Assembly: GCF_009828925.2 (NCBI RefSeq)
Contig: NZ_WUTY02000001.1
Coordinates: 1,642,492-1,706,491 of the forward strand
DNA length: 64,000 nt
DNA from: Methylicorpusculum oleiharenae
Lineage (GTDB): Bacteria; Pseudomonadota; Gammaproteobacteria; Methylococcales; Methylomonadaceae
Direction of reading: 5' to 3'
Shown: positions 1 through 64,000 of the stretch, piece by piece
Numbering within the stretch: position 1 is the stretch's first letter
Layout: each line of letters opens with the position of its first letter
Position numbers and translations under genes: made by a program
Notes under the pieces: generated by a model
The model's input: only the letters and a program-made list of their open reading frames with translations
What the model was told of the DNA's origin: nothing
The model's database searches: none

Positions 1-1042
1 CCATCCTGAAGTTTCGTTAAAGTCGTTGTGGCAAAAAATCAGGTATGAAAGCTATGCAAAACCGGATTATGTCTGGCAGTCATCATCGTCCGGCAGTGAC
101 TTTGAGCCCAAATACAGCTTGACCCCGCTTGTTTACGGCACATTGAAAGCTGCATTTTATGCTTTGTTATTTGCAGTGCCTCTAGCTTTGGCCGGTGCCG
201 TTTATACCGCTTACTTTATGGCTCCTGCCATGCGGAAAATAGTAAAGCCCGGCATTGAAATTATGGAAGCGCTACCCACCGTTATTTTGGGCTTTCTGGC
301 CGGGCTGTGGCTGGCGCCTTTTATCGAAGCGCACTTATTCGGCATTATCTTGACATTTTGGGTGACGCCAATCAGCGTTTTGCTGGCGGCTTACAGTTGG
401 CAATATATGCCCTCTTCATGGCGTCACACACTACCTGACGGCTGGGAAGCGGCATTTTTAATGCCGTTGATCATGCTTGTGGTTTGGTTTTGTTTAAGTT
501 TTGGCGGGCCGATGGAGGCTGTGTTTTTTGATGCGGGTATAAAAGACTGGTTATCTCAACAATGGGGTATCGAATATGATCAACGCAATGCCATGGTAGT
601 GGGCATTGCTATGGGTTTTGCCGTGATTCCGGGCATTTTCTCGATTGCGGAAGATGCCATTTTTAATGTTCCCCGGCACCTGACTATCGGGTCACTGGCT
701 TTAGGGGCAACACGATGGCAAACGATGATGAGAGTCGTGCTGTTAACGGCCAGTCCCGGTATTTTTTCAGCTGTTATCGTCGGTTTTGGCCGTGCGGTGG
801 GAGAGACAATGATCGTGTTGATGGCTACTGGAAATACACCGATGATGGATTTTAATATTTTTCAGGGTATGCGAACATTGTCGGCAACCATTGCTATTGA
901 AATGCCCGAATCCGAGGCTGGCGCCACCCATTCCCGGTTGTTGTTTCTGGCGGCATTGCTGCTCTTCTTGTTTACATTTGCAGTCAATACACTGTCAGAA
1001 TGGATTCGTCAGCGATTACGCAAAAACTATAGCGCCTTGTGA
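1..1042 (+). CDS. pstC: Phosphate ABC transporter permease PstC (5' truncated)
   Basis: Inner-membrane permease of the high-affinity phosphate importer, pairing with PstA. The reading frame is open to the left edge of the window (first full codon at 2), so only about 346 C-terminal residues are present. The TTG at 26 is internal, not a start. Visible are several hydrophobic segments and the EAA-type loop that contacts the ATPase (SLALGATRWQTMM). The last codons overlap the pstA start (TGATG), so translation is probably coupled. Long PstC forms of gammaproteobacteria carry a large N-terminal insert, which would lie upstream. The pstS gene is not in view. Confidence 0.93.
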   Translation, partial: HPEVSLKSLWQKIRYESYAKPDYVWQSSSSGSDFEPKYSLTPLVYGTLKAAFYALLFAVPLALAGAVYTAYFMAPAMRKIVKPGIEIMEALPTVILGFLAGLWLAPFIEAHLFGIILTFWVTPISVLLAAYSWQYMPSSWRHTLPDGWEAAFLMPLIMLVVWFCLSFGGPMEAVFFDAGIKDWLSQQWGIEYDQRNAMVVGIAMGFAVIPGIFSIAEDAIFNVPRHLTIGSLALGATRWQTMMRVVLLTASPGIFSAVIVGFGRAVGETMIVLMATGNTPMMDFNIFQGMRTLSATIAIEMPESEAGATHSRLLFLAALLLFLFTFAVNTLSEWIRQRLRKNYSAL

Positions 1043-2694
1043 TGAAGTCCTGGCTGCGCACCGATAACCCCTGGATTTGGCTTAATGCGGCGGCTGTCAG
1101 CATCAGTCTGTTATTGGTGCTCGGGCTTTTGCTGTTGATTGCCATCCAGGGATTGGGTCATTTTTGGCCGAAAACGGTTACAGAAATGAGTTACCGGGAT
1201 GAACAGGGCCAAGTTCGAATGATCATCGGCGAAATAGCCGGAACCAATCAACAAGGCGCGCTGATTGCCGGATCTGCAGATGCTGGAGATGAAACGGCCG
1301 GACGTGTTCCCTTTCAATATTTGATTAAATCCGGTAACCGGGATGTCAACGGGTTTGATTTTCACTGGGTGCCTGCCAACATGATAGAGCGCTGGCATTA
1401 TCCTGATCAAGCGACGGTGATAGAGCGCAAGGAATGGGGTAATTATTACGGATTTATAGAAAGTATAAACGAACAGGGCCGCGTCATCGCCACCAATCTG
1501 GATGCGTGGCCTGTGTTATGGGCTAAACTGGACGAAACTTCAAAACGCGTTAAAAAAATTCAACAGATTGAAAAAGATGCCATAAGTAAAATCAGCCTGC
1601 AGCTTGAGCCATTAAAACTCAAAAAAAAGCGTTTGTTGAGGGAGAACGCTTCCCGGACGGAGGAATTGAGCCTGCTTGATGCTGAAATAACTGGCCTCGA
1701 ACAGCAATACCAGCATTATCAGGATGAATTGGATCAATTGTACCCGTTGATTAAACAGTACAGCTTGGTCGCCAGGGATGCGAATGAGCAACGGCAAATA
1801 ATCCCTTTGGCCAATATTGTACGAATTTATCAGCCCAACAGGCTGAGCGGTAGCGATAAAATCCGGATTTACTGGTCGCGGTTTACGGAGTTTGTAACAG
1901 GGGAGCCCCGGGAGGCCAACAGTGAAGGTGGTATTTTTCCGGCACTGTTCGGCACCGTGATGATGGTCATCGTGATGTCACTCGTCGTTGCGCCTTTAGG
2001 TGTTGTTGCCGCGATTTACCTTCAAGAATATGCCAAACAAGGCTTTTTCACGCGATTGATTCGAATCTCTGTGCATAATCTTGCGGGTGTTCCTTCTGTG
2101 GTGTTTGGCGTCTTTGGTTTGGGGTTTTTTGTGACTGTGCTGGGTGGTGAAATGGACCGCTTGTTTTATCCTGAAGCCTACCCGGTCCCTGTGTTTGCAA
2201 CCCCAGGCTTACTTTGGGCGTCTCTGACGATGGCAATGTTGACGTTGCCGGTGGTGATCGTGTCTACTGAAGAGGGCTTGCTGCGTGTGCCCAGATCGAT
2301 ACGCGAGGGAAGTCTGGCGTTAGGTGCAACTCAGGCTGAGACATTGTGGCGGACAGTGTTGCCGTTAGTCAGTCCGGCGATGTTGACCGGATTGATTTTA
2401 GCCGTTGCCAGAGCGGCGGGTGAAGTGGCGCCCTTGATGCTTGTGGGGGTTGTCAAGTTGGCGCCTGCTTTGCCGGTGGACAGTTCGTTCCCTTTTGTGC
2501 ATTTGGAAAGAAAGTTTATGCATCTAGGCTTTCATATATACGATGTAGGGTTTCAAAGCGCGCATATTGAAGCTGCAAGACCGCTGGTTTATGCCACGGC
2601 TTTGTTATTGGTCATAGTCATTATCAGTCTTAATCTGACGGCGGTGTGTATCAGGAATTATCTACGGAAAAAATACCAGGCGATGGAGGAATAA
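1042..2694 (+). CDS. pstA: Phosphate ABC transporter permease PstA, long form
   Basis: Second permease of the phosphate importer, about 550 residues. Classic PstA is near 300 residues. The extra length sits between the first membrane helix (about residues 12-38) and the permease core (from about 290), and includes a predicted coiled coil at about 170-235 rich in Lys, Glu, Gln and Leu. The core has the EAA loop ([18 protein letters not shown]) near residue 425. ATG at 1042 overlaps the pstC stop; GTG at 1039 is an alternative. The long insert is known from the PstA of several gammaproteobacteria. Its function is not evident from the sequence. Confidence 0.93.
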
Positions 2695-2699
2695 GCTCA

Positions 2700-3458
2700 A
2701 TGAATGACTGTCTTATCAAGGTGGATAATTTATCACTATTTTATGGCGCCAAAAGAGCGCTTCATAAGATCAATATGGCCATTCCCAGGCAAAGAGTAAC
2801 AGCATTCATTGGTCCAAGCGGATGCGGTAAATCCTCTTTGTTAAGATGCATAAATCGTCTCAATGATTTACTGGAAGATGTAAAAATTGACGGAAGCGTA
2901 TTTCTCGATACTCAGGATATTTATGCCAGGTCATCAAACGTTCCGGCGCTACGCAGGCGCGTGGGGATGGTATTTCAACGGCCCAATCCCTTTCCCAAAT
3001 CGACGTTTGAAAATGTGGCCTACGGGCTTAGAATTCAAGGTATTAATCAACGTAAGGCGCTGGATGAAAAAGTAGAATTGGCCCTGCGAAAAGCAGCTCT
3101 CTGGGATGAAGTCAAAAATCGCCTTTATGATAACGCATTGAATCTATCCAGCGGTCAGCAGCAAAGGCTGGTGATTGCCAGGGCGATTGCCATAGAGCCT
3201 GAAGTTTTGTTGCTGGATGAACCCGCCTCCGCGCTGGACCCTATTTCGACATTGAAAATAGAAGAATTAATCAGCGAGTTGCGAAATCAGTATACGATCA
3301 TCATCGTCACGCATAATATGCAGCAAGCCGCCAGGGTATCTGACGTAACGGCATTTATGAATAAGGGCGAACTGATTGAGTTTGGCACTACCAGTCAATT
3401 ATTTACCAACCCGTCGAAAAAACAGACGGAAGATTATTTAACCGGACGCTATCGCTAA
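2700..3458 (+). CDS. pstB: Phosphate ABC transporter ATPase PstB
   Basis: Cytoplasmic ATPase that drives PstCA, 252 residues, the usual PstB length. It shows Walker A (GPSGCGKSS), Q-loop ([11 protein letters not shown]), signature region LSSGQQQRL, Walker B ([11 protein letters not shown]) and the switch histidine (VTHN). The PNPFPKS stretch is characteristic of PstB. The frame is open further upstream to 2646 inside pstA, but ATG at 2700 is preferred because GGAGGA lies 9 bases before it. It starts 5 bases after the pstA stop and is followed closely by phoU, as in classic pst operons. Confidence 0.97.
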
Positions 3459-3471
3459 AAGGAGCAATACG

Positions 3472-4191
3472 ATGGATGTGAGCAAAATCGGGCATCATAT
3501 TTCCCGTAAATTTAATGAAGAACTAGAAGATATTCGCAATAAAGTGATGATCATGGGTGGTCTTGTCGAAAACCAGATCGATCAGGCTGCCACAGCGCTG
3601 ATGAACAGCGATTTGGAGCTGGCCGAAAAAGTCATACAACAAGACAGTCTGGTTAATCAGCTGGAAATGCAAATTGACAAGGAATGTACCCAAATCATGG
3701 CATTACGGCAACCTGCGGCTTTTGATTTACGCTTGCTGTTGTCGGTGATAAAAACCATAAATGATCTGGAACGTGCCGGTGATGAAGCGATAAAAATAGC
3801 GGAAATGGCTATTCACCTGAATGGCATGGATCATAAGCATAAGGGTGAAGATTACTACGAAATCCAGCATCTTGTGTCTATGGTGAAAGAGATGCTGCAC
3901 GGCGCGCTGGATGCGTTTGCCCGAATGAATGTAGACCAGGTGGTTGCGATTACCGGCCAGGATCAGAAAGTGGACCGGGAATACAGCAGCATCATTCGGC
4001 AACTGATCTCCAGAATGATGGAAGATCCGCGCAATGTCAGCCGGGCACTCGATGTCTTATGGATGGCCAGAGCCTTGGAGCGTATCGGCGATCATGCCTG
4101 CAATATTTGCGAGCATGTGATTTACATGGTCAGGGGCGAAGATGTGCGGCACATCAGTCATGAAGAACTGGAGCGCAAGATACAAGGCTAA
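3472..4191 (+). CDS. phoU: Phosphate signalling protein PhoU
   Basis: PhoU of 239 residues, an all-helical protein made of two homologous three-helix bundles. It links the Pst transporter to the PhoR/PhoB two-component system and represses the Pho regulon when phosphate is plentiful (family knowledge). The repeated metal-contacting pattern of the family is visible as NDLERAGDEA near residue 95 and ALERIGDHACNI near residue 200. It begins 13 bases after pstB with AGGAG in the gap and is the last gene of the operon. It converges on bamD. Confidence 0.96.
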   Translation: MDVSKIGHHISRKFNEELEDIRNKVMIMGGLVENQIDQAATALMNSDLELAEKVIQQDSLVNQLEMQIDKECTQIMALRQPAAFDLRLLLSVIKTINDLERAGDEAIKIAEMAIHLNGMDHKHKGEDYYEIQHLVSMVKEMLHGALDAFARMNVDQVVAITGQDQKVDREYSSIIRQLISRMMEDPRNVSRALDVLWMARALERIGDHACNICEHVIYMVRGEDVRHISHEELERKIQG

Positions 4192-4204
4192 TGCAGTTTT
4201 TAAG

Positions 4205-4245
4205 GACGAATGCCTGAAAAGAACAATTGAACAGGCTCATTCGTC
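4205..4245. terminator. Possible bidirectional terminator between phoU and bamD
   Basis: GACGAATG (4205-4212) plus CCTG (4213-4216) pairs with CAGG (4232-4235) plus CATTCGTC (4238-4245), leaving a 15-base loop and a 2-base bulge. It lies between two convergent genes and includes the bamD stop codon. There is no clear run of T after either arm, so termination is inferred from position. Confidence 0.35.
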
Positions 4246-5076
4246 CAGACCGATAAAATCCCACACTTTTCCGGCCATTGTGCTGGTGTCTTTAATAGGC
4301 ACGGGCGGCCCATTCGGAAAGTTGAGGGTATAGACGCGATTAACGTTATTTGCCTGTTCTGTCAGACCCAGTTTGGTATAGCCCTCTTTCATGATCTCCA
4401 AAGCATAAGGAATCGCTGGTGTGCGCTGGTATTTTTCGATCACTTCTTTGGCTCGATTGATAGCAGCATTATAAGCTTTGCGTTTCAGGTAAAAGCGGCC
4501 TACGTGGACCTCATACATGGCCATGTTGTTTCGCAGGGCTATCATCCTTTGTTTCGCGTCGGATACATATTGGCTGTTGGGAAAGCGTGTCAGTAGTTCA
4601 TTGAAATTATCGTAAGAATCTCTGGCGCTACCCGGATCTCTTTGAGTCGAATCAGTGGGAACGAACCTGTCCAGAAAGCCAATTCCCCGGTTGTAATTAA
4701 CAAGACCTTTCAAATAGTATGCATAATCTACACTGGGATTACGCGGGTGAAGCTTGATAAACCGGTCTGCTGCAGCAATCGCAGCCTCAGGATCATCATT
4801 TTTGAAATAGGCATAAGCAATGTTCAGCTGTGCCTGAGCCGCAAAGTCGCCGAAAGGGTAACGCGATTCCAGGGTTTCATAAAGTTTGATGGCTTTTTGA
4901 TAACCGCCTGATTCCATGGCTTCTTTTGCCGAGGTATGCAGTTGTTCTTCATTCCAGTCAGCGTATTCATCTGTTTCGCTATCGCTGCCGAAATTAAAGT
5001 TTTTTAAGGTCTCACACCCAGACTGTATAAGCCCGAGGCTGATGATGAGAAACAATTTTGCTAAAAATAATCGCAT
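4237..5076 (-). CDS. bamD: Outer membrane assembly lipoprotein BamD
   Basis: Essential lipoprotein of the BAM complex, which inserts beta-barrel proteins into the outer membrane. The chosen start gives 279 residues and a lipoprotein signal peptide ending LIQSGC, with Cys21 as the acylation site. The frame is open upstream to 5157, but that extension would bury the signal peptide, so ATG at 5076 is preferred. TPR-like helical repeats span about residues 45-240, with typical patterns such as AQLNIAYAYFKNDDPEAAI and DYAYYLKGLVNYNR. It is transcribed away from rluD. Confidence 0.95.
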   Translation of the reverse strand: MRLFLAKLFLIISLGLIQSGCETLKNFNFGSDSETDEYADWNEEQLHTSAKEAMESGGYQKAIKLYETLESRYPFGDFAAQAQLNIAYAYFKNDDPEAAIAAADRFIKLHPRNPSVDYAYYLKGLVNYNRGIGFLDRFVPTDSTQRDPGSARDSYDNFNELLTRFPNSQYVSDAKQRMIALRNNMAMYEVHVGRFYLKRKAYNAAINRAKEVIEKYQRTPAIPYALEIMKEGYTKLGLTEQANNVNRVYTLNFPNGPPVPIKDTSTMAGKVWDFIGLDE

Positions 5077-5218
5077 AGTGTTAACGACACGTTGTAATAT
5101 GATCGGTTTTTTGCGCAAACGCAGTGAGTTGCTCTGCCGGATTGATAGCCGCAGCATTTAACTGCGCTTTTATGCGGCGAGTATAACTTATACGGTGGGT
5201 TAACCAGAAGATTTTGTT

Positions 5219-6163
5219 ATGACTAGATTATCGTCAAATGTGCCCGATGAAATGGCGGGCATGAGGTTGGATCAGGTGTTGGCTGAGCTTTTTCCAGAGT
5301 ATTCCCGAAGCAAGCTGCAGACCTGGGTAAAAGCAGGAAAAGTCACCGTCAATGGCCGGGTTTTAAAGCCTAAAGACCGGTTGGAAGGGGGTGAGGATGT
5401 TGAAGTGGATGCGGAGGCCGAGCGCGTTATCGAGTGCGTGGCCGAATCTATTCCGCTGGATATCGTTTATGAGGACGAGGCGCTGTTGATTATCAACAAG
5501 CCGGCCGGATTAGTCGTTCATCCTGCGGTGGGTAACTGGACCGGCACTTTGCAAAACGCTTTGCTAAGTCACTGTCCTGAACTGGATACTCTGCCCAGAG
5601 CCGGGCTGGTGCATCGCATCGATAAAGAAACCAGCGGTTTATTGATGGTGGCAAAAACCTTACCGGCTCATACTAGCCTGGTGAGGCAGTTGCAGGAAAG
5701 AGAGATAAACCGTGAATATCTTGCCGTTACCAAAGGACGAATGATAGCAGGAGGCACCGTCGACGAGCCGATTGGTCGTCATCCCCATGACAGAATACGG
5801 TATGTGGTCAGAATGAATGGCAAGGAGGCGATAACGCATTATCGTGTGGTTGAGCGTTTTTCTCGCAATACCCTGATCAGGGTTAAGCTGGAGACGGGTC
5901 GCACACATCAGATAAGGGTGCATATGGCTCATATTCATTTTCCATTAGTAGGCGATCAGGTTTACGGTGGCCGTTTCCAGATGCCGGCGCAATGCGGCGA
6001 GCGACTGGAGCGAATCCTTCGCAGCTTCAAGCGGCAGGCCCTACATGCCGAAAAACTGGGTTTGGTGCATCCGTTAACCGGTGAATATTGCGAATGGGTT
6101 CAGGAAATGCCTGAGGACATGAAAGAATTATTGGCGGCCTTTCGTGAAAATGATCAACAGTAA
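5219..6163 (+). CDS. rluD: 23S rRNA pseudouridine synthase RluD
   Basis: RluA-family pseudouridine synthase, 314 residues. In E. coli RluD modifies helix 69 of 23S rRNA (positions 1911, 1915, 1917). An S4 RNA-binding domain occupies about residues 15-75. The catalytic aspartate is Asp135 in HRIDKETSG, and the RTHQIRVHMAH motif follows near residue 225. The divergent bamD / convergent pgeF arrangement is the common gammaproteobacterial one. Its 3' end overlaps the next gene by 14 bases. Confidence 0.94.
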   Translation: MTRLSSNVPDEMAGMRLDQVLAELFPEYSRSKLQTWVKAGKVTVNGRVLKPKDRLEGGEDVEVDAEAERVIECVAESIPLDIVYEDEALLIINKPAGLVVHPAVGNWTGTLQNALLSHCPELDTLPRAGLVHRIDKETSGLLMVAKTLPAHTSLVRQLQEREINREYLAVTKGRMIAGGTVDEPIGRHPHDRIRYVVRMNGKEAITHYRVVERFSRNTLIRVKLETGRTHQIRVHMAHIHFPLVGDQVYGGRFQMPAQCGERLERILRSFKRQALHAEKLGLVHPLTGEYCEWVQEMPEDMKELLAAFRENDQQ

Positions 6164-6884
6164 AAACTGGCTTACCCCCGAATGGCCTGTGCCCGGTAAC
6201 GTATTTGCTGTGACCACATTGAGAACCGGTGGCTTCAGTGAAGGTGGTTATCAAAGTCTCAATCCAGCTCTGCATGTTGGGGATAATCCCGAAGTTGTCA
6301 TGCGCAATAGAGCCAGGATTTCCGAACTGCTGGATCTGCCGGCTGAGCCAGTCTGGCTGCAGCAGGTGCATGGTAATACGGTCATCGATGCCGCACAAGC
6401 CGATGGCTTGAGTGCTGCCGATGCCAGTTTTACTAACCAGGCGGGCGTTGTCTGTGCCGTATTAACGGCAGATTGCCTGCCGGTTTTATTATGTTCCAGA
6501 GACGGGTTGAGCGTCGCGGCAGTGCACGCCGGTTGGCGGGGATTACTGGACGGAGTCATTACCAATACAGTTAACGTCCTGCACGGTAAAGATCTGTTGG
6601 TTTGGCTGGGTCCCGCGATAGGTTCTGCTGCATTTGAGGTTGGCGCAGAAGTCAGGAGCGCGTTTCTGGCGAAATCAATTCGCTTTGGCGCGGCTTTCAC
6701 TGAAAGTCATGACGGAAAATGGCTGGCCGATATTTACGCGCTGGCGCGTATCGATCTGGCTTCCGTAGGAATCAATCAAGTCTATGGGGGCGGCTTTTGT
6801 ACCGTGACGGATGCGGACCGTTTTTATTCCTTTAGAAGGGATAAGCAAACGGGGCGGATGGCCTCACTGATATGGCGGGCTTAA
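6150..6884 (+). CDS. pgeF: Multicopper-polyphenol-oxidase-domain protein PgeF (YfiH family)
   Basis: YfiH/PgeF family, 244 residues. Members have been described as peptidoglycan editing factors that remove wrongly incorporated L-Ser at the UDP-MurNAc stage, and also as purine-nucleoside-acting enzymes or laccase-like proteins. Metal-binding signature segments are visible: QQVHG near residue 72, TADCLPVLL near 107 and VHAGWRG near 125. ATG at 6150 was chosen; an in-frame GTG lies at 6144. The 14-base overlap with rluD suggests translational coupling. Confidence 0.9.
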   Translation: MINSKNWLTPEWPVPGNVFAVTTLRTGGFSEGGYQSLNPALHVGDNPEVVMRNRARISELLDLPAEPVWLQQVHGNTVIDAAQADGLSAADASFTNQAGVVCAVLTADCLPVLLCSRDGLSVAAVHAGWRGLLDGVITNTVNVLHGKDLLVWLGPAIGSAAFEVGAEVRSAFLAKSIRFGAAFTESHDGKWLADIYALARIDLASVGINQVYGGGFCTVTDADRFYSFRRDKQTGRMASLIWRA

Positions 6885-6891
6885 GGCGGCT

Positions 6892-7722
6892 ATGAGTTTA
6901 TTGTTATTAATTGTCATTTTTACAGCCATAGGCGGTGTCTTGAGCGTGCTTGCCGCGTCTGTATTCTTATTGTTATCGGAGAGCCAAAGAGCGCACGTGT
7001 TGCCTCACGGTATCAGTTTTGCGATAGGGGCATTGCTGGCGGCAGCTTTTTGGGGGCTGATTCCACACGCGTTTGAAGAGGTTGAAAAGGCTCAGTTTCA
7101 AGGGCTTTCCGCGACCATACTGGGCGGTATTCTGGTATTTTTTGTACTTGAAAAATTACTGATCTGGCGGCATTGTCATCACAGCGGTTACGAAGCCGGG
7201 GGTGATCATCACCACGATCATCAGCCTGCTGCGATCTTGATATTGTTAGGTGACGGTATCCATAATTTTGTTGATGGAATACTGATTGCTGCGGCATTTT
7301 TAACCGATGTCAAGCTGGGTATTGTTACCAGTCTTGCTGTTGCGGCGCATGAAATTCCTCAGGAAGTGGGGGATTTTGCGATCTTGTTACAAAGTGGCTA
7401 CAGCAGGCGCAAAGCTCTCATTTACAACATGCTGGCCAGTCTCTCGACGGTTATCGGCGGCATTTTAGCCTTTTTCTGCCTGGAAGATTTACACGGGAGT
7501 CTGCCTTATTTTCTGGCGATGGCGGCATCCAGTTTTATCTATGTCGCGGTGGCTGATTTGATTCCCTCGTTACATGAAAAAACCGATACCAAAACGTCAT
7601 TACAGCAAATCGCGTTGATTGCAACCGGTGTATTTTTGATCTGTTTTTTACATGATGTGGCTCATGATGTTGAATTGCAGTCAACTCAAGAAAAACTTGA
7701 AATGCCCGGCTCAAAAGAGTAG
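6892..7722 (+). CDS. ZIP family divalent metal transporter
   Basis: Polytopic inner-membrane protein of 276 residues resembling ZIP (ZupT-like) zinc/iron transporters. Hydrophobic helices cover most of the chain. A His-rich cytoplasmic loop (HCHHSGYEAGGDHHHDH, about residues 95-113) separates the N-terminal helices from the rest. The two metal-site helices carry HNFVDG and HEIPQEVGD, matching the family pattern. It starts 7 bases after pgeF, so it is probably the third gene of that operon. The metal cannot be told from the sequence. Confidence 0.9.
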   Translation: MSLLLLIVIFTAIGGVLSVLAASVFLLLSESQRAHVLPHGISFAIGALLAAAFWGLIPHAFEEVEKAQFQGLSATILGGILVFFVLEKLLIWRHCHHSGYEAGGDHHHDHQPAAILILLGDGIHNFVDGILIAAAFLTDVKLGIVTSLAVAAHEIPQEVGDFAILLQSGYSRRKALIYNMLASLSTVIGGILAFFCLEDLHGSLPYFLAMAASSFIYVAVADLIPSLHEKTDTKTSLQQIALIATGVFLICFLHDVAHDVELQSTQEKLEMPGSKE

Positions 7723-7767
7723 CGGTAAATGGTTTTGGCGTTCTGACGTTTGTTGGAAGGGTAATGC

Positions 7768-7799
7768 CGTACAGGTGCGAATGAATTCACACCTGTACG
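7768..7799. terminator. 32-bp inverted repeat between convergent genes
   Basis: CGTACAGGTG (7768-7777) pairs with CACCTGTACG (7790-7799). The inner GAAT/ATTC continues the symmetry past one mismatch (7778 against 7789), leaving only GA at the centre. It lies in the 122-base gap between the ends of the ZIP transporter gene and pgm. It could be a bidirectional terminator or an isolated REP-like palindrome. I saw no second copy in the window. Confidence 0.5.
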
Positions 7800-7844
7800 A
7801 TTAAAGCCTTGCGGATTGAGGTCTGTGACCTGTGCTAATGAGCC

Positions 7845-9518
<1,674 letters not shown>

Positions 9519-9551
9519 TTACAGTCATTTAGCGGTCAATTTTAATTAATT

Positions 9552-10094
9552 ATGTTCAGAAAGTTTTTAGTACTATGTCTGTGCACTATTTCAGTAATGA
9601 GCAAGGCAGATAATGATATATGGTTACTGGTTGATACTCACGCGTTTACGCTTGAGGTTAAACAAGGTGAAAAAACGGTTGAACTGCTGGAAAATATCGC
9701 TATAGGCAGAAATGGCGCGGGTCTCAAGATGCACAGAGGTGATAATATTACGCCTATCGGGACTTACAAAATTGGCTGGATTAATCAAAGCAGCGCTTAT
9801 TACCGGTTTTTCGGCTTGACTTATCCTTCGGTCGATGACGCCAGTATCGCTTTGAAACAGGGGGTGATTGATCCTTTTACGTTTGACTCAATTGCTTTTG
9901 CACACAATAATAATCGCGTGCCGCCTCAAAATACTTTGTTGGGCGGACAAATAGGAATCCATGGGCTAGGGCGTGGCAATGAAAAAATTCACAAAACAAT
10001 GAATTGGACTCATGGCTGTATAGCTCTAACCAATCCTCAAATTGACAGGTTGAGTAAGTGGATAAAGAAGGAAGTGGTCGTTGAAGTTAGATAA
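9552..10094 (+). CDS. L,D-transpeptidase (YkuD domain), exported
   Basis: Periplasmic YkuD-fold enzyme of 180 residues. The family forms 3-3 peptidoglycan cross-links or attaches Lpp-type lipoproteins to the cell wall. A signal peptide is visible (about residues 1-19, ending SKA). The catalytic motif is IGIHGLG followed by NWTHGCIALTN near residue 150, with the expected His and nucleophilic Cys. The next gene encodes a small Lpp-like lipoprotein ending in Lys, the type of substrate such enzymes can attach. That pairing is an inference from adjacency. Confidence 0.9.
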   Translation: MFRKFLVLCLCTISVMSKADNDIWLLVDTHAFTLEVKQGEKTVELLENIAIGRNGAGLKMHRGDNITPIGTYKIGWINQSSAYYRFFGLTYPSVDDASIALKQGVIDPFTFDSIAFAHNNNRVPPQNTLLGGQIGIHGLGRGNEKIHKTMNWTHGCIALTNPQIDRLSKWIKKEVVVEVR

Positions 10095-10188
10095 AATAAA
10101 ACTGGCATTTCTGAAAAAAAAACGTCATCATATGACATTCAAAATTAGTTTTAGTTGCAACTCTTACAGTAAATAAAAGGAAAAAATC

Positions 10189-10467
10189 ATGAATAAATTA
10201 GCTAAATTATCAGTTGTTGCTCTTACAGCAAGTCTGGCTGTAGGTTGTGCTAGCACTTCTGACGTTGAAAACCTTCAATCTCAAATTGATGCGTTGAGCT
10301 CAAAAGTATCTAAAGCTTCTTCTGATGCTGCAAGCGCACAAAGTGCTGCTGCTGATGCATCTGCAAGAGCTGCTGCTGCTGAAGCTGCTGCAAACCGTGC
10401 TGCTAGCTATGCACAAGATGCAAACAGCAAATTGGATCGTTTGTTCAAAAAATCAATGATGAAATAA
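10189..10467 (+). CDS. Small Ala-rich coiled-coil lipoprotein, Lpp/OprI-like
   Basis: Lipoprotein of 92 residues with a lipobox (AVGCAS, Cys20) after a short signal peptide. The mature part is one Ala-rich heptad coiled coil (about residues 25-85) and the last residue is Lys, as in Braun's lipoprotein, where that Lys joins peptidoglycan. It resembles OprI/Lpp in design more than in exact sequence. A good ribosome site (AAGGAAA) precedes the ATG, and a strong terminator follows 24 bases after the stop, so it is probably an abundant monocistronic product. Confidence 0.88.
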   Translation: MNKLAKLSVVALTASLAVGCASTSDVENLQSQIDALSSKVSKASSDAASAQSAAADASARAAAAEAAANRAASYAQDANSKLDRLFKKSMMK

Positions 10468-10490
10468 TTTTTATTGATTCAATGAAATTT

Positions 10491-10526
10491 AAAAGCCCGC
10501 CTGGTTCGCCAGGCGGGCTTTTTTAT
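10491..10526 (+). terminator. Strong intrinsic terminator after the Lpp-like gene
   Basis: A perfect 14-bp stem (10491-10504 with 10509-10522) is closed by a TTCG tetraloop, with four A before and T-rich sequence after. AAAA before and TTTT after let it work in both directions, which suits the convergent gene at 10590-10835. Confidence 0.93.
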
Positions 10527-10589
10527 TGGGCAGAAAGTAGAAAGGTTAACGCTTGTGGACATGACACCAAAAGCGTTTGCCTGTAACAA

Positions 10590-10835
10590 TCAGGGATAGA
10601 TGACTTTGGGCTCAAAGTACGCAGCAGGATATTTAGGATCAAAATTTGAGTTTGTGGATGATTTTTTTGCCGAATTGCCGTTCGATTTTGCTGTTTTAGT
10701 ATCAGCGTCTTTATCCATATAAATAACTTTGGGCTGGAAATTAGTGGCTGGATATTTATCATCGCTCTCAGCGACAGCCATTTGAGTGATTAATAATCCC
10801 GATAAACTAAAAGTTAATAGTAGAGTTTTTCTCAT
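10590..10835 (-). CDS. Small secreted protein with two KYPAxxFxPKVIY repeats
   Basis: Not a family I can name. It has 81 residues with a clear signal peptide (about 1-22, ending AVA). The mature part is two copies of a 15-residue unit: DDKYPATNFQPKVIY near residues 25-39 and DPKYPAAYFEPKVIY near the C-terminus. A Lys/Ser/Asn-rich spacer separates them, and the protein ends one residue after the second unit. It converges on the Lpp-like gene across the terminator. The duplicated unit and signal peptide argue for a real gene. Confidence 0.7.
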   Translation of the reverse strand: MRKTLLLTFSLSGLLITQMAVAESDDKYPATNFQPKVIYMDKDADTKTAKSNGNSAKKSSTNSNFDPKYPAAYFEPKVIYP

Positions 10836-11308
10836 TTTATTTTTCCTGTTGTCATTATTTACCCGATTTTTAAGGCGTCAGCTCAAAGTTGGGGCTTTGA
10901 TTTATTGATGCGTAATTATTTTCTTTGTGGAACGCTAAATAAAACCATCTATGGATCATTTAACGGTCACCGGAAGAGAATCGTTAGTTTCCGGCTAAAA
11001 AATCAATCGTTTAACACAATCAATTTTGCAGCTCCTCCTTGTGCTGTCGGAAGCTTTGAAATTTCATCGCTTCCATTCAATCTTTAATTTACCAGACCAA
11101 GCTTACATAGTTCTTTGCTATAAGGTGATCACTGTAGAAATTGATTTCTCAAACGCCCATTTATAGCTTCTTAGCTGCTGCTTTAGTTAGCGATTAATGC
11201 TTTCCCTTTTCAATCAGGACTCATTTTATTCGCTAGGCCAAAAGGCGGCAAAAGTATCCGGTATTTTGTTCAAATTCGCAACAGATGCTGATTAAGCCAC
11301 GATAAAGT
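10836..11308. other. 473-base intergenic region
   Basis: It lies between the start of the small repeat protein gene and the end of the ABC transporter ATPase gene. It is AT-rich with many stops. A 60-codon frame at 10905-11087 has no recognisable features. No repeat or RNA was recognised. Promoter elements for the small secreted protein are expected just above 10835, but I cannot point to a convincing one. Confidence 0.5.
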
Positions 11309-12046
11309 TCACAGCAATGACCTGATTTCGGGATGGTTTTCCAGCAGACTTTGACGGAAAGCTTCAACTGCTTTTTCGTCGTTTCGTTCGCTTCTTGGTA
11401 TAGGTACTTTTATTTCGCTGACGGCCGTCATGGGCGATTTGGATAAAAAAATCAGCCGGTCAGCCAAAGCAATGGCTTCTCTCAAGTCATGCGTCACAAA
11501 GAGAACCGTATGAGGCCGTTGCAGCCATAAGCTGATCAGCCATTGCCTGACCTGTCTGGCTGTGGGCGGGTCCAGCGACACAAAGGGCTCATCCATTAGC
11601 AGGATATCGGGATTAACGGCAAATGCGCGGATGATGGCGACACGACGGCTCATGCCCAGCGAAAGCCTTTCCGGGTAATCATCCTTGACGTCAGTCAATT
11701 GCAGGGTTTCGAGCATCACATCAATAGGCGCTGACCGATAACCGTCAGGTAACGCCAATAAGATATTTTCTCTTACGGTACGCCAGGGTAAAAGACGAGG
11801 GTTTTGAAATACATAGCCGATGCTGGGTTTCCGGTGTCGTTGGGAGAGTGTTACTTCACCTTCAAAATCGTCGTCCAGCCCTGCAATAATGTTGAGCAAG
11901 GTGCTTTTGCCGCAGCCGGAAGGGCCTACCAAGCAGATAAATTCGTGTTCAGCCAGCGAAAGCTGCAAATTGGCGATAGTCTGATTATGCACACGGCCAT
12001 CGCCAAGGAAGGTTTTATTGGCAATGTTGATTTGAATGGCGCTCAT
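11309..12046 (-). CDS. ABC transporter ATPase, NitT/TauT (SsuB-like) type
   Basis: Cytoplasmic ATPase of an importer, 245 residues. It shows Walker A (GPSGCGKST), Q-loop (VFQNPRLLPWRTV), Walker B (LLMDEPFVSLD) and the switch His (VTHD). The VFQNPRLLPW stretch is typical of the nitrate/sulfonate/taurine branch. The signature motif reads LSLGM rather than the usual LSGGQ, an odd feature. The ATG overlaps the permease stop codon (GATGA), so the start at 12046 is well supported. It is the last gene of a three-gene operon. Confidence 0.9.
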   Translation of the reverse strand: MSAIQINIANKTFLGDGRVHNQTIANLQLSLAEHEFICLVGPSGCGKSTLLNIIAGLDDDFEGEVTLSQRHRKPSIGYVFQNPRLLPWRTVRENILLALPDGYRSAPIDVMLETLQLTDVKDDYPERLSLGMSRRVAIIRAFAVNPDILLMDEPFVSLDPPTARQVRQWLISLWLQRPHTVLFVTHDLREAIALADRLIFLSKSPMTAVSEIKVPIPRSERNDEKAVEAFRQSLLENHPEIRSLL

Positions 12047-12804
12047 CGGCGCCACCTGAGAGCTTTTTTATCCAGCGGTTTAAGAATTGAAAATTCGATG
12101 ATCTGAATCACACACACAAACGCGATGCTGTAGGCCAGGATTCCTGCAACATCAAACAGCTGAAAAAATAGATGCAGTTGATAACCTACACCGTCACTTC
12201 GACCCAGCAACTCAACGACAAGAATAATTTTCCAGATCAGTGCGAGACCTGTTCGTGTTGCGCCCATGACAAAGGGATACAGTTGCGGCCAAATAACATG
12301 CAAAAAAGTTTTTCGTTTACTGAAATGGTAACTTTTAGCCATTTCCAACAGATCCCTGTCCAGGGTTCGGGTACCTTCGCGAATGGTGACTATCACATTC
12401 GGCAACTTGTTGATGACCACGGCGAGTATCGCGGCGTATTCGACCAGACCAAACCAGACGTAACATAAAATGATGGTGACGAGTGCCGGTATGTTTAGAA
12501 AAATAACCAGCCAATTGTCAAAAAAATGATTCAGTTTTTCATTTCTGCCCATTGCGATGCCGATTGCACAGCCCAACAGCATCGCGATTGAAAAGCTGAA
12601 TGCCAGTCTCAGCAGCGTTACGCCAAGATGATAGGGTAATTGTCCGGAAAGCGTTTCAAGCCAAATCACGCGAGCAACAGCCAAAGGCGCAGGCAGCGTT
12701 GTACTGTCCAGATGAGACGCCAAAAGCTGCCACACCAGTAAAAATAATATAGAAGAAACAAGGCTTGCCAGCCGGGGGCTGTCGTAAAGAGAGCTAACTG
12801 TCAT
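12043..12804 (-). CDS. ABC transporter permease, NitT/TauT (SsuC-like) type
   Basis: Inner-membrane permease of 253 residues with about six hydrophobic segments. The coupling-helix (EAA-like) region EMAKSYHFSKRKTFLHVIWP lies near residue 160. ATG at 12804 is preferred because it sits 7 bases after the stop of the binding-protein gene; an in-frame GTG at 12858 would overlap that gene by 47 bases. It works with the flanking ATPase and binding protein. The substrate is unknown from the sequence. Confidence 0.9.
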   Translation of the reverse strand: MTVSSLYDSPRLASLVSSILFLLVWQLLASHLDSTTLPAPLAVARVIWLETLSGQLPYHLGVTLLRLAFSFSIAMLLGCAIGIAMGRNEKLNHFFDNWLVIFLNIPALVTIILCYVWFGLVEYAAILAVVINKLPNVIVTIREGTRTLDRDLLEMAKSYHFSKRKTFLHVIWPQLYPFVMGATRTGLALIWKIILVVELLGRSDGVGYQLHLFFQLFDVAGILAYSIAFVCVIQIIEFSILKPLDKKALRWRR

Positions 12805-12811
12805 GATGTCT

Positions 12812-13777
12812 TTAATCAGCTGCCCAGAAAGTACCCGGTTGTAAATGCTCTGATCCACCGGTTAGGCGGTTGTTGCTCTCAGTTCTTAATAATTGATAAA
12901 TACGTTCAGCAGCTTGCTGTTCTTTGGGGCCCCATTCGTTGACATTACCGGCGCAATAACGATTGCGTAATTGTGACCGTACCTGTTCATCCTGGTTTAG
13001 AATCAGCGCTGCGATGTTTTGCCATGCCTGATCCGATGTGCAAAGTTGATTTCTGGCTTGCCGGGTTCCGGATAAAAATTCAGATACGGATTGTTTATGC
13101 GCTTTACCCCAGCTTTCTTTGAAGACATAACCCAGCGTGGGCACTGATTCCGTTATGCCCAAGTCTTTGATAATCTGACGGCCATCCATTAATTGGCGAT
13201 AGCCTTGTACTTCCAGTTCGGCAGCAAAATTCCAGTAGTTCATGGCGGCATCAACGCGCTTGCTCAATAGTTGTTGATTGATCAACGGAGGCGCCGCAAA
13301 GGTTTTCTCAACCGTTTTGTCCAGATCAAGCTGAATTTGATGTCTGGCAAGCGCTTTAAGCAGCAACCAGTTTTTATCCAGTTCGCCACCGGCAATACCC
13401 ACTCGTTTACCTTCTAAATCCTTCACGGTCAAAATTGCGCTGTCCTGAGGTACCACCAATGCGCCAGAGGTTGTGGAGTAAGGATAAAAAGTTAAGTCAG
13501 AACCTGCAGAACGCTGCCTGGATACCCAAACCCAATCAGAGACGATAATATCGACCGTATCCGATTGTAATGCGATTTTTCCTGCTTCGGGGTTCGCAAT
13601 CGGAACGACCGTCACACTATAGCTGACCGTTTCTGCCGACTGGGCCTGCTTCATGGCCTTTATTTCCCAAGCTACCGTGCCGAATGAGAGCAATCCTAAG
13701 CGGATAGCTGTTTTTTCGGTAGCCGAACAGTTAAGGCTAAGAAACAGGGTAAACCATGCTAGGCGAATGAGTGTCAT
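12812..13777 (-). CDS. ABC transporter substrate-binding protein, NitT/TauT family
   Basis: Periplasmic binding protein of 321 residues with a signal peptide (about 1-19). The two-lobe pattern of NMT1/ThiY/SsuA-like proteins is visible: GLLSFGTVAWEI at the start, DLEGKRVGIAGGELDKNW near residue 120, and DAAMNYWNFAAELEVQGY near 190. It is the first gene of the operon and diverges from moaA. The family imports nitrate, sulfonates, taurine or pyrimidines. Nothing here fixes the ligand, and the neighbouring moaA is only a hint towards oxyanion metabolism. Confidence 0.85.
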   Translation of the reverse strand: MTLIRLAWFTLFLSLNCSATEKTAIRLGLLSFGTVAWEIKAMKQAQSAETVSYSVTVVPIANPEAGKIALQSDTVDIIVSDWVWVSRQRSAGSDLTFYPYSTTSGALVVPQDSAILTVKDLEGKRVGIAGGELDKNWLLLKALARHQIQLDLDKTVEKTFAAPPLINQQLLSKRVDAAMNYWNFAAELEVQGYRQLMDGRQIIKDLGITESVPTLGYVFKESWGKAHKQSVSEFLSGTRQARNQLCTSDQAWQNIAALILNQDEQVRSQLRNRYCAGNVNEWGPKEQQAAERIYQLLRTESNNRLTGGSEHLQPGTFWAAD

Positions 13778-13827
13778 AGTTATATATCCGGCTATTTAAG
13801 GGGGTTAAGTAACTTTTTCCAAAAGAG

Positions 13828-13945
13828 CGGTTTAGGGGCTCCTGAGCCCAGTCTACGCTCGTCAATCCCGTGACTCCAATGGCCAGTTACTGAGCCTGGG
13901 GTTGACGCTAAGAAGTCATTTTACCGCACCGCTGGCTTGTAGCGG
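13828..13945. promoter_or_regulatory. Hairpin-rich leader between the ABC operon and moaA
   Basis: The 220-base divergent region holds several stems. GGGCT/AGCCC closes a CCTG loop at about 13829-13842. CGTCAATCCC (13860-13869) pairs with GGGGTTGACG (13898-13907) and encloses a smaller TGACT/AGTTA hairpin. CCGCT/AGCGG lies at 13929-13945. moaA leaders in gammaproteobacteria often carry a molybdenum-cofactor riboswitch. I cannot match this sequence to that consensus, so only the structure is claimed. Confidence 0.4.
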
Positions 13946-13997
13946 CAATGATTGTCATAATAAGATCACGTTAGTTGATTAGTCATTCCTTTCACTT

Positions 13998-15005
13998 ATG
14001 AGTTCATCTGCAAATGCACCACAACTGATCGACCGGTTCGGAAGAGTCGTCGATTATGTCAGAATTTCAATCACCGACCGGTGCGATTTTCGATGCCTGT
14101 ATTGTATGGCGGAGGAAATGACGTTTCTACCGCGGGCACAGATTCTGTCACTGGAAGAAATTTATACGCTGGCCGAAGTTTTTACGGAGCTGGGGGTTAA
14201 AAAAATCCGCATAACCGGTGGCGAACCGCTGGTCAGAAAAGGCGCCCTGCAATTGCTGGAAAATATAGGCCGTCTGACCGCTTTGCGGGAACTGGTATTG
14301 ACGACGAATGGGTCTCAATTGGAAACCATGGCAGGGACCATTAAAGCGGCCGGAGTCAAAAGAATCAATATCAGTCTGGATACGTTGGATGCCGTCAAAT
14401 TTAAAGCGATTACACGCACCGGTGACTTGCAGCAGGTGTTAAAAGGTATTCAAGCGGCTAAGGCCGCTGGCTTCCAAAACATCAAGATTAACGCCGTTAT
14501 TTTAAAAAACCGAAACCATGATGAGGTCACTGATTTAGTCGATTTTGCCGTTGCCAACAGCCTGGACATTAGCTTTATAGAAGAAATGCCACTGGGAGAA
14601 GTCACCGGTCATGACCGGGGCGAGGCTTATTATTCAAGCGATCACATCAAAGCTGATTTGGAACAGAAATTTGTTTTATTATCCAGTACTGAAAAAACCG
14701 GCGGACCTTCCAAATATTTTCAAGTGGCCGGAACTGGGACGAAAGTCGGCTTTATTTCACCGCACAGCCATAATTTCTGCAGTACATGCAACCGAGTTCG
14801 ACTCACGGTAGAAGGGCGTTTGCTGTTGTGTTTGGGAAATGAACATTCGGTGGATTTAAAAAAAGTGCTGCGGGCAAATCCCGGCAACAAGGATATACTT
14901 AAAAAAGCCATTATTGAATCCATGAATATTAAACCCGAAAAGCATGAGTTCAGTATTCATGAACAACCTGTTCTGTTCAGACACATGAACATGACGGGGG
15001 GATAG
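13998..15005 (+). CDS. moaA: GTP 3',8-cyclase MoaA
   Basis: Radical SAM enzyme that converts GTP to 3',8-cyclo-GTP, the first step of molybdenum cofactor synthesis, together with MoaC. It has 335 residues. The N-terminal cluster motif CDFRCLYC is near residues 30-37, the SAM-binding GGEPL near 75, and the C-terminal second cluster [20 protein letters not shown] near 255-275. The double Gly at the C-terminus (MTGG) needed for activity with MoaC is present. No other moa gene is next to it. Confidence 0.96.
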
Positions 15006-15224
15006 TAAATATTACCCCGAATCCATTGTAACTGGCGTTAGGCAGTCAAATTATCGTGAATTATTCAAATATCATGCCGCAGGAAAATTATTGGACGCTA
15101 TTCGGTTAGCGGCAAACAAAGGGACGTGCTTGTGTTTTTGCAGTTCTCTTTTCGCTAAAATATACTCATGGGGGTCGAAAAGAACATTGTTAGGGGATTC
15201 TTCTCGTCCAAATCCACCTCATCA

Positions 15225-16349
15225 CTAAAGGGCTGTGGTTGTATATTTAACCGCATGATCATTACCCGAAATATTCAAATCACCATTACTCGTAAAGCGT
15301 ATTTGAATATGGCCCATTTTTTCGTTAATAGATTTTCTATCTTTGGCGATGGATCGGAGTTCCCTTTCCACCATGCTTTCCCGTTTAATCCTTTTATTTG
15401 CTTGAGGATCTCTGGTAATTAAAAAATGGGAAGATAACGTTTGTAGCTTATTAATATTATTGGCTGTTGGTAAGCTGCTTCGATTGTAGGGAGTTGCCAT
15501 TGATAAAGGCAATTTAATCAACAGCTCCCGCCAAATCTTATCGTGATACCCGGTTTCACTGCCATGGTGAGCAACCTTAAATAATGAAGCGGCAGGTAGA
15601 CTTAATTCGCTAATAATATTGTTTTCGAAAATGGCAGACCAGCCTGTCTGTGGGTTGCCGGTTTCCTCCAGGTCAGAACCTAACAGGGCCGAAAAATTAC
15701 CGAAAGAAAAATGAAGTGCCACAGCATTGAGATTTTCGCTTGTCGGTACAACATTTCTAGTGCGGCGTTTACCTTGTTTTTGTGTCAATTGAGTTAAGGT
15801 TGCAATAGATTGGGTGACGGCAACGTCGCTAGGTGATAAGGCAACTAAACGTGATAGGACCGTATTTCTGTAATCGAAAAAAGTATGTCTGTTTTTGACG
15901 GGTGCAAAGCGGTTTCTATCTTTTGTCTCAATGAGAAATTCTATAATTTCTCTGAATTCCCGAATGTCCTTATCGGTATCAGCGAAGAAATCTTTTTTAT
16001 ATAGTGCTGCGAGTTGGAAAGCTTCTTTTTTCAATAGAGCGATGGAGCAATACAACTTTGCGTTATGACAAGCCTTTAACAAGGCTGATGCCCCTTCGAT
16101 ATGGTCTGAATGCCAATGTGTGATTAAGATACCAACCACTTGTCGGCTTACATCCACCCCAATGGACTGTAAGTAATTAAGGGCAACTGGTTGTTTGGTA
16201 CTCGGGCAAAGGCAACTGTCAATGATAAACCAGCGGCCTTCTCCAAAGTTAAGTACTACACATTCACCAATTCCGGGGCCGAAAAGGGATATTTCAGCGC
16301 AAGCGATATCCGGTGGTGTATTTTCAATCGGCGAGAAAAAAATCAGCAT
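15225..16349 (-). CDS. MBL-fold metallohydrolase, ComEC-like
   Basis: Metallo-beta-lactamase-fold hydrolase of 374 residues without signal peptide or membrane segments. The metal site THWHSDHIEG is at residues 77-86. A second acidic site (LLGSDLEETG) and the KVAHHGSETG motif follow, a combination typical of the ComEC/Rec2-like branch. Its start overlaps the preceding gene by 26 bases. It is the last gene of a three-gene, tightly overlapping operon. The substrate is unknown; nucleotides, nucleic acids and phosphodiesters are usual for the branch. Confidence 0.8.
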   Translation of the reverse strand: MLIFFSPIENTPPDIACAEISLFGPGIGECVVLNFGEGRWFIIDSCLCPSTKQPVALNYLQSIGVDVSRQVVGILITHWHSDHIEGASALLKACHNAKLYCSIALLKKEAFQLAALYKKDFFADTDKDIREFREIIEFLIETKDRNRFAPVKNRHTFFDYRNTVLSRLVALSPSDVAVTQSIATLTQLTQKQGKRRTRNVVPTSENLNAVALHFSFGNFSALLGSDLEETGNPQTGWSAIFENNIISELSLPAASLFKVAHHGSETGYHDKIWRELLIKLPLSMATPYNRSSLPTANNINKLQTLSSHFLITRDPQANKRIKRESMVERELRSIAKDRKSINEKMGHIQIRFTSNGDLNISGNDHAVKYTTTAL

Positions 16350-16824
16350 ACTCCTCGGCCAAATTTTCAGCCTGTTTGATTTCTGTCGCTGTCCAGGGTG
16401 GTAGGCGGCGGAAACGGATAGTCGAAAACCGTTCCCTGCTATATTTTTGCCCCTGTCTATATCCTATGTACCAATCGAATAATGCACCAGGTTCGATAAG
16501 TAGTTGATCTTTAGTATCTATTTCGTCCCTTGATAAAACAATTAATTCGTTTGGATTTTCGGGATTGGTGAGATCTTCTAATTGAACGGTTAATTCTTCC
16601 TCGTTTGAACTGACTATGACGCCGCGCCATCGCTGCCTGATTTCTTCTCTTGGCTGAGTAAGATCAATTATATCGAAAGGCAGTTTTTGGCTTCGCGGAC
16701 GAATATCTGGTTCTTTGGTAGAAAAGATATCTGTACCGTCTTTACCATACAGGTATTCGTTTGGTTCCTGTTGATAATGATCTGTAGTATCTCTTTCTGA
16801 CAAGCTAGCTACAGCAGTACTCAT
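16324..16824 (-). CDS. Conserved-looking protein of unknown function in the MBL operon
   Basis: Not recognised. It has 166 residues, is soluble and acidic, with a disordered N-terminal third. A beta-rich middle (RWRGVIVSSNEEELTVQLED, about residues 67-86) looks like a small barrel, and Arg/Pro-rich IRFRRLPPW lies near residue 140. ATG overlaps the stop of the upstream gene (ATGA), and its own end overlaps the MBL gene by 26 bases. This arrangement suggests stoichiometric production and possibly a complex with the hydrolase. Confidence 0.6.
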   Translation of the reverse strand: MSTAVASLSERDTTDHYQQEPNEYLYGKDGTDIFSTKEPDIRPRSQKLPFDIIDLTQPREEIRQRWRGVIVSSNEEELTVQLEDLTNPENPNELIVLSRDEIDTKDQLLIEPGALFDWYIGYRQGQKYSRERFSTIRFRRLPPWTATEIKQAENLAEEYADFFLAD

Positions 16825-17516
16825 ATGGTTTGATTCAGTTGAGATTCCATGACGTTCTTAGTGAGATTTTTGGCAAAAAATAAAGACTGATCCCAATTTG
16901 ACTCAAGCACCTTTATCATGGAATTTGCGTTTGAATCTTTCACTTCAACATGATTGTTAATGCTGAATTGTAGCGTATAAAGTCCTGCTTGAGGAAACAC
17001 GTTGATTTTAGGTCGAATGTAGCCTTCTAAATCATCTGGTCTGGGAAAATTCATTGTCAAATCCCATAGACCAAATTCCTTTTGTTTGCTTTCATCAATG
17101 TCACCTACGAAGGCCGCCGCCTGTTTCCAGCAGTCTGCAGGCGCTAAGTTGCGACCAAGTTGTGTCCATTTTTCCTGATCGGGAATTTTGATGACAGAAT
17201 TAAAGTTCATGCCAATTTGATTGATCGGAGTTTCGCTCAATAATGAAAAAGTATGGGTAACTAAGTCCTTTATTGATTGATATTCGGTAGCAAGTGGTGT
17301 GAGTATTGAAAATTTGTTCAACAAAACCGTTAGCTTACGTTCGTTCGGTAATTCTATTTGGGCTAAATCAGGCAAGCTAATAATTTCGTCTTGGCTATAA
17401 TCCCATTCTTCAACAATTTCTTTTCGGATAAACCATTCCGGATGAAATATTTTAGGATTCATGCTCCCAATTAGAACTATGCTTGCTTCTTCTCTGATAA
17501 TTTCCCAATCGCTCAT
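16821..17516 (-). CDS. Uncharacterised protein, first gene of the MBL operon (TIGR04255-like)
   Basis: It has 231 residues, is soluble, and begins MSDWEIIREEASIVLIG followed by NPKIFHPEWF. That opening resembles the uncharacterised TIGR04255-type family (from memory, not verified). The start at 17516 is preferred; the frame is open to a TTG at 17549. No catalytic motif is apparent. Its stop overlaps the start of the next gene by 4 bases. Role unknown; the location beside a defence-like island suggests an accessory function. Confidence 0.6.
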   Translation of the reverse strand: MSDWEIIREEASIVLIGSMNPKIFHPEWFIRKEIVEEWDYSQDEIISLPDLAQIELPNERKLTVLLNKFSILTPLATEYQSIKDLVTHTFSLLSETPINQIGMNFNSVIKIPDQEKWTQLGRNLAPADCWKQAAAFVGDIDESKQKEFGLWDLTMNFPRPDDLEGYIRPKINVFPQAGLYTLQFSINNHVEVKDSNANSMIKVLESNWDQSLFFAKNLTKNVMESQLNQTI

Positions 17517-17790
17517 ACTCGCCCAGATCCCATTAGCTTTGATGCCCAATCAATTGACCGCAGTCAAGCAAGAATTATAGATGATGAAAAGGCGTAAAAA
17601 TGATTTGAAGTATATGGGGTACAGGGTGTTTCAATCAAGAAATTTTATACTTATGAACGACAGGTATAAATTTTAGTACGGCCATTAAAGTCTAAGGCAC
17701 AGAGGTTTGCAACGGGTCGTGAGCTGACTGCGATCTTCTCGAAAAATTGTCGGTTCAAATGTAAGGTATACAACGCGACTAGGTGCGCCA

Positions 17791-17826
17791 AATAGGATGT
17801 GCCGACGTTAGGAGGCGCATCGCTCG
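17791..17826 (+). repeat. REP copy (GTAGGATGTG type), left of the RAYT remnant
   Basis: A 36-base sequence starting AATAGGATGTGCCGACG and ending GGCGCATCGCTCG. Its reverse complement recurs at 18201-18236 with one mismatch. The same core (TAGGATG...GACG...AGGAG..GCGCATC) recurs at 47345 and 48104. Paired REPs around a RAYT gene are the classic arrangement. Confidence 0.85.
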
Positions 17827-17888
17827 CGTCACTCAATACCATCAATCTCGTAGTTTTCATCTTGGATTCAAGTTATAAGGCCAATTGA

Positions 17889-18185
17889 TTACAGACCCTG
17901 TTTTACCCGATTCCAATGAATATAATCAACATGGCGATTGTAATCGTCTTGGTCTTCAATCAAATGTGCCCAAAATCGTCGTTGCCACTTGTGTCCTTTG
18001 GGGATATTCCACGCTCGCGGCGCTTTTGACGGCTTTGTTAAATTCTTTCGCAGTGGTCGATTGCCCTATAAAATCTTCCTTATATCAATATTATCAATCA
18101 GCAGGTGAATGTTTTTTCGTTCGGCAAGATTGACGGTGAAAAACCATAGGGCTTTTGGTAGGTAAAAACGTCGGTATTCTGCCAT
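17889..18185 (-). pseudogene. REP-associated tyrosine transposase (RAYT) remnant
   Basis: Read on the minus strand from ATG at 18185, the N-terminus gives MAEYRRFYLPKALWFFTVNL, typical of RAYT/TnpA-REP proteins, but hits a stop after 39 codons. The C-terminus is in other frames: ERGI in one, then WQRRFWAHLIEDQDDYNRH and VDYIHWNRVKQGL before a stop at 17889. The whole spans 99 codons against about 150-180 for an intact RAYT, so it has an internal deletion and frameshifts. The HUH motif region is lost. It lies between inverted REP copies, the usual home of RAYT genes, and is certainly inactive. Confidence 0.85.
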
Positions 18186-18200
18186 GCTGTGTTTGGTACT

Positions 18201-18236
18201 CGAGCGATGCGCCTCCTTACGTCGGCACATCCTATT
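18201..18236 (-). repeat. REP copy (GTAGGATGTG type), right of the RAYT remnant
   Basis: Reverse complement of 17791-17826 with a single mismatch over 36 bases (TTA against TAA in the middle). Together the two form the inverted REP pair that bounds the RAYT remnant. Confidence 0.85.
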
Positions 18237-18414
18237 AAGCCCGTAATTAACGGAGCGTCATCACCTTTTGAATGCAGGAGTAAGGGTGACTTTTCATTGG
18301 ATTCATCAAGCAATGAGTTTTTTCCATTCTGTCAAACTTTAACTTTTCAAGATACAATTCCGAATACTCTATAAAACCAGTCAACTGATATGCCAGCGGC
18401 ATGATGGAGAACCG

Positions 18415-19107
18415 GTGAAGCGACCTATTTTTGCGGCCATTCCGTTTGGCTCCAGTCAAAAAACTAACGAAACCATGACCAACATCAAAGTCGACATTGA
18501 AAGTTCGGTCGAGAGCCTGCCTGGCGTTAAAAAATCCGAAAACGGCTGGAGTCCCCGGCAAGTATTGTTATTCAGCGGGCATATGATTGACGCGCCTGAC
18601 CGGCCAACGCCCCGTTTTCCTGCCGACAAGGAAGGCATTGCCGCCCAAAAAATTGCCGAAATTCTGGAGAGCCTGTCCGCAGGTCCGGAAGATTTGGCTT
18701 TAACCCAGGGTGCCAACGGCGGTGATATCCTGTTTGCCGAGGCCTGTTTGACACGGGGCGTCAAGCTCATCCTGCTGCAACCGTTCGATGAACCGACGTT
18801 CATTCAAAAATCGGTTATTACCGGCGGCACTCGCTGGAAAGAGCGCTATTTGAACATTAAACCTCATGTTCATACCAAATCCGCACCTGCCGAATTAGGT
18901 GCACTTCCTGAAAATATGGATCCTTACGAACGCTGCAACCTCTGGTTACTGGATAGTGCGCTGGCTTATGGCGTCGATAAAGTCCGGTTTATCTGCTTGT
19001 GGAATGGTGCGGGCAGCAATGATCCGGGAGGGACTGCGCATATGGTGAATGAGGTAAAATCGAGCAAGGGGCAAGTCTATTGGTTGGATACTCGCAAATT
19101 GTGGTGA
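18415..19107 (+). CDS. SLOG-like (Rossmannoid nucleotide-sensor) protein
   Basis: Soluble protein of 230 residues. The core LLFSGHMIDAPDRPTPRFP (about residues 51-69), then LALTQGANGGDILFAEACL (about 96-114) and VKLILLQPFDEP (about 117-128), has the Rossmann-like Gly-rich pattern of SLOG proteins. SLOG domains are proposed sensors or processors of nucleotide signals in bacterial conflict systems (family knowledge). The C-terminus has conserved-looking blocks YERCNLWLLDSALAYG and GGTAHMVNEV. The GTG start is supported by GGAG five bases upstream. It runs in the same direction as the SIR2/TIR gene, 290 bases before it, so functional linkage is inferred. Confidence 0.65.
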   Translation: MKRPIFAAIPFGSSQKTNETMTNIKVDIESSVESLPGVKKSENGWSPRQVLLFSGHMIDAPDRPTPRFPADKEGIAAQKIAEILESLSAGPEDLALTQGANGGDILFAEACLTRGVKLILLQPFDEPTFIQKSVITGGTRWKERYLNIKPHVHTKSAPAELGALPENMDPYERCNLWLLDSALAYGVDKVRFICLWNGAGSNDPGGTAHMVNEVKSSKGQVYWLDTRKLW

Positions 19108-19136
19108 AGCAGGTTAAAGATGCATGTAACTATTCA

Positions 19137-19254
19137 GCGGAACAACCAGGCAAAGGTGGTGCACCCTGTAGGTTGCGGTTGGCGATAGCCAACCCAACAT
19201 TTAAAGGCCAGGGTTTTAATTGTTGGGTTGCGAAAAGCAGGCAACCCAATCTAC
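19137..19254 (+). repeat. REP/BIME cluster (GTAGGTTG type), left of the TIR-STAND-patatin genes
   Basis: The segment 19137-19200 (GCGGAACAACC...GGTGGTGCACC...GTAGGTTGCGGTTGGCGATAG...) recurs inverted at 26402-26465 with about four-fifths identity. From 19168 to 19254 two REP units face each other (GTAGGTTG... and ...CAATCTAC), a BIME-like layout. It fills most of the 290 bases between the SLOG-like gene and the SIR2/TIR gene. Confidence 0.8.
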
Positions 19255-19397
19255 TCTGAGTAATTACAGATGCGTTTGGGTTCTGTGCTGCTTTAATTTG
19301 ATAACCTGAATAGTATCAAAATGCTTTCATTACCCCAAAAATGAAAGTACTCTCGTATTGATCGCGCACTTTCATAGCAACCCTTGAGGGGGCCATT

Positions 19398-20801
19398 GTG
19401 GCGGAAAAATTAAATCATCTTGACGATCGCTTTTGGAATCGCTTGCTGAAAGCCATCGAAGAAGGCCAGGTCGTGCCGGTTATCGGTTCCCAGTTATTGG
19501 TCTGGCAAGATCAAGACCAGGTTCAGACGCTACAGCAGCGTATCGCCAAGCACCTGTTGGCTCTTTATGGCATAAATGCGCCTGCCAAGCTGACGCCACA
19601 TAGAGAACTGCACGAAGTCGTCACGCTGCTCAAACCGACCGTCAATCTTCAAGATCTTTATGGCGATATTGCCGATGCACTGGAAGCGGTGCGCAATGAC
19701 CCCGGCTTTAAATTACCCGCTGCAATTGAAAAGATTGCGGCCATCACCTCGTTTCGATTGCTGGTGACCTTGACGCCGGACACATTACTGGCTCAGGCTT
19801 TGCGTAAAAGAAGCGCCGTCATTGAAATAGTGCATTCGCCGAATTTGCCCACCAGTGAAGCCGGCGATCTGACGATTGACTGGCTAAAGAAACCGGGTGA
19901 AGTCAATTTGCTGTATCTGTTCGGAAAGATGCAATCGACGCCGGTATTTGCGATTCATGATGAAGATACACTGGAATACACGCATAACCTGCTGTCACGG
20001 GGCAGCAATGTGCCGCTTCGCTTTTTGGGTGAGTTGCAGCAACGCGGCTTGTTGTTTCTCGCTACGAACTTCCCGGATTGGTTCAGCCGATTTTTGTTGC
20101 GCTTAACCAATCAAACCCGGCTTTCAGATAAGAAAACCCGGGCCTGGCTGGTGGATGACGGGCAAAATCAGCCGGAATTGACGTTGTTTTTGCAAGGTTT
20201 CAGCCGGGAAACTGAAATCATTACCGAACTCACTCCACAAGCCTTTGTTGATGAATTGTATGCCCGCTGGTCGGCCAGAAACACGCCATCGTCCCCTTCA
20301 TCCGGCACTGATAATCGCGTTCAATTTCCCGATCCAGCAAGTGTAGCGTTTTTTATCAGTTACTCGCGTGCCACGGATTTACCTGCAGCGGAAAAGCTGT
20401 ATCAAACCCTGCGTGAACAAGGATTGTCCGACAATGAAATCTGGTTTGACCGGACGGCAATAGAGCCCGGCGGCGACTTTCAAAAACTGATCTATGACGG
20501 AATTCGCACCTGCCGTTACTTTTTACCGCTGATTTCATCGGCTGCCGATCGCTTTGACGAAAAATTCTTTTACCGTGAATGGAATGCCGCCATCGACAGA
20601 AGTAAAGGCATCAGCGGCCGTGAATTTATCGTCCCCGTTATTCTCGATGAAGACTACAACCCGCAAGGATATCAACGCGTACCCCAAGAGTGGTCGGGCT
20701 CCATCGATTTCGGCCATGCGCCGGGAGGGTTGGCCGATGCCCGCACGCGTCAACATTTGACCAAGTTGATACGCGAGTTGCGCCGCGGAGAAAAACCATG
20801 A
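19398..20801 (+). CDS. SIR2-like plus TIR domain protein
   Basis: It has 467 residues. The N-terminal ~300 residues look like a divergent SIR2-like domain: VVPVIGSQLLVW near residue 29, LLYLFGKMQSTPVFAIHDED near 172, and LLFLATNFPDWFSRFLLRL near 217. The C-terminal TIR domain spans about 313-462. It opens VAFFISYSRATD, and the presumed catalytic Glu is Glu394 in FYREWNAAI. Both families include NAD-consuming defence enzymes. One half may sense and the other act; this is inference. The GTG start has GAGGGGG upstream. The stop overlaps the next start (ATGA), so it is coupled to the STAND gene. Confidence 0.8.
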   Translation: MAEKLNHLDDRFWNRLLKAIEEGQVVPVIGSQLLVWQDQDQVQTLQQRIAKHLLALYGINAPAKLTPHRELHEVVTLLKPTVNLQDLYGDIADALEAVRNDPGFKLPAAIEKIAAITSFRLLVTLTPDTLLAQALRKRSAVIEIVHSPNLPTSEAGDLTIDWLKKPGEVNLLYLFGKMQSTPVFAIHDEDTLEYTHNLLSRGSNVPLRFLGELQQRGLLFLATNFPDWFSRFLLRLTNQTRLSDKKTRAWLVDDGQNQPELTLFLQGFSRETEIITELTPQAFVDELYARWSARNTPSSPSSGTDNRVQFPDPASVAFFISYSRATDLPAAEKLYQTLREQGLSDNEIWFDRTAIEPGGDFQKLIYDGIRTCRYFLPLISSAADRFDEKFFYREWNAAIDRSKGISGREFIVPVILDEDYNPQGYQRVPQEWSGSIDFGHAPGGLADARTRQHLTKLIRELRRGEKP

Positions 20802-22531
20802 TGCCTCATCAGAGTTTACAGTTGAATGCGCAAAATCCCTGGCCCGGATTGGCCACTTATGATGAAACCGCCCGTCATTTCTTTTATGGCAGGGAAGAAG
20901 AGACGCAGGAATTGTTGCGATTAATCCGTTTATCACCGTTGACCGTGCTGTACGGAAAGTCCGGGTTAGGTAAAAGCTCATTATTGCAAGCGGGTTTGTT
21001 CCCCAAATTACGTCAGGAGCATTTTTTACCGGTTTATATCCGGCTGAATAAGGCCAATGTGGAAGCGATGCCTTTCCTTGATCAGGCCGCCTATTGGTTT
21101 CAGGAAGCCTTGAAGTCCGCAAAAGCCGACTGTCCCGATTTTACCGCAGGGGAAAATCTTTGGTGTTATCTGCACCGGCGCGATCTGGAAATCTGGAGTA
21201 CGGATAATCAATTATTGACTCCGGTTTTTGTTTTTGATCAGTTTGAAGAAGTTTTTGCAGGAGCCAATCCGGATTTATCAGAGCCTCAGGTTTTATGCCA
21301 TGGCTTAGCCGACTTGATAGAAAATAAATTACCGGCTCATTTTGCCGAGCAGAATCTCGACAAGCTGTTGATCGAAAAACTGGATTTACTCACGCAACAT
21401 TACCGGGTCGTGCTTTCTTTTCGTGAGGACTTTTTGCCGGCACTGAAAAACTGGGAGCGTGATGTTCCTTCGTTACTCAAAAGCTGGTGCCAGTTAAAAC
21501 CCCTATCCAGAGAACGCGCTATTCGCGCCGTGTCTCAGTCGGGAGCAGCCATTCTGGCGGAGGGTGCGGCTGAAGAAATCGTTGATTTTGTCGGCAACCT
21601 TGATAAATCAAAGACCGATGGAGACTCTACAATTGAGCCGGTTTTACTGAGTTTGTGCTGCTATCAGTTAAATGTGCGCCGGCAAGTAAAAAAATCACCG
21701 TGTATCGATGCGGAGTTGCTGCGTAACGAAGGTCAGGAAATTCTGGAGAGCTATTACGCCAATGCGCTTGCCTCAATGCACCGTTCCGTCGCTGAATTCA
21801 TTGAAACCCGGTTAATTCAAGGTGACCGTTATCGCAGCAGTTACCCCGTTCAGTTGGCTTTAGACGAAGGTTTGCTGAACCAAAAACAATTGACCGAGTT
21901 GACCGACCGGCACCGGTTGCTACGAATCGATCAGCAACTGGGTACACCGCGAGTGGAATTGATTCATGATCGTCTGGTTTCCGTGGTGCGTAAGGCCAAA
22001 GAACGCCGACGTGTTAAAAAGGAAATAAAGCGCGCCTGGCTGTTGGCATTAGCCGCCATATTTGTGGTTGTGTCGTTTAGCGGCTGGCAACACTGGGAAG
22101 GCTCAACCAAGACCGAGTTAATCATCCAGACGGCCGAAGCCATTGCAAAACGTTCACGCGATCAGCTCCTGGTGCCATTAAATCAGACGATTGCTCCGCC
22201 TGACCGGCCTGTCAGCATAAAAAAAGGGGCCCTTATTTATGTGCAGATTCGAAATGACAGCCAGCGTCAAGCCGCCAGTCAAATTCAGAAATTATTGGTG
22301 GACCGGTATTACAAGGTGCCGGGCATAGAAACACTGGCAACGGGGCCCTCAACGACGGAGGTGAGGTATTTCAGAAATAATGAAGCAGGGGAGGCTCAGG
22401 CTATTGCCGATGTGTTGCTGCAACAAAAAATTCCGAACGTGACCACCAAATACATTGCCGGTTTTGAAAATTCAAAAGCGATACCACCGGGGCAATATGA
22501 AATCTGGTTCGCTACGGATGCGTTTAAGTAA
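20798..22531 (+). CDS. Membrane-anchored STAND NTPase (nSTAND1-like)
   Basis: It has 577 residues. The P-loop is at about 50-60 (YGKSGLGKSSLLQAG), Walker B at about 141-153 (TPVFVFDQFEEVF), with STAND-type opening NPWPGLATYDE...FFYGREEE. A winged-helix-like region (RLLRIDQQLGTPRVELIHDRLV) precedes one membrane helix at about 411-429. The final 150 residues would then lie outside the cytoplasm and show alternating strands ending PPGQYEIWF. STAND proteins are switch-like sensors that oligomerise on a trigger. The start ATG overlaps the SIR2/TIR stop. Its partner effectors are probably the flanking genes. Confidence 0.82.
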   Translation: MMPHQSLQLNAQNPWPGLATYDETARHFFYGREEETQELLRLIRLSPLTVLYGKSGLGKSSLLQAGLFPKLRQEHFLPVYIRLNKANVEAMPFLDQAAYWFQEALKSAKADCPDFTAGENLWCYLHRRDLEIWSTDNQLLTPVFVFDQFEEVFAGANPDLSEPQVLCHGLADLIENKLPAHFAEQNLDKLLIEKLDLLTQHYRVVLSFREDFLPALKNWERDVPSLLKSWCQLKPLSRERAIRAVSQSGAAILAEGAAEEIVDFVGNLDKSKTDGDSTIEPVLLSLCCYQLNVRRQVKKSPCIDAELLRNEGQEILESYYANALASMHRSVAEFIETRLIQGDRYRSSYPVQLALDEGLLNQKQLTELTDRHRLLRIDQQLGTPRVELIHDRLVSVVRKAKERRRVKKEIKRAWLLALAAIFVVVSFSGWQHWEGSTKTELIIQTAEAIAKRSRDQLLVPLNQTIAPPDRPVSIKKGALIYVQIRNDSQRQAASQIQKLLVDRYYKVPGIETLATGPSTTEVRYFRNNEAGEAQAIADVLLQQKIPNVTTKYIAGFENSKAIPPGQYEIWFATDAFK

Positions 22532-22545
22532 TCAGAAAACGTTAC

Positions 22546-22685
22546 TATACCTTTCGCACTTCAAATTTCGGCAGTGCCTAAGGAGGCAACGGGTTGTTCG
22601 GCAAAGGCTTTGCCAGCATGGATGGTTTTAAGGCGTCCTTTGACGGGCACCCCGGTGCCGAATTTCGATCTACGATGGGTACAAT
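22546..22685. repeat. Multi-hairpin dispersed element, copy 1
   Basis: About 140 bases, nearly identical at both ends to 49958-50093. Local hairpins are GCCTAAGGAGGC, CAAAGGCTTTG and GGCACCCCGGTGCC. An outer stem pairs TTTCGGCA with TGCCGAA, and the ends carry TATACC / GGGTACA. It lies inside the operon between the STAND and patatin genes. Reading through it produces a false 61-residue extension of the patatin protein. Confidence 0.88.
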
Positions 22686-22756
22686 CAGAGCGAAGCACAA
22701 CAGTCCGTCGCGCTGAAGAGTTACCAGGAAACATAATAATAAATGAGGGGGATGTA

Positions 22757-25369
22757 ATGGCTAATTCAAATGAAATAAACGCTCAAACCGGATCTGATCG
22801 CGAGAAACTACCCGATCTTCAAGAAATAAAATTAAGGGTCAAAGACTATAAAGGCAAACAAAATTTCGGTGATGCGCGTGATTTGCTTGAAAAAGCGCTC
22901 AGGGAATACCCGGATGAAGTCTGGATCACACAGCAACTGGCGCTATGTACCTATAAAGATGAAGAACTCTATCCAAAAACCCGGCTTAAAACGGCGCTGA
23001 AATTGCTGGATTCTATAGGACTGCGCAGAGCGGACAATAAAAATTCCGAAACGCTGGCATTGGGCGGAGCCATTTACAAGAGAATGTGGGAGTTTGACGG
23101 TCAACTTGAGTTTCTCTACGAGAGTCTGGCTTTTTATCGAGCGGCTTTCGAACGAAATCCCGAGCAAGACATGGGTTATGGCGGTATCAATGCCGCGTAT
23201 TTGCTGGATTTACTGGCGGCGCGTGCGGAAAGCCTGGAAACCAGAAGCGGCTTAAAATCCAAAGAAGCGCCGAAGTTTCGCAAAGAAGCTAAGGATCTGC
23301 GGAACAAGGTTCGCGAGCAACTATTATCCTGTTTGCAAAAAAATCCTGAACTGGCCGGTCACTACTGGTTTTTAGTGACGTTGGGTGAAGCCTGCTTTGG
23401 CATGGGACTTTACGCCGAAGCCGCACAATGGCTGGATAAGACTCAGTCAGTCAGTGTCGAAGAGTGGGAGTTGCAAACCACCTTTCGGCAATGGGTAGGG
23501 ATCGCCCGGGAACAACACATCGATGCTCCTGATGAAACGCAAAACCCTGAAGACTGGCATGAAGCATGGCAAACGTTGCAGCATTTACTGGGTGATGAAA
23601 CGGCTGAAGCTTTGGTGTGTCATCGCGGCAAAGTTGGGCTGGCTTTATCCGGCGGGGGTTTCCGTGCCTCGTTTTTCCATTTGGGAGTCATGGCCCGGCT
23701 CGCCGAAGTCGATGCTTTGCGCGGAGTCGATGTCTTGTCTACCGTATCGGGCGGCAGTATTTTGGGGGTGCAGTATTATCTGGAAGTGCAGAAACTTTTC
23801 GAAAATTCGCCAAAAAAATTGAGCCGGAACGATTATCTGGATATCGTTGAAAAACTGCAAAATGATTTTCTCAAAGGCGTCGAAACCAATATCAGGATGC
23901 GCGCCTTTGGCAATTTTGCCGACAATGTGAGGATGCTATTTTCCAACAGCTATTCACGCAGTCATAAATTGGGCGAATTATATGAAAGGAATCTTTATTC
24001 CAAGGTTGCTGACGGAAAAGGTGACCAGCCGAGGACCATGCCTGACTTGCTGGTAAAGCCGGTGCAAGGTCGATTCCAGGGCGACAGTTTTAAGCCCAAC
24101 GCCCATAACTGGCGGCGAGTAGCCAAAGTGCCGGTGTTGTTGTTAAATACGACGTCGCTTAATTCCGGGCACAACTGGTTCTTTACTGCAGCCTGGATGG
24201 GCGAACCGCCCGGTTTGATCGATGTAGACAGCAACGAGCGGTTCCGGCGGCTTTATTATTATCAGGCGCCCGAGCATTTGAAAAAATTCCGGGTGGGTTC
24301 TGCGGCGGCCGCTTCTTCTTGTGTTCCCGGTTTGTTCGAACCCTTGGTTTTAGATAAGCTTTATGAAGACCGCACCGTCAAGCTGGTCGATGGCGGCGTC
24401 TATGATAATCAGGGCGTACAAGGCTTAATCGCGGAAGGATGTACGCTGATTTTATGCAGCGACGCCAGCGGTCAAATGGCCGACTCTTATGATCCTGCGG
24501 AAGATCCTGGCGGCGTTTTACTGCGCACGGTTTCCGTGCTGCAGGACAGGGTTCGCGAATCTCAGTACCAGGATTTACAAGTACGGCTTGATAGCCGATC
24601 ACTGCAGGGCGTATTTTTTATTCATACCCAAAAAGAACTGGATCCCAAACCTTTGGATTGGATAGGATGCCAGGACCGCAAGCCTGATATTCCTACATCT
24701 AAAGTAACCTCATACGGCATTGCAAAGGACTTGCAAAAGAAAATTGCAGGCCTGCGTACTGATCTGGATTCATTTACCGAAGTGGAAGCCTATGCGCTGA
24801 TGGCCAGCGGTTATTTGATGGCTGACAAGCAATTAAAAGACTTGGATCAGCAGCATAAAAATGAGGGTAAACCGGGTACTTGGGGGGATTTTAAGGTTTA
24901 TGCCGAACAGCAAAGAGACTGGGAATTCCTGAAACTGAAAGATGTTCTGGCTGAGGAAGCCGGTGAGCAAGCGTCAGAAAAAAGAAAAGATCTGGAACTG
25001 CAATTAAGCGTTGGCAGTGAATTATTCTTTAAAGCCTGGCAATTGATACCCTGGCTTAAAATAGTATCGGGTGCTGCCTTCGTTTTGATCGCGTGGCTAT
25101 CGATTAAAATGGTAATTTCTCAATGGGATAACACGCTTTTTTCTATCTCGGTAGGCAAGGCCATGATTGCTTTGCTGGGTTTTGTCGCCGCTTTGTTTTT
25201 TCCGGCTTTAAAGTGGTTAAACCCGAAGGAAGAAGCACGAAGCTGGGTCATCAAGTTTGCCATTGCACTCACAGGCTATGCCATGGCCAAGTTGCATCTG
25301 GCTATTTTTGATCCGTTGTTTTTAGCCCGGGGACGTTTGGTTCGCTTGCTTGATTTGGGCAAAAAATAG
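22757..25369 (+). CDS. TPR (TRAFs-binding-like) plus patatin phospholipase, membrane-anchored
   Basis: It has 870 residues. The N-terminal ~280 are helical TPR-like repeats of the type called TRAFs-binding in conflict proteins (SETLALGGAIYKRMWEF, INAAYLLDLLA). The patatin domain spans about 290-640: oxyanion motif SGGGFRAS near 297, nucleophile segment STVSGGSILG near 330, and catalytic Asp in VDGGVYDNQG near 543. Three hydrophobic helices follow (about 765-860), placing it at the inner membrane. Patatins hydrolyse phospholipids, a known effector activity in abortive defence. ATG at 22757 has GAGGGGG upstream; an in-frame ATG at 22574 lies inside a dispersed repeat and is rejected. Confidence 0.85.
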   Translation: MANSNEINAQTGSDREKLPDLQEIKLRVKDYKGKQNFGDARDLLEKALREYPDEVWITQQLALCTYKDEELYPKTRLKTALKLLDSIGLRRADNKNSETLALGGAIYKRMWEFDGQLEFLYESLAFYRAAFERNPEQDMGYGGINAAYLLDLLAARAESLETRSGLKSKEAPKFRKEAKDLRNKVREQLLSCLQKNPELAGHYWFLVTLGEACFGMGLYAEAAQWLDKTQSVSVEEWELQTTFRQWVGIAREQHIDAPDETQNPEDWHEAWQTLQHLLGDETAEALVCHRGKVGLALSGGGFRASFFHLGVMARLAEVDALRGVDVLSTVSGGSILGVQYYLEVQKLFENSPKKLSRNDYLDIVEKLQNDFLKGVETNIRMRAFGNFADNVRMLFSNSYSRSHKLGELYERNLYSKVADGKGDQPRTMPDLLVKPVQGRFQGDSFKPNAHNWRRVAKVPVLLLNTTSLNSGHNWFFTAAWMGEPPGLIDVDSNERFRRLYYYQAPEHLKKFRVGSAAAASSCVPGLFEPLVLDKLYEDRTVKLVDGGVYDNQGVQGLIAEGCTLILCSDASGQMADSYDPAEDPGGVLLRTVSVLQDRVRESQYQDLQVRLDSRSLQGVFFIHTQKELDPKPLDWIGCQDRKPDIPTSKVTSYGIAKDLQKKIAGLRTDLDSFTEVEAYALMASGYLMADKQLKDLDQQHKNEGKPGTWGDFKVYAEQQRDWEFLKLKDVLAEEAGEQASEKRKDLELQLSVGSELFFKAWQLIPWLKIVSGAAFVLIAWLSIKMVISQWDNTLFSISVGKAMIALLGFVAALFFPALKWLNPKEEARSWVIKFAIALTGYAMAKLHLAIFDPLFLARGRLVRLLDLGKK

Positions 25370-25500
25370 CGAGGCTGTTGTTTGAGCTTTGAGACGGATA
25401 GCTGACCATCCATGGCTCTGGATGCCGCGCTTCCCTATGGGCATGACGGCGCTTTGTTAAATTTGATGTAATTTTCAGCGTAGATTGAATTAGGTTTTAC

Positions 25501-25546
25501 CCGCCAACCCAACCTACGCGCTGCATCATCTTAATTTTGTTTTAAC
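25501..25546 (-). repeat. REP copy (GTAGGTTG type) between patatin and zinc-ribbon genes
   Basis: On the minus strand it reads AACAAAATTAAGATGATGCAG then CGCGTAGGTTGGGTTGGCGG, which aligns with the copies at 19137 and 26402. It separates the patatin stop from the next gene by about 190 bases, so that gene may have its own promoter. Confidence 0.75.
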
Positions 25547-25560
25547 GTGGAGGTGTGGCT

Positions 25561-26262
25561 ATGAAAACCGTCTCATATAAAGCAGGAACTGATTGCCGCC
25601 GGGCGGCACAATACCTGATTACCATCCTGATAGTGTTGCCGGTTGGGTTGTTAATCAGTCTCTTACCCGTTATGACTGAAATAAAATTGGCCCATAAACT
25701 GATGGCGGCTGATTGCGTTGTGTTTGCAACAAAAATGACGGCCTTGATTCTGTTTTATCGTTTTGCTGAACATGCGATCGCTGCGATTGTTGAGGACGGC
25801 AGAGCTCGTTCGTTTGTTCGCAATATTGGGAAACCGCTAACCATTTTAGTGATTGTCATCATCGCTCAGGGATTGCTCTGGCAAGTGATAGGGCCGTTTG
25901 TAGCTTCGACCGGCAAAAAGATCTTTTTTGTCGCGGCCATCCTGCTGATTTTAGCCGCCAGCGGGTGGCTGATCTTCAAAGCTTACCAATCCGCTCCCTA
26001 TTTGATGGAGGCAGTACAAAGGTTTCGTAATCCGTTGGCGAAAGTCATGGCGGTTATTACCAGTCCATGCCCTTCATGCGGTCACCGGCTGTCTAAATCA
26101 GCAAAGTTTTGCAGCCAATGCGGAGAAAAAACAGTTGAACCGCTGACGTGCATTCATTGTGGCGCATCGCTGGCACCGGATCAAAAGTATTGCTGGCAGT
26201 GCGGCGCAACGACCAATCCCGGTGACAGCAAGGACACTGAGGTGTTTTTTGATGGTGAATGA
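25561..26262 (+). CDS. Membrane protein with C-terminal double zinc ribbon
   Basis: It has 233 residues. Four hydrophobic helices at about 18-38, 50-66, 95-115 and 119-138 are followed by a cytoplasmic tail with two zinc ribbons: CPSCG...CSQCG at about 171-190 and CIHCG...CWQCG at about 198-216. The family is not recognised beyond this layout. GGAGG lies 8 bases before the ATG; an in-frame GTG is at 25555. It is co-directional with the patatin gene but separated by a REP, so membership of the same system is an inference. Confidence 0.7.
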   Translation: MKTVSYKAGTDCRRAAQYLITILIVLPVGLLISLLPVMTEIKLAHKLMAADCVVFATKMTALILFYRFAEHAIAAIVEDGRARSFVRNIGKPLTILVIVIIAQGLLWQVIGPFVASTGKKIFFVAAILLILAASGWLIFKAYQSAPYLMEAVQRFRNPLAKVMAVITSPCPSCGHRLSKSAKFCSQCGEKTVEPLTCIHCGASLAPDQKYCWQCGATTNPGDSKDTEVFFDGE

Positions 26263-26906
26263 GTTTGTGTAGCGGATACGCGGAATTTTACTTCTGCATT
26301 TCAGTGTCAAAACGGTATCGATGAGTCACTTGGTTTTTTTGTAATTATTCAACGCAGGTTTGGTTACATGCTTTTCGCGTAACTACTCGCCCGCTTGAAA
26401 TGTTAGGTTGGCTATCGCCAATCGCAACCTACACGGTGCATCACCTTTATTTTGTTGTTCCGCTCAGGGGGATGGTAGGGGCTGGTATAGGAAAAACAAT
26501 AGTCCTATAGGGCAAAGTAGACGGTGTTTGTCTCCCGTAAAACAGGATTGATCATGACAACAACTTAGCCAACTGCGGATCGTTTCGCAATAACACGCAC
26601 CACTTGGCAACCGACGACAGCTCGGCATCGGGCCTGCTCATATCTCTTATCTGGAGAAGTTAACTTTTGGCTTTTGGTATTGCTCAATCAAACGTGAAGC
26701 CTTTGTTCAAACCTTTCTACGCGTTTCCGTTAATGGTTCATGCGTCAATAGACGCCCAGGGCCACTTGTCATAATTTGTCTATGAACTTGCTAACGACAT
26801 GCCATGCCCATACCAAAGCGCGGATCGCCTTCCAAAATATCGTTGCCAAACTGCCTTAAGGTTTTTGAATGCGCCGATTTTATGCGTTGCAGATGCATGC
26901 AGAGAG
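26263..26906. other. Gene-poor stretch with REP copy and eroded sequence
   Basis: It lies between the zinc-ribbon gene and the small protein gene of the RM operon. It contains the inverted REP copy at 26402-26465. The remainder shows only short open stretches on the minus strand (for example 29 codons beginning MSRPDAELSSVAKW near 26644). They look like coding debris but match nothing I can name. No RNA gene was seen. Confidence 0.45.
26402..26465 (-). repeat. REP copy (GTAGGTTG type), right of the TIR-STAND-patatin cluster
   Basis: Reverse complement matches 19137-19200: GCGGAACAAC, then GGTGATGCACCG, then GTAGGTTGCGATTGGCGATA. With the left copy it brackets the SIR2/TIR, STAND, patatin and zinc-ribbon genes in inverted orientation. 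Confidence 0.8.
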
Positions 26907-27101
26907 CTACCTTTGTTGATTAGCTTCCAGCAGTTCGATTGGCGCGTCGTCACCGACTACAACAGGCATATTGTTCTTCCATATCACGACGTACTGCCCT
27001 AAGCGCCGTTTACCCTCCAAGGTCATCGTCACGGTTTGCCGCAAGCAATCGAGCATGGATTGCGAGTCCTGATCTGGCGTCGGGGGTATGAGTGCGCTCA
27101 T
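26907..27101 (-). CDS. Small protein downstream of the zeta-like gene
   Basis: It has 64 residues. A helix-strand pattern is suggested by LRQTVTMTLEGKRRLGQYVV followed by IWKNNMPVVVGDDAP. ATG overlaps the stop of the broken zeta-like kinase gene (ATGA), as expected for a coupled pair. It may be the partner or antitoxin-like component of that kinase, which is an inference from position only. It is the last gene of the type I RM operon and still looks intact. Confidence 0.6.
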   Translation of the reverse strand: MSALIPPTPDQDSQSMLDCLRQTVTMTLEGKRRLGQYVVIWKNNMPVVVGDDAPIELLEANQQR

Positions 27102-27471
27102 TGCAGAGCCTCCTGTTGTAACAACTCGAAAAATTCGGAATGATAAATTTCACGCTGGCCGGCCTGTTGCCGAAACACCAACTCGGGACGGTCGCCATGA
27201 TTCATAAAACAACGGGTTTGGTCGGCGTTAATAAAATGTCGGCAATGTGCGGTCCTGGGCAAATAGTCCTGTGCAAAGGTGGTTTTACCCGCCCCGTTCG
27301 GCAAATCGTTATACACAAATGTCGTCATACCCTCCGGGAAGCGGGTATCCAGTGCCATGGATGGCAGGTTTCGAGCTATCCATGCAGCCTGGACCCCGGC
27401 AATCCATGCCGGGGTGACGGACGGTATAAGGGTATACCGTTCGGCCCGGCGATGATCCAACAGGTCGGCAT
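27098..27471 (-). pseudogene. Zeta-toxin-like P-loop kinase, disrupted
   Basis: The minus strand starts MPTCWIIAGPNG at 27471 (ATG overlaps the hsdS-tail stop, TGATG). A 143-base interruption follows, and the frame resumes as GAGKTTFAQDYLP...HFINAD. Removing one copy of the flanking 9-base duplication restores an exact P-loop, GPNGAGKTT. The middle of a normal zeta-like kinase (about 100 residues) is also missing between INAD and QTRCFMNHGDRPELVF. The C-terminal end is typical (GDRPELVF...REIYHSEFF). Two independent lesions mean no active enzyme is expected. Confidence 0.8.
27294..27445. mobile_element. Small non-coding insertion (MITE-like) with 9-bp target duplication
   Basis: A 134-base segment (27303-27436) is flanked by CCGTTCGGC at 27294-27302 and again at 27437-27445. 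It contains a 7-base hairpin CCCCGGC...GCCGGGG (27394-27412) and palindromic CCATGG-containing segments. It is of the ATGGATTGCCGG type found dispersed in many proteobacteria (from memory). Both ends carry a TTATAC-like sequence in opposite orientation. It has no coding capacity. Confidence 0.75.
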
Positions 27472-29452
27472 CAGGTTGTCTCCAGTTGGCGCATTTTGGC
27501 CATTTCGGGTTCCTGTATCCAGCCTTTGTCGACTTCCAGCTTGAGCTGGGCATAAAAGGCATCGATTTCGCCGCCGAAGCGTTGCCATAAATCCTTGGCG
27601 GCCATTTCGCCTTTTTGATGAGCGAGTATCGCGGCCAGTGGCGCTTGTTCCTTGGTGCTGGGTGGTGTACCCAGGCGCAACGAGGCTATCAGTTCGGTTT
27701 TGGGGCTTTCAAGGGTTCGTTCTCCTCGGGTTCGGTAGTGATGCCGGTAAAACTTGAAGTAACTGCTGTAGCGAAAAGCGCGGCCAACTTTTGCTTATGT
27801 TCAAGCTGGTTTCGCCATGACTGGCAAAAAGCTGTCATTACGTCCAGATTTTTCAGAATGTTGCGTTGTTCGGCTAATGGCGGTATTGGCAAAGGAAAAC
27901 TTCGCAACTGGGTCATGTTAATAGATGCCAGATTGGTCGTTTGTTTTGACGCACCGGCAAAGTAATTTCGACCGATACCTGAGTTAAAGATCAGTTCAAC
28001 CCATTCGTTTAACAACCGTTCGGAGGGAACCCTAGCTTTAAAAACATGATTTTGATGTAGACAGTTGTCGATACCGCCCTTCCAAATCGCCGTTCGCCCA
28101 ACCTTATCCCAGTCGCCACCTTCCGTAATCAGTAAATCGCCTTCCAAAACTTGATATTTCGTTAATTCTGCTTTGGTTATCTGAATGGTCTTCAGCTGAT
28201 CCAACTTAAAAAAACCTCGCTGGACATTCGCCACAGACAAATACGGACAAGTAACCACATCCTTGCCTCGCAAGTCGCGACCTTTGGTTACGCCACCTAT
28301 GACGACTGCAACCTCGTCAAAAGGTATAACAGCCCAATGTTCCGGGTAGTTTAATTCGACGTGTTCGACATTTAGGATGAGTTTTTGCTTTCTCATCAAT
28401 CCTGAAGAAACGTATTCTGACCGTAACGTAGAACAAGCAGAGATGATTTCCGTTAAATCGGACTGGTCGCTTGTTACTTTTGCTAACAAGCCTAAAACCG
28501 CTAAATCCTTGAGATTAGCAATAAACTCATTGATGTCCTCCGGCACCTGAAACAGCCTGCTGAAGTTTTCTTCGAGGAAGGTCCAGGCAAGTTGCAATTC
28601 GTGCGGACTGGTGGAAGCGCCGACGGCTTGCAGGGTGGACTGGCGCAGATTGTTTTGCAGGTTGCGGCGCTGTTGCTGCTGGAGTTCCAGCTTGTCGCAC
28701 AAGGCCATCAGCTCATCGACTTTGGTGACGATACGGGATTGTTCGGCAAGTGGTGGTAACGGAATTGGCAATTCACGAACCTTATCCGCATTTAAGTTTT
28801 GTACGACTGCACCAGCAGCTGCCTTCAGAAAGAAATTGGCGACAATCGGCGATGAAAGTAAGTGATATAGGTAGTCCTTTTCAAGACATGATGGTGGGTG
28901 AATCCTTAACCATCCGTCATGAATACATCCTTCTATGGTTGTGATGTATGGACGGCCAAAACTCATTGAGTTTGTTAATAAAAAGTCGCCCGGATAAACC
29001 ATGCGAGTTTTAACTAAACCCTCTTTCTTTATTTTTTCTCTCGTCGAAGTGATGAATTTAGAACCTTTGACAGTGTCTCCAATTTTTATCCAGTTCAATC
29101 CATCTGGATCATTGGTTAAAAAATCATCAATTGGCCGGGGCGATCCTCCACGCTCAATTTCAGCTATATCACCAAGGCGCGCCCATTCCCAACCCTGAGG
29201 TTTTTCGAAAGGCATTTCATTTGGACTGATCGTTGTTAGAGTTTTCGGAAGTTTTGATTTGCTATTTCTTAATACGTCGTGGTTGCCCGATGAAATGCCT
29301 TTGAGTAACTCATTCTCTAGTGAATCAGTGGGGTCTTGTGCGAGCAATTTGCCCTGTACTGCGAGGGCTAATACCATTTCGCGCAGCCGCGCCACTCCTC
29401 CCGGCGCATTAGCAATATGTCCAAACTCAGCCAAAAACTGCTTAGCATCCAT
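27471..29452 (-). CDS. hsdS: Type I restriction specificity subunit HsdS, frameshifted near the C-terminus
   Basis: Sets the DNA target of the type I system. Two target-recognition halves are visible, each ending in the conserved helix motif (LPIPLPPLAEQSRIVTKVDE near residue 235; PLPIPPLAEQRNILKNLD near 535). The current frame stops at 27689 after 587 residues (KAPKPN). In the next frame the sequence continues TELIASLRLGTPPSTKEQ...AKDLWQRFGGEIDAFYAQL to a stop at 27471. One extra C in the CCCCAAAA run (plus strand 27698-27705) would restore about 660 residues. ATG overlaps the DUF1016 stop (TGATG). Confidence 0.85.
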
Positions 29453-30501
29453 CAGGCTTCGCTCCCGTTATTGTTATCCAGTCGCTGACGCGAGCGTGTT
29501 ATCGCGTCGTGCAATTTTTGTTGCAACACGGCCTTAGGCGGCAGTTCGGTCAGATATTCGGCAACGTGGATGCCGGTCTGGTCCAGCTCCAGCAGTTCGA
29601 TTTGTTCCTGCTTCTTGCCGCTACAGAGAATAATGCCCAGCGGCGAGGCTTCGCCGGGTTCCTGTTCATATTTCGCCAGCCAACGCAGGTATAGCTCCAT
29701 CTGGCCTTTGTCGGCGGCTTTGAAGTCGCCCAGTTTCAGGTCGATGGCGACCAGACGTTTCAAGCGGCGGTTGTAAAACAAGAGGTCGATGTAGAAGTCG
29801 TCGTTGTCGATCTGCAAGCGTTTTTGCCGGGCGACAAAGGTAAAACCGGCGCCCAATTCCAGCAGGAAGTTTTCCAGTTCGCGCAGGATGGCGTCTTCCA
29901 GGTCTTTTTCCAGGTAACGGTCTTGCAGGCCCAGAAAGTCGAGCACATAAGGGTCTTTCAGCACTAGGGCGGGGGTGATGTCACCGGTCTCTCGCAACGC
30001 GGCCAGTTCGGCGGTCAATACTTCATCGGGCTGGCGTGATAGTGCGGTGCGTTCGAACAGCATGGAGTCCAGCCGACCTTGGAGGGTACGGGTGCTCCAA
30101 CGTTCGGCTCGGCACATTTCTATATAGAATTCGCGTTTCAGCGGGTCGTCGATGTAAATCAGGCTGCGCAGATGGGTCCAGCTTAATTGTCTACTCAGTG
30201 CGTAGACAATCTCTTCGGTTGGAAATACCTCGGCAAAGCGCAGCATATGACGCAGGTTTTTGCTGGAAAAGCCGCGCCCGTAGTCGGTTTCCAGTTGCTT
30301 GGCCAAGCTAATAACGATTTGTTCGCCGTATTCGGCGCGCTCGCCATTGAGCACTTCGCGCCGGATGCGCTGGCCGATATGCCAGTACAGCAGGGTCAAC
30401 GCGCTGTTGACGGCGATAGCCAGCTGCGCGCGGCTTTGGCCTATCAGTTGGCGAATATCGGTCAACAGGGCTTGCGAGTCTGGATGGTCGATGGGTTTCA
30501 T
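29452..30501 (-). CDS. DUF1016 / YhcG-type PDDEXK nuclease in the RM operon
   Basis: It has 349 residues. An N-terminal DUF1016_N helical region (LYWHIGQRIRREVL, then GRGFSSKNLRHMLRFAE) is followed by a C-terminal PD-(D/E)XK-like core with FYIDLLFYNRRLKRLVAIDLK near residues 233-254. That core holds the acidic residues and the terminal Lys. YhcG-like proteins often occur inside type I RM loci; their exact role is unsettled. The gene is coupled to hsdM (ATGA overlap) and to hsdS (TGATG overlap), so it is an integral operon member. Confidence 0.88.
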   Translation of the reverse strand: MKPIDHPDSQALLTDIRQLIGQSRAQLAIAVNSALTLLYWHIGQRIRREVLNGERAEYGEQIVISLAKQLETDYGRGFSSKNLRHMLRFAEVFPTEEIVYALSRQLSWTHLRSLIYIDDPLKREFYIEMCRAERWSTRTLQGRLDSMLFERTALSRQPDEVLTAELAALRETGDITPALVLKDPYVLDFLGLQDRYLEKDLEDAILRELENFLLELGAGFTFVARQKRLQIDNDDFYIDLLFYNRRLKRLVAIDLKLGDFKAADKGQMELYLRWLAKYEQEPGEASPLGIILCSGKKQEQIELLELDQTGIHVAEYLTELPPKAVLQQKLHDAITRSRQRLDNNNGSEA

Positions 30502-32249
30502 GCTTCCGCCTCGGCGGTAAAGTGATGCGCCAACGCGGCGGCCAGTTCGCTTTTTAAAAGATTTTCGGTTTCCTCTATCTCGCCGAGCAGGGTTTTATAT
30601 TTGTCCAGCAGTACGTCGGGATCGTGGCTTTCTTCCACTGCGGCATTGGGATTTTTCATGTCCAGATTATAGATCGGCCAGTACAGACGATCGCCGGCGG
30701 CCTGGGCATCGCGGGCAGCCAAACGCAAAGTATCGGCTTGTTCGCGCAAGCCGGCCATTTGTTCTTCCACTTTTTTGCGATACTCGGCATCGTTGATGCC
30801 GGTCAGCGAGGTGCGCAAATCCCTGACTTGGTTTTCCAGCGCAGCCGCTTGATTGTTCAAGTCCTCGGACTTGTCCCAATGCGGCTTGGCGGCCGCTTCG
30901 GCTTGCTGTTTCAAGGTTTTAAAGTCGACTTTCCAGGCCAGCTCGCTTTCCATCCGGTCGGCGAAGTCGTTGTCTTCCTTGCCCCACCAGGCTTTTTCGG
31001 CCTCGAATTCTTCCAGGCGGATCGGTTTGGTTTTGGAATAGCTTTTGTAACCAGACGGATACGGATGTTCGTAAAACCAGATGGTTTCGGTCGGCTTGCC
31101 TTTGTTGAAAAACAGCAGATTGGTTTTGATGGTGGTGTACGGCGCAAACACGCCTTTGGGCAGGCGAATCACGGTATGCAGGTTGCACTCGCTTAGCAGC
31201 AGTTCTTTGAGTTTGCCCTTGATGCCATCGCCGAACATAAAGCCGTCCGGCAATACCACGGCGGCGCGGCCGTCTTCCTTCAGCAGCTTTTTGATGATCA
31301 GGGCCATGAACATGTCGGCGGTTTCGCGGGTTTTCAAATCGCCGGGATAATCGGAACCCACGCCGTCGTCTTCGTAGCCACCAAACGGTGGGTTAGTGAC
31401 CAGACAATCGACTTTTTCGTTGGCGTTCCAGTCGTTCCAAGCCCTACCCAGGGTGTTGCGACGTTCAATTTGGCTGGGTACTTCAATACCATGCAGCAAC
31501 ATGTTGGTGGTACACAGCAGATGTGGCAGCTGCTTTTTCTCCATGCCGCGGATCAGATCCTCAATGGCGCGTTTATCGTCGGAACCCGATTTATCGCTCA
31601 GTTGGCGAAGAAAATGGTCGATGGCGGCGGATAAAAAGCCACCGGTGCCGCAGGCCGGATCGAGCACGGTTTCGCGCTTTGCCAGATTGGGATTGAGCGT
31701 TTGCACCATGAACTGTGTGATGGCCCTAGGCGTGTAGAACTCACCGGCATTACCGGCACCGCGCAGGTCGCTGAGCAGTTGCTCGTAGACATCGCCCAAG
31801 TGGATACGGGCTTTGAAGTCGTGGAAGTTGATGGCTTCTTCCAGCTTTTCAATCACGGCCAGCATTTGCGGGCCGGATTTCATGTAATTGTTGGAATCCT
31901 CGAAAACCTGCTTGATGACTTTTTGGGTGGGGCCGTCCGCCGCGTCTATTTCCTTCAGTGTGGGAAACAGCTGGTTGTTGACGAAAGCGATCAGTTCGCT
32001 GGCCTGGATTTGCGGTTTTTTCTTGCCTTGTTCATCGGATTTATAGGCAGCCCAATTGCGCCAACGGAGATTTTCCGGCAACGGCGATTGGTAGTCGTTA
32101 TCGTCGTCTTCCCATTCTTCTTCGCGTTGGTCGAATACTTTGAGAAACAGCATCCAGGTCAATTGGCCGATACGCTGCGCGTCGCCGTCGACGCCGTCGT
32201 CCTTGCGCATGATGTCCTGGATGGATTTGATGGTACTGCTTAGATTCAT
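30498..32249 (-). CDS. hsdM: Type I restriction-modification DNA methyltransferase HsdM
   Basis: N6-adenine methyltransferase of 583 residues, a subunit of both the modification and the restriction complex. The N-terminal HsdM_N helical bundle is followed by the SAM motif LDPACGTGGFL near residue 197 and the catalytic NPPFGG near 287. A Lys/Glu-rich coiled-coil segment with ALENQVRDLRTSL lies near 470-520. It begins 39 bases after the hsdR stop and ends overlapping the DUF1016 gene. Confidence 0.95.
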   Translation of the reverse strand: MNLSSTIKSIQDIMRKDDGVDGDAQRIGQLTWMLFLKVFDQREEEWEDDDNDYQSPLPENLRWRNWAAYKSDEQGKKKPQIQASELIAFVNNQLFPTLKEIDAADGPTQKVIKQVFEDSNNYMKSGPQMLAVIEKLEEAINFHDFKARIHLGDVYEQLLSDLRGAGNAGEFYTPRAITQFMVQTLNPNLAKRETVLDPACGTGGFLSAAIDHFLRQLSDKSGSDDKRAIEDLIRGMEKKQLPHLLCTTNMLLHGIEVPSQIERRNTLGRAWNDWNANEKVDCLVTNPPFGGYEDDGVGSDYPGDLKTRETADMFMALIIKKLLKEDGRAAVVLPDGFMFGDGIKGKLKELLLSECNLHTVIRLPKGVFAPYTTIKTNLLFFNKGKPTETIWFYEHPYPSGYKSYSKTKPIRLEEFEAEKAWWGKEDNDFADRMESELAWKVDFKTLKQQAEAAAKPHWDKSEDLNNQAAALENQVRDLRTSLTGINDAEYRKKVEEQMAGLREQADTLRLAARDAQAAGDRLYWPIYNLDMKNPNAAVEESHDPDVLLDKYKTLLGEIEETENLLKSELAAALAHHFTAEAEA

Positions 32250-32288
32250 GTTTAAGTGTTTATGTTGTTGTGCGTCGGCGGCAATGGC

Positions 32289-34703
32289 TCAGGCCGACTT
32301 TTGTTGTGTGGCTTCTTGATACAGCGCATTTTCCAGTTCATGGACGGCAAGCGCAAAATTTTCCGCGCTGCCAAAAATGCCGCGGCGAATTTGGGTTTTG
32401 GTGCCGATTTGGTCGAATGGCGGCAGTTCCAGTACTTTGCTGTCTTCGATATCTTGAATGCCGTGATCGGCGAATTTATCCAGCAAGGCATTGAGCACAG
32501 CACGGGCTTGATCGCCATACTTGGAAAACACGTCGCGTTTTTTGACTTGATTGGCGCGTTCACGGCGAGTCAAAGGTTTTTGGTTAAATGCCACATGCGC
32601 AACCAGGTCGAACGCATCCAGTTCTTCGCCATTGCTGACGGCTTGCTGCAAGACTTCCAGCGGAATACCGAGATCTTTAAGTTCTTCCAGGATAGCCTGC
32701 TTGCGCTCGGCTTCCGACCAGCGGCGCAGAAAGTTTGTCAAGGAACCGAATTGTGCTTGCAGGGATTTTTTGATGTCTTCCTTGAGCAAAACACGATAGT
32801 CCTCGGTAATCAGTTTGCCGTCGGCGTCCAGATATTGCGAACGCTCAACGGCTACCTGTACTTCGATGTCGCCCAGCACGTATTTGATGCGGCCCTCGCC
32901 GCCGGTTCCGCCGCCAACGCCGGGTTCTTCCTCGCCGGGCACGTAGGTTGGGGGCGTCGGTTCGGTAAGGGTGGACGGCGGGTCTGGCGGAACCACAGGC
33001 TCGTCAGGTTTGGGTTCGTAAATAACCACGGGATCACCATCGAAGTCCGGGTCGGCAAACAACCGAGTCGCGCCCTTAAAGTCCATGATGGTGAAGTAAA
33101 GTTTGTGGTAATCCTCGCGCAGACGGGTGCCACGCCCGATGATCTGCTTGAACTCGGTCATGGAATTGATGGTTTGATCGATGGCGATCAATTTGCAGGT
33201 TTTGGCATCGACACCGGTGCTCAATAGCTTGGAGGTGGTGGCGATGACCGGAAAAGGCTCGTCGTTATCGATGAAATAAGACAATTGCGCTTTACCTTCA
33301 TTGTCGTCACCAGTGATACGTACCACGTAGCGCCGATTGCTGGCAGCGGCGGGAATCAGTTTGACCAGTTCCTGACGCATACGCTCGGCATGATCCTGAT
33401 CGTCGCAGAAGACGATAGTCTTCGCTTTTGGGTCGGTATTTTTCAGGTATTCCCATATCCTGCCGGCAACCAGCTTGGTGCGTTTTTCCAGAACCAGATT
33501 GCGGTCAAAATCCTTGGTGTTGTATTGGCGCTGTTCAACGACCTGTCCATTTTTGTCGATTTTGCCTTTTTCCGGCGTGTAGCCCAGGGCATCGGCATCG
33601 GTAACGATACGGATGACTTTGTAAGGAGCAAGAAAACCGTCTTCTATGCCTTGCTTGAGCGAATAGGTGTAGATCGGCTCGCCGAAGTAGTGAGTGTTAC
33701 TGACGTCCTTGGTTTCTTTTGGTGTGGCGGTTAAGCCCAGGTGAGTAGCGGCTGTGAAATAGTCCAGGACTTCACGCCAAGCCGAGTCATCAGCGGCGCT
33801 ACCACGATGGCATTCGTCTACGACTATCAGATCGAAAAAATCGGCCGGAAACTGCCGGTAAATTTGTTTCCATTCTTCCTTACCAGTAACGGCCTGGTAG
33901 AGGGCGAGATAAATTTCGTAGTTTTTCTTGACCTCCCGATTACCGATTTTGTGCATGTTTTCGCCGAAGGGCGCGAAGTCTTGCTGCATGGTCTGATCGA
34001 CCAGGATGTTACGATCGGCGAGAAATAAAATGCGCTTTTTGGCTTTGGCCTTCCACAAACGCCAGATGATTTGAAACGCGGTGTAGGTTTTTCCGGTGCC
34101 AGTGGCCATCACCAACAACGCCCGTTGCTGGCCTTTTGCAATAGCTTCTATCACTCGATTGATGGCAACGCGTTGGTAATAACGTGGCTCACGACCGCTG
34201 CCGTCGCTATGAAAAGGTTGTTCGAGCAGTTTGACGGCCGCAGGGTTAGCAAGCCCTTTCCACTGTTGATATACAGACCATAACTCATGTTGGTTGGGAA
34301 ACTGATCCAGGGCAAATTCTCGCTCCACGGGCTGAGTGAGTCCCGTGCGATCGTGGAGCAAAAACCCGTTGCCGTTACTGCTGATGGCAAACGGGGCATC
34401 CAGTAATTCAGCATAAGCCAGAGCCTGCTGCATGCCATGCCCTACTGAAAATTTAGCTTGTTTGGCTTCTACAACCGCTATGGGAAGATTGGGTTTTGCA
34501 TACAGCACGTAGTCTGCTCGTTTTGGTCCGCCCTTGACCTCGGGATTTTTGATCCGTGCCGCCAGTTTGCCACGCACCATGACCCTGCCATCAGTGAGTT
34601 GCACTTCTTCACGAAATTGATGCTGCTGCCAGCCTGCTTGCTGGATCGCTGGTGTGATAAATTTGGTGCAGATATCACGCTCGCTGAGGGTTAGTTTGTC
34701 CAC
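32289..34703 (-). CDS. hsdR: Type I restriction endonuclease subunit HsdR
   Basis: Translocating nuclease of the type I system, 804 residues from the chosen GTG. The N-terminal nuclease motif is RADYVLYAKPNLPIAVVEAK near 62-81. The helicase motor shows Walker A (MATGTGKTYTAF) near 205, a DECH box (VVDECHRG) near 298, and motif VI (GRGTRLRED) near 530. An EcoEI-type C-terminal domain follows a Pro/Glu/Gly-rich linker near 595-625. GTG at 34703 has AGGAAAGAGG upstream and gives the usual MDKLTLSERDICTKF start; the frame is open to a GTG at 34733. It is shorter than EcoKI HsdR. Confidence 0.94.
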   Translation of the reverse strand: MDKLTLSERDICTKFITPAIQQAGWQQHQFREEVQLTDGRVMVRGKLAARIKNPEVKGGPKRADYVLYAKPNLPIAVVEAKQAKFSVGHGMQQALAYAELLDAPFAISSNGNGFLLHDRTGLTQPVEREFALDQFPNQHELWSVYQQWKGLANPAAVKLLEQPFHSDGSGREPRYYQRVAINRVIEAIAKGQQRALLVMATGTGKTYTAFQIIWRLWKAKAKKRILFLADRNILVDQTMQQDFAPFGENMHKIGNREVKKNYEIYLALYQAVTGKEEWKQIYRQFPADFFDLIVVDECHRGSAADDSAWREVLDYFTAATHLGLTATPKETKDVSNTHYFGEPIYTYSLKQGIEDGFLAPYKVIRIVTDADALGYTPEKGKIDKNGQVVEQRQYNTKDFDRNLVLEKRTKLVAGRIWEYLKNTDPKAKTIVFCDDQDHAERMRQELVKLIPAAASNRRYVVRITGDDNEGKAQLSYFIDNDEPFPVIATTSKLLSTGVDAKTCKLIAIDQTINSMTEFKQIIGRGTRLREDYHKLYFTIMDFKGATRLFADPDFDGDPVVIYEPKPDEPVVPPDPPSTLTEPTPPTYVPGEEEPGVGGGTGGEGRIKYVLGDIEVQVAVERSQYLDADGKLITEDYRVLLKEDIKKSLQAQFGSLTNFLRRWSEAERKQAILEELKDLGIPLEVLQQAVSNGEELDAFDLVAHVAFNQKPLTRRERANQVKKRDVFSKYGDQARAVLNALLDKFADHGIQDIEDSKVLELPPFDQIGTKTQIRRGIFGSAENFALAVHELENALYQEATQQKSA

Positions 34704-35025
34704 GCCTCTTTCCTTAGATTTAAGCGAACCCACGATAATCGGTAATTTTGCCTATTGTCCATAATCATAAAAATTATCAATCTATCGTTCATGAAGACTA
34801 GGCATCACCCCGGCAAATGCAGTTCAAGGTGGATGGGCTGTCGCTTAACTACCCAACCAGTCGCCACCATGACTTTCCCAATAATTTCAAAAACACACTC
34901 CCATTATGCTTGGCCTTAAGGAACGACGGCAACCATTAATGCAAACAAAGTTATCTAACAAGCCTGGGCAACCCTACAAAAACCGGGAAACTTCAGCGGG
35001 ATTAAACATGACGTTTTCAAATAAA
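34704..35025. other. 322-base intergenic region between hsdR and the metal efflux operon
   Basis: The presumed promoter of the RM operon must lie here, but no convincing pair of boxes was found. A 70-codon plus-strand frame at 34906-35118 overlaps the DUF3240 gene and has no supporting feature. No repeat was recognised. Confidence 0.4.
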
Positions 35026-35331
35026 TCAAATCACACCGCCATCAATTACCGGTATAACCCGATAGCCGATGCCGGCTCCCTTGAATTCGGCTTTGAGCCG
35101 GGCGATGAGCGCCGTTAGCCCCGCCTGATCCAGGTACATCTGAAAACGGATCTTGCGTTGCCGGCCGGTGACCTGTTCGGCTGGAGATAGTCCTTCATTC
35201 CGGTGATCATGTGCGCTGACCGGAAAGCTGATAAAACCCAGCTCGGATTCAATCTCCAAAAGGCAATCGACAATCGCTTCCTCAATACTGGGGGGTACGC
35301 TTAGCGTCACCATAAATTCATTTTTGCTCAT
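35026..35331 (-). CDS. DUF3240 family protein of a metal efflux operon
   Basis: It has 101 residues, is soluble, and has the ferredoxin-like alternation expected for DUF3240 (VTLSVPPSIEEAIVDCLLE, then GFISFPVSAHDH). DUF3240 proteins are commonly found beside CzcA/CusA-type pumps and may be small metal-binding or regulatory partners; no activity is established to my knowledge. It begins 2 bases after the RND pump gene stop, so it is the last gene of that operon. Confidence 0.8.
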   Translation of the reverse strand: MSKNEFMVTLSVPPSIEEAIVDCLLEIESELGFISFPVSAHDHRNEGLSPAEQVTGRQRKIRFQMYLDQAGLTALIARLKAEFKGAGIGYRVIPVIDGGVI

Positions 35332-35333
35332 GA

Positions 35334-38300
35334 TCAGGCTTCCTTGGGTTGACCAAATAGTTTGAATAAAATAGGTAATAGAAACAAGGTCAGAAAGGTC
35401 GATGAAACCAGGCCGCCTATCACGACGATTGCCAATGGCCGTTGAATTTCAGACCCCGGACCTGTTGCAAATAGCAAAGGAATTAGACCGAAAGCAGCTA
35501 TGCTGGCAGTCATCATGACCGGGCGCAGTCTGCGTATCGAGCCGGTAATGACGACATCTTCTATAGCCATGCCGGTCGCGCGCAACTGGTTGAAGTAGCT
35601 GACCATGACCACGCCATTCAGGACGGCAATACCCAGTAAGGCAATAAAACCTACCGAGGCGGGTACTGAGAGATATTCGCCCGATAACCATAAGCCAAAT
35701 ACGCCGCCGATCATGGCCAGCGGAATATTGGATAAAACCAGCGTGGCCTGTCTTACTGAGCCGAAGGTCGAGAAGAGTAACAGGAAAATCAAACCCAGGG
35801 CCACGGGGATAACAATGGTCAACCTGGCAGCAGCGCGTTGCTGATTTTCAAATTGGCCGCCGAACTCTACAAAATAGCCGGCCGGCAGTTTCACCTTTTC
35901 GGCAATCGTGCGGCGCGCCTCATCAACAAAACCGACCAGATCCCGGTTGTCCACGTTGCTGCGAATCACGACAAAGCGTTGCCCTCGTTCCCGTTCAACA
36001 GACACCACGCCTTCGATGCGCTTTAAATGCGCAACAGCTGTGATGGGTACTTTTTCGCCACTGGGCAGCGTGATCTGCAGACTTTCAAAATCAGCTGATG
36101 AGCTGGTGCCGCGTAAAATCAAGGGCGTCCGTTTGATGCCTTCTTGCACGATGCCGAGATTTAATCCTTCTATCTGAGAACGGAGCAGCGTTTGCAGGCT
36201 ATCGCCGTTTAGACCCAGACGACCCAAGGCTAAACTGTCCATTTCAACCGATAAAAACTGCATGCCTTCGTTTTGTTTGGCAAAGACATCGGTGGATCCG
36301 GAGATATTTTTAAGTAGAGTAACTATTTCCTGGGCTTTTTCATTCAGAAGAGCCAGATCACTGCCGAATAATTTGACGGCCAGATCGCCGCGGGTACCGG
36401 TCAGCATTTCGGAAACGCGCATTTCAATGGGTTGTGTAAAGCCATAAGCAATGCCCGGCGTTCCGGCCATGACTTTACGTATTTCGTCAATCAAGGCTTC
36501 CTTGCTGTCCATGCGCCATTCTTCCTTGGGTTTTAAGACGAGGAAGGTATCGGTTTCGTTGAGGCCCATCGGGTCCAGACCTAACTCATCCGAGCCGACG
36601 CGGGAGATTATTTTGACGACTTCTGGAACATTTTTAAGAATATTCTGTTGCACTTTACCGTCCAGCTTAACCGACTGGTCTAGCGTGATGGACGGCAGTT
36701 TTTCCAATTGAATGATGATATCGCCTTCATCCAGCGTCGGCATAAAGGTACTGCCTATCTGGCTGAAGATGAAAACGGTGATGACCAATAAAATGCCAAC
36801 GCCGCTAAAGAGTTTTTTAGCATTGATCATGCACCATCCCAGCATGGGCCGGTAAAGCCGGATCAATTGTCTGGGCAGCCAAGGTTCTTCGTGTGATATT
36901 TTTTTTAGCAGGTAAGAAGCCAGCACCGGAATGATGCTTAATGACAATAATAACGAGCCGCTTAGCGCGAAGACGATGGTCAATGCTACCGGTCTGAATA
37001 ATTTGCCTTCCAGACCTTGTAGGGTCAGCAACGGTAAAAAGACGATGATGATAATTAAAATACCCGAAATGACAGGTGCGGCAACTTCCCGGGTGGCTCT
37101 GTAGATGACGTGTAATTTAGGCAGGCGTGAGGCTTTTTCTTGATGGGCCAAATGAGTAATGATATTTTCGACCACCACTACCGCTGCATCCACCAGCATG
37201 CCGATTGCAATAGCCAAGCCGCCCAGACTCATCAAATTGGCGGACATATCCATGCCTCGCATCAGGATAAATGTCACCAGTGCCGCCAAAGGCAGGGCCA
37301 GCGCAACAGTAAGTGCCGCGCGTAAATTTCCCAGAAATAACAGCAGCAGAATAACGACCAGTACGATGGCTTCTACCAGTGCCTTGATGACGGTATGAAC
37401 GGCTTTACCGACCAAATCGCCGCGATTGTAGAATACGTCGATATGAACCCCCTCCGGAAATGCGGAACTGATATCGTCCAGTTTCTGCTCAATCAGATTG
37501 ATGGTTTGCTGGGCGTTGGCGCCGCGCAGGCTCAAGACCAGGCCGGTAACCGATTCGCCTTTGCCGTTTTTACTGACAGCGCCATAGCGGGTCATTGAGC
37601 CGGTCCGTATTTCTGCGATGTCGCCGACTCTGATCGGGGTTCCCTGGTCGTCGCTGACCACAATGTTACGAATATCTTCCTGGGTTTTGATGCGGCCTTC
37701 GGCGCGGACTATCAGAGCCTCTTCACCTTCCGAGAGACGACCGGCGCCATCATTACGGTTATTGTGTTCCAGGGCGTTGATTAATTGATCGATACCGATA
37801 TGCCTGGCTGACATGCGGGTGTTATCGGGTACTACTTCAAAGCTTCTGACCAGACCGCCCAATGAATTGACATCGGCAACGCCGGGCACGGTTCTCAACG
37901 CCGGCCGGATAACCCAGTCCAGTAAACTGCGCCGTTCCATCAAACTGAGATCGCCGCCTTCGACGGAAAACATGAACATCTCGCCCAAAGGAGTGGTCAT
38001 TGGCGCAATACCACCCTCAATGCCCGAGGGCAATTCACCCCAAACAGTATTCAAGCGTTCGGCAACTTGCTGACGCGCCCAGAAAATATCGGTGCCTTCT
38101 TCAAAATCCAGCGTGATGTCGGTCATCGCATACTTGGCGATGGAGCGCAGCATGGTTTGATGCGGTATGCCCAGTAATTCGACTTCAATCGGCGCGGTGA
38201 TCCGGCTTTCGATTTCTTCCGGCGTCATGCCGGGTGATTTGACAATGATCTTGACTTGCGTCGGAGACACCTCAGGAAAGGCATCGATGGGAATATTGCT

Positions 38301-38390
38301 GACGGCATAATAGCCGCCTCCCGCTAGCGCTACCATCAACAACAGCATCATGATGCGCTGTGAGAGGGCAAAACGAATCAGGTTGATCAT
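35334..38390 (-). CDS. Heavy-metal efflux RND pump (CzcA/CusA family)
   Basis: Inner-membrane proton-driven pump of about 1018 residues, the usual length, with 12 helices and two large periplasmic loops. The N-terminus MINLIRFALSQRIMMLLLM is typical. The fourth helix reads AIGMLVDAAVVVVEN, with the conserved Asp of the family in a D-A-A context (CusA-like) rather than the D-G-A of CzcA. Metal selectivity is therefore open between monovalent and divalent ions. ATG at 38390 overlaps the MFP gene stop (TGATG). It forms a trans-envelope complex with the next two genes. Confidence 0.92.
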   Translation of the reverse strand: MINLIRFALSQRIMMLLLMVALAGGGYYAVSNIPIDAFPEVSPTQVKIIVKSPGMTPEEIESRITAPIEVELLGIPHQTMLRSIAKYAMTDITLDFEEGTDIFWARQQVAERLNTVWGELPSGIEGGIAPMTTPLGEMFMFSVEGGDLSLMERRSLLDWVIRPALRTVPGVADVNSLGGLVRSFEVVPDNTRMSARHIGIDQLINALEHNNRNDGAGRLSEGEEALIVRAEGRIKTQEDIRNIVVSDDQGTPIRVGDIAEIRTGSMTRYGAVSKNGKGESVTGLVLSLRGANAQQTINLIEQKLDDISSAFPEGVHIDVFYNRGDLVGKAVHTVIKALVEAIVLVVILLLLFLGNLRAALTVALALPLAALVTFILMRGMDMSANLMSLGGLAIAIGMLVDAAVVVVENIITHLAHQEKASRLPKLHVIYRATREVAAPVISGILIIIIVFLPLLTLQGLEGKLFRPVALTIVFALSGSLLLSLSIIPVLASYLLKKISHEEPWLPRQLIRLYRPMLGWCMINAKKLFSGVGILLVITVFIFSQIGSTFMPTLDEGDIIIQLEKLPSITLDQSVKLDGKVQQNILKNVPEVVKIISRVGSDELGLDPMGLNETDTFLVLKPKEEWRMDSKEALIDEIRKVMAGTPGIAYGFTQPIEMRVSEMLTGTRGDLAVKLFGSDLALLNEKAQEIVTLLKNISGSTDVFAKQNEGMQFLSVEMDSLALGRLGLNGDSLQTLLRSQIEGLNLGIVQEGIKRTPLILRGTSSSADFESLQITLPSGEKVPITAVAHLKRIEGVVSVERERGQRFVVIRSNVDNRDLVGFVDEARRTIAEKVKLPAGYFVEFGGQFENQQRAAARLTIVIPVALGLIFLLLFSTFGSVRQATLVLSNIPLAMIGGVFGLWLSGEYLSVPASVGFIALLGIAVLNGVVMVSYFNQLRATGMAIEDVVITGSIRRLRPVMMTASIAAFGLIPLLFATGPGSEIQRPLAIVVIGGLVSSTFLTLFLLPILFKLFGQPKEA

Positions 38391-39574
38391 CAGTCTGCAT
38401 CCCCCAAGCCCAGCCAATTGGCTTTAAGAGCGGCTGCACCGCTTAGCGCGACAACAGATTGAGCCGGTAAATTACTGCTGATAAAAGATTCGCTCTCCTG
38501 CCTGCCTATGATCTGAGCGGGGGAAACCAAAAAGCCTTGCTCATTTTTGATGAATATAAACGCCTGATCCTGGTGTTGTGCAATCGCTTCATTAGGCAGC
38601 TTGAAAGCCGCTTGTTCAAGCACTTTGATCACATTCACCTGTAAACTTTGGCCGGGACGGACTTCGTTCTGGGGTGACTGAATGACTGCGCGGGCCGTTA
38701 TGGTCTGGTTCTGATCATTGACGCTCTGACCCAACAGGCTTATCTTGGCCGTCACCTCCGAGTCAGTGATAGTGACTTTGTCACCCAAATGAATCGTGTT
38801 AATTTTCTCCTGCGGAATACTCAGTTCTAACCACAGTTCGGTGAGGTCGGCTAAATGGAATAAGGCGGTCTGATTATCAACCCGGCTGCCGGTGACGCTT
38901 TTACTTTCGAGTACGACGCCTGAAATAGGGGATACCACATTCAGTACGCTGTTCAGTTGCCGGGTTGTTTCCAGTTGTTTGATAGCGGCCTCGGTCATGC
39001 CGGTTAAGCGCAGCAGTTGCCGGGCTTCATTGGTTTCGGCGCTTAACGAGTCATAGCGGCTGCGTGATTCTTGCAAACGGCTGTTCGCGATGATGCCGCT
39101 GTCAGCCATCTTTTTGTCACGCTGAAAAACGGATTCGGCCAGACGCAGTTCATTGCCCGCTTTAAGATATTGCCGTTGCAGGTTCAATAATTCCGGGCTG
39201 TTAATTTGCGCCAGTAATTGACCTTGGCTGACTTTGTCGCCTATCGCGACTGCAATTTTGGTTATCAGTCCACCTTGAGCCGCGCTGACCCAATTTTCTT
39301 TGTTAGGCGGAATAATGGCTTTGGCCGCAGCTTGCAGCAGAGGAATTTCCTGAACCTTTGTTAACTCACCTGTTTTGATGCCCAGCGCCAGAATTTGAGC
39401 TTCGGAAATTTCAATCTGTCGGGTTTCTTTGCCGGTTTCCGGTAATGGAGCCGGTGCGCTGACGGCCGCTGCGTTTGTTTCAGGTACTGTTTCCGGTCCA
39501 GGCGCTATTTCATCGGCAACGCTGTTCATCGCGATCAGGCTTAAGGTCAGAGTAAAGGTTTTAACTAATTTCAT
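38390..39574 (-). CDS. RND efflux periplasmic adaptor (CzcB-like)
   Basis: Membrane fusion protein of 394 residues joining the pump to the outer-membrane channel. Signal peptide at about 1-20. A Pro/Ala/Glu linker is followed by the lipoyl-like half-motifs (KIAVAIGDKVSQGQLLAQI near 119 and VVSPISGVVLESKSVTGSRV near 213), a coiled-coil hairpin between them (about 145-205), and a beta-barrel domain. ATG overlaps the stop of the channel gene (ATGA). No His-rich metal-binding extension is present. Confidence 0.9.
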   Translation of the reverse strand: MKLVKTFTLTLSLIAMNSVADEIAPGPETVPETNAAAVSAPAPLPETGKETRQIEISEAQILALGIKTGELTKVQEIPLLQAAAKAIIPPNKENWVSAAQGGLITKIAVAIGDKVSQGQLLAQINSPELLNLQRQYLKAGNELRLAESVFQRDKKMADSGIIANSRLQESRSRYDSLSAETNEARQLLRLTGMTEAAIKQLETTRQLNSVLNVVSPISGVVLESKSVTGSRVDNQTALFHLADLTELWLELSIPQEKINTIHLGDKVTITDSEVTAKISLLGQSVNDQNQTITARAVIQSPQNEVRPGQSLQVNVIKVLEQAAFKLPNEAIAQHQDQAFIFIKNEQGFLVSPAQIIGRQESESFISSNLPAQSVVALSGAAALKANWLGLGDAD

Positions 39575-40827
39575 GGCAATACTCCTACCGCCTGGTTATA
39601 AAGGGCAATGTCGCGCTGGAGCATGACCGCGCGTTCGTTGGCATAGAGGATGGATTGTTGGGTGCGCGCCTGGATTTTAAGCAAATCCATCAGATTGATT
39701 TCACCGGCCGAAAAGCTGAGTTCTGTCATTTCTAAATGTTCTTCGGCCAGTTTTTTGAGCTGGTTGGCATTATCCTGTTCGGCCCGGTTAACTTCCAAAG
39801 CATGTTCTGCCTCATGATGCGCCAGCTCCAGGTCTCGATAGAGCTGGTCGCGTTGGGTAATCAGTTGATTCAATTCCACGTTCACTGCGGCAATCTGGGG
39901 TGCCATATGAGCGCTGCCGCCAAAGGGGACGGAGACGCCGATATTGAAACTTTCTGTGTCATTACTGCGAGGGTCGTTGTTGCCCCGGTCGCTGTTAATG
40001 CCCACCGCCAATTGTGTTTGGCCCGAGCCGACCCGCCGGATGGCTTCCAGTTCGGCTTGTTTGCGGTCAATTTGACTGTTTACAGCCACCAGGTTCGGAT
40101 GGTTTTGTTTGATTTCAGTCAGTTCCGATAAGGATTCCTGATAGCGAGCGGGAATTTTAGAGCTTTGGGTAATACTGATATAGCGTTTTCGGGCGTGCAT
40201 GATTTCCGCTTCCGCGAGGGTCAGCGAGGATTGTTTTTGCAGCAATTCGCTTTGGGCCAGCAACAGATCGGATCGGGCTAAATCGCCCAATTCATAACGT
40301 TGCCGGACTTTATCCAGTAAGGCCTGGGTGACCTCTTTGTCCGTTTTAGCCTGATTGAATTTGATGTTGGCCAATTCTATGTCCCAGAGGGCGGCTCTGA
40401 TCAGGCCGGCAATTCTGAGTTTGACCGCCGATTTTTGGGATTGCGCGCTGTTTCCCGCTTGTTTTGCCAGTGCCTGTTCTGCGTCGCGTTGACCCGGATT
40501 CCATAAAGGTACCTGGACTGCCGCATCCAGAATATGCAGCGTGCCGCTGGTTGCTTCCTGGAATGCCAGACCTGCGCTTGCAGCCCCGGCTGTCCAGCTT
40601 TGGCTACGCTCGGCAATGGCGGCAGATTCTTCTTCCAAAGCATTGAGCCATGACGCGTCGGGGTAATTCTCCATCGTGGCATCAATAACCTGGCTTAATG
40701 TCAAACCGGTATCCACTTCGATTGGATCGTGATGTCCGGGGCTGGTTAGCGATTCCGCGTGTCCCAACAGGGCAGTGGTCTGCAGGCTAATCAGCAATCC
40801 GGCTCTCAACAGGTTGAGGGCAAACAT
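39571..40827 (-). CDS. RND efflux outer-membrane channel (TolC/CzcC-like)
   Basis: Outer-membrane factor of 418 residues with a signal peptide (about 1-24). It shows the two-repeat OEP pattern: long helical stretches rich in Ala/Gln/Glu and a typical repeat end (ARSDLLLAQSELLQKQSSL near 205; GEINLMDLLKIQARTQQS near 380). ATG at 40827 has GGAG 7 bases upstream; an in-frame TTG at 40839 is less likely. It is the first of the pump genes proper. Confidence 0.88.
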   Translation of the reverse strand: MFALNLLRAGLLISLQTTALLGHAESLTSPGHHDPIEVDTGLTLSQVIDATMENYPDASWLNALEEESAAIAERSQSWTAGAASAGLAFQEATSGTLHILDAAVQVPLWNPGQRDAEQALAKQAGNSAQSQKSAVKLRIAGLIRAALWDIELANIKFNQAKTDKEVTQALLDKVRQRYELGDLARSDLLLAQSELLQKQSSLTLAEAEIMHARKRYISITQSSKIPARYQESLSELTEIKQNHPNLVAVNSQIDRKQAELEAIRRVGSGQTQLAVGINSDRGNNDPRSNDTESFNIGVSVPFGGSAHMAPQIAAVNVELNQLITQRDQLYRDLELAHHEAEHALEVNRAEQDNANQLKKLAEEHLEMTELSFSAGEINLMDLLKIQARTQQSILYANERAVMLQRDIALYNQAVGVLP

Positions 40828-41287
40828 AGTTAACTCCAAAAGCGGTTAGGTCACGAAATGCACAAAAGACACTCTTCGAATGACGCACTGAAATGAGGTG
40901 TGTCGTTTAATACAATCGTGTTTTTACTCCATCTGGAAACCGGGCGTATTTTCGACCCGTTAGGAGTACTGTTTTTCGTTGATTAAATCATTATTCGTAA
41001 CTAGTAGTTCGTTTCATCATAATGCTTACGATAAGAGAATCGCCATTAGTTTGCATTAGCTCATGTTTTGCAGGTAATATCAGACTTGATCAACTTTCTA
41101 AACAATGTAAATTTTTTATTGAAACGTACTACTAGTTCGTGGAGCAACAAAACTAAGGTGATGCACCGAATAATTACGACTATTTTAAGATTAATAAGAC
41201 AGTCATTAGATCAAGTCAGCATGAAACAAAACTGAAAATCAGGGCGCAAGCAACGTTAACTTTACGCTGTGCCGGTTTTCAGTCTGT
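40828..41287. promoter_or_regulatory. Regulatory region of the metal efflux operon
   Basis: This 460-base region upstream of the channel gene carries an 18-base sequence AACTAGTAGTTCGTTTCA at 40999-41016. The same sequence in inverted orientation, with one mismatch, is at 41120-41137, and it contains palindromic ACTAGT. Spacing is about 100 bases. Such a pair upstream of an efflux operon could be operators for a metal-responsive regulator, which is inference. Next to it, 41141-41168 matches one end of the GTAGGTTG-type REP (25 of 28 bases). No regulator gene is adjacent. Confidence 0.45.
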
Positions 41288-41716
41288 TTAAAGAAAGGCA
41301 GGGGGCGCGCGCGGGGAATGTGGGGTCAAAAACGCTCTATGAGCCGGTTTGGCATGAGCGGTTAAATGAGCGGTATAGCAAAAAGCGCCGGCATAAGTTA
41401 AAAAGACGAATGCGGCGGTAATTAAGGCCTGCACGTCATGCTGGCCTGGCGATGAGCCGTGAAGGCCGAAGTCTATGACGATAGGCAGTTCATCTCCGGC
41501 ATGATCGGGTAAAGCGTCCGATGAAGGCGCTTCGGAAAAGAAGCTGTACTGTTCCAAACCGGGTAGATGGAGTCCGGTTGCGGGTTCAGAGGATGAGGTG
41601 TGTGCATGTAACAAAGGCGATACCAGTTGCAGTATCGCCAGCGTAATCAACAGCCAGCGCCGGACTATCAGGTTGAGTCCTGATCGGCGTTGAGTGCTGA
41701 ACACATCAAATAGCAT
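41288..41716 (-). CDS. Small exported or membrane protein between metG and the efflux genes
   Basis: It has 142 residues. A hydrophobic N-terminal helix (about 22-38, LLITLAILQLVSPLLHAH) resembles a signal peptide or anchor. A second hydrophobic segment (about 97-118) and a His/Pro-rich tail (HLTAHAKPAHRAF) follow. The family is not named with confidence. The position upstream of a metal pump and the His residues suggest a periplasmic metal accessory protein, which is inference. It begins 9 bases after the metG stop. Confidence 0.6.
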   Translation of the reverse strand: MLFDVFSTQRRSGLNLIVRRWLLITLAILQLVSPLLHAHTSSSEPATGLHLPGLEQYSFFSEAPSSDALPDHAGDELPIVIDFGLHGSSPGQHDVQALITAAFVFLTYAGAFCYTAHLTAHAKPAHRAFLTPHSPRAPPAFL

Positions 41717-41725
41717 AATTGGCCA

Positions 41726-43741
41726 TCATTTTACCCGCATGCCGGGCACGGCACCCTGGTCGGGTGACAACAGCCAGATATCCTTGCCACCGGGTCCTGC
41801 GGCTAATACCATGCCTTCGGACATGCCGAAACGCATTTTGCGAGGTTCTAAGTTTGCGACGACCAGTGTCAATCTGCCGATTAAATCTTCGGGTGAGTAG
41901 GCTGATTTGATGCCGGCAAAGATGTTGCGGGTTTCATCGCCGATATCGACTGTCAGTTGCAGCAGTTTGTCCGCGCCTTCGATAGGCTCGGCGTTGATGA
42001 TTTTGGCAATGCGTAAATCCAGCTTGGCAAAATCGTCAAACGTTATCGGTTCGCTGACAGGGTCAAATTTTCTGGGTTTCGGTGTTTCAGTTTTTTGCAG
42101 ATTTTCCTTGGAAGCGTCAACGACAGCCGCAATTTTCTCAGGATCTACGCGTGTCATCAGCGGTTGGAACGGGTTGATGGTATGTCCGGTTAGCGGTTGG
42201 GTTTGATCCGGCCACGCCATTGGGTCAATATTCAGAAAAACTTCAGCATGTTGCGCCATCACCGGTAGAACCGGTTTCAAATAAGCGGCCAGCAAGTGGA
42301 AAAGATTGATGCCCATTGAGCTGACTTCGTGCAGTTCAGCTTTTCGCTCCGGTTCCTTGGCGATAAGCCAGGGTTTTTTCTCATCGATGTACTGGTTGGC
42401 TTTGTCGGCCAAGGCCATGATCTCTCGCATGGCTTTGCCGTATTCGCGGGATTCGTAATGTTCTGCGATGGATGTGTTGGCTTCGATAAAAAGCTTGAAC
42501 AATTCAGGTTCGGCGCAGTGATTCGATAAAAGCCCGCCAAATTGTTTATGAATGAAGCCGCTACAACGGCTGGCAATATTGACGACTTTGCCGACCAGGT
42601 CGGAATTGACCCGTTGCGTGAAATCATCGAAGCTGAGGTCGATGTCATCGACACCGGCACTGAGTTTGGCTGCGAAATAATAACGCAGGTATTCAGGGTT
42701 TAAATGATCCAGGTAAGTGCGAGCTTTAATGAATGTGCCGCGCGATTTGGACATTTTTTCGCCGTTGACGGTCAAAAAGCCATGCACAAAAATCGCACTG
42801 GGGGTTCTGAAGCGCGCACCTTTAAGCATGGCGGGCCAGAACAGGGCGTGAAAATAAACAATATCCTTGCCTATGAAATGATAAAGCTCGGTAGGGCTGT
42901 TTTCGCCCCAGAACGCGTCAAAGTCCAATCCTTCGCGTTCACAAAGATTTTTAAAGCTGGCCATATAGCCGATAGGCGCATCCAGCCAGACATAAAAATA
43001 TTTACCCGGCGCATCGGGAATTTCAAAGCCGAAATAAGGCGCATCCCTGGAAATATCCCATTCATGCAGGTCGCCTTCCAGCCATTCGTTGAGTTTGTTG
43101 GTCACCTCATGCTGCAAATGCCCGGCCTGGGTCCATTCCGTCAGCATATCTTTAAAATCACCCAGTTTAAAAAAGTAATGCAGCGATTCTTTTTCAATGG
43201 GTTTTTCACCGGAGACTGCTGAAACAGCGTTTTTGAGTTCGGTGGGTGAATAAGTCGCACCGCACGCTTCGCAACTGTCACCGTATTGATCTTTGGCGCC
43301 GCATTTCGGACACTCGCCTTTAATAAAACGATCCGGCAGAAACATGTTTTTAACCGGATCATAAGCCTGAACGATAGTGCGCGAACTGATATGTCCGGCA
43401 TCACGCAGACGCTCGTAAATCAGTGTCGATAAGACCTGATTTTCTTTTGAATGCGTACTGTGGAAATTATCGAACGCTACGCCGAATGCCGTAAAATCGG
43501 CCAGATGCTCTTCCCAGACACGGCCAATCAAGGCTTCGGGCGTGATGCCTTCACTGTCCGCTCGCAGCATGATCGGTGTGCCGTGGGTATCATCGGCGCA
43601 GACGTAGTAACAGGTGTTGTTTCTTTGTTTTTGAAAACGCACCCATATATCGGTTTGAATATACTCCACCAGATGACCTAAATGGATAGAGCCATTGGCA
43701 TAGGGCAGGGCGCTGGTAACTAGAATTTTTCTGTCAGGCAT
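41726..43741 (-). CDS. metG: Methionyl-tRNA synthetase
   Basis: Charges tRNA-Met, 671 residues, the dimeric form with a C-terminal tRNA-binding (EMAP-like) domain. The class I HIGH motif appears as HLGH near residue 21 and KMSKS in GEKMSKSRG near 333. The zinc knuckle CPKCG...CEACG is near 142-160. The C-terminal OB-fold domain begins at about 570 ([12 protein letters not shown]) after a Lys/Pro linker. It diverges from mrp. Confidence 0.97.
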
Positions 43742-43916
43742 GATGTATGATATCGAGCGTACTAAAGCATAAATTAATGCGACATTATGTCACAAAACCC
43801 TGTCTTTCAGAGTAGGTCAATATCAAAAAGTGCGTTTTCAGTAAAAACAGGTAAAATGGCTTAATCTTGAGCATTTTACTTGGTTATTTATTTTATCAAA
43901 TCACAACGGAGTAGAC

Positions 43917-45008
43917 ATGACAGCAATCAACCGGGCAGACGTGGAAAATCTGCTGCGAACGTTTATTGATCCCAACACGGATACGGATTTGGTGACCCAA
44001 AAATCCGTTAAACAGATCTCTATTGATGGTGCTGATGTTCACCTGTCGCTGGAGTTGGGTTATCCAGCCAAGCGTTACACAGAGCAATTTAAAGAGGCGG
44101 TACTGACGCATTTAAAAAGTTTACCGGGCATAGGTTCGATTAAGATTGATGTGTCGGTCAATATCATTTCGCATGCTGTTCAGCAGGGCTTGAAACCCAT
44201 ACCCCAGGTAAAAAATATTATCGCGGTTGCTTCCGGCAAGGGGGGCGTCGGTAAATCGACAACCGCGGTGAATCTGGCCTTGGCCTTGGCAGCGGAAGGG
44301 GCAAATGTCGGTATTCTCGATGCTGATATCTACGGACCCAGTATTCCGACGATGCTCGGAATATCGGGCTTTCCGGCGAGTGAGGACGGTAAAACCATGC
44401 AGCCCAAATTGTCCTTTGGTTTGCAAACCAATTCCATCGGTTTTCTTGTTGATCAGAATCAGCCGATGATTTGGCGCGGGCCTATGGTAACCAGTGCCTT
44501 GCAGCAACTATTGAAGGAAACGCAGTGGTCTGAACTGGATTACCTGGTTATCGATTTACCTCCAGGCACCGGGGATATTCAATTGACGATGTCGCAGCAA
44601 ATTCCGGTCAGCGGTGCTGTCATTGTGACGACGCCTCAAGATATTGCGTTACTGGACGCCCAGCGCGGCTTGGGAATGTTTGAGAAAGTCAATGTGCCTG
44701 TGCTGGGAATTGTCGAAAATATGAGTATTCATATTTGCAGTCAGTGCGGGCATGAAGAGCCGATTTTCGGTTCAGGCGGCGGTGTTGCGATGGCGGAAAA
44801 AAACAAAGTGCCACTGCTGGGGTCGCTTCCTTTAGACATTTCCATTCGCCAGTTTGCCGATTCAGGCAGGCCGATTGTTGTGTCTGATCCTGATGGAAGG
44901 CCAGCAACCATTTACCGGGAGATTGCACGAAAAGCAGCCGGACGGCTTGCGATAAGAGCCAAAGACTTCAGTTCCAGGTTCCCGAATATCGTGATACAAA
45001 ATACATAG
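43917..45008 (+). CDS. apbC: Iron-sulfur cluster carrier protein Mrp/ApbC
   Basis: P-loop ATPase of 363 residues that binds and transfers Fe-S clusters. An N-terminal MIP18/DUF59 domain (about 1-85) is fused to the Mrp ATPase with the deviant Walker A GKGGVGKST near 104. The C-terminal CSQCGHEE (about 277) holds the two Cys of the CxxC pair that coordinates the cluster between subunits. mrp divergent from metG is the standard gammaproteobacterial arrangement. Confidence 0.95.
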   Translation: MTAINRADVENLLRTFIDPNTDTDLVTQKSVKQISIDGADVHLSLELGYPAKRYTEQFKEAVLTHLKSLPGIGSIKIDVSVNIISHAVQQGLKPIPQVKNIIAVASGKGGVGKSTTAVNLALALAAEGANVGILDADIYGPSIPTMLGISGFPASEDGKTMQPKLSFGLQTNSIGFLVDQNQPMIWRGPMVTSALQQLLKETQWSELDYLVIDLPPGTGDIQLTMSQQIPVSGAVIVTTPQDIALLDAQRGLGMFEKVNVPVLGIVENMSIHICSQCGHEEPIFGSGGGVAMAEKNKVPLLGSLPLDISIRQFADSGRPIVVSDPDGRPATIYREIARKAAGRLAIRAKDFSSRFPNIVIQNT

Positions 45009-45075
45009 GGACTTGATCGTTCGCAGTAACAGTAGTAAATCTAGCGGGTTAAAGTCCCGGATTTCTTTGGGTCGG

Positions 45076-45125
45076 GGGGTCAAGTCTTGAAATCATGCAA
45101 TTTCGTGATTTCAAGACTTGACCCC
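45076..45125. repeat. Perfect 20-bp inverted repeat after mrp
   Basis: GGGGTCAAGTCTTGAAATCA (45076-45095) pairs perfectly with its complement at 45106-45125 around a 10-base loop. The GGTCAAGTCTTGA-type palindrome is widespread in bacterial genomes (from memory). A related short palindrome GGTCAAGACTTGAC occurs at about 47589-47602. It could act as the mrp terminator, though no T-run of useful length follows (CCCCTTTTT). Confidence 0.8.
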
Positions 45126-45369
45126 TTTTTACGGCTCGTCAATAAGGCTTTGCAGGGTAAAATTAAATCAGAACAAGTCATGGGTTAGTTTTTATAAAAA
45201 TAGACTCAGATTGACTACAACTGATTAATAGGTGGCCCCCTGAAATGCCTCTAGTCTAACTGCCATGCCCGTTGTCCGTGCCCGGCTTGGCTGATATAAT
45301 CCAGATGCCTGCTTCCTAAGCCTGTTCGCCTGCTTTTTAAATTAATATAAAAAATATAAAACCTCAATA

Positions 45370-47352
45370 ATGATAGATCAGCCCTTGATACACTTACTCT
45401 TACTGCTTGGGTCCTCGGTGGCTGTAGTCGTTCTTTTTCAGAAACTCCATATTCCTTCCAGCATAGGTTATCTTTTAGTTGGTGTTCTATTCGGAGCGCA
45501 TACGCCCGGCCCTGTTATTGAAGTTCAACAAATTCGGGAAGTCGCCGAATTCGGCATCGTGTTTCTGCTATTCACGATTGGCTTGAGTTTTTCATTGCCG
45601 CAGATCCATGCATTACGAGGTCAAGTATTAGGTTTGGGAACCGGACAGGTGCTGCTAACGACGGCCGTGATCGGCGGGGCAAGTTGGTGGCTGGGCTTGC
45701 CTCCGGCTACAGCTTTTATTATCGGCGCGGTGTTCGCTCAATCCTCGACGACAATTATCAGCAAGCAGCTTGCCGAGCAAGGCGATGAACATAGCCGCCA
45801 TGGACGCTTGGGCGTGGCGATGTCGGTGTTTCAGGATGTGACGGCGGTGCCGTTCGTGGTCGTTATTCCAGTGTTGAGCAGCATCGATGACGATGCCAGC
45901 GTGTTATTCGAGGCGTTGGGCTGGGCAATGGCCAAAGCCGTTCTGGCGTTTTTGCTGGTGTTCGTGCTCGGACGCTGGTTGTTACGACCGCTGTTTCATG
46001 CGGTTGTCGCACGACGCTCTGCCGAGCTGTTTACGTTGACCGTGCTCTTCGTGTCGCTACTGGCCGCCTGGACTACCAACCGTCTGGGGCTATCAATGGC
46101 GTTCGGTGCGTTTCTGGTCGGCATGATGCTAGGTGAAACCGAATTCCGGCATCAGGTCGAATCTACGATCAGACCGTTTCGCGATGTGCTAATTGGTTTG
46201 TTTTTCGTTAGCATCGGGATGTTGTTCGACCCTTCCGCGATACCGCAGAATTGGCAATGGGCTGTGGTCGGTGTTGCCACTATGTTGCTATCGAAAACGC
46301 TATTGGTCGCCTTGATCGTACGTTTGTCAGGACTCGATGGTCTTACGGCATGGCGGACCGGACTTCTATTAGCGGTGGGTGGTGAATTCGGTTTCGCCTT
46401 GTTGGCGATTGCGCTCGACGTGCATGCCTTAACAAATCATCACGCGCAGATTGTTTTTACCGCAGTGTTGTTTTCGATGATCGTTGCTCCTTTTCTTATT
46501 CGCTATAATAATGCTCTTGCCCGATTGTTCGTGTGGAAATCGGATCTTCAGGTTGACCCCGAAACTTATCCGGTCGATTCGGAAACAACTAAGCATCTTC
46601 GCGATCACACGATTATTTGTGGCTATGGACGCATAGGTCAGAGTGTGGGACATTTTTTGGAAGAAGAAAAGATACCCTATGTTGCTCTCGATCTGGATTC
46701 TGCACGGGTCAAAGCCGCGCATATTGCCGGTGAACCGGTTTATTACGCTGATTCGTCTGAACGGGATATTCTTGAAGCGGTTGGTCTCGATACCGCGAAG
46801 CTGATCGTTATCAGCTATGACGATCCTGTGTTGGCAAAGAAGATTCTTCACCATGTTCGCGCTCTACGCCCCGATTTACCCGTTATGGTTCGTACTCGCG
46901 ATGAAACACACGTTGAGGAACTGCGGCAGGCTGGTGCTACGGAGGTGGTGCCGGAAGTGCTTGAAGCAGGTTTGATGATAGCTTCTCATGCCTTATTGCT
47001 GCTCAATGTGCCGTTCACTCGGGTAGTGCGTCGCATGCAGCAGCAACGAGCAAGCCGTTATCGGCTGCTACGCGAATTTTATCGTGGTGAAGAGGAATTT
47101 TCGGATGATTTCAACAGGGTTATTGCCGATGGTCTGAGATCCGTATCTATTTCTTCGGGTAGTAGCGTTGTAGGGAAAAAACTAAAGGAACTGGAATTGG
47201 AAGGTGTGATCGTATCGTCGCTGGTCAGACAAGGACTTCGAGAGTCCGAACCTCTGGATCTTGTTATAGCGGAAGACGATGTGGTTGTCCTCTTCGGGAC
47301 GCCCGGCAATTTAGATCTTGCCGAAAGAAAGTTGCTCGGCAAAAGGCCGTAG
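45370..47352 (+). CDS. KefB-type cation:proton antiporter with TrkA domains (CPA2)
   Basis: It has 660 residues. About 12 helices (residues 1-380) form the Na+/H+-exchanger-like membrane domain. A TrkA-N (RCK) nucleotide-binding domain at about 412-530 has the Gly motif ICGYGRIGQSV, and a TrkA-C domain lies at about 575-655. KefB/KefC-like proteins export K+ or exchange cations for protons under control of the RCK domain. The stop codon TAG lies inside a REP copy. A PII-like protein follows 355 bases downstream. Confidence 0.9.
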   Translation: MIDQPLIHLLLLLGSSVAVVVLFQKLHIPSSIGYLLVGVLFGAHTPGPVIEVQQIREVAEFGIVFLLFTIGLSFSLPQIHALRGQVLGLGTGQVLLTTAVIGGASWWLGLPPATAFIIGAVFAQSSTTIISKQLAEQGDEHSRHGRLGVAMSVFQDVTAVPFVVVIPVLSSIDDDASVLFEALGWAMAKAVLAFLLVFVLGRWLLRPLFHAVVARRSAELFTLTVLFVSLLAAWTTNRLGLSMAFGAFLVGMMLGETEFRHQVESTIRPFRDVLIGLFFVSIGMLFDPSAIPQNWQWAVVGVATMLLSKTLLVALIVRLSGLDGLTAWRTGLLLAVGGEFGFALLAIALDVHALTNHHAQIVFTAVLFSMIVAPFLIRYNNALARLFVWKSDLQVDPETYPVDSETTKHLRDHTIICGYGRIGQSVGHFLEEEKIPYVALDLDSARVKAAHIAGEPVYYADSSERDILEAVGLDTAKLIVISYDDPVLAKKILHHVRALRPDLPVMVRTRDETHVEELRQAGATEVVPEVLEAGLMIASHALLLLNVPFTRVVRRMQQQRASRYRLLREFYRGEEEFSDDFNRVIADGLRSVSISSGSSVVGKKLKELELEGVIVSSLVRQGLRESEPLDLVIAEDDVVVLFGTPGNLDLAERKLLGKRP

Positions 47353-47384
47353 GATGAGGTGACGATAGGAGCCGCATCAATCGC
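47345..47384 (+). repeat. REP copy (GTAGGATGTG type) at the end of the antiporter gene
   Basis: GGCCGTAGGATGAGGTGACG...AGGAGCCGCATCAATCGC, aligned with 48104-48142 and more distantly with 17791-17826. It overlaps the last 8 bases of the antiporter gene, supplying its stop codon. Confidence 0.8.
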
Positions 47385-47707
47385 AACTTTCGACCGGGAA
47401 CTCTACAATGGGCGCGTTTTCCAGGTGTTACCCGACCACAGCCGTCATCGGTGCATGATCGATTTTGCTCATGAACGTGGAATACGTGAATGAACCCCGT
47501 AATGAATCCAGATCACTCGTCCCTTGCGTTAGGTGGCGGGCAGGCTTGCTGAGCACCATGGTGGCTAACTCGCACAGAGAAACGAAGGGTCAAGACTTGA
47601 CACTGATCCTCATGATCTTCGCACTTGCCGGCTTGAGTAGGTCTAGGTAAAAATGAGCCTTTATTGCATTCATTAACCATAAATTAGCCGTTGCGATCAG
47701 GAAATAT
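47385..47707. other. Intergenic region between antiporter and PII-like gene
   Basis: No gene is supported. A short palindrome GGTCAAGACTTGAC at about 47589-47602 resembles the core of the large hairpin after mrp, so this stretch is probably derived from a dispersed repeat. Short open frames on both strands have no recognisable sequence. Confidence 0.45.
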
Positions 47708-48055
47708 ATGCACTTCAAATTAATCATGGTCTTCGTCGATGAAGACAAAACCGAACAAGTTCTTGATGCTTCCAGAAACGCCGGTGCGACAGGTGCGACG
47801 ATCATCAACAAGGCCCGAGGTCAAGGACTGGAAAAGGTTGTCGGTATTTTTGGCCTGGAAATATTAAACCCTAGAGCCGTTGTACTGATTTTGGCCGAGG
47901 AAAGACGCGCCGATGGCATCATAGAAGCCGTTGCCGAAGCCGGCAATCTTGATGAAAGTTTAGGCACCGGCATTGCAATACAACTCGATGTCGATAAGGC
48001 CCTAGGACTCAGCGAACATATCAAAGAATTACAAAAACTAAAACCGCTAAGCTAA
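47708..48055 (+). CDS. PII-like protein next to a cation antiporter
   Basis: It has 115 residues with the ferredoxin-like beta-alpha-beta pattern of the PII superfamily (FKLIMVFVDEDKTEQVLDAS, then GATGATIINKARG). The T-loop is not that of GlnB/GlnK: there is no RGAEY uridylylation motif, and the loop region reads GQGLEKVVGIFGLEI. The final helix region is LDVDKALGLSEHIKEL. PII-like proteins beside transporters often gate them in response to nucleotides. Control of the upstream antiporter is inferred from adjacency. Confidence 0.78.
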   Translation: MHFKLIMVFVDEDKTEQVLDASRNAGATGATIINKARGQGLEKVVGIFGLEILNPRAVVLILAEERRADGIIEAVAEAGNLDESLGTGIAIQLDVDKALGLSEHIKELQKLKPLS

Positions 48056-48814
48056 TTCTGGCAAACGAAGGTCCAGCCATTAGCCTGTCGTAGTCAATAA
48101 GGGCCGTAGGATGTGGTGACGATAGGAGCGCATCAATCGCGAAAGATGCGGTTCGTTCCTCACCACATCCAACAACACGCATCGCGGGGTCTGGTAACGC
48201 AAGATCACTCAGATTAGAATTTGCCGGCAGGTTGTATTATGTGGCTGCGCGAGGCAACGCAAGTAGTTCCCCCTGACTTGATGACCAACCGATATCCTGT
48301 GGTCGTTGGAAACGGTGGGCGGCAATTTGTCGAAGGGCATGCTCAATTTGAATGGCGCCTACACTCAAATTTTCAATCGACGACATTGGAAGGTATGAAG
48401 AATGCCTATGAGACGTGTGATTGCGCAATGCTGCAAATTACCGATGCTTTCGGGTGCATTAATCGATTGTCAGCAATGCACTACTTAAAACTTCACTCAA
48501 AAATGCATGATTGCAAGACCTTATCCTCTTTTTTATTATTTTTCCAGGTATCTGCTCACCCCCTCCAATTTTTGTGGGTGTAAGTGGTTGATTGAAAAGG
48601 CTTCTGCAACAGGGATGTATTGATGCGTCCTTTGAAGTCAAGCACCTACACCCTTAATCCAAAGCGGGCGACTAGTTACTTTTTCCAATAATCATTTGAG
48701 CTACGAAAAACACTTAAAGCATGAAAAGATTAAACGTGATACCCGCCGGATACAGATCATTACATAAAGGATGGCAGGCGGCTTGTTCACGCGCAGTGTT
48801 TTTAGGAGAATGTT
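48056..48814. other. 759-base gene-poor region with REP
   Basis: It contains the full REP hairpin at 48104-48170. A 120-codon frame at 48221-48583 on the plus strand lacks a ribosome site and any recognised motif, and is treated as non-coding. Nothing else was seen between 48590 and 48814. Confidence 0.45.
48104..48170 (+). repeat. REP hairpin (GTAGGATGTG type), complete copy
   Basis: GGATGTGGTGA (48109-48119) pairs perfectly with TCACCACATCC (48160-48170). An inner GCGCATC / GATGCG stem surrounds AATCGCGAAA. It is a direct repeat of 47345-47384, so the PII-like gene sits between two REP copies. Confidence 0.85.
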
Positions 48815-49861
48815 TCAGGTCGCAGCCAATACCCCGAAAACATCCAGTACCCGCATGCAGTAGGCAAATTCGTTATCATGCATGAGTGCCAATCCGAGTT
48901 GACGGCCGTGCGTCAAGGTCAGGTGATTCATTAGGATGATGACCGAATAAGGCGTCCCGAGGAAATCAATACTCGCTTTTTCGTGGCCCCATGCGCCGGA
49001 ATCGCAGTTGATGATGCCCGGCATGTCCTCCGATTGAGCGTAGTGATTAAACAATTCAATACATTCCTCTCGTGTCGTTGGCCGTGATAAATAGGCGGTC
49101 ACGTCTAATGCCGATACGATGGCGGTGGGAATGCGATACGAAATGGAATCGAGCTTGCCGGCCAGTGACGGCAGCACCAGTTCTGCGGAATTGGCCACTT
49201 GCGTGCGTGTAGGAAGAATGGACGTTGCGCATGCCCGGCCTAAATGTGAAGTGGAATGATACCCGTCCAGGACGCGTTGATCGGATAGCAGCGGATGGAT
49301 GGTGATCAGTCGGGCATTATCAATTCCGATATGTTTTTCAAGAATGGCTAATACCGGTGTTACCGCATTGCCTGTGCATGTGCTGGCAGAGATAACATGA
49401 TGGCTATCCGGGTTATAAACCTTGTGGTTCACACCATAGACCAGGCTTAAATCACAGCCCGGCAGATTGATGGTGCAAACAACCTTTTTGGCTGTCTTGT
49501 GGGTTACCAGTGACCGTAAATTATCGATTGACGCAGTGCCTGTTGCATCCAGTAGCACATCCAGCCCAAATTCCCGCAGGTGCCCAAAACTGTCTTCTTC
49601 AGGTAGGGGTCGGCGCCTGTCAACCTGCCGGTAGGCTATTGGCTTGCCTCCTACAATCAGATGAGTTTCATCGCATTCAACAGTGAACGGTGCTGCGCCG
49701 TAGGTGCTGTCGTGAGCCAGCAGGTAGGCGACCTGATCGACTGTCATCACATCACAGATCACTTTGATGTCGAACCTGCCCTCCGGAAATTGAGAGTAGT
49801 TGGCTCTTAAAACGCCGCGGCCAATCCGGCCAAGTCCGATAATGCCTGCTCTTAAAGTCAT
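48815..49861 (-). CDS. Glyceraldehyde-3-phosphate / erythrose-4-phosphate dehydrogenase-like protein
   Basis: NAD(P)-dependent dehydrogenase of the GAPDH fold, 348 residues. Rossmann motif GIIGLGRIGRGVLR is at the N-terminus. The nucleophile region reads SASTCTGNAVTP, so the Cys is kept but the usual SCTTN is altered. The segment TIHPLLSDQRVLDGYH resembles Epd more than GapA. ATG at 49861 gives the expected N-terminus; the frame is open to 49948. Epd-like enzymes feed vitamin B6 synthesis; whether this protein does is not certain. It is a single gene, convergent with nothing close. Confidence 0.82.
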   Translation of the reverse strand: MTLRAGIIGLGRIGRGVLRANYSQFPEGRFDIKVICDVMTVDQVAYLLAHDSTYGAAPFTVECDETHLIVGGKPIAYRQVDRRRPLPEEDSFGHLREFGLDVLLDATGTASIDNLRSLVTHKTAKKVVCTINLPGCDLSLVYGVNHKVYNPDSHHVISASTCTGNAVTPVLAILEKHIGIDNARLITIHPLLSDQRVLDGYHSTSHLGRACATSILPTRTQVANSAELVLPSLAGKLDSISYRIPTAIVSALDVTAYLSRPTTREECIELFNHYAQSEDMPGIINCDSGAWGHEKASIDFLGTPYSVIILMNHLTLTHGRQLGLALMHDNEFAYCMRVLDVFGVLAAT

Positions 49862-49957
49862 GTGAATATTCTCGTTCAAGGGAATTGGGTCTCTACGCCG
49901 CGGAGGCGTGTGGCTGTTTTTATAAAGAGCTTGCTGAGCGTTTCTCAAATTGCCTGT

Positions 49958-50093
49958 TATACCTTTCGCACTTCAAATTTCGGCAGTGCCTAAGGAGGCA
50001 ACGGGTTGTTCGGCATAGAGCCTATAGGGATGGTTTTACGGCGTCCTTTGATGGGCACCCCGGTGCCGAATTTCGATCTACGATGGGTATAAT
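49958..50093. repeat. Multi-hairpin dispersed element, copy 2
   Basis: 136 bases matching 22546-22685. It keeps GCCTAAGGAGGC and GGCACCCCGGTGCC exactly. The middle hairpin is ATAG-AGC-CTAT instead of CAAAG-G-CTTTG, changed on both arms so pairing is kept. The ends TATACC and GGTATA are perfect inverted repeats here. It lies upstream of glyQ. Confidence 0.88.
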
Positions 50094-50329
50094 ACTAGGT
50101 CAAATTTCAAGGCTTTGAAGAGCGTTCAAGTCTGTCGGACAAATTAATCAGGTATCGATCTTGCCGCTGAGGGATGATCCATGCCAATTAATCCAGGCTG
50201 GCGCGTGATAAACGCGTTAAAAAACTTTCTTTTCATCCGGATTATTTTCCGCTCTGTCCGTATGCTTGTGTATTTGAGGGTAAATTAAGTTATAATTTTC
50301 GCCCTTTATTACGGAATCACAGAACCGTC
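50094..50329 (+). promoter_or_regulatory. glyQ upstream region with possible promoter
   Basis: A perfect -10 box TATAAT lies at 50291-50296, 34 bases before the glyQ GTG. The best -35 candidate is TTGTGT at 50266-50271 with a 19-base spacer, which is weak. No T-box-like or terminator structure was recognised. Confidence 0.45.
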
Positions 50330-51256
50330 GTGTCTTCAACAAACTACGATTTATCAACGTTTCAGGGTTTAATTCTCGCTTTGCAGGAGTATTGGGCAAA
50401 GCAGGGATGTGTACTCTTACAACCTTTGGATCAAGAGGTTGGCGCGGGTACTTTTCATCCGGCTACATTTTTGAGAGCTATTGGCCCGGAACCCTGGAAT
50501 GCCGCTTATGTCCAGCCTTCTCGCCGTCCTACCGATGGCCGATACGGCGAGAACCCCAACCGCCTGCAGCATTATTACCAATATCAGGTCGTTCTCAAGC
50601 CGTCGCCTGACAATATCCAGGAGTTATATCTGGGGTCTTTGCGTTATTTGGGCTTTGATCTGCTGGAACACGATATCCGGTTTGTAGAAGATAACTGGGA
50701 GTCTCCGACGCTGGGTGCCTGGGGTTTGGGTTGGGAAGTCTGGCTTAATGGCATGGAAGTGACCCAGTTTACCTATTTTCAACAAGTCGGCGGATTGGAA
50801 TGTAAACCGGTGACCGGTGAAATCACCTATGGCATGGAACGACTGGCCATGTATCTCCAAGGCGTGGAAAGCGTATTTGATCTGGTATGGACGGATGGTC
50901 CTTTCGGTAAAGTGACCTATGGCGATGTGTTTCATCAAAATGAAGTTGAGATGTCGGCTTACAATTTTGAGCATGCCAATGTCGAATTTATGTTCAGCTG
51001 TTTTGATACTTTTGAGCAGGAATGTCAGACATTGCTGGAACGCGATTTGCCCTTGCCCGCTTATGAGATGGTTTTAAAAGCCTCGCATACCTTTAATTTG
51101 CTCGATGCTCGTCATGCCATTTCGGTAACTGAACGGCAGCGTTATATTCTCAGGGTCAGAAATTTATCCAAAGCGGTTGCCGAATGCTTCTATAACCGCC
51201 GCGAGGCTTTGGGATTCCCCATGTTGCAGCAACAGGAACAAGGAGTACCTGCATGA
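50330..51256 (+). CDS. glyQ: Glycyl-tRNA synthetase alpha subunit
   Basis: Catalytic class II subunit of the bacterial alpha2beta2 glycyl-tRNA synthetase, 308 residues. The N-terminus [24 protein letters not shown] and the motif [20 protein letters not shown] are characteristic, as is [12 protein letters not shown] near residue 168. GTG is used as start. Its stop overlaps the glyS ATG (ATGA), so the two subunits are translationally coupled. Confidence 0.96.
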
Positions 51257-53322
51257 GCCACTGTAAACACCTTTTATTCGAGTTGGGTACGGAAGAACTG
51301 CCGCCTAAAACCTTGCTTACTTTGAGTCGGGCATTGCAAAACAATATGGTTCAAGGTCTTGCTGACGCCGGTTTAAGTTATAAGGATGTTAAAGCTTACG
51401 CGACGCCAAGACGGCTGGCAGTTTTTGTCAGCGATCTGGTCACGGCTCAGCCGGATAAAACAGTAGAGAAGCGGGGGCCTGCCATACAGGCTGCATTTAT
51501 GCCTGATGGAACGCCCAGCAAGGCGGCACAGGGCTTTGCAGTCAGTTGCAACACCACGTTTGACCAGTTGGAGCGTTTAGTCACCGATAAAGGTGAATGG
51601 CTGGCTTATCATCAAGCTATCAAAGGCCAGGCAACAGAAAATTTGATTCCGGAAATCATCAGCAAAAGTATCGCCGATCTGCCTATTGCCAAAAGAATGC
51701 GTTGGGGCAGCTTCGCTACTGAATTTGTCAGGCCGGTGCATTGGGTCGTGTTATTGTTTGGTGAGCAAATAATCGATGCTGAAATATTGGGTTTGAAAGC
51801 GGGTGCACACTCTCGAGGTCACCGTTTTCATGCGCCGCAATCCATTCTATTGGAACGGCCTGAAACTTACAGTGATGTTTTATACCAGCAAGGCCATGTG
51901 ATCGCTGATTTTGAAACGCGAAAAGACATCATCCGTCAGGCTGCCCATGAAGCAGCTTCCAATGTCGGCGGCGTTGTTCATATCGAAGACGATCTATTAG
52001 AGGAAATCGCCGCATTGAATGAATGGCCCGTTCCTGTTGTAGGGCATTTCGATCAGCGTTTTTTGGCGCTGCCTGCCGAGGTGCTGATCACTACGATGCA
52101 GACCAATCAGAAATATTTTCCGGTCAAACGCGCTGACGGCACTTTGCTGCCTCACTTTATTACCTTCAGTAATATCGAAAGTAAACGTCCGGCATCAATA
52201 CAGACGGGTAATGAACGGGTTATTACGCCGCGCTTGTCGGATGCCGAATTTTTCTGGAAACAGGATAGAAAAAAGCGTCTGGAAGAGCGGATCGAAAGTC
52301 TGAATTCAATTGTTTTCCAGAAAACACTGGGTACATTGGCCGATAAAACGCACCGGGTTAAACAACTGGCCGATTACATTGCGGCGCAATTGGACGCGGA
52401 CAGCGAATTGGCAAAGCGGGCGGCAATGCTGGCTAAAACCGATCTGATGACGGATATGGTTGGAGAGTTTGCCAACTTGCAAGGTACCATGGGCCGTTAT
52501 TATGCGTTGGCGGATAATGAACCTGAAGAAGTAGCGCTGGCTTTGGAGGAGCAATATTTTCCCAAGCAATCCGGTGGTTCCACGCCATCCAGTGTTACCG
52601 GTCAAATTCTGTCCATCGCTGAAAAAATTGATACATTGACCGGTATTTTCAGTGCCGGCCTGATACCCACCGGAGATAAAGATCCCTATGCGCTCAGGCG
52701 CGCAGCATTGGGTGTGTTAAGAATTATCATTGAACGCGAGCTTGCGCTGGATTTGATCGCTGTTGTCGAATTCGCATTAGAACAATTCGTTCATGATTTT
52801 AACAAAACAGAGACACAGGACCGCGTTATCGATTTTATTTACGAAAGATTGCGGGGTTATTGCCTGGATAAAGGCTACAAACCCGATGAGTTTGATGCCG
52901 TTTATACGATTATGCCGCGTGAGCCTCTGGATTTCATGCAAAGACTTCAGGCCGTCAAGTTATTCAGACAATTGCCCGAGGCGGAAAGCCTGGCCGGCGC
53001 CAACAAACGGATTCGCAATATTCTGAAAAAATCCGGCGGCGAAGCGGTCCTAGCGGTTACCGGTTTGGTAGAGATTCAGGAATTGAATTTATTGGCTGCC
53101 GCGAAGGAATCAGCCGAGGCCATTCAGCCTCTACTGGAACGCCGCGATTATCAGGCAGTGCTCAGCAGGCTGGCAAGCTTAAGAGACGGAGTTGATGCTT
53201 TCTTTGATCATGTGATGGTTATGACCGATGATTTGACATTGCGTAACAACCGTTTAGCTTTGCTGGAATTGGTGTCCGGACAGTTTTTAACCTGTGCCGA
53301 TATTTCCAAGTTGCAATCGTAA
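51253..53322 (+). CDS. glyS: Glycyl-tRNA synthetase beta subunit
   Basis: tRNA-binding beta subunit, 689 residues, the normal length. The opening [15 protein letters not shown], the KRMRWG motif near 139 and the HD-like region around residue 395 ([17 protein letters not shown]) fit GlyS. The C-terminal DALR-type anticodon-binding domain is at about 585-680. GlyQ and GlyS act as a complex in the cytoplasm. Confidence 0.96.
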
Positions 53323-53360
53323 GCACGATTGGATGACTAAATTAACGATAAACAACTGTA

Positions 53361-54134
53361 ATGAGTGCGATGACTGATATCGATCAATTTACGCTATTCA
53401 ATAAATGCCGGCTCTATATCGGGTCTTCAGTGTTATTTGTCTGTATTTTTGTTACTGCGACAATGGTTGGCTTCCTTATTTTGTTGTCGACACCCTTCAG
53501 CTATTGGTTAGGCTATCAGTTTGCCAAATATTGGTGCGCATTGGTCATCTGGATGGCTAAATTCTTTTGCGGACTGACCTATGATATTCAGGGTCTAGAG
53601 CATATCAAAGAATGCCCGGTAGCGATTGCCCTGTGCAAGCATCAATCGGCATGGGAAACATTGGCGATGCGTTGGTTATTGCCGGAACAGGCGACATTGT
53701 TAAAACGATCGCTGTTGTGGTTTCCTGTATGGGGCTGGGCTTTAGGTATGTTAAAACCAATTGCAATCGATCGGAAAAATGCAGTCGGTGCTCTCAGGAC
53801 ATTGATCGAAAAAGGCACCGTCTATCTAAAAGAAGGTAGTTGGGTCGTTATTTTTCCGGAAGGTACGCGAACAGCTCCGGGTGAAAAAATAAAGTTTAAT
53901 GCCGGCGGTGCCATGCTCGCTCAAAAGACTGGCGTTCCGATTATTCCGATTGCGCATAATGCGGGCGAGTTTTGGCCCCGCTACAGTTTTTTGAAGTATC
54001 CCGGTTGTATCAAGGTTGTCATTGGGCCGCCAATCGAGAGTGTCAATCGCAAGGCTCAGGATATTAATGCCGAAGCCGAAGCGTGGATTCACGATACCAT
54101 GAAGAAAATCAGTTCGGTACCTATACCTGATTGA
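53361..54134 (+). CDS. plsC: 1-acyl-sn-glycerol-3-phosphate acyltransferase (PlsC family)
   Basis: Membrane acyltransferase of 257 residues making phosphatidic acid from lysophosphatidic acid. A hydrophobic N-terminal helix (about 20-48) is followed by the HX4(D/E) motif KHQSAWET near 92, and the FPEGTR motif near 166 that binds the phosphate. The KHQSAWET form, with Glu in place of Asp, is common in gammaproteobacterial paralogues. It starts 38 bases after glyS and may be co-transcribed. Confidence 0.88.
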   Translation: MSAMTDIDQFTLFNKCRLYIGSSVLFVCIFVTATMVGFLILLSTPFSYWLGYQFAKYWCALVIWMAKFFCGLTYDIQGLEHIKECPVAIALCKHQSAWETLAMRWLLPEQATLLKRSLLWFPVWGWALGMLKPIAIDRKNAVGALRTLIEKGTVYLKEGSWVVIFPEGTRTAPGEKIKFNAGGAMLAQKTGVPIIPIAHNAGEFWPRYSFLKYPGCIKVVIGPPIESVNRKAQDINAEAEAWIHDTMKKISSVPIPD

Positions 54135-54315
54135 ATTTTAACGAACGAGAACGAAATAATCTGACTGAAAAATACGCTCGATTTGCCAGGGTTTTTTCAA
54201 ACCAATTAAATTGGGGGTTAAAGACCGTAAAAGGTGGGTTTTTCGTTGTTGTTTATAAATTTTATCTCAATTTGGCGCAGATTCCCTGCTCAAAATACCT
54301 ACCCAAAATCAGACT

Positions 54316-54810
54316 ATGAAAAAACTATTATTCCTATGTGGCGCTGCCTTGTTGTTGTCCGGATGTCAGGAAAGAACGGCTTATGAACAAGCCGTCATGG
54401 AACAGATTAAAAACGAGCAGGATGTGAAGGACTATAAGCTTGATCCGGAAGTTGTAACGCGTTGCATTGTTGATTTAAGTTCAGCCAATATGGACGGTAT
54501 TTTCAATTACGATCCAAGACGTCTTGAGGCCTATCGTAGTTATGCAAAAATGCTGACTTTGAAAGATTCTAAAAATCCTCAACAAGTGATGCAAGAGTTG
54601 CGGACAGAATTTGGTTCGCCTAAAGGTTTAGCCGAAGCGCATAGGAATTATACGGAAAGCACCATGAACTGCTTTGCTTCTCTGATAATGAGCAGTGAGG
54701 AAGAAGTCAGCGATTCTGAGCAGCTTGAACAAAAGCCGAGTGATGATCAAGCAAGCGCTCCCGCTACTGAAGTTGCTCCAGCGCCTTCAACACCGGTTAC
54801 TGAAAAATAA
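54316..54810 (+). CDS. Lipoprotein of unknown function
   Basis: It has 164 residues with a signal peptide ending LLLSGC (Cys17 as acylation site). The mature part is mostly helical (QAVMEQIKNEQDVKDYKLDP, then RRLEAYRSYAKMLTL) and contains two further Cys (CIVDL, NCFASL) that may pair in the periplasm. The tail is Glu/Pro/Ala-rich and probably disordered. The family is not recognised. It stands alone, 181 bases after plsC and convergent with holC. Confidence 0.7.
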   Translation: MKKLLFLCGAALLLSGCQERTAYEQAVMEQIKNEQDVKDYKLDPEVVTRCIVDLSSANMDGIFNYDPRRLEAYRSYAKMLTLKDSKNPQQVMQELRTEFGSPKGLAEAHRNYTESTMNCFASLIMSSEEEVSDSEQLEQKPSDDQASAPATEVAPAPSTPVTEK

Positions 54811-54901
54811 TCCGCTGCCAGGTTCATTGGCCGTCATTCAACCGATTGACAAGGCTCACTACAATGTTTTTCTGTCAGCGCTGATTTCCTTTAGCGCTGT
54901 A

Positions 54902-55330
54902 TCAGAGACGGTGAGTTTCTATTGAAAAACCCGCTGATTGGTATTGTTTGTAGCGAGCCCGTCCTACTGCTTTTGCCGTCTCATCATTTTCGATAATTTC
55001 AATGATACGGGCATTTTGACTGTCCATATCCGGACAGTTTTCAGAGAGATTGACCAGCAAGGTTTGCTGATCATCAGTGGGGGGCGCTTTCCCTATCAAT
55101 ACTCTGGGGGTATTAGCTTTGGCTGTGGCGGGCATTTTGTCATGAGGAATAAAACTTCCGGGACGAAAACTCCAGAGCAAATCGTCCATGATTTGGCTCT
55201 GGCGGTCATCTTTAGTCAGTACAAAACTGAATTGACCCTGCCGGTAGGCTTTTTCGATCAACTTGCAGGCAAAAATATATTTTTCCTGCTCAGTTTCTTG
55301 TTCCAAAATATAAAAACTGACTCCGGCCAT
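54902..55330 (-). CDS. holC: DNA polymerase III chi subunit HolC
   Basis: Chi subunit of the clamp loader complex, 142 residues, which contacts single-stranded DNA-binding protein during lagging-strand synthesis. Typical features are VSFYILEQ at the start, ACKLIEKAYRQG near 21, and the DDLLWSFRPGSFIPH segment near 49-63. It begins directly after the pepA stop with no gap, the conserved pepA-holC order of gammaproteobacteria. Confidence 0.92.
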   Translation of the reverse strand: MAGVSFYILEQETEQEKYIFACKLIEKAYRQGQFSFVLTKDDRQSQIMDDLLWSFRPGSFIPHDKMPATAKANTPRVLIGKAPPTDDQQTLLVNLSENCPDMDSQNARIIEIIENDETAKAVGRARYKQYQSAGFSIETHRL

Positions 55331-56830
55331 TTAGCGGGCTGCGAGTGTCGAGCTTCTATTCAATAAATATTGCATCAACAATGGCACGGGTCGGCCTGTA
55401 GCACCTTTGTTAGGACCTGTGCGCCAAGCCGTTCCTGCGATATCGAGGTGAGCCCAACGAAAGTTTTCGGCGAATTTTGCCAAAAAACAAGCTGCAGTAA
55501 TGGTTCCAGCGTCTTTTCCGCCAATGTTGGCCATATCGGCAAAATTGGACTTAAGCAGCTCCTGGTATTCTTCCCATAACGGGAGGCGCCATAGGCTGTC
55601 GCATGAGGTTTCGCTGGCGGCAAGCAAGTCATTACACAGAGAGTCATCATTACCCAGCAAGCCGCTGGGTACACGTCCTAAGGCAACCAGACAGGCACCC
55701 GTCAGCGTCGCCATATCGATTACGACTTCAGGTTCGAAGCGTTGGGCGTAAGTGAGCGTGTCGCAAAGAATCAGTCGGCCTTCTGCGTCAGTATTGAGGA
55801 CTTCGATAGTCTTTCCTGACATGCTGGTCAAAATATCGCCGGGTTTATTCGCATCGCCATCCGGCATATTTTCCGAGGAAGCCACCAAGCCGACTATATT
55901 TAAGGGTAACTGAAGGCTGGCTGCGGCTTGTAAAGCCGCGATGACGCTGGCGCCTCCACACATGTCGTACTTCATTTCATCCATGCCCAGGCTCTGCTTT
56001 AACGAGATGCCGCCTGCATCAAAAGTCAGGCCTTTGCCGATCAATACAATGGGTTTGCTGTTCTTTTCGCCGCCCTGGTAGTTCATGATGATCAATTTGG
56101 CGGGCTGGCGACTGCCTCGTGAAACGGATAAGAAAGAACCCATGCCCAACGCCTGCATGTAGTCCTCTTCCAAGATGTCAACTGACAGCTTTGAGAGCTT
56201 TTTACCGAGGCTTTGTGCTTGTTCTGCGAGAAATGAAGGCGTGCAGATATTACCTGGTAAATCGCCCAGATATTTGGCCAGAGTTACGCCATCGGCAATA
56301 GCCCGACCTTCGGCCAAACCTTTTTGAGAGGCAGTCATCTGATCATCGGGGACCAGGACAGTAATCTGCTCTGTTTTGAATTCATTTTCCACGACCGACT
56401 TGCATTGTTTAAATTGATAAAGCGCGTCGCCGAAAACTTCTATAATCTGTCTGGTTTTCCATCGCCAGTCGTATTGAGCGACGGGCAGCTCTGCCAGAGT
56501 ACAGACTGCGGATTTGATTTGAGCATCTCTGATTGTTTTTATGGCTGCAGCTAAAGCTGTTCTGTATTGCTTGCCGGTAAGGCTGTCCTGTTTGCCCAGT
56601 CCTACCAGTACGACCCGGTTAATGGTCATGTCCGGTAACCAGTTGATCAGTAGGGCTTCATTCAACTTGCCTTTAGTATCGCCGCGTGCGGCTAATTGAC
56701 TGATCGCTCCTTTTAAAAGCTGATCCAGTAGCGCGCCGGAGGGGCTGAGTTGGAGATTTTCATAAATACCGACAATGAGACAGTCACATTGCAGTTTTTC
56801 TAATGGCGTGCTTTCTATAGAATAGTCCAT
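55331..56830 (-). CDS. pepA: Leucyl aminopeptidase PepA
   Basis: M17 family cytosolic aminopeptidase, 499 residues, with two metal ions per active site. The C-terminal catalytic domain shows IGKGLTFDAGGISLK near residue 263 and the signature NTDAEGRL at 346-353. In E. coli PepA also binds DNA in Xer recombination and carAB control; that role cannot be judged here. It is divergent from lptF across 228 bases. Confidence 0.96.
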   Translation of the reverse strand: MDYSIESTPLEKLQCDCLIVGIYENLQLSPSGALLDQLLKGAISQLAARGDTKGKLNEALLINWLPDMTINRVVLVGLGKQDSLTGKQYRTALAAAIKTIRDAQIKSAVCTLAELPVAQYDWRWKTRQIIEVFGDALYQFKQCKSVVENEFKTEQITVLVPDDQMTASQKGLAEGRAIADGVTLAKYLGDLPGNICTPSFLAEQAQSLGKKLSKLSVDILEEDYMQALGMGSFLSVSRGSRQPAKLIIMNYQGGEKNSKPIVLIGKGLTFDAGGISLKQSLGMDEMKYDMCGGASVIAALQAAASLQLPLNIVGLVASSENMPDGDANKPGDILTSMSGKTIEVLNTDAEGRLILCDTLTYAQRFEPEVVIDMATLTGACLVALGRVPSGLLGNDDSLCNDLLAASETSCDSLWRLPLWEEYQELLKSNFADMANIGGKDAGTITAACFLAKFAENFRWAHLDIAGTAWRTGPNKGATGRPVPLLMQYLLNRSSTLAAR

Positions 56831-57058
56831 ACTTTTTTTGATTAAAATGAGTCAGATGAGTTTCGTGTCTAAGGGATGCGCCAAAATCAGCGTATAGTCA
56901 TGTTTTGTATTATACAGCAAGTCATTTTTTACAAAGCGTAAAAGTTGGGCAACCATCTGTATTGTCTGGAAAAATGCACAGTCAACCGGGTTTGAATAAT
57001 GAACTTATCACTTTATAGTTAAAACTCAAATGTTTACGCGTGTTATGAGGGGAAGAAT

Positions 57059-58195
57059 TTGAGCGAAATAATGTCCCAGCGTGGACGAAAAAGAAGGTCT
57101 CCGCTGATTAGCGTGTTGGACAAAATGATCGTGCGCGATTTGGCAGGAACGTTAATCTCGGTTTTGTCGGTGATCGTCGTTATTATCGTCAGTAAACGGT
57201 TTATCAAAATACTCGAAAAAGCCATTGAGGGCTCGGTTTCGAGTGAGACCTTGATACATGTTTTAGGTCTGAAGATGATCAGCGCTGCTATTGCATTTCT
57301 TCCCGCCGCTTTATTTATGGCAGTGTTGATGGTGGTCGGGCGCATGTATCGTGATCAGGAAATGGCGGCTGTGTTCTCGGCAGGAGGCAGCTCAGGAGTT
57401 ATTTATCGGTCTCTTTACGTGCTGGTTTTGCCTTTGATGCTGATTTCATTGGCACTGTCATTTTATACAGGACCCTGGGCCGAAGCGACGGTCAATGAGC
57501 TGATGCATGAAGATGAAAAATCAGCCGATATCAGAGGTATCGCTGCAGGCCGGTTTAGCGAATATCAGCACGGTGATCTGGTCTTTTACGTGGAGGATCT
57601 TGCAAAGGATGGAATAATGCATCAGGTATTTGTCCAGCACAGGCAGGGTAACAAGGTCAGTATATTCAATGCCGAATCGGGCAATTTGGAAAACCGGCCC
57701 GGAGGTCTTTACATGATCCTTGAAAATGGCACAAAGACGCAAGGTATTCCCGGGCAAGCGGATTATGTTATCGAAGAATTTGCCGAATATGCCGTGCGAC
57801 TGGAGGAAAAGGAAACAGTCTTGAATTACGATCATGAGTCAATAGCTACCGCTAAGCTCGTGGGGTCAACTGAAGTCAGGGATATTGCTGAATTGCAGCG
57901 GCGTTTTTCGATTCCTGCGGGCGTGTTTGTTTTGAGTCTGCTGGCAGTCCCTTTGGCTCAAACAGCGCCCAGAGGGGGTGTTTACGGCAATGTGCTGGTG
58001 GCATTTTTAATTTATTTTACTTACGGCAATTTCATCAGAGTGAGTCATAGTTGGGTGATAAAAGGCCAAATTCCTGCTTGGTTTGGCGCCGTATGGGTTC
58101 ATGTGCTGTTAATGATTTTGGCGATCGTTCTTTTGATGCGGCTGTTTGGATGGCGTTACCTTAAAGATAGGCTGAAGGGGAAACTGGGACTGTGA
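57059..58195 (+). CDS. lptF: LPS export ABC transporter permease LptF
   Basis: Inner-membrane permease of the LptB2FG complex that extracts lipopolysaccharide and drives it along the Lpt bridge. It has 378 residues with three helices at each end and a periplasmic beta-jellyroll between (about 135-270). TTG at 57059 is chosen because GAGGGGAAG lies just upstream; an ATG at 57071 is the alternative. Its stop overlaps the lptG start. The divergent pepA / lptFG arrangement is conserved in gammaproteobacteria. Confidence 0.94.
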   Translation: MSEIMSQRGRKRRSPLISVLDKMIVRDLAGTLISVLSVIVVIIVSKRFIKILEKAIEGSVSSETLIHVLGLKMISAAIAFLPAALFMAVLMVVGRMYRDQEMAAVFSAGGSSGVIYRSLYVLVLPLMLISLALSFYTGPWAEATVNELMHEDEKSADIRGIAAGRFSEYQHGDLVFYVEDLAKDGIMHQVFVQHRQGNKVSIFNAESGNLENRPGGLYMILENGTKTQGIPGQADYVIEEFAEYAVRLEEKETVLNYDHESIATAKLVGSTEVRDIAELQRRFSIPAGVFVLSLLAVPLAQTAPRGGVYGNVLVAFLIYFTYGNFIRVSHSWVIKGQIPAWFGAVWVHVLLMILAIVLLMRLFGWRYLKDRLKGKLGL

Positions 58196-59259
58196 ATGTA
58201 TTGACACGCTATATTGTAAAAGAGGTGCTGAAAGGATCCTCATTAGCCGCCTTGTTTTTATTAACCTTGTTTAGCCTTTTTACGTTCAGCGATGAATTAA
58301 AAAGTCTGGGAAAAGGCAGTTATAACCTAAAGGAAATTGTATATTACGTAGCGCTCACCTCGCCCCGAGTTTTTTATGAATTGGTGCCGGCTTCCGCTCT
58401 TTTGGGTAGTTTGTTTGTGCTGGGCGGGATGGGCAATCACCGTGAACTCGTTGCTATGCGAGCCGCCGGTGTTTCCGTGTTATCGATTATTAAGTCGGTC
58501 ATGCTGGCCGGTGCCATACTTGTGGCGGTTGCCATCACTGTCGGTGAATGGATTGCGCCTAATACGGAGCAAATGGCTCAAACACTGAAGTCGAAATCCC
58601 GCGCAGATCAAATCATGATCAAAAGCCTCTACGGTTTATGGTTAAGAGAGGGGCAGACCTTTATTAACGTCAAGAAAATTGAAGAGAATGGTGATTTAGA
58701 AAATATCTATACCTATGAGTTAGATGAAAATAACCGCTTGTCCAAAGCGATGTATTCTCAAAAAGCTCTATTTAAAGGGGAGAATCAGTGGGAAATGGAA
58801 AACATTCAGCAAAGTGATATTTCAATAGAGGAAGTCAAAGTAAGCAAATTAAGCAGCCTGCCATGGAAGTCATCCATCGATCCAAAACTGGTAAATGTTG
58901 TCGTGGTGAGCCCCGATAATCTGTCGCTTTACGACCTGAATACGTATATCAGATTTTTAAAAGACAACAAGCAAAAGTCGCAAACCTACGAATTTGCTTT
59001 CTGGGGGCGGGTAGTCAATCCCTTTGTGACTTTTGTCATGCTGATGATTGCAACACCGTTTGTCATTGGCGTGAAAAGAGGTGTGAGTGCCGGTGCGAGG
59101 ATGTTAATCGGTGTGGTGATCGGTCTTGGGTTTAATATCGGTGACAAAATCATAGGCCATATGAGTTTAATCTATGATCTAAATCCGGCCGCTATGGCAT
59201 TTGTACCCAGTTTGTTTGTTTTTGCTGTGGCCTTGTACGCGCTTCGCCGGGTTCAGTAG
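58192..59259 (+). CDS. lptG: LPS export ABC transporter permease LptG
   Basis: Partner of LptF, 355 residues with the same topology. The N-terminus NVLTRYIVKEVLKGS and the segment VGEWIAPNTEQMAQ near residue 122 are typical. GTG start overlaps the lptF stop (GTGA), so the two are coupled. The cytoplasmic ATPase LptB is encoded elsewhere. Confidence 0.94.
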   Translation: MNVLTRYIVKEVLKGSSLAALFLLTLFSLFTFSDELKSLGKGSYNLKEIVYYVALTSPRVFYELVPASALLGSLFVLGGMGNHRELVAMRAAGVSVLSIIKSVMLAGAILVAVAITVGEWIAPNTEQMAQTLKSKSRADQIMIKSLYGLWLREGQTFINVKKIEENGDLENIYTYELDENNRLSKAMYSQKALFKGENQWEMENIQQSDISIEEVKVSKLSSLPWKSSIDPKLVNVVVVSPDNLSLYDLNTYIRFLKDNKQKSQTYEFAFWGRVVNPFVTFVMLMIATPFVIGVKRGVSAGARMLIGVVIGLGFNIGDKIIGHMSLIYDLNPAAMAFVPSLFVFAVALYALRRVQ

Positions 59260-59262
59260 ACG

Positions 59263-59706
59263 TTATTTCGGTGAGGTGTTGAACAGATAAGTTTTGGACA
59301 GATGGTCGTGCCAGCTGTTGTTATCTTTATCCACAATGACCCACAGGAAGCCAAGACCTAAAGGAATCCACGATAACAAGGCCGTGCAAAAACGAATGGC
59401 GGCCTGTTTCCAGTCAATTGGTTTTCGATCAGCTGTCAACACCGCTAATTTCCAGGCTCTGAGCCCCAGTGTCTGGCCGCCATGGGTCCAAAACCAGCCG
59501 TAAAAAATAAAGCTGATCAGAAGCAGGTAGGCAGGATAAAAAAACTGAGTGGGTGCAAACGCTTCGCCATCATTAAAAGGGAGAATGATGGCAGTGGCAA
59601 CAAATAATACCGCCAGCAACAGAAAAAGGTCGTAGGCTTGTGCCGCCATTCTCCGCCAAAAACCGGGATGCTTACGGGTAGGTTTAAGTGATTTATGCGT
59701 TACCAA
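59263..59706 (-). CDS. RDD family membrane protein
   Basis: It has 147 residues and three hydrophobic helices. RDD-type residues are visible as GFWRRMAAQAYDLFLLL near residues 15-31 and the Asp-containing HDHLSKTYL at the end. The GQTLGLRAWKLAVLTAD segment is a family hallmark. The function is poorly known; some members affect Na+/H+ tolerance. It converges on lptG with a 3-base gap and follows a small membrane protein gene by 22 bases. Confidence 0.88.
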   Translation of the reverse strand: MVTHKSLKPTRKHPGFWRRMAAQAYDLFLLLAVLFVATAIILPFNDGEAFAPTQFFYPAYLLLISFIFYGWFWTHGGQTLGLRAWKLAVLTADRKPIDWKQAAIRFCTALLSWIPLGLGFLWVIVDKDNNSWHDHLSKTYLFNTSPK

Positions 59707-59728
59707 CGAACAAGATGCCCTGTCGAAT

Positions 59729-59908
59729 TCAATTTTTGAACAGAGATAGTTTTTGTCCGAAGTACATGCTCATCGCTAGCAGGGCACCAAACATGATCAC
59801 TGAAAACAGGAAGGGTGGTCTGTGAAATAGTAAAATCCCCAAATCCGTTACAAAAAGGCTTGTTAATAAAGGCTTATCAATTAAAGCTATGATTATCTTT
59901 TTGAACAT
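59729..59908 (-). CDS. Small two-helix membrane protein upstream of the RDD gene
   Basis: It has 59 residues and starts MFKKIIIALIDKPLLTSLFV. Two hydrophobic stretches are present (about 13-28 and 33-50), and it ends KLSLFKN. GGAG lies 7-10 bases before the ATG, and the gene is followed 22 bases later by the RDD gene on the same strand. No family was recognised. The ribosome site, hydrophobic pattern and spacing favour a real gene. Confidence 0.55.
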   Translation of the reverse strand: MFKKIIIALIDKPLLTSLFVTDLGILLFHRPPFLFSVIMFGALLAMSMYFGQKLSLFKN

Positions 59909-60153
59909 GATTTAACTCCGGTATGTTTTGGTGAATAAAGCGCTAAACGGGAAGTCAATGTGCCGATCGGTTGATAAGGCGGAGAACGTCTCGCTTGTTA
60001 AATTTATTTAGATTCTACTATAAAAACTGGTATCTAAAAAGAAGCGTGTTGATTGAGTTGCTAACGCGGCAGGTGGTATGATTAATTCATTATAAAAATA
60101 AAGCAAGGAAAAAGGCTATTTTAAGTTTCTTCAAGAAAATCATTAGCTCCTCC

Positions 60154-61512
60154 ATGAAACCGTCTACTCAGACTACGGAAGAGAGGGCGCAAATTAAGCC
60201 GGGGCCTAGAGTCTATGCCAGATCAGAACATTCTATATCGCGTTCTCAAGTTAGCGAAAACGCTTTAAAAGTGCTCTATAGGCTTAAAAAAGCGGGATTT
60301 GAAGCCTATCTGGTAGGTGGCTGTGTTCGTGATCTTTTGTTAGGCCGGGAGCCTAAAGATTTTGATGTGGTTACTGATGCGCGGCCGGATCAGATCAAAA
60401 AAGTGTTTCGTAATTGCCGATTGGTTGGCCGCAGATTTCGTTTGGCTCACGTGCAATTCGGCAGGGATATTATAGAAGTCGCCACCTTTCGCGGATCGGT
60501 AGAAGAAAATAGTGAACACCGTTTTTTGAATGAAGAAGGCAGACTGCTCAGGGATAATCAGTACGGCAACATTGAAGAAGACGTGTGGCGAAGGGACTTT
60601 ACCGTGAATTCCCTTTATTACAATATAAAGGACTTCAGTGTTATTGATTATGTGGGCGGGATGGAAGATCATCTTTCCGGCACTTTGCGGTTAATTGGCG
60701 ACCCTGAAACCCGTTTCCGGGAAGATCCGGTCCGGATGCTGAGGGCCGTCAGGTTCGCTGTCAAACTGGGATTTAATCTGCATCCGGATAGCGAGAAACC
60801 CATTGCCGGGTTGGCTGACCTGCTCAATAATATTCCTCCCGCACGTTTGTTTGACGAAACGCTTAAATTATTTTTATCGGGTTATGCTTTGCAGACCTTT
60901 GAAATGTTGCGTCATTATGATTTGTTTCGAGAGCTTTTTCCGTTAGTCGAAGATTCTTTGGCTGAGGAAGAAGAGGGTTTCCCAAAATTATTTTTAATCA
61001 AGGCTCTTGAAAACTCGGATGCCCGAATAACCGACGGTAAAACAGTCACGGCGTATTTCTTGTTTGCTGCATTTCTTTGGAATCCGGTTAAGGCTGAAGC
61101 GAAGCGTCAAATTCAACAGGGCGTCAACGAGACGATTGCCTATCAGAATGCATCCAGTGAAATTATCAATCGTCAGTTAAAATCGACGGCTTTTCCCAAA
61201 AGAATTACGCTGGCCATGCGTGAAGTATGGACCTTGCAACCGCGGTTTTCGCGCAGGGAAGGTAATCGGCCCTTCCGTCTGTTGAGTCATCCCCGGTTCA
61301 GAGCGGCTTATGACTTCCTGTTGTTGCGTATTCAGGCAGAAGGTGAAGATCCTGCTCTGGGTGTGTGGTGGACGGAATTTCAGGAAGTATCCGAACTTGA
61401 GCAAAAAAAAATGATTGCTTCGTTATCCCGTAATCCGCAGCGAAAACAGATAAAACGCAGACGCACAAACAAAGCTAAAGCGGTTAACAGACATCCGCAA
61501 GATAACGTATGA
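60154..61512 (+). CDS. pcnB: Poly(A) polymerase I
   Basis: Adds 3' poly(A) tails that promote RNA decay. It has 452 residues. The nucleotidyltransferase head has LVGGCVRDLLLGREPKDFDV near residues 50-69 with the catalytic DFD pair, then RRDFTVNSLYYN near 149 and the RNA-binding RFREDPVRMLRAVRFAVKLG near 188. The Arg/Lys-rich C-terminal tail (RNPQRKQIKRRRTNKAK) is typical of PcnB and absent from CCA-adding enzymes. pcnB-folK-panBCD is a conserved order. Confidence 0.94.
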   Translation: MKPSTQTTEERAQIKPGPRVYARSEHSISRSQVSENALKVLYRLKKAGFEAYLVGGCVRDLLLGREPKDFDVVTDARPDQIKKVFRNCRLVGRRFRLAHVQFGRDIIEVATFRGSVEENSEHRFLNEEGRLLRDNQYGNIEEDVWRRDFTVNSLYYNIKDFSVIDYVGGMEDHLSGTLRLIGDPETRFREDPVRMLRAVRFAVKLGFNLHPDSEKPIAGLADLLNNIPPARLFDETLKLFLSGYALQTFEMLRHYDLFRELFPLVEDSLAEEEEGFPKLFLIKALENSDARITDGKTVTAYFLFAAFLWNPVKAEAKRQIQQGVNETIAYQNASSEIINRQLKSTAFPKRITLAMREVWTLQPRFSRREGNRPFRLLSHPRFRAAYDFLLLRIQAEGEDPALGVWWTEFQEVSELEQKKMIASLSRNPQRKQIKRRRTNKAKAVNRHPQDNV

Positions 61513-61525
61513 CAGGAGGCGCTTT

Positions 61526-62026
61526 GTGACGGTAGCTAGTAGGGTTATCGCGTATATCGGCTTGGGCAGCAATCTTAATGATCCAGGACAGCAAATTAAA
61601 TCTGCCCGTATTGCTATTGCTGAGACAGATAAGATCAGCGAAGTTGCGTTTTCCAGTCTTTATCGCAGTTTACCTATGGGGCCGCAGGATCAGCCTGATT
61701 ATGTCAATGCTGTGATGTCGGTAGCGACAGAACTGGAGCCGTTTGAACTGCTGCGCTGCCTTCAAGCAATTGAGAATGAACAGGGACGCGTCCGAACCGG
61801 ACTGCGGTGGGGGGCTAGAACACTGGATCTCGATCTTTTGATCTATGACCAGATACAATTGGCTGATCCGGTGTTGACCCTGCCTCATAGTGGCCTGCCA
61901 GACCGGGCTTTTGTACTTTATCCTTTGTATGAAATAGCTCCGGATCTGGTTGTTCCCGGTTATGGTCCTTTAACTGCATTGCTTGAGCATTGTCCTCAAG
62001 CGGGTTTGCAGCAGCTTTCTTCATGA
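61526..62026 (+). CDS. folK: HPPK, 6-hydroxymethyl-dihydropterin pyrophosphokinase
   Basis: Folate pathway enzyme that transfers pyrophosphate from ATP to the pterin, 166 residues. The opening AYIGLGSNLNDP and the signature RWGARTLDLDLLIYD near residues 93-107 are diagnostic. GTG start is supported by AGGAGG 7 bases upstream. It starts 13 bases after pcnB and overlaps panB (ATGA). Confidence 0.95.
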   Translation: MTVASRVIAYIGLGSNLNDPGQQIKSARIAIAETDKISEVAFSSLYRSLPMGPQDQPDYVNAVMSVATELEPFELLRCLQAIENEQGRVRTGLRWGARTLDLDLLIYDQIQLADPVLTLPHSGLPDRAFVLYPLYEIAPDLVVPGYGPLTALLEHCPQAGLQQLSS

Positions 62027-62841
62027 AACCCTATACTTCCCGAGTGTCCGAAAAGAAACGATTGTCTGTCAATGATTTACAGGCTTTGAAAAACCGTGGC
62101 GAAAAAATCAGTTGTCTGACTGCGTATGATGCCAGTTTCAGTACTGTTTTGGATAAAGCAGGCATAGAAGTCATTCTTGTCGGCGATTCACTGGGCATGG
62201 TTTTTCAGGGACACGCTACTACATTGCCGGTTACGATGGATGATATGATTTATCACACCGCATGCGTCTCAAGAGGCTGTAACCGGGCGCTGGTGGTAGC
62301 CGATTTGCCTTTTATGAGTTATACCAGCCTCTTGGCTGCTGCGGAAAATGCCGCACGACTGATTCAAGGCGGCGGCGCAAATATGATCAAGCTGGAAGGT
62401 GCCCGGCCGGATGTGGTCGGTTTTCTCGTTGGTAATGGCGTGCCTGTGTGCGGACATCTGGGCTTGTTGCCGCAGTTTATTAATTGCCTGGGCGGGTATA
62501 AAGTTCAGGGACGCGAGTTGCCTGATGCCGAGCGTATCATTTCGGATGCGGTATCATTGGAAAAAGCCGGAGCCGGTCTGTTGATACTGGAGTGCGTGCC
62601 GGCCAGTCTTGCGCAAACCATTAGCCAGCAACTGAGCATTCCGGTGATCGGAATAGGCGCAGGCATTGACTGTGATGGTCAGGTTTTGGTGCTTTATGAT
62701 ATTTTGAATATCGGTTCCGGCAGAAGACCGAAGTTCTCCAAAGATTTTATGGAAGGGGCTACTTCTATTGAAGAAGCTATTCATAATTATCATATTGCAG
62801 TTAAAGAAGCCCGGTTTCCAACAATTGAACACAGTTATTAG
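62023..62841 (+). CDS. panB: 3-methyl-2-oxobutanoate hydroxymethyltransferase PanB
   Basis: First step of pantothenate synthesis, making ketopantoate from 2-oxoisovalerate and methylene-tetrahydrofolate. It has 272 residues. It shows SCLTAYDASFSTVLDKAG near 29, the metal-site segment VGDSLGMVFQGHATTLPV near 52 and VIGIGAGIDCDGQVLV near 210. ATG at 62023 overlaps the folK stop; the frame is open to 61990 inside folK but the longer start is unlikely. Confidence 0.96.
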   Translation: MKPYTSRVSEKKRLSVNDLQALKNRGEKISCLTAYDASFSTVLDKAGIEVILVGDSLGMVFQGHATTLPVTMDDMIYHTACVSRGCNRALVVADLPFMSYTSLLAAAENAARLIQGGGANMIKLEGARPDVVGFLVGNGVPVCGHLGLLPQFINCLGGYKVQGRELPDAERIISDAVSLEKAGAGLLILECVPASLAQTISQQLSIPVIGIGAGIDCDGQVLVLYDILNIGSGRRPKFSKDFMEGATSIEEAIHNYHIAVKEARFPTIEHSY

Positions 62842-62847
62842 GGTGTT

Positions 62848-63702
62848 ATGCTAACCGTCTCATCGATTGCTGAACTAAGACCTCTGGTAAAAAAATGGCG
62901 GCGTGAAGGAGATAGAATCGCTTTTGTGCCTACTATGGGCAATCTTCATGCAGGACATTTAAAGCTGGTAGACGAGGCGAGTAAAGCTGCTGAAAGAGTC
63001 ATAGTCAGTATTTTTGTCAATCCATCTCAGTTTGGTCCGGGAGAAGATTTTGCCAGTTATCCGCGTACCGAAGCCGATGATGCAAAAGCCTTGGCTTCTT
63101 GTTCGGTCGATGTGCTGTTTTTGCCCAGACCTGAGGCGATGTATGCCAAGGACCATGCTACTTCTATTGCAATAGATAAGCTGTCCACTTTGCATTGTGG
63201 TGTTTCAAGGCCTGGGCATTTTTCGGGTGTAGCTACCGTTGTTGCCAAGCTGTTTAATATTGTCCAGCCGGATATCGCTTTTTTTGGGGAAAAAGATTTC
63301 CAGCAATTAACAATTATCCGGCGGATGGTTCGTGATTTGAATTTTGATGTCGAGATAAGAAGTGTCGCAACCGTCAGAGAGCCAGATGGCCTGGCTATGA
63401 GTTCGCGAAACAATTATCTTTCTGCAGAACAAAGAACATGTGCTCCGGAGTTATACCGACTATTGTGTTCCGCCCGAGATAAAGCGCAACAACCCGACAG
63501 TCAGTTGGGTGAAATACAGAGGGAAGCCATGGCTACGCTAAAGTCCTTTGGATTTGAGCCGGACTATGTGAGTTTTTGCCGAACCTATGATCTTGAACCG
63601 GCATCTGAACAAGATGTTGAATTAGTTTTGCTGGCGGCGGCAAAACTGGATAAAACACGGTTAATTGATAATTTGAGATTTTCAAGGTATGCTCGTCATT
63701 AA
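62848..63702 (+). CDS. panC: Pantothenate synthetase PanC
   Basis: ATP-dependent ligase joining pantoate and beta-alanine, 284 residues. The nucleotide-binding PTMGNLHAGHLKLV near residues 29-42 (HIGH-like HAGH), FGEKDFQQL near 149 and MSSRNNYLS near 186 are typical. It starts 6 bases after panB. Confidence 0.96.
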   Translation: MLTVSSIAELRPLVKKWRREGDRIAFVPTMGNLHAGHLKLVDEASKAAERVIVSIFVNPSQFGPGEDFASYPRTEADDAKALASCSVDVLFLPRPEAMYAKDHATSIAIDKLSTLHCGVSRPGHFSGVATVVAKLFNIVQPDIAFFGEKDFQQLTIIRRMVRDLNFDVEIRSVATVREPDGLAMSSRNNYLSAEQRTCAPELYRLLCSARDKAQQPDSQLGEIQREAMATLKSFGFEPDYVSFCRTYDLEPASEQDVELVLLAAAKLDKTRLIDNLRFSRYARH

Positions 63703-63821
63703 TTGAGAGTGGGTATGTGATGTTGTCTGTTAAGAGTGATAAGCCGATATGAGTTTTTTGTTGTAGGCGATCACTTATTCGGGAATAATTTACGGTTTAT
63801 TTAAAATTTATTTGTTCGATT

Positions 63822-64000
63822 ATGCAAACAACAATGCTAAAAGCCAAATTGCACAGGGCTACAGTTACTTTTTCGGAGCTGGGTTATGAGGGTTCCTGTG
63901 CTATAGACAGTAAAATTTTGGATTATGCGGGTATCAGAGAATACGAACAAATTCAAATTTACAATATCAATAATGGCCAGCGCTTTACGACTTATGCTAT
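63822..64000 (+). CDS. panD: Aspartate 1-decarboxylase PanD (3' truncated)
   Basis: Makes beta-alanine from aspartate using a pyruvoyl group formed by self-cleavage. The first 59 codons are present before the window ends. [20 protein letters not shown] is followed by SCAID, where the Gly-Ser bond of the proenzyme is cut, with Ser25 as the pyruvoyl precursor. [10 protein letters not shown] follows as in the family. ATG at 63822 matches the usual N-terminus; a second ATG is at 63834. It is last in the folK-panBCD run, 119 bases after panC. Confidence 0.93.

Follow-up and report, generated by a model that had tools for sequence, protein, structure and literature searches.

The TPR-S domain (PF20308), which Pfam describes as a "sensor" TPR domain, is shared with the animal ASK kinases and their signalosome. 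It has reportedly been predicted to recognize NAD+-derived signals, in systems whose effectors vary. To our knowledge, no experiment has been described for the type of island that combines TPR-S with SLOG. Passages of PMC9503650 treat TIR as an NAD enzyme and SLOG as a possible sensor, and in Kaur et al. 2021 (PMC8195603) the nSTAND1 clade is named and placed in counter-invader systems, where TIR and DRHyd are among the effectors. Here, we describe a cluster in the window (the whole stretch of 64,000 nucleotides that was analyzed), which comes from a methanotrophic bacterium. Four co-directional genes, g1–g4 (18415–25369, + strand), hold together and encode a SLOG-like protein, a SIR2–TIR protein, a membrane nSTAND1 protein, and a TPR-S–patatin with C-terminal hydrophobic helices. 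These genes resemble one form of a widespread island with interchangeable parts, a kind that has reportedly been predicted in print. The domain content and the conserved neighborhoods support the view of a sequence-only reading that this is a putative defense or conflict cluster in which a STAND switch accompanies a TIR enzyme and a patatin at the membrane. Our own reading, held tentatively and at slightly less than even chances, is that g1–g4 are a compact form of a modular TPR-S/SLOG anti-invader island, in which a STAND-triggered TIR signal would open a membrane phospholipase.

The ORF check of the window bore out the five co-directional genes at 18415–26262 that the sequence-only reading had joined into one system, but the fifth gene does not appear to belong to it. 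This gene, encoding a zinc-ribbon protein (Pfam E 4.9e-11), adjoins g4 in the window and was rejected as a cluster member because it is unlinked outside the genus. Its homologs lie far from the island or on another contig in five genomes (G008, G092, G125, G165, and G167). In ten homolog loci of ~3.6 kb (L093–L102), the neighbors matched none of eleven island profiles, and no genus flank protein was matched except gene 5 itself. In G146 and G203, it is found ~800–1050 bp past g4, with another ORF between. In the neighborhood survey that had been suggested as a check, g1–g4 stand together in the same order in all three genus genomes examined (G000, G146, and G203), and gene 5 is not linked to them outside the genus.

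The first gene, g1 (18415..19107), has a conserved domain at ~18547–19104. Its start codon is GTG with GGAG upstream; the true start is uncertain, and ATG 18475 is also possible. The SLOG identity of the product is putative and holds at the level of motifs only; the window protein has no SLOG match in Pfam, PADLOC, or NCBIfam. The YAcAr SLOG model matched 4 of 48 family members, all at E 0.04 or worse. Profile comparison of the g1 family with DprA gave 2.3% (controls 1.0% or less), and the SLOG-like profile remained below 6% against the TIR, DRHyd-like, LOG, and DprA profiles. No convincing match to g1 was found among solved structures searched by sequence. Relatives of g1 number 198 in the genome collection. 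The distribution is patchy (25 of the 201 order-sample genomes); seven plasmid records carry a copy, and the phage records gave no g1 match. The genome sets (order 201, family 61, class 229, and phylum 398) are samples and not censuses. Among the best 80 of the 198 relatives, 57 are fusions of the SLOG-like domain with TPR-S, and a TPR-S gene is present in the locus for 14 of the 23 unfused ones. TPR-S was undetected in 9/80, three of which (L116, L142, and L146) end within 4 kb; L153 carries SLOG, SIR2–TIR, and STAND with TPR-S undetected. The downstream effectors vary among these islands, and a membrane protein of related islands (c3) gave 1% or less against TIR-class profiles.

An MBL-fold gene set (15225–17549) and a type I restriction–modification set (27689–34733) are located nearby. 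In such surroundings, g1–g4 might be chance neighbors in a defense island with no joint function. We regard this as very unlikely: the order is kept throughout the genus genomes, extended versions of the cluster occur in two other genomes, g2 and g3 overlap, and 30 of the 34 extra TPR-S genes (in the same best 80 loci) are downstream on the same strand.

The gap between g1 and g2 (19108..19397) holds an interspersed repeat and measures 144 bp in L103 and 63 bp in L104. The g2 product (19398..20801; 467 aa) comprises a SIR2-like part (~19455–20267, limits approximate) and a TIR domain (20349–20666). The latter matched Pfam TIR_2 (E 3.5e-17). Its Glu394 is intact, and the glutamate is kept in 17/17 family members. 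The search of solved structures by sequence found a TIR protein at E 0.011, and PADLOC ThsB was matched at E 6.6e-4 over a partial stretch only. The Pfam SIR2 match of the window protein (E 0.01) is below the Pfam cut-off. The SIR2_2 model, however, is matched throughout the family (17 of 17), with E values no higher than 0.1 and as low as 8.6e-12. Profile comparison of the family also indicated SIR2 homology (97.8%), and on these matches the domain is a real sirtuin homolog. In every one of the 17 aligned members, other residues stand in place of the sirtuin Asn and His motifs; the same holds for the GAGxS loop, which the profile alignment does not cover and which was inspected by eye. The sirtuin domain thus looks catalytically dead, and an active SIR2 NADase in g2 was rejected. 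Two NAD-acting families had been claimed; the TIR and the sirtuin homology stand, but there is probably one NAD enzyme, not two, because the sirtuin motifs are replaced and the TIR glutamate is kept.

The ATGA overlap of g2 and g3 was confirmed at 20798–20801. The likely start of g3 (20798..22531; 577 aa) is ATG 20798 instead of 20690. The protein matched Pfam nSTAND1 (E 2.3e-28) in an NTPase part (~20837–21982) and contains the Walker A motif GKSGLGKS. A single hydrophobic helix (22025–22081), recognized by hydropathy alone, is followed by a C-terminal tail (22082–22528), which is predicted from hydropathy and charge to face the periplasm. The STAND switch with a membrane helix and an extracytoplasmic tail was retained as a prediction. 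By hydropathy, the helix is absent in 1 of 11 STAND relatives scanned (L164). In the window and L103, the tail matched LytR_C at a borderline level; L044, L045, and L280 gave no such match. No effector domain was found on g3 itself, and the searches of solved structures by sequence gave nothing convincing beyond the TIR match of g2.

The long ORF of g4 begins with 61 codons of an interspersed repeat (22574..22756, + strand), which gave 55 further own-genome matches, all within query residues 1–66, and has a 91% copy at 49958–50093. This stretch is probably a noncoding, false N-terminal extension, and g4 therefore probably starts at ATG 22757 (22757..25369; 870 aa). The protein carries TPR-S (22862–23206; E 1.3e-17) and patatin (23639–24418; E 1.1e-16) domains, both by Pfam, and the patatin motifs SGGGFRAS, TVSGGS, and VDGGVYD are present. 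Two C-terminal hydrophobic helices (25043–25099 and 25145–25201) were predicted from hydropathy only. A membrane-anchored TPR–patatin had been claimed; anchor and patatin agree with these data, and the TPR is corrected to TPR-S. TPR-S is joined to patatin in g4, to a TIR/DRHyd-like domain and SLOG elsewhere, and to CHAT and an alpha/beta-hydrolase in L044, as expected of a sensor that different effectors share. In G144, a fused TPR-S–SLOG protein accompanies SIR2–TIR and STAND while patatin is absent, so that TPR-S is kept when patatin is not. Ten g4 homologs of at least 58% identity were compared. The SIR2–TIR/STAND pair is absent from the locus in six (G008, G092, G125, G167, G045, and G070), four of which have a DRHyd-like–TPR-S gene before the patatin; the G045 and G070 loci have no SLOG match either.

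In 24/24 loci, an nSTAND gene adjoins the full-length SIR2–TIR gene on the same strand (15/15 in the order sample, G203, L116, L146, L153, L164, three of the phylum sample, and one plasmid), with one ORF between in G067 and the order reversed in L146; an edge-cut fragment in L144 was uncounted. Window and G146 are 94–99% identical at ~19800–22550, ~84–90% before, and 87–94% in g4 after, and dS is 0.22 for g2 and 0.07 for g3 compared with 0.53 for g1 and 0.40 for g4. Because of this step and the low dS, most of g2 was probably swapped together with g3 as one block; no such step was seen against G203. This exchange would suit two independent modules, in which the STAND and pseudo-SIR2–TIR proteins form a self-contained NLR-like NADase that would kill through loss of NAD, and the SLOG and TPR-S–patatin proteins act separately with their own trigger. 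Only 7 of the 15 full-length order-sample matches of SIR2–TIR lie within a SLOG island (G000, G146, G165, G144, G117 once, and G116 twice), and the other eight have none, or none within 16 kb. For the three pairs of the phylum sample, 20 kb of sequence gave neither a SLOG nor a TPR-S match. These eight pairs and the six g4 homologs without a pair lower the odds of a single island and raise those of two modules, which we consider possible though short of probable. Against separate modules, SIR2–TIR, STAND, and TPR-S–patatin are contiguous in five genomes of three genera (G000, G146, G203, G165, and G116), g3 and g4 are only 32 bp apart in L104, and the closest SIR2–TIR homologs in the order sample (>60% identity) are downstream of a SLOG gene in 5/5 cases. 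The values of dN/dS for g1–g4 (0.05–0.21) indicate purifying selection; dS against G165 is saturated (2.7–3.4). Stress or envelope signaling of the bacterium, as an analog of the animal ASK signalosome, might replace anti-phage defense as the function. The predicted periplasmic tail of g3 with its borderline LytR_C match and a MAP3K_TRAF_bd match among the TPR-S relatives are consistent with this idea, but the patchy distribution, the exchange of modules, the adjoining restriction genes, and the plasmid copies make it improbable.

The island reading is supported by the domains, the intact TIR, patatin, and Walker motifs, the lost sirtuin motifs, the gene pairing, the SLOG–TPR-S linkage, the varying effectors, and purifying selection. 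Here, we infer the biochemical steps, trigger, messenger, and sensing domain as follows. The membrane NTPase g3 would detect an invader or an envelope cue and oligomerize with its partner g2, whose pseudo-sirtuin part may be an adaptor or a nucleotide-binding scaffold. Clustering would switch on the TIR enzyme, which may convert NAD+ to an ADP-ribose-type messenger. When bound by the TPR-S of g4 and/or by the SLOG-like g1, the messenger would release the membrane-anchored patatin phospholipase, and g4 would damage the inner membrane so that infection is aborted. A bolder version is doubtful: the chain would run from a membrane STAND receptor over a pseudo-sirtuin adaptor and a TIR messenger synthase to a TPR-S-gated phospholipase, and g2–g3 would be a plug-in detector cassette exchanged between islands with one SLOG/TPR-S messenger code. 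If true, an inactive sirtuin would be a signaling adaptor in a bacterial pathway whose NAD-derived signal is received by TPR-S. Should TPR-S prove to receive the messenger, a single ligand code would account for the interchange of patatin, CHAT, and other effectors among these islands. The g2 family has kept sirtuin-like homology and lost the catalytic motifs, with an intact TIR fused and STAND adjoining in every locus counted.

Several known systems share parts with g1–g4. As in type I Thoeris (ThsA SIR2–SLOG and ThsB TIR), TIR, SIR2-class, and SLOG-like domains occur in one operon. Here, however, the SIR2 part is fused to TIR and lacks active-site motifs, the SLOG-like protein is separate, and STAND and patatin are added; the assignment was rejected in the absence of a catalytic SIR2 fused to SLOG. 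Nor can g2 be assigned as a SIR2 NADase effector, its sirtuin NAD site not being intact. Avs/AVAST and bacterial NLRs likewise use a STAND NTPase as the probable sensor-switch, whereas g3 is of the nSTAND1 clade, has a separate TIR partner, and showed no effector domain. With no Avs-type match to g3 in PADLOC or NCBIfam, Avs was rejected. CBASS with CapV offers a messenger-gated patatin phospholipase, the gating of g4 being our proposal, and a related island, L047, encodes a CapV-like patatin whose match to NF041079 (E 1.4e-33) falls short of the cut-off of that model. The g4 patatin differs in bearing TPR-S and hydrophobic helices, and CBASS was rejected since Pfam, PADLOC, and NCBIfam revealed no CD-NTase domain in the eight proteins at 15225–26262. 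The main text of PMC8195603 contains none of the words patatin, SLOG, and TPR-S, unlike the content of g1–g4. Neither PADLOC nor NCBIfam has a named model for the exact combination, which was not found in the literature searched either, where subscription papers are under-represented; to this extent the claim that no named system has this composition stands. The kind of cluster is not new, because islands that combine a SLOG-like protein, TPR-S, and varying effectors form a broad type, and Pfam already describes TPR-S. Within this type, g1–g4 are a compact four-gene unit with TPR-S in g4 and a TIR-class enzyme in g2. With the TPR-S/SLOG/DRHyd-TIR NAD+-messenger systems, as reportedly described, g1–g4 have a TPR-S sensor and varying effectors in common, whereas in g1–g4 a degenerate sirtuin is joined to the TIR, which is paired with a membrane nSTAND1 protein, and TPR-S sits directly on a putatively membrane-anchored patatin.

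ORF calling recovered all five reading frames of the sequence-only reading in this 5.85 Mb genome. Four co-directional genes, g1 to g4 (18415–25369), encode SLOG-like, SIR2–TIR, membrane nSTAND1 (STAND), and TPR-S–patatin proteins. The ATGA overlap of g2 and g3 was retained, with the likely g3 start revised to ATG 20798, on the g2 stop. Codons 1–61 of the long g4 ORF are an interspersed repeat with 55 further matches in its own genome, so the likely g4 start was revised to ATG 22757. The g1 gene is read from GTG 18415, and its conserved part starts near 18547. Inverted interspersed-repeat copies (19136–19268 and 26340–26464, 75% identical) enclose g2 to g5, and 39-bp inverted repeats (17791–17829 and 18198–18236) lie upstream of g1.

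Most of the domains proposed from the sequence were found by profile search. Pfam assigned TIR_2 to g2 (E 3.5e-17), nSTAND1 to g3 (E 2.3e-28; LytR_C is borderline, 22.1 bits vs a cut-off of 22.2), TPR-S, named 'Tetratricopeptide Repeats-Sensor', and Patatin to g4 (E 1.3e-17 and 1.1e-16), and zinc ribbons to g5. SIR2_2 was weak in g2 (E 0.01), and g1 had no match in Pfam, PADLOC, or NCBIfam; we call it SLOG-like, its SLOG fold being putative. None of the eight proteins scanned reached the cut-off of any NCBIfam model; PADLOC, whose models come without cut-offs, matched them best in the TIR portion of g2 (2.4e-6). Membrane topology in the g1–g5 region was judged by hydropathy.

The claim that g2 joins two NAD-acting families stands as homology for both, and as motif conservation for the TIR part. 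SIR2_2 and TIR_2 each match 17/17 g2-family members at E up to 0.1. In profile comparison, the g2-family N-terminal profile gave 97.8% against SIR2_2 proteins (18 loci, same bacterial family) and 0.5% or less against seven other profiles. Functional roles are established for the Asn (TTNxD), His (HG), and GAGxS motifs of sirtuins and for the TIR glutamate. In all 17 members, the profile alignment places T, S, or C at the Asn position and F or L at that of the catalytic His. The GAGxS loop falls outside this alignment; by inspection, its place holds GSQLL, GPDAL, GPELL, and similar in 17/17. The TIR Glu394 is conserved throughout (17/17).

In the order sample (201 genomes), matches were found in 25 genomes for g1, 19 for g2 (8 partial only), 44 for g3 (many partial), and 72 for g4 (many across the patatin part only). 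An nSTAND match adjoins full-length SIR2–TIR on the same strand in 15/15 cases, one with an intervening ORF. Overall, the pairing holds in 24/24 loci (these 15, G203, four further loci, three from the phylum sample, and one plasmid), with the order reversed in locus L146. The g1–g4 order is kept in all three genus genomes examined (G000, G146, and G203), with small gaps in G146 (locus L104; g1–g2 63 bp, g3–g4 32 bp). SIR2–TIR, STAND, and TPR-S–patatin are also contiguous in genomes G165, which adds TPR-S and CHAT–TPR-S proteins, and G116, which adds a second pair of SIR2–TIR/STAND–WD40 type; G144 carries fused TPR-S–SLOG, SIR2–TIR, and STAND without patatin. The main rival explanation is two independent modules. 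Against a single system count the 8/15 order-sample pairs outside any SLOG island, the three phylum-sample pairs for which neither SLOG nor TPR-S was matched across 20 kb, and the absence of the pair beside 6/10 close g4 homologues.

The neighborhood survey kept g1–g4 together within the genus, and the proposed five-gene cluster did not hold outside it. The g5 gene (25555–26262; zinc-ribbon membrane protein, four predicted helices) was rejected as a member: its homologues in G008, G092, G125, G165, and G167 sit either on a different contig or well away from the island. It is scattered (36/201 order genomes) and was observed beside the island only in the genus, where it lies beyond g4, with an intervening ORF in G146 and G203. 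At ten g5-homologue loci (~3.6 kb), no neighbor matched any of eleven island profiles.

One scan of genome contigs from 84,980 species gave 198 g1 relatives. Separately, g1 matches occurred in seven plasmid records and in no phage record. Labels among the best 80 of the 198 are Methylococcales, Nitrospira, Nitrosomonas, Accumulibacter, Chlorobi, Acidobacteria, a cyanobacterium, and others. Among these 80, the SLOG-like domain and TPR-S share one protein in 57, and 14 of the 23 unfused loci carry a separate TPR-S gene within the retrieved sequence; the nine loci without one there include three that end within 4 kb. Additional TPR-S genes number 34 (30 downstream on the same strand, three upstream, one downstream on the opposite strand). 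At least one island module occurs in 42/53 loci with a called SLOG ORF and at least 4 kb downstream, a count that leaves out nine loci with the ORF uncalled and uses modules defined from related islands and TPR-S models that cross-hit. The modules include a CapV-like patatin (NF041079 1.4e-33, short of that model's cut-off), a combination of CHAT, alpha/beta hydrolase, and TPR-S, a peptidoglycan amidase or muramidase, and TIR/DRHyd-like–TPR-S proteins (PADLOC TIR effector 2.6e-8; the DRHyd label is our reading). Two further proteins recur in related islands: hydrophobic c3 (L042 13236–14906 and relatives, about 520–580 aa), for which Pfam, NCBIfam, and PADLOC give no family, and c5 (L047 9006–10019 and relatives, about 330–375 aa), with no significant family match.

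The dN/dS values were 0.05–0.21 for g1–g4 (three relatives; dS vs G165 saturated) and 0.20–0.22 for g5 (two relatives). Identity to G146 is 94–99% between about 19800 and 22550, vs 84–90% upstream and 87–94% in g4, and dS against G146 is 0.07 for g3, 0.22 for g2, 0.53 for g1, and 0.40 for g4; G203 gave no such identity step. Recombination probably exchanged most of g2 and g3.

Two further gene sets flank the region on the minus strand. A three-gene set upstream (15225–17549), possibly another defense unit, encodes an MBL-fold hydrolase (Lactamase_B 1.4e-8; ComEC_Rec2 3.6e-8, below cut-off; PADLOC LmuA 1.2e-5 and RTasMBL 1.9e-5) and proteins of 166 and 242 aa with no convincing match in Pfam, PADLOC, or NCBIfam. 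A type I restriction-modification set, HsdS, HsdM, and HsdR (27689–34733), has a YhcG/DUF1016 nuclease gene between HsdS and HsdM.

The best-supported explanation for g1–g4 is STAND-controlled TIR signaling to a TPR-S-gated membrane patatin. The STAND protein would control TIR signaling, and the signal would act on the patatin through its TPR-S gate. Burroughs and Aravind reportedly predicted in 2020 that TPR-S recognizes NAD-derived signals. Passages of PMC7159879 gave nothing decisive. SLOG is described as a possible sensor and TIR as an NAD enzyme in PMC9503650, and nSTAND1 as a counter-invader NTPase in PMC8195603.
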